A stretch of DNA of 64,000 nt from Tomocerus qinae (taxonomy: Eukaryota; Arthropoda; Collembola; Entomobryomorpha; Tomoceridae). The notes under the pieces were generated by a model. That model had not been told where the DNA came from, did not search any database, and worked only from the letters and a program-made list of their open reading frames with translations. The position numbers and the translations under genes are program-made. This document shows positions 1 through 64,000 of this stretch, piece by piece; within the stretch, counting starts at the first letter, position 1, and each line of letters opens with the position of its first letter. The DNA is taken from positions 107,698,875 to 107,762,874 of the forward strand of contig CM034546.1 of assembly GCA_020055645.1 (NCBI GenBank). The letters are read 5' to 3'.

Positions 1-1167
1 TTGTATCGAGTCATATGTAAATTCATGGTCATCTTTCTCCCAGGAGGATTTAACTTCTTTGGCCAATTTATCTTGGATTTCAGGGCACAATGCTAATTGA
101 TACGCTGCAAATATTAGAAATGAGCGAGTGCTGTCAAATCCGGCGAGAAGGAAAAGCATACTTTGAGAAATTAACGTTTGGTCATCTAAAACCGTTTTGG
201 CAGCAACTTCTTCATCTACATTGAGAATAGCATCTTTTTCAAAAGTGTCCATTTCGCTTTCATCAATTTTTTCAATTTGTTGAGAATTTTGAACTTCTAG
301 TAATATTTGCATAAAGTCATTATGTTTCTCTCCTGTAGTTTTTCTTTGTTGCATAACTGACAGCATTACACCTTCAAAGAAACTGTATGCTTTAGTATCC
401 ATGAGTGTCAGTTGCAAAACTTTCATGATCTTCGGTATGGTGCTAATGAAAACAGCTTTGATGAGCGTGGAGAAGCAAATTTTCATTTGCATTCTCTCGC
501 ACATTTCTTCGAAAATGGAGGTTTTTTTGTTATTTTCATGGTATGGTTTGCTATCAATGCCAAATGCTGTCGAAGCAATGACGTCCATAGTGTATTTGCC
601 AAACATTTGATTAAATTCAAATTCCTTGGATTTTGAGGTAGATATTTCTTCGGAGAGAAACTGCGAGAAACTTTTAGCTGAATTATCAAAAATTTTGAAC
701 ATTCTCTTGATTTTTCCAGTTGTAAATGTTCCAGTCATTTTTGCTCTCAAATTCTTCCAATTTGACCCTTCAAGGTTAAAGAGCATTTTACAGAAAAACG
801 GGTCTGTATCTTCAAAGGCAAGGTGTCTTCTGTTGAGAAAGTAATCAAAATCTTTGACCAGGACGCGTTTTATAATATCCAAATCTCGACAGAAAAAGAA
901 TGGAGTGAAAAACTCACTCCCTCCGATGAATTTTACATTAAACTTTTTACAGTATGCCAACAATTTCAAATCAATGTCCAAAACTGACTGTGGCCATACA
1001 ATGTTATTGATTGGGTTGCCAATGATGTCATAGCCAGCGTAAGTTACACCTTTTTTCGGCCAGTAGTTTTTATTTTTCACTGTTTGTAGAAATAGATACA
1101 CAAGGCTTAGCACTATAGCGGCAAGAACAAGTGAGACCACGGCTAGCAATATTGACAAAACCGACAT
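1..1167 (-). CDS. Cytochrome P450, CYP3-clan (CYP6/9)-like, 5' part; 3' end outside window
   Basis: Heme-thiolate monooxygenase of the ER membrane, probably acting on lipophilic endogenous compounds or xenobiotics. One uninterrupted frame of 389 codons starts at the ATG at 1165-1167 and runs off the left edge. Residues 1-29 form a hydrophobic N-terminal membrane anchor, followed by a short basic stretch and aromatic/proline residues. The helix C motif WKNLR is at 137-141, followed by the TFT(T/S)GK(I/M)K block typical of CYP6/CYP9 enzymes. The helix I oxygen-binding motif AGFDST is at 342-347. The K-helix ExxR and the heme-cysteine loop, roughly the last 110-120 residues, lie beyond base 1, so activity cannot be judged. 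No intron interrupts the visible part. The family call is secure; clan placement rests on recalled motifs. Confidence 0.93.
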   Translation of the reverse strand, partial: MSVLSILLAVVSLVLAAIVLSLVYLFLQTVKNKNYWPKKGVTYAGYDIIGNPINNIVWPQSVLDIDLKLLAYCKKFNVKFIGGSEFFTPFFFCRDLDIIKRVLVKDFDYFLNRRHLAFEDTDPFFCKMLFNLEGSNWKNLRAKMTGTFTTGKIKRMFKIFDNSAKSFSQFLSEEISTSKSKEFEFNQMFGKYTMDVIASTAFGIDSKPYHENNKKTSIFEEMCERMQMKICFSTLIKAVFISTIPKIMKVLQLTLMDTKAYSFFEGVMLSVMQQRKTTGEKHNDFMQILLEVQNSQQIEKIDESEMDTFEKDAILNVDEEVAAKTVLDDQTLISQSMLFLLAGFDSTRSFLIFAAYQLALCPEIQDKLAKEVKSSWEKDDHEFTYDSIQ

Positions 1168-1222
1168 CTTGACAGGTCAAGATATTTCTTCCAAATGTGT
1201 CAACTGTGATTGTAGATCACTG

Positions 1223-1230
1223 CTTAAATA
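1223..1230 (-). promoter_or_regulatory. Possible TATA-like box of the P450 gene
   Basis: Reading the minus strand, TATTTAAG lies about 56 bases before the P450 ATG. A start site about 30 bases downstream would leave a leader of roughly 30 bases. Only position and composition support this, and TATA-like strings are common in this AT-rich DNA. Confidence 0.25.
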
Positions 1231-1735
1231 AACTTACAATTTCCAAACAGGTCCTTATTTATGGCTAAATGTTATCTACTGACACTTAGAACTATTAAAC
1301 TTTACAGTTGCGTAAAAATACCCATAAATAATATTGGTATGTAAGTTTGTCTACACTTTAATGACAATTTTAGTAGATTAAATAAATTGGGTCTTTGCTA
1401 AATAGAAATTATCAAGTTTTAAAGCGCAGTTTGAACTTGAACAGATAAAACGACATATGCCACACACACATACAGTTGTAGTAGGGTAATGCACAATGTC
1501 TGTCTACTAGTGATATAACAAGTGAAGAGAATGATAGTATAATAATTTGCAAGTAGTTTTATCACATAATATTAAACCACTAGCGAATTCTTAGGGTTAT
1601 CTGTTATCTATCGACTATCTTGCATGGGTATCCATCCGGTAAGTGGACAAACCTGAAATATTATTTGATTTCCAGCTGCGATGGACATGGAATGCACTAA
1701 CTGGCCCTAGCACTACGAGTAAGAGCTCTCAGCAA

Positions 1736-1868
1736 ATCTCTAATCTAAAAGTCAAGGCTAAATAACGTACATAGCCGATCTTTAATCCGAAAGTCAAGGT
1801 TAAAATGACATAAGGAGCACATCTCTAATCAATAATCCAAAATCAAAGTTGAGTAATGCAAGACACAA
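1736..1868. repeat. Degenerate three-copy tandem repeat, unit 42-48 bp
   Basis: Three consecutive units begin at 1736, 1778 and 1821 and end at 1868. Each opens with ATCTYTAATC, has an AAAGTCAAGG-like core (AATCAAAGTT in unit 3), and continues with an AT-rich segment containing AAAT or GAGTAAT. A fourth ATCT follows at 1869. The units differ by substitutions and small indels, so the array is old. Confidence 0.6.
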
Positions 1869-3787
1869 ATCTACAAAACCAATGCATAATAATAAATACT
1901 GCCAAAGTTCCTTTGAAAACAAAAACATTCATTTTACTATTCGACGAAAGGGAATTGTATCACATGTTGTGTTTGTAAAAGTCCTGTGCTGTTGTAAGCA
2001 GTCTATGTACATACTCTACATACTATAGGTACATAAGCAATATACAACACCAAGGACAATATAATACCTAAACAAATGCTTTAAAATGCAAAACCAACAC
2101 TTTTGACAATAATTTGGATTTCATTTGTATTACTAATGCAAGTTACTAATATTCTGGTACCAAAAGTACGTCATTACTTTTCAAACATTGGCCAATACAG
2201 TATAATAAAATACTATATAATATTGTCCCTGTCTCCCTTTTGGGTAATTACTATTTCAAATCGTTACAATGTAACACTTACAGCACAATTAACAACAGGA
2301 TATGCATTTTTATTGCTAATGCTGACCAAGGCCATTTCATGGGAACCAGTCCAATTAATTATCCATACAGAAAATCACCTAATCCAAGGATCAAGGCTAC
2401 ACTTATGAAAAATCAAGTGCTCCTGTCAAAAAATTGAGTTGCAAACATAATAATTTATGCAGGTGGTACTTATCACTACTGCTGATGCATCTTATTATCA
2501 TTACATTGTCATGTAAAATGTATTACGCATTTATACACCTTGTTACGATAGTTAAAATTAAAAATAGGTAAAAGTATTTAGGCACCTTTAGTGCTTCTCT
2601 ATTGTAGATTGCAGTAAACAAGTATTAAATTAAATCCACTGCACATATAAATGACAAAATCGCATAAGTTTTTATAAGTTCAACTTACGTAATTTAACTT
2701 TTATAGAAAACATTAATTTTACAACCTGACGGACGTAACATTTGTATATAAATCATAATATGGCATCTCGGTTACATAGATTGACTCCTAAGAATAATAA
2801 GGGCATCAATAAAACACTTCACTCCTAAAAGACGTGTTGGAGTAAAGTCTTCTAGGAATATTTCCCTCAAATATGGACTTTAAATAATTTGGAATACTGA
2901 AAGAGGTTTTCAGATCGTACTGCTTCACTACTACATATGCTATACTGCTACTCTATCTAAATACGTAGAACACAACACGATAATAAAATCTGAAAGGTTA
3001 AGTTCATTAATATTGGTATTAACATTATCACGGGCAATTCATCTAAAAAGTAATTAAAATTAGAGGTCAGTAAATTTGAGGTAATCAGTTGAAAGTGTTT
3101 GCATAGAAAATAATTCGAGATATGTATTAATATGATAAAACTCTTGAATAGATAATATTGATAATTGTATCAGTTCATTATTGTCCACAAACGTAATTTA
3201 TGTATCTGGATCAAGTGTAGATTACAATATTCTCTGTATCTATCTAGTTCAGGCAGGTCCAGACCCAAAAACATACTAGTTAAAATATATTATTACAAGG
3301 ATGCAATTGCAAAAGCAATAAAATTATTGACTCATACAATGGTATGTCAGTCAGATATTATGTGTATAAGCATTTACATACAATATAAAGCAAAGTTTCT
3401 AAATCTATTTAAAGGTACAAGAAAACAATTAATCTGAAATTGTGCTTTTATGATGTTCAGATATGATTAATACCTACCAAAGAAAATGCTTTACAACGAA
3501 ATATGCTAATACTTAGTACTATAACTGAATCTAAATTGGCTTCATGAATCGTATCTGAATGTAACTATGTAATGATAATATTAGTCTAAATGGTAATAAT
3601 TTTTACTTGGATTTGGATTCTCTTTGGTAGTGTTTGGTTGTAATTGCAATTTGTATTTGTAATGTATTGTAACGTACTTGTAGGCGATTACTTGCACCCA
3701 TTGGGGCATTACGATAAAGTACAGACAAAGCAAGGAAAAAAGAACATAGTAATGAAATAGAGACTTTCTGGTACAATGTTCATCCCT

Positions 3788-3861
3788 GGCCCGTTAGCTC
3801 AGTTGGTTAGAGCGTCGTGCTAATAACGCGAAGGTCGCGGGTTCGATCCCCTCACGGGCCA
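3788..3861 (+). tRNA. tRNA-Ile (anticodon AAT)
   Basis: A complete 74-nt cloverleaf. The seven-base acceptor arms GGCCCGT and ACGGGCC pair perfectly, with discriminator A at 3861. The D arm contains TAGCTCAGTTGGTTAGAGC, which is the A box. The anticodon loop CTAATAA places AAT at 3822-3824. The T arm GGTTCGATCCC is the B box. CCA is not encoded, as expected for a eukaryotic nuclear tRNA gene. There is no intron. It decodes AUU/AUC/AUA after A34-to-inosine editing. Confidence 0.97.
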
Positions 3862-3867
3862 CATAGC

Positions 3868-3872
3868 TTTTT
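3868..3872 (+). terminator. RNA polymerase III terminator of tRNA-Ile
   Basis: A run of five T residues six bases after the discriminator base of the tRNA, followed by further T-rich sequence. This is the usual Pol III stop. Confidence 0.8.
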
Positions 3873-5117
3873 GGTCCTTTTCTTTTTAGACAATCCTTAC
3901 AATTTAGAATTTTCATATAGTTTTAATTATATTTTGTTAAATGTTGTCATTTTTAAGATTTTTTTGTGATTCTTTATGCGTACACAATAGACTTTGTGCT
4001 AAATCTACTAGTTGAGGATCGGGATCACTCACCGATTCGGAATTTCGTAAGGCCATAATATAATATTAATTCCAAAAATACAGAACAGAAGGACCACAGC
4101 AACATTCAAAACAACTAATAAAACGCCACGCACATCTTGCCATAAAACGACATTGCAATACAGTTTATACAAAGTTTATCTATATATATCTTGACAATGA
4201 CAAAATTGGCTACGGAAGAAGTAAAAATGAAAATTAAGGACTCATAATATTGCATATGCTGATAATCTGCTGGGTCATAATTGTTAATTTATAGACAATA
4301 GACACAAACAAAGTATGTGCATGTTTTTATTTTATTTGCTCCTAGTATATGGTAGCTATGTATGATATGTAACCTGCATAGTTTGCTTAAAGCATTTGTG
4401 CTCAGCCTCAATGTAGTGTGTAATTAACAATTCACAAAACATCTGTGTCTGGAAAAGGTATTTAATTTTTAATGATTTCAAAGACTTCAATTTGCAATCC
4501 AGAGATTAGCATTACTTCAAGCTTTGTGTGCTTATACTTTATGAAGTTACTATATGAGTCCGTGCTAAAGGATTGAAGTGGAGGTGGAGAGTTTTGGAAA
4601 TTGTGAATCAGTGATTGCTATTTAAGGAAAGAAACAATAAGTAGTTCAGCACAGCAGTGTTTTGTGCGATAACCTTAGTGCTAACCTCGTCATTCTTCTT
4701 TTTCTGTGAATTCAGAAAGGCATGCAATTGAAAAGGGTGTAAGTATCTTGTTTCCCATCTGGACTTGAAGATATTAAGACATGATTGACATATCCGAAAT
4801 AGAATTCTGCGTGTTTGGCTAAACAAGATATTTGTGTGCATTTTTGCATTGGCAAAATGTTCGGGATGGAGCGAAGGATTCCGAATGAGGATATTTGGGA
4901 GTTGGTTGTATACTGAGTTCGTTCAATCATTTGAATTGAGATTAATGCTTTCAACAGTTTATTTTCTTGTGCTAAAATCTAATATAGACACTCACCCACA
5001 ACAAGTGTCTACTTTGAACTGACAGGCCAACTCCGGCGCTCTCCATGATCTGAATGACTTTTTGGCAAAGTACTATTATTAGCTCTATTGTAAAAGAAAC
5101 TGGTGAGATCTAATGGT
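3873..5117. other. Intergenic stretch before kinase 1
   Basis: AT-rich sequence without a recognisable gene. Several 60-80-codon frames on both strands around 4608-5022 overlap each other and show no family resemblance. Confidence 0.6.
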
Positions 5118-5155
5118 TATAAAAAGGAGAGTTGGGAGTTCATCTTCTGCTCAGT
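5118..5155 (+). promoter_or_regulatory. Core promoter of SBK-like kinase 1 (TATA plus TCAGT initiator)
   Basis: TATAAAAA at 5118-5125 is followed 35 bases later (T of TATA to +1) by TCAGT at 5151-5155, the arthropod initiator, with A5153 as likely +1. The spacing is slightly long. A 5' UTR would follow, with a probable intron at 5337-5450 (donor GAA|GTAAAT; acceptor TTATTTGCAG after a T-rich tract), so the start codon lies 23 bases into the second exon. Confidence 0.55.
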
Positions 5156-5473
5156 GTGTCTCTCATATTTACAGAGTAAAGATTGAAAAAAGTAGCAATA
5201 AATCCGCGAGATAATTTACGTATTCTCCTGCACACCATCCAGATTCTATTTACGGGAAGCGGAAGATTTTTGCTGTTGCACTCTCACCTCAACTAATTGG
5301 ATTTTCTTTTCAACAGTTCCGAAAAGGGGAGAGGAAGTAAATCTGTCAGCGTAAAATTCTTTAAAGTATGACGATAAGTAATAAAAAGTGCTGTTTAGTC
5401 CAGTCGTAAATTCTAAAGTAATTTTGAGTAATAGAATTTTTTATTTGCAGTAAATACTTGCGAAGGAAGGAGT

Positions 5474-6640
5474 ATGACACTAATACCACAAATGATACCA
5501 AAAGCAGAGCATGTGCCGGCTCCTTTACTACGGCGAACTTCCAGCCAGAAAACAAATAGTTCCGCATGTGCTGCTTTGAAACACTTAGAAGTTGAAGATG
5601 AGTTCGACATAATTAAAACTCTTTCCGAAGGATATTTTTCGAAAGTTATTCTAGTCAGAAAATGTACAGACCGTCTTGTTCTCAAAGCAATTCATTCAAA
5701 CTCAACTCTATACGAAGATTTTGTCAAGGAGGTTGAATACAATTATTTTCTAAGTCCCCATCCAAATGTAGTGAAATCCTTCAACGTAACATTTTTTTGG
5801 AATGACTATTTTGTTTTCGTTCAAGAATTCGCTCCTTATGGGAATTTGACTCGCTTTCTTAAAAGTGATTCTTGCGGACTAGCAGAAAATCATGTGAAAC
5901 TCATAGTAAAACAACTGAGCTCCGCTCTGGAGTTTATGCATAGTGTAAAATTGGTGCATAGAGATATACGATTAGAAAACATTTTAGTTTTCAAACAGAA
6001 CTTTTCTCAGATTAAAATTTGCGATTTTGGCTCGACAAGGAGTGAAGGGAGTCTTGTGAAGAAAACCAGTCAATTATCAACACCATTCTCTCCACCTGAA
6101 GTTTGCCAAACTGTGATTCTTGAGAACTACTACACATACTCGTCGACCGATGTGTGGCAAGTTGGCATACTCGTCATTGTTTGTTTAACAGGTATAGAGC
6201 CTTGGCAATGTGCTGACATCACGGACGCTGTCTACTGTCAGTATACAGATTGGCTCAAGAAAAAATCCTTGAGAGTACCCGAAAATTTTCAGCCTTTTAC
6301 TCCAAGGCTCGTCAGACTCTTGAAAAGGCTTCTAGAACCTAAACCTAAGAAAAGATGCGAAATTCGAGAGATCTGCAAATATTTGGAAGACGAATGGATA
6401 CGTAAAGGATTTACTACCAGAAGAATGCTGGAACGACATGGAAGTAGCTCCACCAGAACTTCTAAATCACGATCATCTTACGTTATGCCTAGAAGAAAAT
6501 CAGTTCGATTTGCCGAACGAGTCGATAAGGAAGAAGAACTAGATTATAATTCGGTGGCCGAGAGAGTTGGACAATGGGTTGCTTCTACTACACCCACTGC
6601 GTCGATTACTCCCATTACAACTGCCACAAATCTCCTATAG
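5474..6640 (+). CDS. SBK1-like serine/threonine protein kinase (paralogue 1)
   Basis: A 388-residue cytoplasmic Ser/Thr kinase in one coding exon. The domain spans about residues 44-312. The glycine loop SEGYFSKV (51-58) keeps only its central glycine. The beta3 lysine is K71 in LVLKAI. The catalytic loop HRDIRLEN (162-169) has Arg where nearly all active kinases have Lys. DFG is at 184-186, an APE-like SPPEV follows, and the TDVWQVGI...LTG block of helices F/G resembles SBK1. The tail (313-388) is basic and Ser-rich. It contains RRKS (340-343), a PKA/basophilic-type site, and KSVRF (342-346), which fits the PP1-docking RVxF pattern. A motif SVAERVGQWVAS near the C-terminus is shared with paralogue 2. 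The first in-frame ATG follows an inferred 5' UTR splice acceptor. Substrates are unknown. Confidence 0.85.
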   Translation: MTLIPQMIPKAEHVPAPLLRRTSSQKTNSSACAALKHLEVEDEFDIIKTLSEGYFSKVILVRKCTDRLVLKAIHSNSTLYEDFVKEVEYNYFLSPHPNVVKSFNVTFFWNDYFVFVQEFAPYGNLTRFLKSDSCGLAENHVKLIVKQLSSALEFMHSVKLVHRDIRLENILVFKQNFSQIKICDFGSTRSEGSLVKKTSQLSTPFSPPEVCQTVILENYYTYSSTDVWQVGILVIVCLTGIEPWQCADITDAVYCQYTDWLKKKSLRVPENFQPFTPRLVRLLKRLLEPKPKKRCEIREICKYLEDEWIRKGFTTRRMLERHGSSSTRTSKSRSSYVMPRRKSVRFAERVDKEEELDYNSVAERVGQWVASTTPTASITPITTATNLL

Positions 6641-7032
6641 CCCCAGAATACCCAACAATCGACGGATAATAATGGAAACTACTATAGAAAATGTACAAAG
6701 CTTTGCTCTCGTAGCATTGTCCATGTAAACTTTGTAGCTGATTTACCAATTAACTCTGTTCAATCACCCAACATTAATCTTAACTAATCTGTATTATGTT
6801 AAGCTAATAATTTGTAGACGAACAATAATTAACATACATGGCATTTACATTAGATTTACTAAAATCGTAAGTACCTATGCCTATGATACAGAGTTGAATT
6901 ACTAGATATTTATTTAGAAGACTAAAAATCTAGATTAGTTTATTGTAATTAGAAAATTATGTCGAGTATGTGTAGCATGTACTTGTAATCTTTATACATC
7001 TTTTACCTATAGTCGAATTACACTTTTGCTTT

Positions 7033-7537
7033 CCCATAGGGAAAAATTCTACTGCCGAGTACGAGTACTAAACGACTCGTATTTACTAGTATAATAGAAC
7101 TAGTATTTATGGGACGTTGAGTCGTATTTTAGTACTAGTACTAATATACAAGTAAAAACTAATTTTAATTCACCAGGAAACAAAGGCAAAAAATGAACAT
7201 CAATTTTGGAAAAAAAATCCAGGGGGGGAGAACCGATTTCCCGCCAACTTCCACCAAAGTCCCCACTGCCTACCACCTAGCTACTTTACCAATCTAGTAG
7301 ACAGGGGATACAAAGTTTAGTAATAAAACTCGTAATGTACTAAAATACGAGTGAAAACTAGTTGATTAGAACTAGTTCTTTTATTCCTATAGTTACTAGT
7401 ATTTTAGAACGTGTTCTAAAATACAAGTTGGCATTTTTCCAAATGTTTGTTTATACTCGAATTCTCTAGTATTTTAGTACACCTATACGAAAATACTCAT
7501 AGAAACGTGTGCAATAGAACTTCATATTTCCTATGGG
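7033..7537. repeat. MITE-like inverted-repeat element, about 505 bp
   Basis: Matching inverted ends CCCATAGG (7033-7040) and CCTATGGG (7530-7537), extending imperfectly to about 20 bases (CCCATAGGRAAWATT-like), enclose a block with no coding potential. The interior is full of self-complementary words built from ACTAGT, AGTACTAG and TATTTTAG. These include a perfect 12-bp hairpin at 7399-7424 with a 2-base loop. Its G-rich and C-rich centre (7200-7310) is unlike the flanks. I see no clear target-site duplication. It lies inside the probable 3' UTR of kinase 1. Confidence 0.6.
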
Positions 7538-7653
7538 TTACCCGTTATTTTCCTTAAATATTTTTCTGAATTATTCAATAGCTACTTTTATGTAAGTGTA
7601 CCTGACTTGGATCTTGGATGTAAATATTGTGTTGATGCTTGCATTAACTTGAA

Positions 7654-7659
7654 AATAAA
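7654..7659 (+). terminator. Poly(A) signal of kinase 1
   Basis: AATAAA about 1 kb after the kinase 1 stop. No earlier canonical plus-strand hexamer stands out between 6640 and here, so the 3' UTR would include the MITE-like element. Confidence 0.5.
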
Positions 7660-7688
7660 GAAAAGTGAAGAAACCGATTTCTTTTCCG

Positions 7689-7694
7689 TTTATT
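7689..7694 (-). terminator. Poly(A) signal of the convergent pore-forming-like gene
   Basis: TTTATT on the plus strand is AATAAA on the minus strand, 218 bases after the stop of the gene at 7912-9789. It lies only 30 bases from the plus-strand hexamer of kinase 1, so the two transcripts would converge and overlap at their ends. Confidence 0.5.
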
Positions 7695-7911
7695 CAGGTT
7701 GGTCCCATTTATACAAAGATGCATCATAGAAATAGTATTGTAATAAATATCTTAACACGGGTAGATAGCAATTTGGTGGCATAAATTGTAAATTAATTAA
7801 ATATTAAATAGCGACACTTTTGACTGTGCGAAATACAATTTGCAATGAGATTTGCAATAAATGCAATGTTCTGTACAATAGAAAGTAAAGTTACACAGAA
7901 ACGGAGAAAGT

Positions 7912-9789
7912 TTACACATTTTGAGTCAGAAAATTATTTTTCATTGCGAAAGTACCTCTGAAATTGCCTTGAATGTTTACTAAAACTTCATTTCCACGAA
8001 TGCCTGCAATATTGCCTAATATTTTTTCACTGTTAAGGAAATAGTATACATCTAAGCCACTCACAGGGATCTGAAGTAACTTTCTGTTGGTAGTCATTCT
8101 CTCAATGAATCCTGTGATTGCTACTTGAGCAAAGAATTTAACTTGCAGGTCATCCACCCAATCTACATACCAGGAAACTTCCAAAGTTCTGTGAGGAACA
8201 ATGGTGACAACAGTGTCTATACTGTAATCATCGTTTGCAGTTTTCTCCATGTTCTGCATGTTGGTTAATTCCATGCCCTGAGTCCATAGAAATTCAACAC
8301 TTCTGTCTTTCTCTTGAGTTTCGAATTTCAAAGGTAAGTTAGCCTTACAGGAAATATTTGCAAAATGATTGAAAGATTGGTTAAATTTAAAACTGTAATA
8401 ATTGGTTAGTGTTTTATTGTGTTTGAGAACAAAGGATTGGGAAATGCCACTATTGTTAGGTATTTTTAATTTGTCCATACTGAGAATGTTGACTCTTCGA
8501 GTTGGGATTACGGAAGAAGAATTGTCAACTCCATAGTGAAAATTGGAGATTATCCCAGACAATTTTATTTTCTTTGTAGGTGAAAATCTGAAGAGAACAT
8601 CATCGCGCCATTTTTGACCTGGGTGGTAATTGGTCATTGAACCGGGCGAAGTATCCACTTGTAGATATTTATTACTCGCACCTCCGTATTTATTCGTCCA
8701 TGTAATGATTCCAGAAGGTAAATTCGAAATTTGGATAATGTAGTGATCTTCAATCTCTGTCCCATTGATGAAAATCATTGCATCGTTTCTCCATTTTCCT
8801 CCAGGTTTGTAAAACGCGCCGTCATCGTCCTTTTTGGACAACTGAATAAAATGTCCGTTCGGTGATGTTTCTTTAGTCCAGGTAAAAATTCCTTCGGGCA
8901 TACCTCGATTAATTAGCAAGAAAGCATTAGAATTTTCAGTGGGAACAATCATCCATTGAGCATCTGTGTGGAACTTGCCTCCTGGAGAATAATACTGTTG
9001 AGTAGAGGATTTAAAATCAATCTGTACATAATTGTTTCCCCTTTCTGTACTTTGCTCTGCCCACGTAATGTATCCTTTCGGATAGCGCAACAATCCTAGC
9101 ATGTAAAAGGTCCCCGTTAGCAACTTCGTTCCTGGAACAGGCTGGATAGGAATTAATTCTGGTTCTAATAGGTCAATACTACTTGTATTATTTTGCGCAT
9201 CATTTGGCTTTTGCTCCAGGATAATCTGTTGTGCTGTTGTATTGTTTTCCACCAATGTTGGAATCTGATTCGGTTGATCAATAATTGTTAAAGGGAATGT
9301 GAGAGGCTGCTCTTTTTGCTCCATCAATCTACATTGTGCGCAACAATTAGTACTTTAAAATGTATTTTCTAAAGATTTTGTAAAATTATAGATAGTTACA
9401 TTTTCACAATGGAGAAATATTCTTTTACAACAATGTTATGGCTTATTAAATGCTCCAAGAAAAATGAACGGACATCAGGAGATACCAGAATGTCAACTTC
9501 CTTCCCAATTTTGTCAATACCATTCCAAAAGAACAACTGAAAATGAAGAGGGGCATTTTTAAATATTTATTAGAATTTTCAACTAAAATACTGAAATCAT
9601 GTTATCGTGTTTACTTACCCCAGAATTAGAATTTCTTAAGATAAGGAGGATTTCCAATTGAGTATCATTTTCAGGTATTACTCTGTATAACTTGTATCCA
9701 ATATATTCAAAGCTTAAACTAGACACAACACTTTTACTTACAAATATACAACTGAAAATGACTAACGAGGATCTTAGATAACAATACAT
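7912..9789 (-). CDS. Secreted chimeric protein: M14-type activation peptide + three repeats + aerolysin-like pore-forming module
   Basis: Proposed exons are 9789-9619, 9536-9400 and 9328-7912, giving 574 residues. Exon 1 encodes a signal peptide (about 1-24) and the start of a metallocarboxypeptidase (M14) activation peptide (GYKLYRVIPEN, then QLEILL). Exon 2 completes that fold (LFFWNG, KEVDILVSP, then a helix). Introns are 82 and 71 nt. The second has donor GTAACT, branch-like TACTAAT and acceptor GTAG, and joins in frame. Exon 3 has a polar linker, then three repeats about 60 residues apart, each with GxxTW and a PG(G/Q)K(F/W) motif, suggesting a beta-trefoil-like lectin module (spliced residues about 178-356). 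The rest is Ser/Thr- and aromatic-rich beta sequence with a VP...V block like aerolysin/ETX-MTX2 proteins. If intron 2 is retained, a stop follows two codons later and exon 3 could start alone at ATG 9324. There is no M14 catalytic domain. Family calls are from pattern only. Confidence 0.65.
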
Positions 9790-11200
9790 TATTGAATTTT
9801 AATGGATCCAACCCGTAGAACTGTCCACTAACAATAATACAAAAGAGAAATTAAAAATAATCTGAATGCAGGAAGCATTGTGCTATTAGAAGTGTGCAAA
9901 TGTGTCAAGCAATAAAACTAAATGTGTCGAGTCGTGAATGAACTAATTATGTTTTTGTACCTTCATTTCTGTTCTATATGAATTTGTGAATTTAAAAATC
10001 ATTATGTTACACCAGTCTGTGATTTGTCCATAAAAGTAATGTAAAAAATCAAAAAACCTCGAAAACACAATAAAAATTCACCAGCTCTTCTGCTTGTCGA
10101 TCCACACTCTAGAAGCATCCTACAATGCTACTCTTTCGTTTGTCTTTATTTATGTACTGACTGACAATGAGTAATGAATTTACTAAATGCGGAGTAGGTA
10201 CACTGCAAATATTAATTTTACTTTTATTTACTTGCTAAATATACCGTCAGCTTTGACCTTTACAATATTACAGTTGTAGATTCAAAATCATTTTTAGACA
10301 TGTAGATATTTTAATAGTTTCTTTTACCAGTATTTGATGTGATGACATACTAAAACTCATAACCTTCGTCCTTCCTGCTTTATTATGGTAAATATGGAAA
10401 TGACCTTTACATTCTTAATGGAATCACCTTCTATTATTGACATAATCTACGCATTACTATGCACATATTAATATACATACGTGTTTCCGAATTCTACACA
10501 CATTAAATCATAACACTACAGATTACTGATACATATCCGTTTTAAATATATTTACGGAATTGAATTTACCTATTTGGGAACACCAATTTGTAGACAATTA
10601 ATTGTGATTGTGAAACGCAAAAGGTAATCTAAAATCAAGTCTGGTTTATTAACTTTGAGCGATTAAGTATGGCTTAACAAAGTAATAAAATGTAGGAATA
10701 CAATGAATACTTATTTTTTCAATCAGACTTCGCGAGTGCAAATTGCATTATTACGATCATATTAAACATCACGAAGAATAAATGCAAGCGTTCATTCATG
10801 TCTAACGAACGTACTCTTAGTTAAATCATGCACTATAATAATTACCAAGTAGGCAATAACAAACCTAATAAAAGTGTTCGCTATTTAAGGAAACTATAAA
10901 AGTTTTATGGAAATTAATGTCTGGATTGTGTCTACTCCCGTTGTTCCGTGTCTGATGCTCATGATGTAATTTTATCATAATGTAACGAACACTAAATGCA
11001 TCAGCTTACCATCTAATATTTCAAAACAATAAGAAACTAAATCATTACGTTAATTAAATTAACGTCATACCATACCTACTATACCATACCTACTAATTGT
11101 AATAGAGTCCATAATAATGTGCATTACTCATAGCAGTAATTTTTGAGGAGTTGCCCAGAACATTCTAAATACTGTAAGGTTTCTTCCATTTAAAATAGAG
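9790..11200. other. Intergenic stretch
   Basis: AT-rich sequence between two minus-strand secreted-protein genes. It should contain the promoter of the 7912-9789 gene and the 3' flank of the GH43 gene, but I see no convincing TATA/Inr pair. A 14-bp duplication of ATACCATACCTACT near 11066-11094 is the only small repeat. Confidence 0.55.
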
Positions 11201-11206
11201 TTTATT
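11201..11206 (-). terminator. Poly(A) signal of the GH43 gene
   Basis: AATAAA on the minus strand (plus-strand TTTATT), 109 bases beyond the GH43 stop codon. The distance suits a short arthropod 3' UTR. Confidence 0.5.
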
Positions 11207-11314
11207 TATACCATTTCAAAGCATTTGCACCAATTTGATAGTATTTACATTATTAGATTCGCATAATAAGTACAAAGGGTTGGGTAATTTGTGGATGCCT
11301 ATTGAAAAGAATAG

Positions 11315-12746
11315 TTACTCTCCGCTAGGTCCTTCCAAAGCAGTTCCAAATCCAACAGGTCTGGGGAATGCTGGAGAGTTGTCAGGATTCCATCCGTATT
11401 TCTGTACTCTGGCAGTTCTTCCTTCCCTGTTATTAATCATCATTAAATTAACAAAAATCATAAAAAAGGAAACCTTTCTAAAGAAGTTGAATTAAAGATC
11501 ATACCATCCACCGTTTGGATCAGCCATAGCATGATAGACTATCCAGGGTTCCCTTCCATCTGTATACAAGTTCATTAATACCATAATTAAAACAGTTAGC
11601 GACAGCCCATTTAAAAATTTGCTTATGTTCTTTAGACCTTACCAGGAGAGATAGTGAATGAAGCGTGTCCAACTCCATAGACTCCAGCTTGGTCGTTTCT
11701 CCAGAAGACAGGCTGATTGTGTCTCCACCAATTTCCTGGATTCAAAGGATCTTGAAGTCCATCGATTCCCATGAATCCTAAACAATAATCTGCAGTCCAA
11801 CTGCCGGATGCAGAATACACTACAAATGTTCTTCCTTGGTTCTGAATTATCTGAGGTCCTTCAATCAGAGGTGCTCCATTCATTTCCCAGTTATGTTCTG
11901 GGGTTTTGATCAGCACACGATTTCCACAAATTCTCATTGGATCGCACATAGGAGCAATGTATAAATTCTGTGGCATTCCAGAGTCGATATTGGGCCATCC
12001 TGAAAGGAGAAAATGTCTCTCAGTCCTACTTGTCTTGATTATTAAAATGTCTAGCACAATTTACCTGACCAAATTAAATACAATCGTCCGTTTCCATAAA
12101 CCAGCGGAGTCGCGTCTATAGCCCAGTAATCTTGCCCTGGGACAGTCAATCTACAATTAACAATATTTGCTATTAGTAACATTTTTATAATTGGAGTTCA
12201 GAAATACAGTCTAGATATTTACCTAACTTCTCCAGTCCATCCTCCCCACATTGGGTTATTAGGGTCATTTGCTCGAATTACGTACATACGATGATTAGCG
12301 TTATTGCCGTCAGTTTGTAGGGCAAAGTACATGTACCAGTTACCGTCAAGCCAGTGAATTTCAGGTGCCCAGAGAGCATCCAAACCACCAGGAGCCCGGT
12401 AGACAAAAGACCTCTCAGCATTTCTCCAATTGGTCAATCTTGGAGATCTGTACAGAGCTATTCCATTGTCCTCTGATCTTGGCATGTAATAGAATCCTGT
12501 TTGGTATATAAATAAAGTTATAATTTGTAAAGTTAAATGACAAAGAAATACAAATAGTAGTTCTGAATGTCATAAGATGCTACCATCATGATGACGATGA
12601 GTAAATGGATCTGGCCATGGAAAATCAGCAATTGGGTTATGAAAACTTGCTCTGGTCGAATTCTGGACGCCAGCCCCGAAAACAGAGTCAATCAGACCGA
12701 GACTTCCTAAAAGAGCTAAAGCAAAAATGCACTTAAATGGAGACAT
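11315..12746 (-). CDS. Secreted glycoside hydrolase family 43 (arabinan/arabinoxylan-degrading type)
   Basis: Six coding exons: 12746-12584, 12496-12223, 12150-12065, 11999-11643, 11559-11505 and 11426-11315. All have GT-AG introns of 65-87 nt and phases that close exactly to 348 residues. Residues 1-24 are a signal peptide. A five-bladed GH43 catalytic domain follows. D46 in WPDPF is the likely general base, D158 in WAIDATP the pKa-modulating Asp, and E221 in PLIEGPQ the general acid. WAPEIHW and the C-terminal GWNPDNSP-like strand are also GH43 hallmarks. Expected substrates are arabinofuranosyl or xylosyl side chains of plant wall pectin or hemicellulose, cleaved in the gut lumen; exact specificity cannot be read. 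GH43 is a bacterial/fungal family, and its presence in an intron-bearing animal gene implies old horizontal transfer. Confidence 0.92.
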
Positions 12747-12801
12747 TGTGACTTTGGTGACTCGAGTGTCGTAGTGACAATAATATATCAGACACTACGT
12801 T

Positions 12802-12840
12802 CTATATAACTTTTATCAGAAATTATCACGCTTATTATCT
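12802..12840 (-). promoter_or_regulatory. GH43 core promoter with clustered GATA sites
   Basis: On the minus strand TATATAG (12808-12802) lies 56 bases before the GH43 ATG, putting transcription near 12776 and leaving a short leader. Immediately upstream are three WGATAR motifs in the same orientation: TGATAA at 12818-12813, TGATAA at 12828-12823 and AGATAA at 12840-12835. GATA factors drive many midgut digestive genes in arthropods, so the arrangement fits gut expression (inference). Confidence 0.6.
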
Positions 12841-14262
12841 TCTCATTTTATGATTTGATGTTCCAGTTGGTTTGTTACATAATTTGCTTCATTTACTGTT
12901 AGAAGAGTGCAATGTGAAGTATTTATCCAATTAATTGATCCACTCCTTCCTCTTGATTAGTTTCGTTATCAAGAAGGTTTTGTACTTTTCATTGTCAATC
13001 CATGACTATAATCAAAAGACTAACATACAGTTAAGTAGGATAATAACTACTGAACTAAGTATAATGTGGTGGCTATATCAATAATCTCAGTATATATGAT
13101 TTCATTTGTGCTTCCTTGTAAAAACATTCCCCCAAATAACTTTTATCATCAGATCACAAATGTGTTTGTTCAACAGAATTATTTGAACGAACCACTCAAC
13201 TCATGATAAAGCATCAAGAGCTCTTGGTTTGATTATTAGTAAAATCACAGCAATGCAATCCAGATCCAGATACTGTTTTACCTTAAACAAAATGCATTAA
13301 CAAACCTGAAGACAATGTCATTCATTAATTTGATTGCGTTGTGAAATATACGAATATTTTACATTCAGGTTAAAATAAAGAACTTAGATGATCAGAAGTG
13401 ATAAACAGTAATGTACCCAAAAGTATTTTCATTCTTCTGCTGCTATTAAGCAAAAGCATCTGTTGGAGATAGATTTAATCTGCATGACTAAAATGTTTCA
13501 ATTTCTATTGCACTGTTGAATACTGTGGAAACTTTGAGAATTTCCCTGGGATGGAACTTTTTAGTTGTATAATGTAAAATCTAAAAAAAAGCAAGAAATA
13601 CTTCAGATGCCTTTTAGATTCATTAAATATGATCGACTACTCATACTTGGACATAAAGTCCACGTCATCGTGTAATAGTCAATTAACCTGTATGCAAAAC
13701 CGGAAGTATGACTTATGACGTGTCATATTTTCATTTTTTTTCTTGATATTTTGCTCTAAACACTCGTTATTACGAAAATATTACAATCATTCAGCTTGTT
13801 GATGACAGCAACTTAAAAGCCATACTAGCATTACTCTGTTAAGTGTATGGCAGATATTATATTGTTCAGTTTAAAATATCTGTAGTTAACCTATATTGTA
13901 CTAGTTTCTTTCTTCAAGCGTAGCTTGCACAATACATTATTCATAGCGTTTCTACAGAAGAAAAACAATGTAGAACGTTCTGGGAGTCGTGTGTAGTGTG
14001 TAGTTAAGAATAACAAGCATCATACTTAGTGAAGCCAAAGCCAACATGGAAAAGTAAGCTAGAATTGAATCTGTGAGACGAAAGAAAGCGCAGATGCCCG
14101 AATTTATGTTCGGATTTAGTGGAAGTCTTCCTTACCTAACTCAACAAGTGGCACAGTCAGACTCTGTAATATTACATGTCAGTAGACTTCAGCTCAGCGT
14201 AAGTGCATGACATTTCCTATATTAGTTTTGATGTTACCTACTTCTGCTACAGAATCTCATGC
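12841..14262. other. Intergenic stretch between divergent GH43 and kinase 2 transcripts
   Basis: No gene seen. AT-rich, without frames resembling a known family. Both flanks are the upstream regions of divergently transcribed genes, so regulatory elements are expected here. Confidence 0.55.
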
Positions 14263-14297
14263 TATATAACCACGCGAGTGTCAGAAAAGATTTCAGT
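14263..14297 (+). promoter_or_regulatory. Core promoter of SBK-like kinase 2 (TATA plus TCAGT initiator)
   Basis: TATATAA at 14263-14269 and TCAGT at 14293-14297 put the initiator A (14295) 32 bases after the first T of the TATA box, a textbook spacing. No other plus-strand gene lies between here and kinase 2, so this is its likely start, 1.5 kb before the ATG. Confidence 0.6.
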
Positions 14298-15515
14298 TCA
14301 CTCCTAACTTGACTAGCTTTCGCATATTGCATCTTCGACAGTCCGTCTCCAAACATTTTACTCCCATAACACACTACATCTCACATTGAGCATATTCTAA
14401 AAGAAATCTTTACCGTACACAATATTGCGGTACAACTTGATACAAAAATCTCGAGGTATTTTTTCAGCTATTTCCATACCTCTGAAAAACATTAAAATTA
14501 CAAGTATTTAAAGAAACATAATTAGAAAGCAGTTCTTCGTAAGCAATTACTACAAAACGAAAAAATGCTTTGCAGCAGCTGTCACTGCAGTGCTTGAGGA
14601 TTTGAAAATCTGTGGAAAAGGCAAGCCAAAGGGCAAATCAATTTCAGAGTTCCTCGTAAAAGAAACTCATTAAATTAGACTTTCCACAGTTCGTAAACTA
14701 TAAATTCCGACTACTACTTACGCATCTATCTATAGCTGACAAGAACGGAGATACAAACACTTCTGTGTATATCTTTGGAATAATTTTACCTACAACGAAG
14801 AATATCTGTTAACACCAGACCAAGAATAACTTGGTGAAACCAATTTGCAAGTAACATTGAAAGATTGGGTTTTCCTTCGGTGTTAACAAGGAAGGCAATC
14901 CTGTCCGATTCTATTCATTATACTTTCAACAGGAGATATGCAAAGAGAAGCTTAAAAACGAATAACTACCATAAATCCTAACAAAGTTTTCGCCATCACG
15001 AAAATAAACTTTAGTATTCAGAGAGAAAGAGAGAGAAACTGACATTCGTGTCTCAAAGTCAACAAGTCAATACCATCTTCTGAAAGAGACAATTTTATTT
15101 TGAGCCATATGAGCTAATAAAATCAAAATCTTCAAAAATATCCAATAAGCTCTAGATCAGCAACACCTGGTTGTGGTTTTAAAGTGTCACCACCAGTAAA
15201 CACTCTATTGACAATTTATTAGTTCAGAACGAATTTCTTTGGTGCTTGATTGGTCTTTTCAAGTTGTATAACATTGAAAACTTTGACTGCTAAAGTCGTC
15301 TCTAAACAAGAGTTCTCAAGCCTAAACAAAAAGCCTATGCCAATAGAAAATTCGTAGAAGAGCACATTACTTCTAAAGAAAACGTAGCAGATCCCATTGC
15401 AGCTGCGAAACGATCAAAAACACTGTCTCAAGTTCAACTGAACACAGTGCCCAGTTAACCTTCGGAAGATCAAAGATACCAGTTCTTCAGACGCAGCAGA
15501 GTCACAATTTTCAAG
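14295..15515 (+). other. Probable long non-coding first exon of kinase 2 (or independent transcript)
   Basis: About 1.2 kb between the TATA/Inr promoter and a strong splice donor (CAAG|GTAAGC, GT at 15516-15517). The paired acceptor TTATTTAACAG ends at 15808, removing 293 bases, and the exon resumes 25 bases before the kinase ATG. The segment has short open stretches, for example about 46 codons ending near 15456, but no ATG-initiated frame of note and no recognisable domain. Internal splicing cannot be excluded. It would be an unusually long 5' leader. Confidence 0.4.
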
Positions 15516-15833
15516 GTAAGCACGATATTTATTTTCTAATCTCTAAGTTTATACGCTAAATTATAAACAAATCTTGGGCGATTTTCGGCAAAATCTTTAT
15601 TATTACGACGTATTGATAATAAATACGGCTAAAAAATTAAGATTAGTTTACAGATGAATAGATATTACAAGCTTTTGAAGTTTATATGTATAAATATCCA
15701 TTGATGAGTGACTTGTTCCATTTTATTTTTCTACCAGAAAATTGATGGAAAATAACTGTACAACAATGAGAATAAGAATATTAATGATTATCTTTGTTTA
15801 TTTAACAGACTCAGTAGTGAAGAAAGAACTGTA

Positions 15834-16985
15834 ATGAAAATGAAGCGTTTACAGAAAGAGCCGTCTCCTATCAGCGAGCAAAACTCAATTGGAAGTCTGT
15901 CTTACAAGGAAATAAACATAGAAGAAGAGTTCGATGTCGTGAAAACACTGGCTGAAGGATGCTTTGCCAAAGTAATTCTTGCAAAGAAAAACAATGAGAA
16001 GCTGGTTTTGAAAGCGATTCACAGCGAGATCAGTAGCATTGCTGATTTTAACCGGGAATTGAATTACAATTATTTCCTCAGTCCACATCCCAATATAGTG
16101 ACATCCTACAACGTCTCATTCGTTTGGAATGGTTGTTACCTCTTCGTTCAAGAGTACGCCCCTTGCGGAGATCTGTCTCGCTTCATTAAGAAAGGAGGTT
16201 TGCCTGAGAGTCAGGTGAAAATTGTAGCCCAACAATTGGCATCCGCTTTGGAATTTATTCACAGCTCCCATCTTGTTCATCGAGATTTGAAGCTGGAGAA
16301 CATTCTCGTTTTCAAATCCAATTTGTCACTGATAAAAATTTGTGATTTTGGCTACACGCGTCCTGAAGGCTCACTAGTGACGAAAACGAACCAAACGTGG
16401 ATTCCTTTCTCCCCTCCCGAGATCTGTCAAGTTGTACTACAAGAGAGATATTATTGCTACCCATCTTCAGATGTTTGGCAGCTTGGGATAATTTTGTACT
16501 TTTGCCTCACGGGCTATGCACCTTGGCAGTGTGCGGATATTACAGATAATGTTTATTGTCAATACACAGAGTGGTTGAGGAGAAAATCTCTCCGGATGCC
16601 AGAACAATTCAAACCATTCACCCCAAGGTTACTCCGACTCTTCAAACGAATTCTCGAACCCAAATCTTCAAAGCGTTATGGAGTCACGGAGATTTCCAAG
16701 TATTTGAAAGATGAATGGGTTAAACGTGGTTATTCTGCCACTAGAGTCAGCTCAATTGGTGATAGGCGCGAGTCGGTCACTCCATCAGGACATAGTCACC
16801 ACATCAAACATAACAGCAGGAAACAGTCTCGTACCAATTACCAAAATCATGTCAGATCTCAATCCCTTAGAATTCTCAAAAGCTATGGTTTGGAAACTGA
16901 TATGGATAAAGCTTCTATTTCCGAGAGGGTAGAGAGTTGGATTGCTACTAATTCCGTCAACAGCAACCACATCTTTTGCAATTAA
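15834..16985 (+). CDS. SBK1-like serine/threonine protein kinase (paralogue 2)
   Basis: A 383-residue kinase in one coding exon, clearly a paralogue of the gene at 5474-6640 along the whole domain. The domain spans about residues 34-302. The glycine loop AEGCFAKV (40-47) retains one glycine. The beta3 lysine is K60. The catalytic loop HRDLKLEN (149-156) is canonical, as is DFG (171-173). SPPEICQ and SSDVWQLGI...LTGYAPWQ follow, as in SBK1. The 80-residue tail is basic and Ser/His-rich but lacks the RVxF-like motif of paralogue 1, and it ends with the shared SISERVESWIAT motif. Either ATG at 15834 or 15840 could start it; the first is chosen. The 5' UTR intron position just before the ATG matches paralogue 1. 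Function beyond protein phosphorylation is unknown. Confidence 0.87.
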   Translation: MKMKRLQKEPSPISEQNSIGSLSYKEINIEEEFDVVKTLAEGCFAKVILAKKNNEKLVLKAIHSEISSIADFNRELNYNYFLSPHPNIVTSYNVSFVWNGCYLFVQEYAPCGDLSRFIKKGGLPESQVKIVAQQLASALEFIHSSHLVHRDLKLENILVFKSNLSLIKICDFGYTRPEGSLVTKTNQTWIPFSPPEICQVVLQERYYCYPSSDVWQLGIILYFCLTGYAPWQCADITDNVYCQYTEWLRRKSLRMPEQFKPFTPRLLRLFKRILEPKSSKRYGVTEISKYLKDEWVKRGYSATRVSSIGDRRESVTPSGHSHHIKHNSRKQSRTNYQNHVRSQSLRILKSYGLETDMDKASISERVESWIATNSVNSNHIFCN

Positions 16986-17303
16986 GCAGATAATCATCTA
17001 CGTATTATAGTTTGTATTCACGAAAGAACCAGTATGAATGGAAGTCTGATTTTTATCATGTATATCCCTCCCGCCTACTTTAGAGTTAGACCGGTATGCA
17101 AGTATGAGCGGATTTGTAAAAGACAAAACCTTTAGCATCTCCCTTGTCCTTAATAGTTAAAGTAATTAAAACAATCAATATTAAATGAGGAAACAATTAA
17201 TTATCTACTATTACATCAATATGAATCTTTTAATTCATGACAGTACTTATACCAGGTGGCTATAAATAAGAAATACACGAATAATAATTAGATACACCAG
17301 GGA

Positions 17304-17309
17304 AATAAA
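17304..17309 (+). terminator. Candidate proximal poly(A) signal of kinase 2
   Basis: AATAAA 319 bases after the stop codon. A second hexamer occurs at 17877-17882, so two 3' UTR lengths are possible. Confidence 0.4.
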
Positions 17310-17876
17310 ATTCGGTGTTTCCGAAAGGATTTGGTTCTAAGATTTGTACAATGTTTAGTTTAGAATAAACATTTTTATACAATCATTGCCCATTAGCAGT
17401 TCTCTCCTCAAGTACTACTTTAGTTTTATTCATTTGCTCATAACACGTAGAATAATGTTTCGTATATTAGTGATAGTCATATTTGTAATATATGTATACG
17501 CGCAGGTATAGTACTTTTGTTAATGTAGTAATAGACCCTATCATTTGTACAGACATTTTTGTATATTAAGTAAATATAAATATTTAGTAGACAATAATTC
17601 TTGTTAAGAGTAATTTGATGAGATTTACAAATATGGGTTACCATTAAGAGCACTGAAAGTACCTAAATCTACTTTTTAATTTCACTGTAAGTAATATACA
17701 GGATGAAAATAAGTTACTATGAGTAAATCAGAGTAAAAATTGTGTGTATTAGACATAGTAATGAGACATCGACTAGATTATTGTCTATTCAGACACATGT
17801 ACATATAAAAGTAATGAACATTTTATATTAAACTTAATTAATATTGTATCATCCAATTTATTTCACTGTCGAGTCT

Positions 17877-17882
17877 AATAAA
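17877..17882 (+). terminator. Candidate distal poly(A) signal of kinase 2
   Basis: AATAAA 892 bases after the stop. The implied 3' UTR length is similar to that of kinase 1, where the hexamer is about 1 kb after the stop. Confidence 0.4.
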
Positions 17883-20800
17883 GATACCGTGAACTGAAAA
17901 GCGAATATGAAATTGCGTATCCTCGATTTATTTTCATAAATGCTCACTAATACATAAAGATCACCTACTTATGCATTTTGGGCTATTCCCAATTAACAGT
18001 GCCTGGTAGACGGTAATAATTATTTCACCGGTATGGTAGGGAATAGAAATGTAGGCATGCAGAAAACGTAATTACTTTGTAATTAGCACTTCCATTAGTA
18101 ATTGGAATTCATTATCCTTTGATGTTCAAGGTTAGGGTCATTGCGTATTAGTATTCTCCGTCGGAAATATGTTTCATAGAATTGGTTACATAAGCGAACG
18201 TGGTGCATGTCAATATAAAGTAATTTCCTCCGGATCCAAAAAATTCCATCCATTTGTAATGTAATACATAATCCAATAGAGAAAGTTGGAAGCTTTTACT
18301 GGTTGTCATACACTTTGTGTATGTGAATAGAAATATTCGATACACGAAGATACGTGGACACGAGTTACTGTATTGAATGTGTACAAAATATAATGTGAAA
18401 AACAATGCAAGTCCTTGGGGTAATCGGATATGACCAGGCTAAGTGTAACTGATCGTGATCTACTAAAAGGTTAGCTTTAGGGGAAGAAATATCTATCATA
18501 TTTATAGTTTTTCTCTATAGGAGATTATATAATGGTATGGAGAGTGGCACTTCCAGTATCGATCCATGTCATGAATAAAGGAAAAGAACTTCAATGTAGT
18601 AATTGGATAGTGTCGATATGTAAACCTGCTCTATGCACGCAGATTTCAATTCCCAAAGTATTAACATTTTCATCGCAGATGTTTCTTTGATGTCCACCTT
18701 TAACCGTACTATACAATATGTGTGCTTTCACCAAATACTTGAAATACGTATTACTAACAATGTACATATGAAGACATGAAAGGCAGCTTATGCATTTTCC
18801 CATTTCAATTCCTTTATACACAAAAACAAGTAGCAGGAACCTTTGCAAGGTCACCTTTGAACTATTCCCCTGACGTAAACTAAGTGTTTGAGGTTTTAAC
18901 AATTCTATTCATTTTTATCATACATTTCCCTGTACTACAAAATTGTATCCTCAAGTAATTCGTACGACATGTAACTCTCCCTAAAGAATACATAAAGCTT
19001 AAACTTTGCTACCCTTTCAACAAAGATACGCAAATAGTGCATTGTTGATCCCACACAACTACAGTAGTCAACAACAGATCTTTTATCAACAAATTTTATT
19101 CCATCAGAGATCCTTGAGTACAAATGCGTCATCTTTTTTACTGCGCTTTAATGCTATTACCTCGATAGCCAAATCGTGAAAACGTTATTCGTTTGAAGAT
19201 GAAGCGATTCAACTGCTCATATGATTTAACAGAAGTATTTTGGCCGTCGAGAGTTTTGAATATCGTTATTGAATTCATTCGAATTTAGCATCCCAACTAC
19301 CATTGAGGCTCCCCAAAAATATTATTATTCCGGAGTTATTTTTATTATAATTAACTCATAGGTTCTTTTAAAAACTTAGCTTTGTCATTGCATTGCCGCC
19401 ATAATGAATTTTTAGTTCAGTTTCATAGAACACCTTGCCAGAGATAATTCAATCTCTTTTACTTGCAGTAGGAACATTTTTAGAATAAATTGATCCACTT
19501 CACTTGATTTACATTAATTATTGCATTCCTAGTAGAGTTCCCATTTAAATGCATCAATAATTAAAACCTTCAAGAAGACTGATGCTTGACTTAATGAAAT
19601 GCCTATTACTAGTCCTTTAATTTTATAATAGCATTAATAACGTAGTAGTACATGAGTCATAACATTTACCTTACTGATGCAATTTATCAGAGAAAAGTGA
19701 AATATATAAGCTCACTGCGTCATTACACACATGGGGGGATGTGGCACAATAGACTTGATTTGCGATTGTAGATATGTTATTATTAGTTGGCAAAAATAAC
19801 TTCTATCCCATGGATTTAGTAGATACTAACACAATGATTGTCAGCAGTAGTATTCTAAAAATAGGTTAAATGTGCCGAGTATGGAATGAAAATAGAAAAC
19901 ACGTGAATAACATCATTAAGGGACAAAATCAAGAAAATAAAATGTATGAAGTAAAACGTGAGATAGCTAACTGAGATCAGTAAAATATTCCAACCCAGTC
20001 AACCCACACACAGGATCGATTAGGCACACCAGGGCACAATGCGACATAAAAATCAGAAAAGTCTGTAATGAACAACCCAGACTATGCCATTTATAGAAAG
20101 ACTAATGTTTATCTCAAAATGAGACTGATGGAAAGAGCATAAACACAAATTGCGGTTTACTACTTTGCATAATGTTATTAAATGTACTCAAATATCATGT
20201 TTATAATATAGAAGTGTGTGAATCGTGTGATCATTCCTACGTGGGAAGAGAGAGATGTCAAATGTAAACGGTTCAATATGTCACAACCAGAAACGCTAGA
20301 GCGATAAGAGGACAAAAGACCAAAGTCGGATTTACTTCTGGTTTTGACTACTTTAACCTTTTCCCCATACTTTCTACGTCATCGAGAGTTTAATGACAAT
20401 TCCATTGTGTATACTACGATACAGCTAGCATAAGATTAGAGATATAACCACAGTAGTATATTTGAGACTGTTGATTGTCACTTTTGCTGATTGCCGTGCA
20501 GCATAGTGTTTTCTATTAGCACACGCGGAAAAGGAAAATGATGGACGGAAGGTTTGTTCATTTGGTTGCATTAGCCCAATAGCTAAATGCAGTAACAATC
20601 AGTTTTCTGTTCTGCTCTGCTTATCTTAATCTTTCGTTAGTGTCAGTGGAGTATGTAACTCTTTAGTGCATGAGATCGGAGGATTCTGGCGCGGTCAAAG
20701 ATTTATCTGTTGTCTGTGTCATGACATTTCCTTGCCGAAATTCTTTTACTCCCAACTGACTCACTGAAATCGGAATACGGATATACGTCTGCACAAACTG

Positions 20801-23800
20801 CCGCTCTGTTGTTTTAGCCAAGGTGACGACAGATAAGAACCTGAATCATTTACATGTCACAATACTTATCTTTACTATTTGCTACGATTCAATTTAATAT
20901 ATAGTAAGGATACATACGTATATAATAAACCAATATGTTTTTAGTCTCCATTTGCACATGCTGAAATCTTTATTTATCGTTCTACAATCCTGTCTTTCTT
21001 AGTATACACTATACACCAATCAGTAATTAAAAGGCACATGTAAACCTATAGATACAAACTATATTTACATTGTAAACAGTTTCAGCATAATAAGTCAATG
21101 AGTACGAAAGTACGAAAATTGTAAACTCATAGTGACTTGCTAAACGAAGATAGTTTACATTTCCTTGAAGGTATTGTATATATTTACATTTAGACTAAGA
21201 AAGCGAAAGTGTCACGTTCTATTCCACGGGTTTTATGAAGTGACAATGTAAACATAGACATATAAACTATACTTGTGACATACATTTTCAAACTGTCACA
21301 CGGAGTGAAGACACAAGTGGATCAGTTAAATGTAAAAACTGTCAATCAAACTTTGGCAGCATCTCTCATCTGTAAATGAGGAAAAGGCAAATGAATTTAG
21401 CATTCTTAATTACGGGGAAAATTTGACTACTTACATATATTATGCTCTCTCAACCAACATCTGCATACAATTTCCTACAGAGATAAAATAAAAAAATTAT
21501 TGCAAAGATTTTTCAGGCTCGCAAATTGGAAAATTGATAAAATTGATTATTTTGGCTTTTAGTTTATCATAGCCTGATGATTGCCAAATAACCATGCATT
21601 TATATGATACTGGTAATGCTAATGTACAAACGAGACTACTTTTCATTATAGATGATGCAATCCCTAATCACCGATCTGTGTGTGGGAAAACAATTTTTGG
21701 ACTTCGATGAAATCATAAAACTTTGACTTTTCGTTCTACTTTCGCTAAATATTTACAATTTCGATGTAGCAGCAAATATTTCTAGCAGAATGCATCACAG
21801 GTGCTGCTTTGAAAGTATCTTTACAGCTGAGCACATCATACATTCTTGGGCTAACATACACAACTTTTACAATGTATATTTCATTATGTAGAGCAAGAGT
21901 TGTTGGGGAGAAGAGGAATGAAGGATCTTTGCCGGCATATTCTATAGTGTTGTAGCGTATAGGAAATTCTCCTAGTTGACAGAGTAGAATAGTTGATGTA
22001 TGAATCGTTATCCACAATACCGCATGTAAGCAGCCCGCCGTTTGTGTGGAACAACCCGCCTGTCACAATTTGGCCGAAAGGTCTTTAAACTTTACTTTCG
22101 TCAGTCAAAATCTGATTCGTCTATCTTTAGGCTAAATTCAGGTCACTCGGAGAATACACAATAACAGCCTCACACTTTTTCTATACTTTCGTTCTATACC
22201 TTATGTCTTCGGCTTGTCCTCACAAACAATCCTTGTTATGTATATTTACAATAACCATAGTTAAACCTTAAAAACTATATTTAGGTAGCCCCAGACAAGT
22301 AATTTCCTATCCTACCAGAATACGTCACTCTTTTCATAACTTAACTCTGCATATGTACTCAATTCAATCATCTATTTTTACCTTATCTTTCAAACACGTT
22401 TTCATCTTCGTGATCTTCATTTGATTCTAGGAAAAATAAATGGACTCTGAACCGAAAGTAAACCTTGTATTATTCATACTTATATAGTATAAGTAGCGAG
22501 TAAACACTTTATATATATTATTATCACTTATACATGCATATAAATCCACCAAAATTCTGTAAGAATAACACCCGAGTACGTCTGCTGTGGATTTGGTGTT
22601 TACTTTCTGGAAGTTTCCAAAGATTTCATCTTATTTCATCCGATTAAGTTCTATAATATGATATATACATATAAAACCCGTTATTGTAGGCAAGTAATTA
22701 ATTAGTTAAGAGTTGTAGACGAGTCGTAGGACTTAACTTTTGCGTGTAGGTATCCTTTCAAATTTCAAACCAACCAACTCGTGTGTCAAAACGTTTTAAT
22801 TTTGGTATACATGTAAAATATTATATCTACCTAAAAGCAAGTACATAGATATATGATGCTTCGGCACGTTGTTTCTAGTAAGTTTATGTGCAGAAAGCAA
22901 TCATCCTCCTATGTTTACCTTAACAGATCTGTCTGACAAATTGTATTGTACTTATTATCATTAGTACTCATGATTCCCAATTAATTAAAGCGCATTTAGT
23001 ACAGAAGAGTCTAAAGTCCTGATCATCATGTCTATAGTAGAATTATAAAATTAAGCTCTCATCCTCGGGCGAGCTAAATGTGCAAATCTCATTGTTTGTC
23101 TTGACTTTGATAGTAGTCGTTTCAATTTCTATTGGATGCAGAGTCAATTTACACTTCTACTTTATTTTATCGTCTCATTTTACTCCTCGTGACTAAAAGC
23201 CTTTTCGCACAAAATTAAGCTAAGCAAACTAAGGTGCTACGGAATACTCAAGGTTATATTGATATTGCGTTTTCTACAGGAAGTTTTCTTTGTAAATAAT
23301 ATCGCCCAAACAAAGTTGTAGCATCAATTTATACAGACACATTTAAAGCTTTGACTTCGTCTTCTGAGTTGTTTGGGTTTAAACGTGAGCACAATAAAAC
23401 GTGAACAGTATCTTTTGCTCATTAGTGCAGCCTGAATTTATTTCTAGGTATTGTTTTTCACAAACAAACGGAGAAGTTGCTTCAACTCACGCGGAGAAAA
23501 ACGAGATAAGTTTTCACTGTAATGACGATGTTACGATTTTATATAATTGGGTATGGCACACCTCTTCATTTACGAGTTATAAGCTTAAACCTCAACCAAA
23601 GCTGTTTGTAGTACTATGCTGAAAAATGAAGAATTAATTATATGGAGCAACCTTTACAATGTGTTATAACTTCGCCAGCTATTGAAGTGCGTTGTATAGT
23701 TAAGTAAGTGGGAGTGGGATGTAAATCCGTATTTAATAAGCACCTAGATATCATCCCTATTTGTACGAGATTTTATCTAGATATCTAAATAATATAGGTA

Positions 23801-26800
23801 TGAGTTTTCGCAGCCCTTATGAATAATGGAAGGGCTTCAACAGGAAGATGAAAGTCTATTTTTAACCCTCGATTCAATTTCCATGCAAAATGCAGGACGC
23901 CGAGCTATTATTATTTTCCTTCATGTTGTAGGAAACAAAAAATATGAAACTATAACAAATATGGGGAAAAACAAGCTTACCGACCAACAGGCGCACCGAA
24001 AAAACAGCTTGAATTAATTAAGAATTTCTTGCTGGTCTTGTCATACCCATTAAACAAATCGATTCATGTATAGACACCACATGTTAAGCAGAAAATTGTG
24101 TTGATCTCAGTAGCCCTGTGTGTCTCTGAGGTGAGGACTGAGGTTTGCTTACCTGACAGACTGACAGCTGTATCAAATAAATGCTAAAATTAACTTATTC
24201 TAACATCTCAACCGTTAGTAATCTTTTAGTAGTAGTGAATTGCATAGCAATTACTACGAAGTAATGGTTTGTACACCCTATGACTAAGTAATTAAGTAGA
24301 AGTAGGGACGTTACTTCCTATATGTCGGGAGATTAAGCCGAGAGTGTACACGCGTGGATTTTAAATGTAATTACATTAATTGATTAAAATGATGTCCTTC
24401 AAATCAACTGTAAATGCTGACAAATAAAACCATATGTCGTTCCAAAATAACCACAAAACCTTGCCTTTGACCATGTTATTTACTGATAAGATTACAGCAT
24501 GTAAACATTAAACAGTTTGTACATAAGATGAAGCATGACAAAACTGTAGGGCTTAGGGCTTATAGTAACACAAAGCAAAACATCGATGCAATTTTCTTTG
24601 TGCTTATCACTTACAAAATAATAAAGGTATTTTTGGCCTCTTGACTTTGTAAACCTTTGTTATAGTATTAAAAGCTAATTATTAGATGTACCCAGAATTG
24701 TTTTGACACAGCTTTAAGAAGCTATACGCAGAATAGAACATAAATCTAATAAAAGCTTATTTTCCAAGTAAAGTAGTGTCTGGGAGCGTAGGTGTCTTTA
24801 ATAAGGATGAATTTCGGAGAAAGTTGCCTGCATTACTTACTCCTATCTAAAAGCCTTCTTGCAACTCTACTTTCTCCTCCTAGATATAACACGCAGAATA
24901 AAAGCTCTATTCTCCATGTTGACAAAACTCCTCTGCTTGTATTTTGTATTGTGCAACGCTTTTATAACTTGCACCAAGTATCCTTCAAGAATTACCTACG
25001 TCTGTCTTTTATGTAAGACAAAATCTCGCCTACAGCTGTTTTCGCACTACTTTGCCTAAAGTTTTCAGGTAGTTACTAATTTAGCATAAAACCTTCGGTA
25101 ATAGTATTCACTAGAAACATATGCCTTATGCCTGCGTAATGTCTGCAGGTTATTCAATCATACAAGTGGTGATACAAAAGAGCAACGATTTGCATCTGTT
25201 ACGAGGAATTTACATGGAAAAAGCACATTGAATTTCTTCTTTTGTAAGTAAGGAAAGTTTTTAAGTTCATGTACTTAAACGTGACATTCTAATTAGAAGT
25301 TGTTCCAATACGGATCCGTACAGACGTTGCCTTAACCTTTAATAAAGAGTCATAGAAGTTTGACATAAAGGAATCTTTACAAGTTTTTATTGTCGTTTCA
25401 ATAATACTACCAATTAATTTAAGCATATTGAATTTGCTAACTTGATAGTACAATGCACGTACAATGATACCTACAAATAAAAATAAACCATGCCCAAATG
25501 GTGTAAAATATCGGAGATTGATGGACTATCTCTGATTGATGAACTTTGAACGAAGTTTTTCATAAGACTTTCTAACAATGAAAAGAACCGAGGTAAAGTA
25601 ACATCCATTTTTTGTTCGATTTTAATCATTTTGAAATAGAACCTTACCTTTGATCCTTTACGCATATAAAGTTTGAACGAATTATCTAAATTTGCTCTTG
25701 GGTTACGCGTACACGGAGGAAAAGTGGAAAGACAGATCTACTTAATAAGTAAAACGAATTAATGGATGTCATTTTATTAAATTGAACAGACCATAGGTTA
25801 GTATACGCAGGAGTAAATAGTAATGGTCTTTTTCAATAGGAGCATTAAATCAAGCAAGTCGTAAGTGACACCTATATGTGTCTTGTCCACCCACATGGCT
25901 TCAGTGCAAATGCATTTACTCTGACTTCTCAGGTATAATTGTTTTATTTCGACAGACAGTTTCCTGCTAACCCAATTTAGTCATATTACCTACTAAGTAG
26001 TTCTCACGAAATGTCCGGTTTTGTCACCTTCTCAGGAAAGAGTACTTTCTCTTTCTCTGTTCGGAAAAGCACTCTCTGCCTTAGAAGATCATCGGAGTAT
26101 CAGCAGAGCTGAGTAGAGGCAGCGTAAGTATTGATTTTTTTGAATCTTTTGTGAATTTATTTTCTAAGTACAACATTTTCTTATCCTCGCATTACCATTC
26201 TATATCTGTAACCCAAATGTGTATTTGTGCCTGGATTATTGTAAAGCTAGACATCAAGGATAAATCTGTATGACGAAAGAATTCTCGCGACTACTGCAGA
26301 CTACTGCTTCTACTATCTACGCTATTGAGTTTCTCTTCAGTGGAAATATAGAAGAATAATATGGCTTAAGGAAATGTAAATTCATTCTCTGTTAGGCCAT
26401 AAATAAAGTTTAGTAAAGAAATTCTGCTTGCTGAAATACTTACTGGAAACTGGAATATATTTTGATGGCTTGGTGCATACCATGAAAGTTTGGATTTTAC
26501 AGTAGAAATGAAAAGTACTAAGCAAAGTACTTACAATTGGATACAGTTCTCGTTTTGGGAAAATGAGATTTTTTCAATAGCAAGCAAATTCCAAGATTCC
26601 AAGAAATAGTACGGTTAAAATTACTATTAAAATCCAGCTCGCGAGACTGAGAATTGAACTACAGAGAATTGGACCTTAGCCTTACCAAAGAAGTTTATAT
26701 TATTGGTTCTTTACAAAAAAATTAATAACTACATATCTCTGCTATTTCGGATATTTTTATCACTAAGCACATTGATATGGTAGAGAGGTGAGAAAGATTG

Positions 26801-29800
26801 GTATACCCTTTTATAGTCATTGGTTCTGAGGCCAAGTCCAAAGTATTTCGCCACGTTCGATCTATTAGTTTCTCTAAACACTACGTGCTGTGCCTTGTTT
26901 AGTTATAGTTTAATCTACCAAGGTTATGAGGTTTAGAATACTAATATTGATCCTAATAGGATAATGTTAACCAATGTCATCTTACATAAATAAATACAAA
27001 CGACAGGCCTTTAAGTACAGAGTTTGGCATAAATTAGAACAACGGAAAGTAAAAGTGACAAGAAACCAGGGAATGACCTACTAGACAGATTCACAATACC
27101 TAAAATTGCACATATTGCATTGAAATTTCATTTAGCCTACTTAATTTTGTAGGCCAACATAAAATATGGTACGTACATTTACTGCCTTAACCAACTGTAG
27201 TAAAGCAATACGCATATTACACTACTATATAAAATAATATATTAATATCCCATATAGGTAAGTGCTACGAAATGTTATGTGCATTTAAATGTTTATTATT
27301 GTGCCAATTGCTTGTGTTGCGTTGCCTTGTCTGGTAATGTGGTAATATATTATGTCGTGAACAGGAGTGCTGTGAATTCATTTTATGTTGGGATAATCCC
27401 TCGACGAGCTTTATGACAAACCTAGCAGAGAAACAGACGAATAGTTAGTAGGGTTGCAATGATTATCAATGCATTTTGCATGGAATCAGAGACCAGAATT
27501 GTCGAAATAAATAACATGACCCTATCCAAGAATAGTTTACGAGCCAGGGTTAGTTTCTGTATTCGCAAATGAAAGTAAGTTGGGTTAAGTGAGGTGAAAT
27601 AAGTGGGGAATCATGTCGAAACTCAGCATGAAACTGGGCATAGCCAAACTATTTAAATCTCATCTGTTCGGTTTGTTTTCCTGTTCGACTTTATCTAAAC
27701 GCTCTAAACGAAAATTCTGTGATTAAATTAAACTTTGTATATTGTTCCTACTTTTCATAATATAGTACCAATATAGCAATAGGGCAGACAAACTTCTAAA
27801 AGTCACATTTCCCAATTTTTTTTACTACTCGCGTAATAATGTCTGGATACATTTCATTGCTTTTTACACGCATTTCTGATACGGTGATCGTTTCCTATAT
27901 CCTCCTATGATCATTATCATTTTTAATGCTCAATAAAAGTTGCGATTGTGAATCTAATCCGTTTTTCAGATTAAAACATTGGCACACTATCCAAGAAGAC
28001 TCAGTAGCTACCATTTATATACTTCATCTCTTTCAATTAACCGAAACAAGTTCTATAGCCTTATTTTTCAGCATATTTATTGTGATTCTGTTCATATCTT
28101 CTGGCAAAGAACAACATTGACAAACCAGAATGTAACCCAGATATACGAAACAGATACTGCCTGAAGAAAATGGTTAAAATTTTCATGTAAGATCGTTTGT
28201 ATTACTACAAAATGGTATATTGTGAATTCCATGCTACCCTATTAGTAGTCTAGACAAGTAGATTCTAATGCAAATTGAAAGAGGAAGGGATTATCAATTT
28301 AAACCTATTGACAAACTTGTGCAAGATGATTGCAAAACCAAAAATCTACTTATAGATCATGCTTTCAAAAAATACCTCATAGGAATTTATGTACTACTTA
28401 CTACAGATTGTACTATGGCATTTTTGCGTCGTAGAGAAATGCAATGTGCATTTAGTTTTGCTTCCTGGTGAGAAAGCTCGTTACCTAGTTCTGTCCCATA
28501 GTATGTGATGCATAACGGAGAAACATGACAATTCATAAATAGGAGATTGTATAGCCAAGAGCAGTCGGTCGCCCCTTCAGTACAGGACAGACAGGTGTAT
28601 AACATTAACTAATAGTAAGTTCATTAGAGCAGTCAGTAAGGCACTAAGTCAGTAGAGTTTTCCGCTCGAAAACATGTTATCTATTTTAAGATTGACAGTC
28701 TGAACTACTATTCTTCTTTTTTGACGTACGTCAGTGTCGTATAACTTCACTTTTGTTCGAGATGATGATTCTACCCTACTTTTCACTCTCTATGTTCCCC
28801 ATACATCTATGTCAATTCTATCCTCGTGTAGCTTTTCACTTATCTCAGGTCGGCACTCTTTTTGTAGCACTGCTTAAAAGTAAACATTCCCAACCCATAT
28901 GCAAACTTATATTTATAAGACACTCCACCAAATTGCAATTACATAGATGACTATTATTACTACGATGCAATTTTTTGTACTCAACTATTTCAATCCTCCC
29001 ACCTCAAAGTAATAAATTGGTTACCTACTTTTCAGTAGAGCTTGTTAGGGAAAAGCTTGAGCTTTCACAACAACAGAACATATTTATAATAACAACCTAC
29101 CATATGGAATTTTCTGTTTCACGATTTGCTTTCACAGTATACACACTACTATGTATATACTGTTTAAAATGTAAAGCTGAGGTCATACAGCATCTTGGTT
29201 AACTATTGTACAAGTGCCTAAGTTTTGACTAGTAATTATATAGTAACTCATGTAGATGTATTTTTCAGCTAAAAATAAACTCTGAAATTGAGTACAAGAA
29301 CCAGTCGTAAAACTAATTTTAACATGACAGAATAGAAAAAGAGTAAAAGTTGGAGAGAAATTGATGTCGATGTACTTTTGAAATTTAAATCCGAAACAAT
29401 TAAAACCTTTCATGCATATTTAATGATTCCAGTTGTAAAACTGACGTCGTAAAATCCTCTTGAGAAATACTACCTTTCTTCAGTGTCCAATTTATATTTT
29501 ATGACTTTTCCATTGTACGCTTCTCAAGAGCTACTCTAGTCATCTGCGTTATATGTGCAAAGCGTGCAGAGCAGACACACTGGCGACGGTAAAATTGACT
29601 ATCGACCCCACATTTATTACCGACTGTTAAAAATTCATGAAAATGACATCTTGGATTCGGATTGATGGACATAAATTTTATACTTGATAAGAATATTAAC
29701 AAGAGACGAGATCATTGAAAAGGTAGTATCCATTAACAGTATGCATTTATAAATAGAAAATCTGATAGAATCCTATGGTCAGGTTTATGACATCAGTTCC

Positions 29801-31245
29801 AATTTTACTGATTAATTTTATTACTTCTCAGCAATTTAAGTAACCTAGTAATTTGTAAATGCTGTAAATACTAAAAGACTATTCAAAATTACAGATCGTC
29901 GAAAAGGTAAGAATAGTAACCTCTAACGAAAGTGAAAAATATAATGTAACTGGGGAAATGTGATCCTTAAGTAGGGAAGTGCAGTTTCAGTTGCAATGTG
30001 CATTGTACCTTCCCTTCCGCAATATTTTGTCATTTTGACCTACTTCTGTTGAATATAACCAATTGCACGTTATAGATATTGTTTTCTACGATGTTAGAGC
30101 ACATAAAACAAGGAGAGTAAACACAGGAGAAGATTCCAGTGTAGCTCAGTAGAAATGGGTGAAAGGAAACTAATGATGAATTTTATTTACGACATGTCCA
30201 ATCCAATGTTCGTATATGCTCAGCATTTCTTCCACTTGACTGCCTGACGATGTGTGCTTCAAAAAATCATTTATCTCTCCGTAGGAAATGTAGGTTACAT
30301 ATTGCCAGAGACAATGCATTATTAGTACGAGCAATGTGGAATTTTACTAAGCTGGATCAACTTACGTGGAGCATTATGCATTTACGGAAGTATTACGCGG
30401 ACGAAATGGATTGTTCCACAGAGTAATAACTAATGCATTCTGTCTCTAAGGATAAGCTACGTATAATTTCATATTTTTCTTGATCCTTTGAATTTAGCGT
30501 TACTGAAATATTATAGTACTAAGGCTCTTATTATTAACATTGTCATATGCGTCTGTCTCTCTACACTATCCGCTATAATTGAAAGAAATGTACGAGTATG
30601 ATTCATCACAAAAAACTATTCCTATTTCAGAACAAAAGTTCACTAAACTGTCTTCCTTCGTAAGTTTCATCTTTCCGATCTCCGATGCTGCCCTAGTTGG
30701 CAATATACCATATAGTTTATGATTTTCTTGATGTCAAATGTCAAGTCAGCTTATTGTCATGAAGTACCTCAGATGGGTTCTACTTTCTATTTTTATACAT
30801 ATTACTCATGACAAATACATATGCACATGCAATTATTGTATTAGCTGGTGGAATTACCAATTACTATAATAATACAGGGTAATATAAATACTCTTTTAGA
30901 AGTGACCCACTTTCTCCCGATTGTAAAAACGCCAAATTATGTTTGACAACAAAAAACAATACTAAGATATCAATGGAACACTTATAAACATTTTATTTAG
31001 CCAGCTGAGATGATCAATCGATTTATAAAAAACCAGATTGGATAAAATGATGTAGATGATCCGAAATGAATTCATGAAACTAGCTCCAAAATGTTCCTCC
31101 TCCTCCTAATTCAGCTCTTAGGCTATTCTCCACACGAAAAGCATGAGTAGGGTTAGCAAATCAAATCCAGAGATTGATGACACTGAAAACAAAATCCCAA
31201 GCCTCAAAATTAAGCTTACTAGTAATTTTATAATTTTTACAACTT
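17883..31245. other. 13 kb gene-poor stretch
   Basis: No gene recognised on either strand. Frames here are at most about 100 codons (18591-18902, minus, is the longest) and carry no family signature. There are no rRNA, tRNA or tandem arrays that I can see. One strong orphan splice donor with an upstream 35-codon frame occurs at 26032-26125. The stretch may hold regulatory DNA, long non-coding transcripts or first introns of genes outside the window. Confidence 0.5.
26015..26133 (+). other. Possible orphan first exon ending at a strong splice donor
   Basis: A relatively GC-richer block with a short ATG frame that stops about 15 bases before the perfect donor GTAAGT (26124-26129). No downstream coding exon on the plus strand could be linked to it. 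It may be a non-coding first exon, a lncRNA exon or chance. Confidence 0.2.
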
Positions 31246-31251
31246 TTTATT
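31246..31251 (-). terminator. Poly(A) signal of exchanger A
   Basis: AATAAA on the minus strand, 97 bases after the stop of exchanger A. Confidence 0.5.
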
Positions 31252-31347
31252 GATTCTTCTCACACTTTATGGAATTGCATTTATTTTTCAAAAATATTGT
31301 TAACAAAGTGAAAACTGAAGGTGGAATCACATACCACTGACGAAACT

Positions 31348-34300
31348 TTAGAAAAAATTGTATATTTCGTAAGATTTGATTGCTGACAGTGCAATGTATA
31401 TGAACCATAAAACCAGAAATATTGAGCCAGCTGTCCATTTCCCGATATTTCCTCCTCCTAACTCCGCACCCCAAAGAAGCCTCCGTAAGAAAAGGATAAA
31501 CATTGCAACCACCGCAGTTGCAGAGTATATTACAACACTGAAAGTCAAGTCGCCGGGTATGACTACAAATTTCTGTAAATAATCATGTATATTTGCATCA
31601 TAATTTTTGTATCATAGCTCTTATTGCTTGGCAGTAATTAGGGTGAAAAATTGCAACAATTAAAATAGCACGAACAGTTCCATTTATTTCATGATACATG
31701 GCCGCAATAGTCCAAGGTAAACCTAGGCCTAAGAAGACATTTACAGAGTTGCTTCCAGTTACATTCCCGATAGCATTGTCGGCGTGCTTTTCTGAAGCTA
31801 CAGCAGCTTTACTTGCAAATAAGTCTGGAACAGACGTCCCCAATGCTACAAATGTGATTGCTGAAAACAAAATAAGAAGTTTTTAAAACAAAGGACCCCG
31901 TTTCTGACAAATGTTCCAAGGTACAGCTTAAAACAGATATTCTGGTAATTTTTACTGTATTTTTTTATCTAAAGCATCCTTTAACTAACCTGTCACTGTG
32001 TCTTTCATACCAATAAGACAACCAAAGGACTCTGCCATATCACCAATGAGTGCCGTCAGAAAACCAATAAGGATCAAAGTGGAAAGAAAGCACAACCAAC
32101 CTATTTTAATACAACTTAATTACACAACCGAAATTTTACCAACACTTAATTTTTTACACCAACCTCCGCAATAACCAACTGGAGGTATACAGGCCAATAT
32201 AACTTTCCATGGGAAAGTTATAACGTGGAAAATGTAGTCTGCTGTTGTAGCTTCCTCGATATTACCTTCATTCAGGGAAACAACAAAAAAGATTAAAGAT
32301 CGTCTACAATAGATGTATGACGATAGTAAATGATTACCTCCGTTCACGGACAAAGCAATTTTAAATTGGGCACCATAGCTCTGATTGCCTACTTGCAACG
32401 ATTCAACATTTTCCGCAGCCAAGTGCATTAGCTTTTCAATTGTGTCAGATGGAACTGTCAAAATTTCATAATTTAATTATTTTTGAGAAAAAATAATATA
32501 TTGTAATGTTATTATTAACCACCTTCTTCATTTGAAATTGTCACTTTGATTTTAGAGATTTCTCCTAGATGTACACCACCAGTTGTATCTTGCAAAACAA
32601 CAAAGAAGTATCCCGTTTTTGTCGAATTTGGTATATTGGTGATTGGGATCGATATGGTACCTTTTGGCTTGGATAAAAAATGAAATTATCAGTAGTAAAA
32701 GACAATTTTATCAATTAATTTTTCAACTGGATGGGAAATTACTTCGCCGTGTGGGAAAGTGATTGTTCCATGGGATTCAGTGTAATCATGTGGGCATAGA
32801 GCAGTTCCATCAACAGTTTTGTAGGAAACAGTGACAACACCATCACATCCATTTGACCGCTTCAATGGTAATTGTACAGCACCACAGTCTTGTTTCACAA
32901 ACATACCTCTTTGAATAAACGATACAGATCCTGGATCTACAAAACAAATAATACTCTTAGTTCCCCACTCAAAAGAATCATCGCAAGGAAAATGGATTTA
33001 TAGTGTATTGATAATTAAATTACTATCATCATCTAAAATGACGATTTCCATAATTGGTATCCTTCCCAAGACTGCTTCCTGAGCATCGTTTACAATGCTT
33101 GCTCTAATGAAAAATTCTTCTTCCGGCTCCCACTGATTATCATCAATGACTGTGACAGGGATGAGTATTTCTGTACTGTTAGGAGCAAAAGTGACGTTGT
33201 AACTAAATGGAATATAATCATCGTCAGCATTGGCTGTTCCGTCAAATGTTTCCACTTTGACACAAACTTCATTATCCAGGCGACCACGTCGGATCAGCTT
33301 CACGTTCGTTGTACCAATATTCTCCATAACAGCAACGGATACTCCTTCGAATTCTATTATAGCTTTCCTAAGGTCTGAATCCTTTCTATGACTAGCTGCC
33401 ATTGGTTCTTTATCCAATGCAGTGTAAACCTGGATAAAAGTACATCTATCAATGGATTTATTTATGCCAATAATACTAAAGTTAATGGACTAGTTACTTC
33501 TTTTAGTTTTTCATCAATGACAGGCATTATCTGAGGAGATCCCATTAAAATTCTACTGACTCCAGCTCGAGAATAAAGGTGGGAATGTTGGGATTGGTCA
33601 ATTAACCTTTAAGAATTCAATTCACGGATGTAAAGTACTGAAAAATATCAAAACAGAATAGTGTAAAAAGAAATTACTTTCTAGCAACCAAACTCGCTGT
33701 TTCCTCCTCTGTTAATTCAGGGTTGATTGTTCTCATTTGATTGTATAGGGCAATCAGGGCTTCTTGATTAATAATTCCGTCCTTGTAGAGCCCATTGTTC
33801 TCTTCTATTATGAAACCCAGTCAAAACACATTTCATATTAAATTTTATCATGTGTATTTGTCAACAATCTTCGTATGCTTATCTAAGGATTTAATCATAA
33901 CTTACGGGAAGGAACTCCATCCTTGTTCGCTTCTTCATCATCAAGGACTGACACCTTTCTCGCTGGTATCCCTCGAACACAAAATTCGTGATCTGCCCAC
34001 CATGCTACTACTACTAGCATAGGAAATAAGAGTAATGTAACTATCGCTTCCCATAATTCAACCTCATTTTTAGAAAGTACTTCCAGGACGATTACCATCC
34101 ACGCATAGGCAAATAAACTGAACAGTGATGTTACAATAAAAACCTAAAAGTGTAATACAACATTTAGATAGTTTAGTCTATTAATATTTCTCAACAGTCA
34201 AAAAATATCTGCAATGTAAAGTTACTTTTATTCCTTTGATTTTCCGAACTTCTCCTTTTGGTACAAAAATGATGCACACCGAAATTATTACCAACAGGTT

Positions 34301-35198
34301 AAATGCAGCTGAACCAACTGAAAAATAACAGAATGGTAATCTCAATTCTTTGTTTAAACATGAGCTTTGACAGTCTCGTTAGTGGGCATAACCTACTAAT
34401 TTTGACTAAAAATATTCATTAAACGTTTTACCTATTGTTCCAGCTCCTAATTTTCCCGATTGAAATTTATTGCCAATGATTTCAATACAAGATAGTAAAA
34501 TTTCAGGTGCTGAAGAACCCAAGGCCATGAGGGTTAAATTGGCTATTGTGTCATTCCATACTTTGTCATCATGTAATTTATACTGTACTTTACCCGCAAG
34601 TTCAAATTTTACAACCCTCTAATTGGGAAAATGCGGTACAAATTATTTTACTTGCTTTCCTACTTCTAATAATAAGGCACAATCCTTAGTTGAACATTAT
34701 TGACAAATTGACATACCTGTTTCGTTTTGCTTGTGATTTTCTCTATAGACTAAAGATTGTAATCCAAAAATATCAATTAGATTCTAAAATTCACTTCCAA
34801 AAGTACATTACAGCAAAAGTATATCATCCATTATCATTACCGCCATGAAAATATCCGATGCAATAGCAACACCCAAGAAAAAATACAGTAAACCGAGGAA
34901 GTACATAGTTACCCTCAGCCAGCTCTTCCAACAGAGTTCGCAAGGAAATAGAGGAAGAATTAGGCCCTAGGTCATAAACAGAAATCAAAGAACATTTAAT
35001 TGCTACCAAATTCATAACTTTACTCATTACCCCAAAAAAATGTTGATGCAATTCATAAACTGTCGCAGATGGCTATTCTGTGATTGTACTTACAGATGCA
35101 CCACATGGAGTGCAATCTTCTATGTTGGGAAGATATTTCAATCCATTTGCCGAAGATATAGATACAATTAAAATCCCCAATGGTCCTACTAAAGCCAT
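31348..35198 (-). CDS. Na+/Ca2+ exchanger (NCX/CALX family), tandem copy A
   Basis: Plasma-membrane antiporter expected to exchange Na+ for Ca2+. Sixteen coding exons: 35198-35094, 34966-34841, 34749-34717, 34618-34432, 34317-34226, 34143-33906, 33804-33678, 33606-33498, 33429-33024, 32936-32743, 32667-32523, 32454-32338, 32265-32164, 32100-31990, 31860-31676 and 31572-31348. Phases close to 833 residues. Exon 1 encodes a signal peptide and a Cys-containing ectodomain start. The alpha-1 repeat [10 protein letters not shown] is at 122-131 and alpha-2 [10 protein letters not shown] at 705-714. Calx-beta domain 1 (about 340-474) keeps [12 protein letters not shown] and terminal DDD. Domain 2 (about 475-587) has lost most acidic ligands ([15 protein letters not shown]). 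I see no recognisable XIP segment after TM5. The TAG before exon 2 is the splice acceptor, not a nonsense codon. Exon 15 uses a weak donor, GTTCGT. Confidence 0.9.
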
Positions 35199-35866
35199 TG
35201 CTATTTGTTATTGCAAACACCTACAAACTGCAAATTACTAGCTAGTTGTTACATATTCTTCCGTGTTCCATGTTTTTAGTAATCTTGTCATTTTTGATAA
35301 TCCGTTAAAATGATTCACAAACCTCCACTGTCTACTCCATTTATTTGATAATCAGTTGGAATCATTCTACAAAGAAGCAAATTCGTCAAAGCTGGATTCA
35401 AGTTTCAAATCTCGTTCAAATCAAATGTCTCCAGGACAATATTGACTTTTCCTTCCCAAGTGTTGAAACTTTGGGGGCGGAATGCAATCAAGCTTACAAA
35501 CCTTGTACTTGCCTTGCACCGAAGAACTAGTTTGATCTTGAGTGGCTGTTGATGTTGACTGTAGAACTTGGAGAAACATTTGGAGTGGAAGCTCTAATTC
35601 GTTCCTACTTTTTCATTACTTTTACTGCTTTTACCATAATAATATACTAAGTAATTACGCTGGTATTGGTAGCCCTTACGAATATTACCATGGGGTACTA
35701 TAATGTAATGTACTCTTCGAATCGACTAATTTTACTCTCTTGGTTGCAAAGCAAGTGCCAACATGCCTTTGAGACGTCTGTGACATTTATATACATTAAA
35801 ATTAGCCACCTGCGACGGCTTCTAGTAGAAATTAATAACAAACGAGACAATAGTGCAAGCACAGAG

Positions 35867-35872
35867 TTTATT
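35867..35872 (-). terminator. Poly(A) signal of exchanger B
   Basis: AATAAA on the minus strand only 30 bases after the stop codon of exchanger B, implying a very short 3' UTR. The next start codon (exchanger A) lies about 670 bases further on. Confidence 0.5.
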
Positions 35873-35901
35873 TCTTAGTGAAGGTATACACAACTTGGAA
35901 T

Positions 35902-38900
35902 TTAGAAAAAATGATATATTCCGTAAGATTTTAATGCTGACATTACAATATAAAAGAACCATAAAGCCAGAAATATAAATCCAACTACCCATTTTCCAAC
36001 GATTCCTCCTCCTAATTCTGCATTCACAAAAATCCTTCGTATGAACAAGATAGCTATCGCGATAATTGCTGTGGATGAGTATATGACAACACTAAAAGTC
36101 AAGTCGCCGGATCTGACCATAAATTCCTGGAACAAGTCATATTTTATACATTATCATTTTCATGTAACTATGCTTTGCATACCTGTAATCAGGGTTCAAT
36201 GGCTATATAAGTATAATTAATTAGATTATACATACGTATGAACAGTTATTTGTTTATCACCCACACTTAACAGACATACAAGCTTAATGGGAAACGATTA
36301 GAAATTGAACTAACGGTTCCGTTTATGAGATGATAAATAGCCGCAATAGTCCAAGGCAATCCTAGGCCTAAGAAGACATTTACAGAGTTACTCCCAGTTA
36401 CATTTCCGATAGCATTGTCTGCGTACATTTCTGTAGCTACAGCAGCTTTACTAGCAAATAAGTCTGGAACCGACGTCCCCAATGCTACAAATGTGATTGC
36501 TGAAAAGATAATTTTAATGTAATTGAAACCATTTTTGTCATCTTCTATTAATTATGCCTATAGGTTAACAGATGCTAACATACACACAAGTTAATCATTA
36601 TTGAAACACGATACATTTTTACGTACAGATAAAAAGTCTCCGGTAACTAACCTGTCACTGTGTCTTTCATACCAATAAGGCAACCAAAGGATTCTGCCAT
36701 ATCACCAATGATGGCTGTTAGGATACCAATAACAGCCAAAGAGGAAACAAAGCACAACCAACCTATTTTTAATCCAGCTTAATTATACCGAAATTCTATC
36801 TAGCATAACCTAATTTATGTAATACAAAATTAGAATCATTACCAACCTCCACAATAACCAACAGGAGGAAGGCAAGCAAATAGAACTTTCCACGGAAAAG
36901 TAAAGACATGCAAAATGTAATCCAATGTTGTAGCGTCCTCGATATTACCTGCACTCACATAGTGAACACAAATGATTAAATCTAAAATTAGGAAACTTCT
37001 TATGATATTGCAGATAATGATTTGAAATTAATACCTCCATTTACGGACAGCGCATCGTTAAATTGAGCAGCATAATTATCATGGCCTAATTGCATTATTT
37101 CAACATTTTCTGCAGCTATTTGCATCATTTTCTCAATTGCTTCCGGCGAAACTGTACAAAGGAAATAAGATCATATATTATTTTTGAGAAAACGATTCTC
37201 GTTTGTTTGATAGAGTTATCCACCTTCTTCATTCGATATTGTCACTTTGATTTTAGACATATCGCCTAGATGTAGACCATCAGTTGGCTCTCGCAATATA
37301 ACAAAAAAATATCCAGATTTGGATGGATTTTCTGAATTGATAATTGGAATTGATATGGTTGATTTGGCCTGGGACAAAAAGTTAAATATTTGCAATGAAT
37401 AATATGTTTGTAATGTAATTATGATTTCGAATTTACAAATTACTTCGCCATGGTTGAGAACAATTTTTCCATGAGTTTCTGTGTAATCTTCTGGACACAT
37501 AGCAGTTCCATCAAGAGTTTTATAGCAAACAGAAACAATACCATCACACCCGTTTGATCGCTTCAATTGTAGTTCTACAGTACCACAATCTTGTTGCACA
37601 AAAACACCTCTCTGAGTAAACGATATGGAACCTGGATCTATACAATACAAAATTCTTATTAACTGTTGCATTTGCATCCCATAGTAATCAGTTTCAGTGA
37701 AATGATTGGGAAATTAAATTACTGTCGTCATCTAAAATGATGACTTCCATAATTGCATTCTTTCCTAAGACTGAGTCTTGTAAATCGTTTACAATGCTTG
37801 CTCTAATGAAAAATTCTTCTTCCGGCTCCCACTGGTTATCATCAACGATTGTCACAGGAATATCTATTTCTGTACTGTTAGGGAGAAAGGTTACAATGTG
37901 GCTAAAGGGAATGTAGTCAGTGTAAGCATTAGCTGTTCCGTCAAATGTATCCAATTTGACACAAACTTGATTATCTAATCGACCGCGTCGGATCAGCTTC
38001 ACGTTAACTTGACCGATATTCTCCATAACAGCAATGGATGCTCCTTCGAATTCTATTATAGCTTTTTTGTAATCGGAGTCTTTCCTGTTCTTCCAAGTGT
38101 CGTTATTACTCTCCAGTACGTGGTAAACCTTCATAAAATTACGAGTATCAGCAACTGGTATACTTTAATATTTTCAAGCTTCAAATGGAATTAGTTTTAC
38201 TTCGTTTAGTTTTTCATCAATGACAGGCACGAGCTGCGGACCTCCCATTAACACTCTACTGACTCCAGAGCGGTACCAAAGGTGGGAATGCGTTGAGTCA
38301 TTGATTAGCCTAAAATTATTTCATATCATTTGAAACAGACTACAATATTTCTAAACAAACTAAAACCTAATTAGCCATAAAACAGAAATTACTTTCTAGC
38401 AACCAGACCCGCTGTTTCTTCTTCTGTTAATTCAGGGTTGATTGTTCTCCATCGAGTGTAAAGTGCAATCAAGGCTTCTTGATTAACAATTCCGTCCCTG
38501 TAGAGTGCATTGTTCTCATCTATTATGCAAATCAGTCAAAACACAATTCATATTAAATGTGCTGTTACAATTTCGCCATGTGCATTTGTAAATAAATATA
38601 TTCTGAACTTACAGAAAGGTACTCCTTCCTTGTTTGCTTCTTCATCAATAAGTGATGACCATCTTTTCGGGGATTTTCCTCGAATACAAAAATCATGATC
38701 TGCCCACCATGCTATGAATACTAGTGCTGGAAATAATAGTAATGTAACAATCGCTTCCCATAATTCAATCACGTTTTTTGAGACTACATCCAGTACGATT
38801 ACCATCCACGCGTAGGCAAATAGACTAAATATGGACGTTACAATAAAAACCTAAAAGTGTAATAAAACATTTTTTGAGACTGTTTCGTCTGCATTTCAGA

Positions 38901-39842
38901 AATGGAAGAAAAATCTGCTTCATAATATTACTTTTATTCCTTTGATTTTCCGAACTTCTCCTTTTGGTACAGATACGATACATACGGAAATTATTACCAA
39001 CAAGTTAAATGCAGCTGAACCAACTGTAAAATAAAGGTTACCTCAACTCTTTGTTGAAACAGGAATTTTGGCAGTCTCGTTGCATTACTTAAGATTAAAT
39101 ACCATGAACGTTTTACCTATTGTTCCAGCTCCTAATTTTCCCGATTCAAATTTATTGCCAATAATTTCAATACAAGATAGTAAAATTTCAGGGGCTGAAG
39201 AGCCCAAGGCCATGAGGGTTAAATTGGCCACAGTGTCATTCCATACTTTGTCATCATATACTTTGTACTGCACTGTGCCCTCATACTCAAATTTCACAAA
39301 CGCCTATTTTGGAAAAAAACTTCTTTTTATTGTTATTAATTTAGCACTATTATTCATGTTACAACATTCTGGCTTAAGATGTTACCTGTCTTGTTTTGCT
39401 AGTAATTTTCTCAATAGACTAAAATTTAAATCATTTACCAAGTTATTTCATTTCACAGCTAATTTTTACAAAAAATAGTATTTGTATAGTCAGTATCATT
39501 ACCGCCATGAAAATATCCGATGCAATAGCAACCCCCAAGAAAAAATAGATTATGCCGAAGAAGTATAGAATGGCCCTTGTTTGATTATCCCAACAGAGTT
39601 CGAAAGGAAATAGAGGAAGGATTAGGCCCTTGGTCATGTATAAAATCATATCATATTATTTTTTACGGAATGTACAACTTCAGCTCTTCACCCTACTTGC
39701 AGATGGTTATTCTGTCTGTGATTGTACTTACAAATTCGCCACATGATGAGCATATTACGATGACATCGCCGATGGAGACGCTCGATCGTCCTTCCGCTCC
39801 AGATCGTTGTAAATGCACAATTCCCAATTGCTCTGATGTCAT
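35902..39842 (-). CDS. Na+/Ca2+ exchanger (NCX/CALX family), tandem copy B
   Basis: Sixteen coding exons: 39842-39732, 39628-39503, 39418-39386, 39303-39117, 39023-38932, 38850-38613, 38519-38393, 38309-38201, 38128-37723, 37637-37444, 37368-37224, 37151-37035, 36948-36847, 36762-36652, 36499-36315 and 36126-35902. The product is 835 residues. All exons except the first match copy A in length and phase. Alpha-1 [10 protein letters not shown] is at 124-133 and alpha-2 [10 protein letters not shown] at 707-716. Calx-beta 1 (about 342-476) keeps [12 protein letters not shown] and DDD. Calx-beta 2 (about 477-589) shows the same acidic loss as A ([15 protein letters not shown]). The assigned first exon has no obvious signal peptide, unlike A; an alternative upstream first exon is possible. 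It is the closest relative of A, so the pair arose by recent tandem duplication. Confidence 0.88.
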
Positions 39843-41587
39843 TTTTATTTGTAATTGTCAACTTCTGCAAGCTAATTACTGTAAACAGTCACCTGTAAAT
39901 GCCTTTTTAGTAACTGTTTCATAATATATTCTATTCATTTTACACTACAATCTACATTGGTCAAATTGTGATTAAAATTAGGTTCTAAGTAATACGAATT
40001 GGATCTTGGGTCTGCAAAAATTAATATGATTTTGTAAGCTGATTTATGTGCTCGTTGATTATTGATAGAGAATGGAACCAAGGATGAAACAATATTCACA
40101 ACAAGGCTTTTGGAAATATGGGTTGTCTTGGATTTCCAACAGCAATGATTTGATTACTATTTCATTTATAGTACAGTGTGATTCTAGGTTCTTTGAAACC
40201 CAAGGATTTGAAACCAGTGAATCAAAAGTTGTAATCTAAGACGTATTTTAATTTAAAATCTCTCTTCTTCTCTTCAGAATAAATTGGCACAAAACTGTAA
40301 ACCCTTCATTGGTTCGTCGTGATAATCATCATGGGAAAATGCTTGTTAGTGTGCCAATTTATTCTGAAAAGAAGGGGAGGGCAAAATGAGGGAAAAAACC
40401 CCAGTCGGCAGTCTACGAAGAGGTGAGATTTTTTGGATAGCAATGAGCTTTAAAAACTGGGTACTACATAATATCTTGGTTATCAAAAAGGATACCTTTA
40501 TTGTTACTTTGTTACCTTTAGAGTGAATTATTTTTGCTGAGCAAAATAATCACAAAATAAGATTTATTTTTAACTTGCACAACCAGATCAATGTGAAGAT
40601 TTAAAATGCTTTACACATGTCGAGGTCAATATTCCCTACAAGTATTACAGATGCGATATGATTACCTACACCTGCTGTTATCATAAACCAGATGAAAAAT
40701 GAGCCTATACAAATACCCACTCACTGAATTCGACGAAACAAATAATTAAATACATAAAGATTTTTTTATTATTAAAGTTGAGATTTTCAGTTAGTGATCG
40801 AACACAGCTTGTAATGTGTATTAGGTACATAAAGTAATATATAACTGGTACCGCTTGAAGAATAGCATTTCCTAAGCCACTTTTTGGTTACAAAATACAT
40901 TAGCATTAGCAGTAATTTATTAGAACATGTAACGAGTACAGGTACTGGACACTATAGGTTACATTATTAGTGATGTAAATAGGCATGTTATCCCATATTA
41001 TGTGAGTTTTCTATTGGTAGGTTTTTTCTTCAATTGTATGCACAAACGTTCATAGGGTTTGGCATATTGTTTTACATGAGTGAGTGTTAGTTGTATAAAA
41101 ACATCTTTCAACGATCGATCAAATGATTAGTAGCTATCAGAAGGCAAATTAAATAAAAACTACAGCTAAACGGAATGAAAAATGGAATGTTTAAGAAATT
41201 TAAGCATCAACAACATACATACCAACAAAGATTCATATTATACATTCGTGCAAATAAAGTAAATACGTCTTCTACTACCTCCAAACTACAACTATATACG
41301 TACTACAATAAGACGTAACAACATGAAGTGTATTTCGATAAATTAAATTCAACTGTTTTTAAAGACCCATTCTAAGTCTAGTTTGACAGTTTTCGTCTCA
41401 CAGGTATATAAATAAGTTATTATGCTTAAATAGAGAACATTAATTTTGTGCCCCGTATTATCCACATAAAATTGAGTCAAAAAATTAATTACTTTTAGTA
41501 ACAAATTTTGTCAGTTAATAATAATAATAGATATATCTTAGATGAAATAACAAACTAATGGTAAATTAAACAAAAATGCGCAATTGA
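39843..41587. other. Intergenic stretch between exchangers C and B
   Basis: Holds the 3' flank of exchanger C and the presumed promoter of exchanger B. The only structure seen is the hairpin-forming inverted repeat at 40273-40368. No coding sequence recognised. Confidence 0.55.
40273..40368. repeat. Perfect 19-bp inverted repeat, 58-base spacer
   Basis: Left arm 40273-40291 (TTCAGAATAAATTGGCACA) and right arm 40350-40368 are exact reverse complements. Pairing partly extends outward through CTTCT/AGAAG-rich sequence. The unit could fold as a 96-nt hairpin, a size range shared by MITE remnants and microRNA precursors, although the 58-base unpaired spacer is long for the latter. Confidence 0.7.
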
Positions 41588-44500
41588 TCATTTAAGATTG
41601 ACCTCGATGTGGCCGTAAGCTTGCAGTGAAGATAAAATGACGTAGAGAAACCAAAGGGAAAACAAAAATATTCCGCTGCCCCATTTGGCCACAGTTGGTC
41701 CTCCAAGTTCTGCTTTGCCAAAAAAGGCTACGTACCGCCTTATTAACACTAATGAAAGGGCCATAAATGCAACTGCAGAGTAAATCAGCACACTAAATCC
41801 CAAAGATCCAGAGTCTACCTTGAATACTTCTCCCTGAAAAGACAAAACAAAAACGGAAATTAAAATCTTGTAAAAAGAAAGGTTTAGAATGGATTATGTC
41901 ATATTGAGGAAATTACCTGCGACTCGTGAAAGATAGCAGCTAAAACCCAAGGAAGACCAAGACCTAAGAAAACATTTACAGAGTTGCTGCCAGTCACATT
42001 TCCGATGGCATTATCGGCGTACTTTTCTTGGGCTGCTGCAGTTTTACTTGCAAACAAATCAGGTAAGGAAGTTCCAAGAGCCACGAAGGTAATAGCTACA
42101 GTGATATAAATCCAATTAAAATAATCCATTTAAAGTATTTAGTGCACTTATATGCTTTCGGACAATAATTCTGGACGTACCGGTGACAGTATCTTTTAGG
42201 CCAACCATGCATCCAAAGAGTGATGCCAAATCTCCAACAATTGCTGTAAGTACACCAATCGCTCCCAAAGAGCAGAAGAAACAAAGCCATCCTCCAAAAT
42301 AACCAGGTGGAGGAATCAGAGAAAATATAGCCTTCCATCCAAAAGTCATAAAATGCATAACATAATCAAATCCAGTTGCTCCTTCTACATCACCACCGTT
42401 GACCGTAAGAGCTGCTTTCATTTGTGATTTATAAGTTTCATGGTGAACTTCCATAGATTTTAGATTACTAGTGGTCATAACTAACATTCTTTGCAAGACT
42501 GAGTTGAAATCTAAACAAAAACATATGAATATAAGTCCCAAATTTCTATGTACATTAAATAATATGACATAGCTGATAGCATTTCTTTTCTTACCATCGT
42601 CATTAGAAATTGTAACAGCTACTCGAGGAATACGACCAAGACTGGCCCCACCGGTCGGATTAAAAATTTCAACTTCAAAACATTCATCTTTTTCAGGATC
42701 CATATCATCAACAATCGGGATATCGATAGATCTAAGAGTCTTCATAAACCAATGTTAGTTAGAGGAATTAATTTTATATCAAAACAAATGAAGAATAGTA
42801 TTTACTTCTCCGTGCTTAAATTCCAACGTTCCTTCCCCTCCTTGGAAATCTTCTGGTGATTTTGCTGATCCTTCATGAGTTTTCCATTGAACGGACACTT
42901 CGCCATCAGCGCCATTGATTCGTTCCACTTCAAGTGAAGCGAATTTACAGCTTTCCTTTACTAAGAGACCTCGTTTTCGGAATGAGAGAACTCCAGGTTC
43001 TGAAACATTAATACACGCGTATATGATTTATATTCTAACTTTTCAAACCTTGAAACAACATTAGGAGTATCAGACAAAGTATCTCTATTAATAAATGACT
43101 ACAAGTTATGACAGATTGTCAATTTGCTAATCAGCATTATTCCTAACTCAAAACATCCATCACAAACATTTCTCAAGTGTAGACCAACATTAGACATCAA
43201 ATACTTTGAAACAATGACAAATGAAGATGGATTGATTAGACATTGGCTATGTCTGTTATTGTACTAAGCGTAAAATTACTAACCATCATCGTTAAGAATA
43301 ACAATTTCCATAATTGGCAAGCGCCCCAGGGTTACATCTCTGCGATCGTATCCTTCGTCAACAAGAGACAGTCGCAAGAAGAATTCCTCATCGGGCTCCC
43401 ATTGATTATCATCAACAATCTTGACAGTCACTTCTCTTTCTTTAGAATATGGACCAAAGACAATCTGTTCGTTAATTGGAATGTAATCAGATCCACTTTT
43501 AGCTGTGCCATCAAAAGATTCGACTCTAACGCGCACGGTAGTGTCCATTCGTCCATGTCGAACAAGGGTGACATTGAATTTTCCGATATTTTCAGGCACT
43601 GCAAAAGAAGCGGAGTGGAATTCGACAATTGCTTTGTCTGGTGGAGTTTCTGATACAACAGGTGGTAATGTTCCAATGTCAGGAACATCAGGCGACTCGT
43701 TTATTGTGTCATATACCTATAAAGATATAATTTCATTATTAAGTACCAATATAGAATGTATTATCTATAAATCTGAAATATGTTCCATACAAAACAAAAT
43801 TTTTGGAAAAATGGGAACTGACCTCTTGTAATTTGTCGGTTAAAATAGGGTGAATTTTTCTGCTACCAGCCATTCCACGACATGCTCCAATCCGGTACCA
43901 AAGGCGAGAATGAGGTTGTCCATCAATCAACCTAATTTACGATGAAATCACAATTAGAATTTACTTTCAAAATAGAAAATTTCATATGAGCCTAAATTAC
44001 TTGGTTGCTGCAAGTACAGCAGCATCAGAGTCACTTAAGTCGGGGAATTTTCTCAATTCTTTATAAAACTCGATCAATCCTTGTCTGTTCAGTTCTCCGT
44101 CTTTGTAGAAAAGTTGCTGCTTAGCCAGCATAGATTCCGCTATAGTTAACATGAACAAAATTAGATACCAGAAAATACAATTTTACTGTAATAAATTTTA
44201 CAAATTAAGAATTATATTGCAGTGCAAAATAGCTGAGTTGCAAATGTGATTCACAGACACAGCATGCTCAAGAAAACACAATTCGTGTGAGAGTTTTTGG
44301 TAAACACGACAAAACATAGACAATGAAGAAGTTGACCAGGGACGATACAAAAACATATATGAAATAACTGTATATTATGAGTATAGCAGAATAAATGCAA
44401 AGAATTAATCTTTGATGTTACAAATTTGCAACTAAAAGCTTATGGAAAGGTAGCACAGATTAAGAGAATCAGCAAAAGGTCATCCATCACAAAGTGCAAA

Positions 44501-46204
44501 ATGTAGCTAAATTTACGATTTAAGATATTAGATAATGTTAGTAATGATAAACTACTGTTAAAAGCAGAAATTAAACCTACCACCTTGTTGGCTTTCGACC
44601 TGGGATTTAACTTTGTCTGGATGAGATCCTAGATATTCATTGACAATAGCTGATTGCGTCACACCACACAAGAACCCAGCAAGAGATTAGAAGAGAAAAA
44701 TTTCACAAAAACGGAAGTTATCACCAAAAAATCAACAAGTATTACACAATAAAGTTGAAACTAAACAAAGACAAGCTACACAGATCAGTACAAAGAAAAG
44801 AGATAAACTACCAACTACCCCATCTAATTTGAATAGCAATTTTAAAACTATGTCTAAGCAGTGTGTGCTATCAATAAAATTATTAATAAATGTTAATTGT
44901 ATCAATCAGTTTGTCTATTCTATTCTAATGCTCTTTTCTTCGGTACTAAAACATTTTCTACTCTCGGCTACCAAACATGATTAACATGTGTCGACTTACT
45001 AAGTCCCATTGAATAACATCCAGTAAGTAGAGTAAGAACTAAATTCATGTTAAATCAAAATGGACAAAATAATTACGAAAGAACACAATTTAAGTTCACA
45101 AAGAATAAAAAGATTTCAAATTAGTAAAGCTTACAGCTTGGCTTCGTAGCTTTGGAAGTTTTTAGTTCTAAAAAAGGAGCATTACTTACACTCACCACCG
45201 GGACTACCGTTAGCCATGCCGAGTTCAATTTGTTGTTGGTCGGCTACTTGTGGGGGTAGTTTTCCACACTTCCAATCTCGGTCCGCCCACCAAGCTATCA
45301 AAACCAACGCAGGGAAGAATAAGAACGTCAGAATAGCTTCCCAGGAATCAATTCGGCCAGGTGTAATGTAATCCAAAACAAGAAGTAACCAAATATAAGC
45401 GAAAAAGCTAAAAACACTCGTCACAAGAAAAACCTACAAAAAAGTTATTATGGAAAATTATTAGCCTTGGCCTTAAGAATACATTATGATCTACCTCATA
45501 CCTTCATTGAATGTAGTTTAACAGTGGTATTGATTAAAGACTTAAGAATTATCGCTATATATTACCTTGATCAAACGAATAGTTCTGGTTTGCCCATTAG
45601 GGATAGCAATCATACAAACGCCAGTAATAGCCAACAGATTAAACGCAGCTGAACCTACCTAAAAGTGCGCACACAACAAACTATAGTGAAAACTTACAAC
45701 ATACAAACGATACTAATAGTAAATCTCAACCAAAAATCTTACAATTGTTCCCGGACCCAAATCTCCAGCTTCAAAATTGTTTCCTATAATCTCAATACAT
45801 GACAGTAAAATCTCAGGGGCGGATGAACCGAGGGCCATCAGAGTCAGATTAGCCACAGTATCATTCCATATTCTTACTTCAACAACTTCCGGTTCACTAT
45901 CTTTACCCGTAGATAAATAAATCTGAAAGCAAAAGACCATGATCATCAATTTAGACAACATGAAATCAGTAAATATTTATTATTCAGTAATCACCTTTCT
46001 AGTTTTACTCGTAATTTTCTCAATAGCTCCCATGAACACATCAGCAACAATAGCAACTCCCATAAAACAGTACATTAGACCAGCAAAGTACAGCAAGGCC
46101 CGAAAAGAATTGTTCCAGTACCCCTCATAGGGTATTAGTGGTAGCAGCAGCCCTTTCGTGCATTTGCTATATTCCCCCAATATGGTGGAATTCTCGTAAA
46201 CCAT
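41588..46204 (-). CDS. Na+/Ca2+ exchanger (NCX/CALX family), copy C, with intact acidic Calx-beta 2
   Basis: Thirteen coding exons: 46204-45995, 45922-45743, 45658-45566, 45433-45196, 44649-44584, 44139-44001, 43931-43823, 43716-43284, 42999-42806, 42739-42595, 42510-42181, 42095-41917 and 41833-41588. Phases close to 853 residues. The start follows an in-frame stop 15 bases upstream. Alpha-1 [10 protein letters not shown] is at 102-111 and alpha-2 [10 protein letters not shown] at about 720-729. Calx-beta 1 (about 346-489) has [12 protein letters not shown] but ends NDD rather than DDD. Calx-beta 2 (about 490-602) keeps acidic residues ([16 protein letters not shown]). Exon 11 (330 nt) equals exons 12+13+14 of A and B (117+102+111). 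The 44584-44649 exon has an alternative inner acceptor at the CTAG before GATCTC. No XIP-like basic segment is evident. This copy looks the most ancestral. Confidence 0.9.
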
Positions 46205-46368
46205 TTTGATAGCCTTTTAATTCAAAAATCAGCAGTATTGTCCCAATTCAGGTTTATTTTGATCAAGTTAGGTAGAAGTGTCACCACTCCATTATCACTT
46301 CAGCAAATATTGTCTTCAAAGTTGACTTCCAAAGATTCCTTCCATTCGTCGATCACGCCTTTATATAC
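46205..46368 (-). other. 5' UTR part of exchanger C, preceded by a strong splice acceptor
   Basis: A T-rich tract ending in TTTTGCAG (AG at 46370-46369) precedes this segment, and an in-frame stop separates it from the ATG at 46204. It therefore looks like the non-coding start of the first coding exon, with one or more untranslated exons further upstream. Alternatively TATATAAAG just inside it could be a TATA box. Confidence 0.5.
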
Positions 46369-46374
46369 CTGCAA

Positions 46375-49300
46375 AATTAATCAAACGACAAAAATAAGCT
46401 TTTTGATAATCTGATGTATTACACACATTACACAATAACTCAAGCTGTATCTACGGTTTATACTACAATTTTCACTATCTGCTGAAGCGTCATGAATCCT
46501 TCGAAATGTAAGATTGAAATTGAGACAATTGACAGTTCTAGGTATAACTGCGATTTATTAGATATTAAGCAATGTACTGAAAACATCCGTTTAATAATAA
46601 TACTGTACAGACACATCATTCATAACTTCGAACAAAAATGTAACATCTCCAATATTAGCATAGTTTCTTAGCGAGATAGATGACTGAGACTGAAAAATGA
46701 ATCTGAGTCACAGGCCAACAAAGTATTGCTATCGTTTATTCCACAAAAACAGTGACAATCTCAGAGGACTTAAAGTTTTAACTGAATAAATTATATGTAA
46801 ACATTTTGGTATCTCTACACATGACACAAACAAGATGATGTCTTTAATGTAATCTACAGTATTAATCATCCAATACCACTCCACATTGGATCTTATTTTT
46901 CAAAAACATTCTTTACCAAATGTAATAGGTAAAACACATAATAATTACTATTGAAGTAACTTTCGGTTTCATTATAGTAATCTGTACTTAGTCGGATTAG
47001 TATATATATCCATAATATCTTAGTCCAACAAATACCAAGTCCAATCTCAACATGTGGCACATCACAATTTTGTGTGCCAAATAAACTTAATAGGTATTTT
47101 AACGTATAGGCATAATGGCATCATCGTATTGCTTCATTCTAAAGAAGCACATTCATTCTAAAAGATGGGCGATGCATATTATAGGAAGTTTTTATTGTCT
47201 GAAGATGTTCATAACTAAAAAATTTGTTTCATGTAAAAAATGGTACAGCCTTCACAATTCTTGAATCAAACAAAATATGGACAGGTACCTTACTTAAATT
47301 AATATCTTCCAAACGCTAATAGGGCAAAATACTTACGTATACAGTTTATATGTGCAGTAGTACTTTTAATAATCTCCTAGATAGCAAACCTTAGGAGTGC
47401 ATAAATGCTATCGTTTAACTTAGTGTTTTTTATACGTCAAAAACAGCCATCATGCATGCATTGCATGGGTGTACTTAAAAACGCTACATTTTGCGACGTA
47501 GGTTTACAAATATATCACAGTCACATACATCGGAAAAGTACCTAAAGCAAAACCAAATTAAACTTGTGTTCACCAAATTATAGAAGTGCGACGTGTGAGA
47601 GTTCTGTATAGTACCTAAGTGCGATATGGCGACTATTTAGTTGTAATAATGTTGGAGGCATTTCATACCTTTGCCATAATAGTTACTTTTTTTCATTAAC
47701 AACTGCAATAAAGTTTCTTTTTTACACAGATAAGGTGCTCACAATCTTATGTGGATCACGAGAGCTACATATACAAGCAAATTCAAGGCTAAAATAAAAA
47801 TGTTCCTAATTCTTACCTATTTCATGTAAACAAGTCTTTACGGTGAAATAAAAATACTAAGACTAAACATAGGAAATAGGATATCACGCAAAATGTTACA
47901 TATTTCAACATTGACCTTTCTTTCACACGAGAAAAACTATTTTAATTCTCCTCACAAGATGCACGGTATTTGCACGGCAAATTCCCATGTGCACTTGAAT
48001 TGCATTGTAAATTTAAATATGTCTATTATTAGTCTTTGAAAAACACCATGAATAAGTAACGATTCGCTAAAATAAACAACGCTATACAAAACGTGATCCG
48101 GACACAGAAAAAATGTATTCCCAAAACACAAAACAGGTCTAAGAAAGGCTCAAACAATTGAAACCGCTGAAAATCTTACACACAAGTGTTTACACATATA
48201 CCATAAATAATTATGACCTTTACAGGCATTTGCTAATCGATATAATTAGACATTGCGTGACCCATGTCTGTTATATTAAATATTTGCATATAACTTGAAC
48301 ACAATGGAACTTTTAAGTCCTGGGCAAAAGTTTAACATATTCTGTCGGTTTAAGGGATAACTGACAATACAATATAACTAAGCTTTCAAGGCAAATAACT
48401 AATCTAAGCATGTTAATAATCAACATTTCGGATAAAACTGTAATTGTTACACCACCTGTCTATGTATCAATTACTTGGACACTATTTCAAAATATCGGTA
48501 TAAATTCAATAAGTTTAATCGATATTTTTCTGGTCAATAATGCAAAGGACTGGATAACTCATTGTTACTTCTTGGAATAATTAATATGTGTAAAGAGTTA
48601 AAATTAGCTCAAAACTACTGAAACATACCTAAAGCCAGGCTATATGTGGAATGTAAACTATAGCTATGTTAACATTTCCAATGTCAAGACTAAGACTCGT
48701 GTAAAGGCGTAAGCACAACTATACAGATGAATATTTTATCAAGTATAGTCGACACCTGATGACACTGGTATAAAATCATTACCATTTGTCTTATAAAATC
48801 ATGTACAAGAACAGAGGGACTAATAAGATACAATATGTGGGCGAAGCGAGCAAGCCCACTAACTATGAGTCATCAGCTATTTGCACATCATCGAATACAT
48901 TGAATATTCATTCAGCAAGAGTAACAGCAACAAACAAAACAATTTCTGAAGACTAAATGGACAGTATAGTACAACTACTATCTCAGAGACCGGCATAGCA
49001 TAGTAATGACGACAAAAAGGCCAACCACGATTACGACATAGTATTATTATTATGTATGCAGGATGACACACTCTGACGTAATGCAATGCCATCGTAATGA
49101 AAATATAGCTAGCTACACACAATCAATTTAAAACTTGAAATCCTTCCTTTCATGATGGAAATCAGAATTACTCTTAGATAAGTCACTTATTAGTACCTAA
49201 CTTGCAAATAGAAATCCAGTGACCTTTCCTTCCTTCTATCTGCTATACCCCTATGTACTATCATTAAGAATTATTAGCATCAAAGACGGCAAAAAGAGAT

Positions 49301-52300
49301 AATCCAATTTTGGCTAAGAGCCTTTTAAGTTGATATGAATACTAAATTAATAAATTGCAAAACTCAAGACTATTTTTAACAACTCAAATAACGTCAGTGT
49401 GACATTTGTTACAGTTACTACTATTTGACATCATCCTGTGCCCTTGAAATGTTAAAAGCTATACAGATACAGATAAATGAATATTGCTATAATTTGGTTG
49501 TTTATATTTTAGACCCCTAATTTATTACTATTCGATATTATATTTCTTAATGACATAAACATTACGAACCAAACAAATAGGCTTTAGATTTAAAAAGAAA
49601 GCAAACCAGGATGCTATGTCATTAAAAATGGAAAAAACCTAGGTATGCACTTTACAACTAATAATTTCTATCTTGTTAACAAGTATTTAGTACACAGTAA
49701 GTATAACTGTGCTAATTCTACTACTGTAAAGAAACTGTACCTTTGTAAGCGCAGTTTCCCGAAACTTCCTTTGATGAAAAGAAGAATCCATTTAACCATA
49801 ATTAACTATTAATTACAACAGTGTCCTAAACTACATAATACCGCCTTGCCCAGTCAATTTAGTTCTGTTGCAAATGGTATAGTGGCTTGCTATCAAATGT
49901 TTCAACATACAAAATTAAGGACTTTGTAGCCAGCCCGGCTTAACTGATTCAACGATGACAGGAACGTCTCCATTAAAACTGATGAGCAGACCATGACATC
50001 ATCAACTACTATAATTCATTCATTTACACTATTAAACTATTATAAACCGCCGCAGCCCTGACCTCGAGTTATTATATGCATATTAAATTCTATAATTCGC
50101 CAGCTTCATTCACAAGTCTAGATCGAATATGGACATTGCTATTTGTACGTGCCCTTGCTTTCAAATATGAAAGGTTAATAACAAACTAGGTATGCATACT
50201 GATAACATAACCAAGTGCGTGTAATAGTAGTGCTTAACTCATGCCTATATTGATACTCAAGATTACATATATATAATCACGTTTTGGTATGCATATTACA
50301 TTTTCATTTAAACTTAGCTACATACTAATTGAGACACATTTCCTTAGTTTCTGGCACAGCAAAGGTTTAAACTGTCCCTGGAGCTGTCAAGATCATAATC
50401 ATGATGGACTTCACATAGTCAACATCTATTACATAAGAAAGTCATTTTAAACAGACTTAGCTTATAGTAAATAATGCAATTACTAGTACGGTGCTCTACA
50501 TGAAAATTCCAGTTCCATTCCATCGATTTATAAAAATAGTATGATGTAAATGAAACAATAGTAAAAATTATTCCATCGAAAATAATTACAGCCACACGAC
50601 CAATATAACATGCACTGCACGAATTGTAGTACGTGTTGGACTTATCGTAAGTAACCGAAATATATAAAACGTCTCAGTCAATTTCGTGCCAGGATATTAT
50701 ACATACCATTAATTTTCACACAATTTATTACCTGCATTAGGTCACAATAAGTAAAATTATTACTGTACCATTTATCTGCATAGACCATAAGCAATTTTGC
50801 ATAAATTTATCTGTAGTAATAACGTAAGTATGACATGTAAAGAACTTCGCATCGAGATTTGAGCTCGCTTTGCATGTATAATTAACACTAGATATGGAAA
50901 ACCATTGAAACAAAAGCAGGTCTCGGTCTCACTCCCTTAAATAAAAATAACTCTCATTAAGCCGTTGTTTGAGTGCCGACTGTTTGCTAATACATTACTG
51001 CTAACGAGGTACGTACTTCAGCAGTATAACTAATGATAGTGCTAGTGGGGGTAGTCAATATTATAATCACGTATGTACAATTCATATAAGATAAGATTAA
51101 GATTCCACATCAATGGATATTTCCTGTACTTGACAATGAGCATTAAATATTAATCAAATCCGGCTTAAATAATCGACGAAGGGCTATACCTTGAAAATGC
51201 AACATTTCCATTGAATTTCTTCTATTTAAAAATGAGCCACTCTCTACTGTCACTACACGTACTTTGTTTCCGAGTATTTCAAGCTTTTACGATAAGGAAA
51301 CTAGATAATTTATCTAGTCTAGCCTACTTGTCATGACTTATGTCATTTTTTAATTTGTCTACCACCTTTTTGTGTATGCGAAACATTCCGATATACTTTG
51401 TTTCTGTAGTTAGCGCATCATGTTTCATCTCATAATAAAATAAAACGAATAAGCAGAACAGCTTTCTACACTTAAAATGTCGATAACAGCATTTTTGTAT
51501 CATTTACATCCTATATTTTACTAACACTAGTATAACTTCTATATCAACAGTCATAACGTATGAACTTGAGACCAAAGTATGCATTCATAACCTTACTTTC
51601 AAAACTTTGTACTTAAAATCGGAAATTCAATAAATGTACAATATATCGTCAATCTCAAATGAAATGGATAGTCCATGTCGACCAAATAATGCATTCCTTT
51701 TAATTTCATTCATAATTGAAACAACACTCTGACAAACAAGGGAGTTATTCTACATAAAACAAAAAACATTAGAATATTATCCTTTTCAGTTAATTAAAAC
51801 ATAACTTTTATTATCATTTCTTTTTCCTTGCATTATAATTCTGATTTACTGATACCTTGCTGTAAAATTCATTCTAAATTCTATGTAATATTTTAACGTG
51901 TATAATATTTTACTATCCACAGATCCATTTTCTAGTTAGTACATTCTATTGTGAATATATAGAGTCTGATGGTCATGTCAAGAGTAGAATTACAAGGACT
52001 TACAAATGGAGACTAATATTAATGAAAACTTAATGCCAAGGACTTTCCCACAGACTAAAGGTGCATCTACATGAATTGCACATACTTTTATTCTGCTCTA
52101 TTACAGATTATTATTACTTATTTTGTAAGATGCAGCTATGATGTACAACTTAGAAAATCAGAAAGCTCCTTCCCGAGCTCACGAAAATTTTCCGCAGGTA
52201 AACAAGCATAAATATTAATTACAGAAAGTAAATTTTAATGCCCCGATAAAGTCACTTGTACGGGTAAAGGTAAAGCACTACCTATTGTAGCTTTATTATA

Positions 52301-55300
52301 AGCATGTATTACAAACAAGTATGGATTTGGATTTTCCGATGCTGTAGATTGACACTGACAGAACAGAAAGCGCCCTACCAGCCTGCCACTGCCAGTTAGT
52401 TCAGAAGGTAATCCAGAACATGTAAAGCTTTATTAATAATACATCAGTACCGATGTCTGTCACTATTTCCCCTATGCTAACTACCAACATGCTGCTTGTC
52501 GCATCGCATGAGACACGAAACTTAGGGAGCAATGTTCCGCTATAGGGGCTCTTTGTTTAGCATAAATATAGGAACCAAACATTGGTTACGTCTATGATTA
52601 TCATTATCCTTTGCTACTTATTTGTCTTTATACTAAGCGTAGTAATCGTGAATAATATTCAACACACTGAACACCCAGAATTGTATCATTTGAAGATAGT
52701 ACAATTTATACTGGGTCAACATACTATAGTTGTCTGTTGAGTACATATAATATTTTGATAACTGTGTGTACACTACACTAAGATACTACCAAAGACAAGA
52801 CACACCGCTATATCATGTAAACTAAAATCCTGCGCTGGGTACACAAAAAAAAGATATCATTAGATTATAGACTGATATTCATACCCAAATAATTTGTATA
52901 CGCCCTACATACCCAGAACTTTCATATTCCGTCAGTTCCATCACTTGCTACTTTCAGTTAGTAAAAAGTGAATATAATCACTTAAATGAGCTTTTGAACG
53001 TTGCAAATGCATTAAGACGGAAATTAAACCAGAACAAATAAAAAACCCAAACTGGTCTTCCTGGTCAAATACTATTAGGAAAATTGTAAATATTTAAACC
53101 AATTATTTCTAGGATGCTAAACACTTCTATTTTTAATATTGTGTACTGTGTACCACATTGCATGATGCATGACTGATAAAATTCCATGTGGTCACCGCTT
53201 TTTCTATTTACTAGTCCAATCTGAAATTGTTAACACGGACATTTTCACAGGAATTGAAAATAACAACACTTATCACTGGGTACCTAATCCCTGAATGATA
53301 AATTGTATTAGTCACACAGGAAGTTCCTTGTCGTTATTTGACTATTGGTACTATATGCATTGACGTGGTACAACCAAATGAGAAAATTGAGTACAAACCT
53401 TAGAAAAAGCGTCACCAAATTATTATCCTTACAACCCCACAAATGAAAATGATCACTTTATGCATATAATAAAAGCAGAACAGAACACAAAAGCGTAGAA
53501 TCTGTGGAGAATCCTGTACCGCACTCAAAACTAAATATTTATAAATGAAATCTCTTGACTTACTTACACTTTACTACAGAAAGGACATTCATCTGTCTAG
53601 ATTATTAGGTATGTAAGGTAGAACAGCTACGTTAAAAACATAGACTTCTTCCTGATGTATACAATCTTTGCTAAAAGCAGAGCATTGTAAGGGATATATA
53701 CTTAAGAAAAGATCTCTTTACGCCTATTTACTCATTATAACTTGGAGATACGTCAAGGAGAACGTAGAATAAATACAACCAACACTTTTACGCGTATAAC
53801 TAAAATCCAAATTCAGCGAACCTAAACTTTTCAATCTTTTAAGACCAGTGGCAGACAGACTGTCAGATGAATGTAGTTCACGAGTAGGAGGAAGATGCAC
53901 CCCACCATACACAAACTATAAACGAGATGATTTGAAATAACTCTGATATTAAATACAACAAAATAATGTGATGATGAGGAGGAATTCTATTTCACTGTAG
54001 TATTTCTACTGTTATAATGAATTGTACTTACTTTGTGAGTTTACTGCAATAACTGGCTCTATAGTATATACGTGTGTGTTGTGTACGTGTCAGCACATAA
54101 ATTGAATGAAGATTGCAAACTAACTGTTCTTTTATGTGTGTTACTGAGAAAGTGTGTTATGTTGTATTTTTCCCCAGATGCATTGCAGGTAAAACAGTTG
54201 GGCTATGCGTCCAATTCTATACTAATCAAGGGAAGACAGACAAGTGGTTGCTCAGACCCAACGCATTCGGCTACCACTCACAACTGACTCACTTGTGCCG
54301 CCTTCCCATACAAACCACTACATATACTATCTACGTCTCATACTATAGAGGGAATATAAAGTAATACAACTGGAGGAATAGGCACGCTGCGCTAACACAG
54401 CTCTTACTAAGTTTCTATCAATAAATGCCTGAACATGTAGACACACAATACAAAATATACCGCATCATTGGCATTGTAAGTATATCATGTTCGTACACAA
54501 TCTGATACACTTCGAATACATTTTTTCCTTCAGATCGTAAATTATTATCAACATTGCTTTGTTATATAAGTTAAAAAATCGGCAATTCTTTCATCTAACA
54601 ACTTGTTACAGAATCTACTTACAATTACCAGACTGGTAATTAATTAAACTAGTAATTTATTCCAGTTGCTATTTGTAAACAGTACATGCCTTGTAAACGC
54701 ATTAACATTACTCCATAATCAAAATCAAAACAACAAAACGTACCATGCCATTTCAATGTAATTCTAGAGTGCATTGAATGGCATACTTTGCCAGAGAAAA
54801 AAAATTGGCATTTTCAACGTTAATACCTTAATTGACTTAAATTGTCAATAGGCATTGGTCATTGAACATTTAGTGTCACTCGGTTAGGAATAAATGTTAG
54901 AAAGTATACAAGTATTGACCTGATGTTTATAATCCCACGATATGTGCCAACAGACCCAATTAAACTATCTAACTAAACCTCAGCAGGTTATTAATGTGAC
55001 TGCAATTATCTCTGCAATACAATTATTACAGAGACAAATACTAGATGAACAAGTTCGCACAATGCGTACAAATGTGATTGTACTACAATTACCACTGTCT
55101 GGCAATTAATATTATTTGTTTGCAATTGTGCGATAAGAGGTGAGTGAAGCCCCCAATGCAAATTATTTGTTGATTGTCTTTCTTGCCTTTAATTTGACAG
55201 TCCCTTTTTCGCATTAATTCTTACAACTCAATAATATAGGTATTGTGTGCCTTTAGTATAGTAATTGTCCTAAGTGTTATAACTTTAGTCTAAACAGTAT

Positions 55301-58300
55301 TGCCAGCTGGAAGAACAAGTTATCAATCCATATATCCAATTTAACAGTATATTATATTAGGAGAAAAAGTAATCTAAAGCCTTGAGAATAAAACTGTTTT
55401 GTTCACTGTAATCTTCCTTTCGTTCACCATTTCCATTTATAAACCTTGTTTGAAACATTAGCACAAGCATACTGTTTGCGGCTGAAAATATCTATCATTT
55501 ACTACTACAAGTATTTTAAGTACATTGTATCTGTGACATGTTATAAATAGTAACTAAACGTATTTGAACTTTGAACAATCAAATTGTAAATTCTTAAAAA
55601 CAAAAGTGCATGCAAAGTCTATTGTTACAGTTAACTAATACATTTATGTAGCCTTCGTTAAACCTGTAAAGGACGTTGTGAAAGGGGTAACTGGTGCCAA
55701 AAGGTCAGTTAAATGAAAAGTTCTATTTTCTGTCCATTTGAACAGGTACTAGGTACTCCTTAGCAAACAATAATAAGAATAAGTTCATTAAACTCCTCTT
55801 TGCAATTGTGGGTCTGCTTTATCCATCTATAAGTGCACTTCAAATCTTCATACCATTGCATTTCTTTATAAAATTTACTTCAACTAAATCGCCTTTACAT
55901 TTAAATACTAAATCGCCTAAATTGCATTTACAATACTCAAAAAATAACACTCTTTGTCAACCGTTATGCAAAACTTTTTGAATTAAGAGGGAAAAATGTT
56001 ACCTACCTTTTCTGCTACAAAAGTTTAGTAATGCGAACATGAAATAAAGAAGAATGAAATGCTTCAAGAGTATCAAATAAACGAATGAAAAGTTTTTCAA
56101 GATTCAAGAATGCAATTATACTACGCGTGCACTTAATACAGTACTGTGTAACACAATTTAAATGTCTCCTTTCGCTTCTAAGTTATCTGAGTCGATTTCA
56201 GAGTTGTACCGCATAATAAAACCCGTTCTTAAAGTTTTTATCATTCCAAACGACAAACGTAACTACTGTCTCTTGATCACTCGTATGATAGAGTGTATAC
56301 CGGAATAGATAACCAACTAACTAGTATTAATGATAAAATAATAATACCTACCTAAGCACGTCCTTTTCGTATTTCTGCATTCATTGTGCGTACAAGGAAA
56401 AATACAAGAAATTCCTTTGACTCACGACTCACGAACTTGAAGGAACAAACAAAAATAAATGATTAATTCACTCAGACACACTAAAATTAATAAATTATTA
56501 CGTAAACTAGCGCGGAAAACTATTTATTATTATTTTTTCTCAGTCAATGTCAGATATAAGGATGATGTCAAAAGTTGGGGAATGCGACTGTATAGGTAGT
56601 GTCGAATAATAATAACAAAAATTGAAGTACACACCAACCACAGCAGAACCAGAAAACTAAATGACAAGAAGGCATATGAATGCAAATGTTTAAACAAGCA
56701 GATAGCTTTTCGTCTAGATGAGATGCATCAGACAGAGTTGAAGGTTATTGTACAAAAAGCTAGCCCCCTTGAATGGCTAAGCTAATGGCAAATTCACCTT
56801 ACCTTTTCGCTGAATCTGAATCTATCACTATAAAAGAGTCAAAGCCATACATGTATGTAGTACAAATGGTTGGTATTTCTTGGGCTACACGAGGCAGTTG
56901 TACAAACTGCAAATGCACAACAGAAGACAAGAGAACGTCCATATTTACATTGAAACGCACAGGTAATTTTTCTATTGTAGCTACATCCTACATCCCACGG
57001 ATATTTACATGCAAGGGCTGCCACCTCACAGAGTTCAATTTTCTATGTTGATGACTTCTTTATATGCTTACTGTACTACATATTTAGGGTACATATAGTT
57101 AATACTATTTATCTGATAAGTAATACCTATATACAATTTTAATACAAAGTAACCCTTACAAAATTAGCCAAACGTTGTATCTACAATCTACATCACTTAC
57201 AATATGAAAATGAGTACATAACAAATCTACCTGTACAAATAGTACCTATTATTATGTCTACAGACAGTGAAAATGAAATTAGAAGTGATCATTACATTGC
57301 ATGTACTTATTTAGCTACATTATATAACTCAGTCGTCCATAGATCCCACTAGGTATATTAAGAGGCAATTGACCATACCGTATCCCCCAGCCTAAAGGCA
57401 TACCACGACATTTTGATGAAATACTTCATGATAAAGCGTTCAGTTTCTATTTTATCTGCTCTCGAAGCTCAAAAGATTTGATTACCCTCAAATATTAGAC
57501 AGGAAATAACATATTACAACTTCCATGCCCTTTCTGCAATATAATGTTCCTGCAATTCATACATTACAAAACATTTTGCTACAAATGGTGCCTTGTACCA
57601 CTAAAAGTCTTGCACATATCCTCACCTGTGCCGACTAAATGAATTTTTTAAACGATTCTCGTGTGAATATTCATAGAGACAGTAAAATAAATGCACTCAT
57701 ATACCTACATAGGCAGGATAAGTTTACAATCAGATAAGGATATCTTCCTCTTATTCAATTTCATTTAGAAAACATCACGATTTGGTTAGCAATATGCAAG
57801 ATAAGTGTTATAACAGTATAAGTATAATGTGCTATTTACTAATATGCATGACTTCATAATGAAATCATAACTATAAGTAACCACGTATCATATTATAGTT
57901 TTTAAGATACTTATTTGTCTCTTACAAGGAGAAATTAGCACAAAAAAGTCAAATAAATACTATTACTCAGACACAATGTCATGAATACACTCCACAAATT
58001 ATTACTTCATGCTAATTAATCACGTTTAAAACAGATAACAAGGAACACAAATGTTCTAGCATGAATTCGCAACCCATAATAGAAGAAGCGGTTCGTTTAA
58101 CAATCTACATGCAAAACATCATTTTGCCTGTCTCCGAATCTTTATTAAATATTTACCTGTGTCTACACAAGAAAAATATCAGGTAACATACATATCTGCT
58201 TTGTAACACTAGTTGAAGAAGAACTTTGGGAAGTTGTTTAGAAGTCATTAAAACAACGACACGAAAGCAAGAGGCAAGATCTATAGGGATATTAGCGTAA

Positions 58301-61300
58301 TTCGTATTACAATAATAAGCAAGTTACTACAAGTTCTAATTCTGTAGTAAAAAGATTAAATACTTTAAGTGCGTGTCTAATTGTCTACCATCAACTTCGT
58401 TTTAGATTAACTTCAAGTGAGGTGAATGATCTGAAACTTCTCTATTCATCTTTAAACTCCATTCATTCAAGTGTTAAGAAGGGTAGTAGAGATAGAAAGA
58501 CAGTTCAGCTCAGCAGTCATTATAGTCATTATCCTAATACCTAAATACCTGTCTAGGGAATCTAGTCTTTAAGGTAATAAACCTAACTTTTAGAAGCTAT
58601 TTTCAATTCTAATGTTGATATTATGGTACAAAATGCAAGATTTCAAACACGCATTGTTAAAATGGAGACCAACAGTACCTGAACTTTGGGAAGAGGTAAA
58701 TAATATGACATTTGCTATGTAGTGTATGTTTATGTTGCACTATCAGTATACTCTGTAAATATATCTTATCTTGCATCTGCAAAGATGAACACTGATCTGA
58801 CAATTCCTTTCATGTGGTACGTGGAATTAGTTTTGTAAATAAATAATTGTGCTATATGATATGATAGATAGATATGGTAAGTCATCTAGCCTTAAATACA
58901 AAACTTAAACAAAGCTGACCAATTTTCCTTTTGCAAAGAGCCATTTAATGCTACATCTAAGAAAAAGAATGAGAAGAAAACGATAATTATTAGCTTCACC
59001 ACGACAAGTAGTAAACTATAGCCACAATCAAAATTCTAAATAGGATTCGGTTAGTCAGCGTGAAAAGATAAATCTATTTATAAAGATGAGACTGTGTTTT
59101 ATGCGTGCTATTCCTGCCATTACAAATGCTTACAGTAGTTCACACTTGTTTGTTTCATTTCATTACATTACACAGTTCTAGGTCTGAGTCTTAACTACTG
59201 TGTATTTGTGTATAGTAAGGAACGAGACGCTTATTTATCCTGATTTAGCACAAAAGAAAAAAGGGAAGCCAAAAGAGAATGAGTATCCTATATTCAAAGA
59301 TTCGAAAGAGAAGACGCTGATGAGATGATCACAGGCGGGATGCAATGACTGACCTAGAATTCTGTGTTGAGAGCTGACAGTTAAATTTTCTACACCAAAA
59401 TTGCTCATCTTCTCATAGTGTCCATCCGCTTGCCTTGCTTTGAAGTACAATAAAAAGTAGTGTATTGTCAAAAGCGTATTAGTTGTACCTAAGCATTTAT
59501 GCTTTGTCAAGAATGATAAAGGGGATACTTGTGGATGGTCTTAGCTTTACAGATAATGGATCATGTGCGGATATTATATCCTTCTGCTAAAACAGAAAGT
59601 AAAGGAAATTGAGGTCTCAAGTCTCCACTTTTAAACCAATATTAGCGGAACGACTCTTAGTTGTGATTGTAATTGTGATGGTCACATCATTTGTATGTAT
59701 CTCTATTCGTTACGTTTTTACATAGGTATTCCTCTACATCTTACAATGCTTACAACAATTTAATCTACTTGAGAGCAGATTAGCCCCTTGATTTTGCATG
59801 CGTCCTAAGTCTGTATACATGTGAAAAAAAATGTTGTACATACTTAGTTGGTAATGAAATTTTATCTAAGTGCATTCTTTCATTTAAACACAATTGATAC
59901 AAAGCATAGGCACTTAGTATTTAAGGTAGTGTTTATATTTTAATGGTTTGTCTACAGACACAATACACTAGTAGGTATAGCTGAAAAAATAAAAAGTAAA
60001 ACTTTTTCATTAGTCTTAACTTAACAAAAGATGCATTTGAGGCAAACTGTTTTCTCATTCATTTAAAACTTCAATCTCCCCTTCATGCACTAATAATGCG
60101 ACTAACAACCAATGTATACGTCAGACTTGTTGCAAGACCAGTACGTGCCCGAAATATATTATACTGTGTGAAGCGATATCATTTATAGTAGGTTGACTAC
60201 ATCATGCCGTTCTCAATCGTATTTTTACTTCTTGGTTTCATTTAAAGGAACAAGTGTATGAGACTAATTACTACTTGCTGATAAAATGAGAGAAAATGAA
60301 AGAAATTCACTCTTTTTTTGGTCTGTATGCTTCCATATTGCATGTAATCTTCTCCTACCTTCTTTACGTTACATGGTAGACAGGAGGATCGCTAACCATT
60401 GCTTTGTAAACAATTTCATATGCAAATATAAGTACACAGAAAAAGATAAGGTTCCCAACAACTTTATGTAAACAAATGGTTTCCTTTTGATCAACAATTC
60501 GGTACACATTGAAAAAATCTACCTGAAAGTATTGTACTTAGCCTTTATCCGAAAATATAAAGCAAAGCAAATAAACAAAAATAAATATCAACGATTACGC
60601 TTCACGCAATGGCAATAATGCTACATATTATCATCATAGATGAGATATTTGCAGATTATCAAGCATGCCAAGCAATGAAGCAATACCTATAATTTGTCCA
60701 GAGTACAAGAACTAGTTCTCACATTTCGTTACTCTATATTACTGTATGATTGAACTCCTCGTCCCTAATAGTTCCTGATATAATCGCAAAAACCAATTAA
60801 TCATTGCTAACGTTATTTATACCCATAACATATTTTTCAGTAAATCAGCAGTCAGGATTATCTACTTCCAAGATCCCCAAGCATTATACTACTCAGACTC
60901 TTTCGGTTAGAAATGGTAACTATATCTAGCATGAGAAAATAATTATTAGGTTTAAGTATTAGCGATTAATAAAATGACAGTTAATATGTATACGACCTTA
61001 AGTCCAACAACAACAAACAAAACACAAATAGTTGCACAAAGGCTAATAAATGCAAACTTATTTTTATATAACAGTAAGTATCAGTACAGTACAAATAAAA
61101 TTCACAACGAATGAACTTCAGTTCTCAGACTTAAAAACAATAATTTGAAAAACGACAGAATTCTAAAGTCATATTATAAAATGAGGAATAAAACAACTAA
61201 CACTACTGGTTCAATGAACAACATTTAAAACAATCTAACAGTAATTCAAATAACTTTTGATGAACACCCGTAAAGTAAAGTATAACATTCAAATAAGTTA

Positions 61301-61362
61301 AGCAAATATCTTTTACAGTGTTATAGATTTAAATGCACTTATCCGCCATCATGCAAAAAGCA
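46375..61362. other. 15 kb gene-poor stretch upstream of exchanger C
   Basis: No protein or RNA gene recognised. AT-rich; longest frames are about 90 codons without family resemblance. Because exchanger C seems to begin with a spliced leader, part of this may be its first intron. Good minus-strand donors exist, such as CACAG|GTGAGG with GT at 57625-57624, but none can be tied to it from sequence alone. A short G/C-rich inverted motif at about 48838-48861 is the only compositional oddity. Confidence 0.5.
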
Positions 61363-63414
61363 CTAATCCTTTGCGTCTGCAATTCCACCCGCTGTGATAG
61401 AGAAAGTAGCTTCGGCTTCAGGTAAATCGGGGCTAACATAGCAAGGCATGCATATACTTTAAATATTTGGCAAAGAAGGTGGCAATCAAGATAAAACAAT
61501 AAGAAACAAAAGTCGTTATACCTGTCATAAATCTTGGCAATTCTATTCTCACCCCTTCCTTTACGCAATGAAATCCGTGTAGTCGATGCATGGGCCAAAA
61601 TGTTTCCTCCGATTGGCTTTTTAGGATCAGCCTAAGTATTTACATTAATTTACTCGGTGTAAGTATTGAATTATTGTCTTAAAAATAATTTGTATTAATA
61701 TTATAGCTTATAGAAACCAACTAATTTATGGTCAATATAACATAATCAACATTGACAAAAAACATTAAATAAAATTGAGAATTGCATTCCTATCCTGACC
61801 TCCTTCCTAATCAAATAATGATTTTGCTACCTGGATGGTATGCAAACGTAGATGCCATGATGCCGATGATGTCAATGTCACTTTTGCTAACCTGAAATGT
61901 CATAGTAGCTCCTGGATCCGAAGTCATTTGGTTGGTCACAAATACTGCCATGTTATATTCTTCCGATATCTTCTGTAAACGTGAAAGCATTTGAGCAAGT
62001 TTTTGCTGACGCTCAGAAAGTTCTCCTCGACCGCTAAAATCGACCCGGAATAATGCCATAATTGAATCTACAATCTACAAATAAAACAAAGATTGAAGTT
62101 TTAGATTAGATAATGTAAAATATGGCAGTTAATTGTAATAAAATAAAGCTATTTATGCACATGTCCATAAATCTTTTATGGACAGACCACCGCTACGTTT
62201 ATTTACCAAAAGTTTGTAAACTCCAGCTTCTTCGTGACATTTTCCAGCAACCAAATCCAGCAACTCAAACTGATGTTCAGAAGTATACGCTCTAGCATAG
62301 AGTACATTGTCCAAGACGGCCGTCTGGTCCAAATTAAATCTATCTGCAATATCTCGCAGCCTATCTGGTCGACTAGAAACATACAAAGAAATACTTAAGA
62401 TACTTTTGGTTTTATACTATCGTAAGTTTACGCGTTTTCATATGACACGTTTAACTAGAGACAATAGTCAAGATTCAAAATCAAAACATAAAATACAACA
62501 ATAATTTGTAAATTCACTAACAAAGTATTTTCTGTATCAATCAACACGACCTTGCCACCAGGATAACCATTTGCACCAGGCATTTGAGTTGTTACACAGA
62601 GCGTGTGAGAAATTTGAGTCTTTCCTGTTCGAAATTCTCCGAATGCTTCAGTAATAGCCATGGATTCGATACCACCTCCAAGGAGTTTGCTATTGAAATT
62701 ATTAAAATTAACATTGCAATTTAAGGGCCTTTTTTAAAATCAAAAGCCAAACTGTAAATATAAATAACTACATGGTATCCGTAAATTGCATAGTTGCAGA
62801 GGCTACCACCAATCACATAATTTCAGTAGACCTCAATCTGTCATTCAACACCAACTTAAACCAATTATTGTTTAGGAATAAAAAGTCTTACTCAAATTCT
62901 TGGGACCCTGTAGTGATTCTAAATACGCTTTTCCTTTTATCACAAAATTGCAAAGCTGTTAGAAATCCACCGGTATCTATTTTTTGACATGCTTCTTTAA
63001 TTTTGTCCACCTTAGCTTCAGAAAGGCCTTTGATGTTGCAAAGCTTTTTCTTTGTGCACATAAGTACTCCTTTTATAGTACATATTCCAACTACCTTCAG
63101 CTTTTTTAAATCTGCCATATTCTATTTCAAAAAATACTAAATTTAAAGCACCACATAAAACGTAAACTAGTAAGTAAAATGCATATGTTAGTTAATATTT
63201 TATTATATTTTAAAATTCCCATTACAATTCCATGGCTCTGCAACAAATCAAGGTCTTGAAAATGAGATTCATCCTCATCATTTGAAGGCAGCTTCATCTG
63301 ACTGCCGGAGGCAATGTCACTCAAAATAGTGTCATCATCGTCCACGACAACTACGGCTGCTGATTTGGCCTTCTTAGTTTTTGGTGCAGATGCAGATGCA
63401 GATGCAGTGGCCAT
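61363..63414 (-). CDS. DMC1: Meiotic recombinase DMC1 (RecA/RAD51 family)
   Basis: Meiosis-specific strand-exchange ATPase that forms filaments on ssDNA at meiotic breaks. Seven exons: 63414-63226, 63121-62892, 62689-62522, 62372-62207, 62074-61892, 61631-61522 and 61432-61363. They close exactly to 371 residues. The N-terminal helix-hairpin-helix ([18 protein letters not shown]) lies at about residues 64-125. Walker A GEFRTGKT is at 157-164, the polymerisation-type [13 protein letters not shown] follows, and Walker B is LLIVD at 250-254. [21 protein letters not shown], the VTNQM block and the C-terminal ADPKKPIGG...ITAGGI complete the ATPase core. [16 protein letters not shown] with ARAYTSEHQ and the C-terminus match DMC1 more closely than RAD51. 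The first ~50 residues are an unusual Ala/Ser, Lys and Asp-rich extension with DDDD. All introns are GT-AG, including two GTTAG(T/C) donors. Confidence 0.95.
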
Positions 63415-64000
63415 CTAAAAAGTTCAAAAAATTAAATTGTAAATACATACAAGTATACATTTTAATTTCCCGACAATTATTTTTAATACTCCATTATGTT
63501 TGTAAAAAAATATATAACTTGTAATTTGTCGGACGGATGTTAACAGAATTTATCGAATTTTACCTTTAGTTGAAGCTGATTGACTGATGCGAGACGATGC
63601 GAAATTGGAGAAAACTGGATTGACTGTAATGTAAACTGGAAAAATTAATCAAAGAAGACGGAAGACAAGGACTAACAAGACTCCGGATGCGGAACAAGAA
63701 TAGTGCAAAATCAAGCAGAACAATGAACAATGAGCAGAAAACAAAAATCGAATGGTTGAGATTTTCTCATTTTCCCAAATACATGTAGTGATAGCTTCCC
63801 ACACTTATTTCAAACGCGAACAATAATAACCTGTTATTGGGCTAAGAAGTTAACTCCGCCCTCCCATGCGTACCCACTAAGCTTTGGTGGGAGTTCAAAA
63901 GTTCAAATGATCGGCAGGCACATTTTCGTTCAATGATAACAGTGAATCATCTTTGTGGATAATTTACTGTCTTTGAGAACGTTTCAAAAAATTTCGAAAT
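63415..64000. other. Upstream flank of DMC1
   Basis: Should contain the DMC1 5' UTR and promoter. No TATA box is evident in position. No other gene is seen. Confidence 0.5.

Follow-up and report, generated by a model that had tools for sequence, protein, structure and literature searches.

Gene structure at the locus

The window is a stretch of 64,000 nt from the Tomocerus qinae genome (contig CM034546.1). On its minus strand, at 9789-7912, lies a gene of three predicted exons in which a signal-like start and an M14 activation domain are joined in frame to a long exon ending in an aerolysin-like module. Its features are the following.

9789-9619, minus strand: exon 1, 171 nt, 57 codons, ending in phase 0; codes for a hydrophobic, signal-like start and the opening part of the M14 activation domain
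9618-9537, minus strand: intron 1, 82 nt, GTAAGT...CAG, strong sites
9536-9400, minus strand: exon 2, 137 nt, ending in phase 2 after ...SIVK; codes for the remainder of the M14 activation domain
9399-9329, minus strand: intron 2, 71 nt, phase 2, GTAACT...GTAG, containing TACTAAT
9328-7912, minus strand: exon 3, 1417 nt including the stop
9328-9112, minus strand: acidic linker at the start of exon 3, Asn/Gln/Pro-rich, pI 4.06, about 70 residues
9111-8563, minus strand: three repeats, each roughly 60 residues long (8929-9111, 8749-8928, 8563-8748), from the repeat alignment, with matches in paralogs
8562-7915, minus strand: aerolysin-like, predicted pore-forming module, about 216 residues, from the profile search
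7694-7689, minus strand: AATAAA, downstream of the stop

On re-translation, all exon and intron coordinates of the initial annotation were right, and the sequence agrees with the join it had described, a 71-nt phase-2 intron with GTAACT, TACTAAT and GTAG that keeps the reading in frame (..AAA AT/GTAACT..TAG/A TTG ATG.., with slashes at the splice sites). The stop-free frame spans 471 codons, compared with a longest frame of 173 in 2000 shuffles of exon 3, which is beyond chance. The gene is apparently an animal one.

We scored the splice sites with approximate weights after the metazoan consensus and took as reference five introns from a GH43 gene nearby. By these approximate weights, intron 1 reaches 10.7 bits at the donor and 7.6 bits at the acceptor. 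The donor of intron 2 is acceptable at 3.6 bits, inside the GH43-intron range of 3.0-10.3, and its acceptor is weak at -0.1 bits, under the corresponding range of 1.5-12.2; an equal or higher score is reached by 45% of all AG dinucleotides on the minus strand of the window. The 71 nt of intron 2 fall within the GH43-intron range (65-87 nt), and its predicted RNA folding is ordinary (z 0.13). An identical ..AG/A TC.. context is where several paralogs splice or open, and their open frame is of similar kind.

The GH43 glycosyl hydrolase gene itself, with its five small introns of 65-87 nt, lies at 11340-12745 on the minus strand and is possibly of microbial origin. Two related protein-kinase ORFs, both intronless open frames with 52% identity over 376 aligned residues, are found on the plus strand at 5435-6637 and 15756-16982. 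Further genes on the minus strand are a cytochrome P450 gene interrupted by the window start (1-1176), repeated sodium/calcium-exchanger-like exon sets (31250-46216; Calx-beta by Pfam in two of the stretches tested), and exons that look RecA/DMC1-like by eye (61814-63414).

An M14 activation domain without its catalytic domain

The M14 activation-peptide domain that had been proposed for exons 1 and 2 is borne out by a Pfam match above the cut-off, by a colinear PDB match and by models built from M14 genes only. The two exons were searched separately and not as a joined protein. Exon 2 alone matched Propep_M14 (PF02244) with 26.3 bits at a cut-off of 22.1 (E 8.3e-6; 26.4 bits in the genome scan), and exon 1 by itself gave no Pfam match. 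Among PDB sequences, the sole match listed for either exon was 7eqx_A, a 98-residue chain named carboxypeptidase B, to which residues 28-55 of exon 1 align at 6-33 (E 0.016) and exon 2 at 38-78 (E 0.33). These matches are weak singly and colinear, and the two stretches are separated by four residues both in the query and in 7eqx_A. For an unbiased test, we built models from ordinary M14 genes of this genome only (8 rows for exon 2 and 6 rows for exon 1), leaving out the present gene and a second fused locus (L018/L048, described below), and ran them on 4315 open frames from the 20 related loci and four extra upstream stretches. The exon-2 model found L018 at E 7.3e-8 and the present gene at 2.9e-6, with the next best frame at 0.26; the exon-1 model found the present gene at 4.4e-7 and L018 at 4.5e-6, with the next best at 0.55.

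The domain is of the M14 procarboxypeptidase type, and its introns agree in position and phase with those of ordinary procarboxypeptidase genes. Where the second intron interrupts the present gene, the genome's ordinary M14 genes are interrupted too, in phase 2 and just past the codon following the last strand. The donors were compared by eye in seven of these genes (L038, L040, L041, L042, L046, L047 and L050) and the next exons in five of them (L038, L042, L046, L047 and L050). Intron 1 is in phase 0 in the present gene, in L048, and in the ordinary M14 genes L038 and L050.

The initial annotation had seen no M14 catalytic domain following these exons. With two M14 catalytic sequences, both from this genome, as queries, we likewise found no match at E<=0.01 in the window or in L001. 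A whole-genome Propep_M14 scan gave 32 matches, 30 of them above the cut-off. Of these 30, 28 are followed by an M14 catalytic match, so that the genome holds at least 28 M14 enzymes bearing an activation domain. In 27 cases the catalytic match is on the same strand and at most 1.5 kb downstream, and in one, L021, it lies about 2.7-3.8 kb downstream (L055). Only the two fused genes have no such match.

Profile matches of the C-terminal module to aerolysin-type structures

A profile search supports the initial assignment of the C-terminal module as aerolysin-like (best E 5e-9). The profile, A2, has 14 rows, namely the present protein and 13 paralogs, and leaves out L003, L008, L009, L014, L015 and L017. 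Searched against PDB sequences, it gave nine matches, eight of them aerolysin-type (counting 2d42, Cry23Aa1 and 7ml9 as members of this type) and four at E<=5e-4. The best were the natterin-like 4zno (E 5.2e-9) and 5zu4 (E 1.2e-8), followed by the crystal protein 2d42 (E 2.3e-5), Cry23Aa1 (E 5e-4) and an insecticidal protein (0.014), with weak matches to Sarol-1, twice (0.037 and 0.043), and LSL (0.037); the ninth was an unrelated designed barrel at E 0.7. The matches fall on the C-terminal half.

As a single sequence, the module gave only marginal matches in the PDB, and its approximately 216 residues gave none in Pfam, NCBIfam or PHROGs. The single-sequence PDB matches, at E 0.1-0.6, were not trusted, because gephyrin and a lipolytic enzyme were among them and YTH proteins came up at E 0.086 with a shuffled control; a reversed control hit only ATP synthase, at E 1.6. 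AlphaFold models from single sequences were unusable both for exon 3 (pLDDT 29.8) and for the C-terminal module (pLDDT 34.1). An alternating stretch is a candidate for the amphipathic insertion hairpin, with an equal maximum in 102 of 1000 shuffles. No relatives of the predicted pore-former were found in the protein databases at E<=1 or E<=10, so that these searches speak neither for nor against a bacterial or fungal origin. No match came from scanning for viral contigs or searching phages.

Repeats, linker and candidate cleavage sites

The three repeats first noticed in exon 3 are real, with pairwise scores of 91, 86 and 80, about double the maxima of 40, 43 and 41 from 500 shuffles each. Alignment A3 left out L003, L014, L015, L017, L018, L019 and L020. 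A 13-row repeat profile matched ricin-B/HA33-type proteins in six of 11 PDB matches, weakly (best E 0.03), and a three-row profile matched mainly antibodies (best E 0.36). The repeats may possibly form a beta-trefoil lectin domain; because the trefoil matches are weak and the three-row profile hits mainly antibodies, the label "lectin" remains a guess.

Between the domains of the present gene, the only trypsin-type sites are K108-E and K171-L, and its linker contains no furin-type site. An R-X-[KR]-R motif precedes the repeat domain in five relatives (L004, L010, L011, L012 and L015) and not in the present gene, among the 11 rows scanned.

A second fused locus in a family of paralogs

The genome scan with exon 3 returned at least 21 matches including itself. 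We examined 20 related loci, counting the present one and leaving out an exon-3 match at C1:67.77 Mb, with 1.5 kb of upstream flank for most and a further 4-5 kb for L002, L006, L012 and L020. Within these flanks the activation domain is present at two of the 20 loci and absent at 18, and it is therefore not general to the pore-former family. Several relatives (e.g. L002, L004, L011 and L016) are preceded by short signal-like ORFs, as candidates only. Three loci at C1:123.76-123.77 Mb (L008, L009 and L014) have the three-repeat domain and no pore-module match in the flank examined, and L014 and L017 have an in-frame stop.

The second locus with the activation domain, L018/L048, lies at C1:105.45 Mb, 2.25 Mb from the present gene, and has the domains in the same order. 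Its Propep_M14 match at C1:105,453,784 is about 0.6 kb ahead of the exon-3 relative at C1:105,454,524, and its junction intron has a GTAAGC donor, a GCAG acceptor and phase 2. It gave no repeat-domain match, the activation domain being followed directly by linker and pore module. A hydrophobic start is missing from its exon 1; an ORF upstream (L056) is signal-like and a candidate only. A second locus with the same combination is the strongest point against chance, and it matters because in annotated helminth genomes many of the novel fusions of two domains are artefacts (PMC12964723).

The two fused genes could stem from two captures or from one old capture, and both are possible on the comparisons made here. 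In a tree of the module the two stand apart, with a single origin in 2% of bootstrap trees and weak support. Their exon 2 sequences share 18% identity, each reaching up to 31-32% with ordinary M14 genes, and their exon 1 sequences share 34%. The best other genome match of L018 is the present gene, at 2.4e-10, narrowly ahead of the next at 7.5e-10.

Probable origin and possible function of the fused gene

We consider it likely that this is a real fused gene, which arose by exon shuffling through phase-2 introns when a pore-former captured M14 exons. A member of the local family of lectin-like/aerolysin-like pore-formers would have taken over exons 1 and 2 from an M14 procarboxypeptidase gene and with them a signal-like start, an activation domain and presumably also the promoter of a digestive procarboxypeptidase. 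The protein, if spliced and expressed as predicted, would probably be secreted, exported with an N-terminal cap made up of the M14 domain and the linker. A trypsin-like protease may then cut the linker, the repeat domain may bind a surface, and the C-terminal module would form an oligomeric beta-barrel pore. Many aerolysin-type proteins are held inactive by pro-parts, and it is plausible that the putative pore-former stays inactive until a trypsin-like cleavage removes the M14 domain. An inhibitory role of the cap toward the pore-former is a guess to which we give slightly less than an even chance, and for the gut as the place of secretion the chances seem about even. The fuller scenario, in which the activation domain of a digestive zymogen became a safety cap and a gut protease cascade releases a membrane-attacking protein, brought about by exon shuffling, perhaps twice, is put forward tentatively.

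The same fusion may also have a simpler meaning. About as likely as a cap, as far as function is concerned, is that the M14 domain was merely carried along with the signal and the promoter; the domain would then supply only these and help in folding, with no inhibition of the pore-former. M14 activation domains act on M14 catalytic domains, of which there is none here, and the signal-like short ORFs upstream of some paralogs, candidates as they are, suggest that these paralogs use other first exons. Against this stands the presence of a complete activation domain with conserved positions at two diverged loci, which would be needless for a signal alone.

It is unlikely that the M14 domain of a real fusion targets M14 carboxypeptidases, the animal's own or those of its prey, either bringing the pore-former to these enzymes or inhibiting them. 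Activation domains of this type do bind M14 enzymes, and the 28 or more encoded in this genome could serve as partners.

Still less probable, in our judgement, is a pair of neighbouring genes, one for a short, secreted M14 activation domain standing by itself, as a remnant or an inhibitor of carboxypeptidases, and one for a pore-former starting from the ATG at 9324. If intron 2 is left unspliced, the first frame meets an immediate stop directly after the folded part of the M14 domain, as such a pair would have it, and the weak acceptor of intron 2 also fits. However, the two halves are just 71 nt apart with no AATAAA in the intron between them, the donor used is the phase-2 one that M14 genes conserve, another phase-2 junction joins the parts in this order at the locus 2.25 Mb away, and a protein started at 9324 would have no hydrophobic signal. 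A decaying chimera without function, for which the weak acceptor and the in-frame stops in some relatives (L014 and L017) might speak, is very improbable given that the 471-codon open frame, the above-cutoff domain and the repeat pattern are all intact.

Comparison with known systems

The initial annotation knew of no described protein with this domain order, and we found none in the open full-text literature, which leaves most subscription papers outside, that has an aerolysin-type module together with an M14 activation domain. According to excerpts of PMC3110756, aerolysin-type modules occur fused to many different N-terminal domains, and none of the architectures given there has an M14 activation domain, unlike the present gene. 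The centipede beta-PFTx are likewise aerolysin-like proteins of arthropods; in contrast to the gene described here, their description in the consulted sections of PMC7864903 includes no M14 activation domain.

Aerolysin-type modules also occur behind trefoil lectins, and in LSL (1w3a), Sarol-1 and the chimera-type mytilectins a lectin-like domain stands ahead of the pore module (PMC10744619, in part), as a putative one does here. LSL and Sarol-1 are among the weak profile matches (E 0.037-0.043). The present gene differs from these trefoil-lectin pore-formers in its extra M14 domain, and its trefoil is putative. The natterin-like/aerolysin-like animal proteins, such as zebrafish 4zno and 5zu4, likewise have a C-terminal aerolysin-type module behind a beta-rich N-terminal domain, and excerpts of PMC8402412 name the springtail Orchesella cincta among the carriers of natterin-like sequences.

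Chimeric genes are documented widely in arthropods, and Folsomia candida has the largest predicted number of HGT-chimeras (PMC13389597, in excerpt). These are likewise new genes made from fused unrelated parts; for the present pore-former, a foreign origin would be conjecture. The words "aerolysin" and "carboxypeptidase" are absent from the main text of PMC13389597.

The N-terminal part of the present gene can be traced to a donor, the genome's own procarboxypeptidase genes, which share its phase-2 intron. With the combination present twice, it offers a tangible example of how exon shuffling would assemble a new, presumably secreted effector. It raises the question of whether an activation domain that evolved for one enzyme can restrain an unrelated protein. 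With the M14A procarboxypeptidases (PF02244 and PF00246), the gene has in common the signal-like start, the activation domain, and the intron position and phases, whereas the M14 catalytic domain of those enzymes is missing here and a pore-former exon stands in its place.
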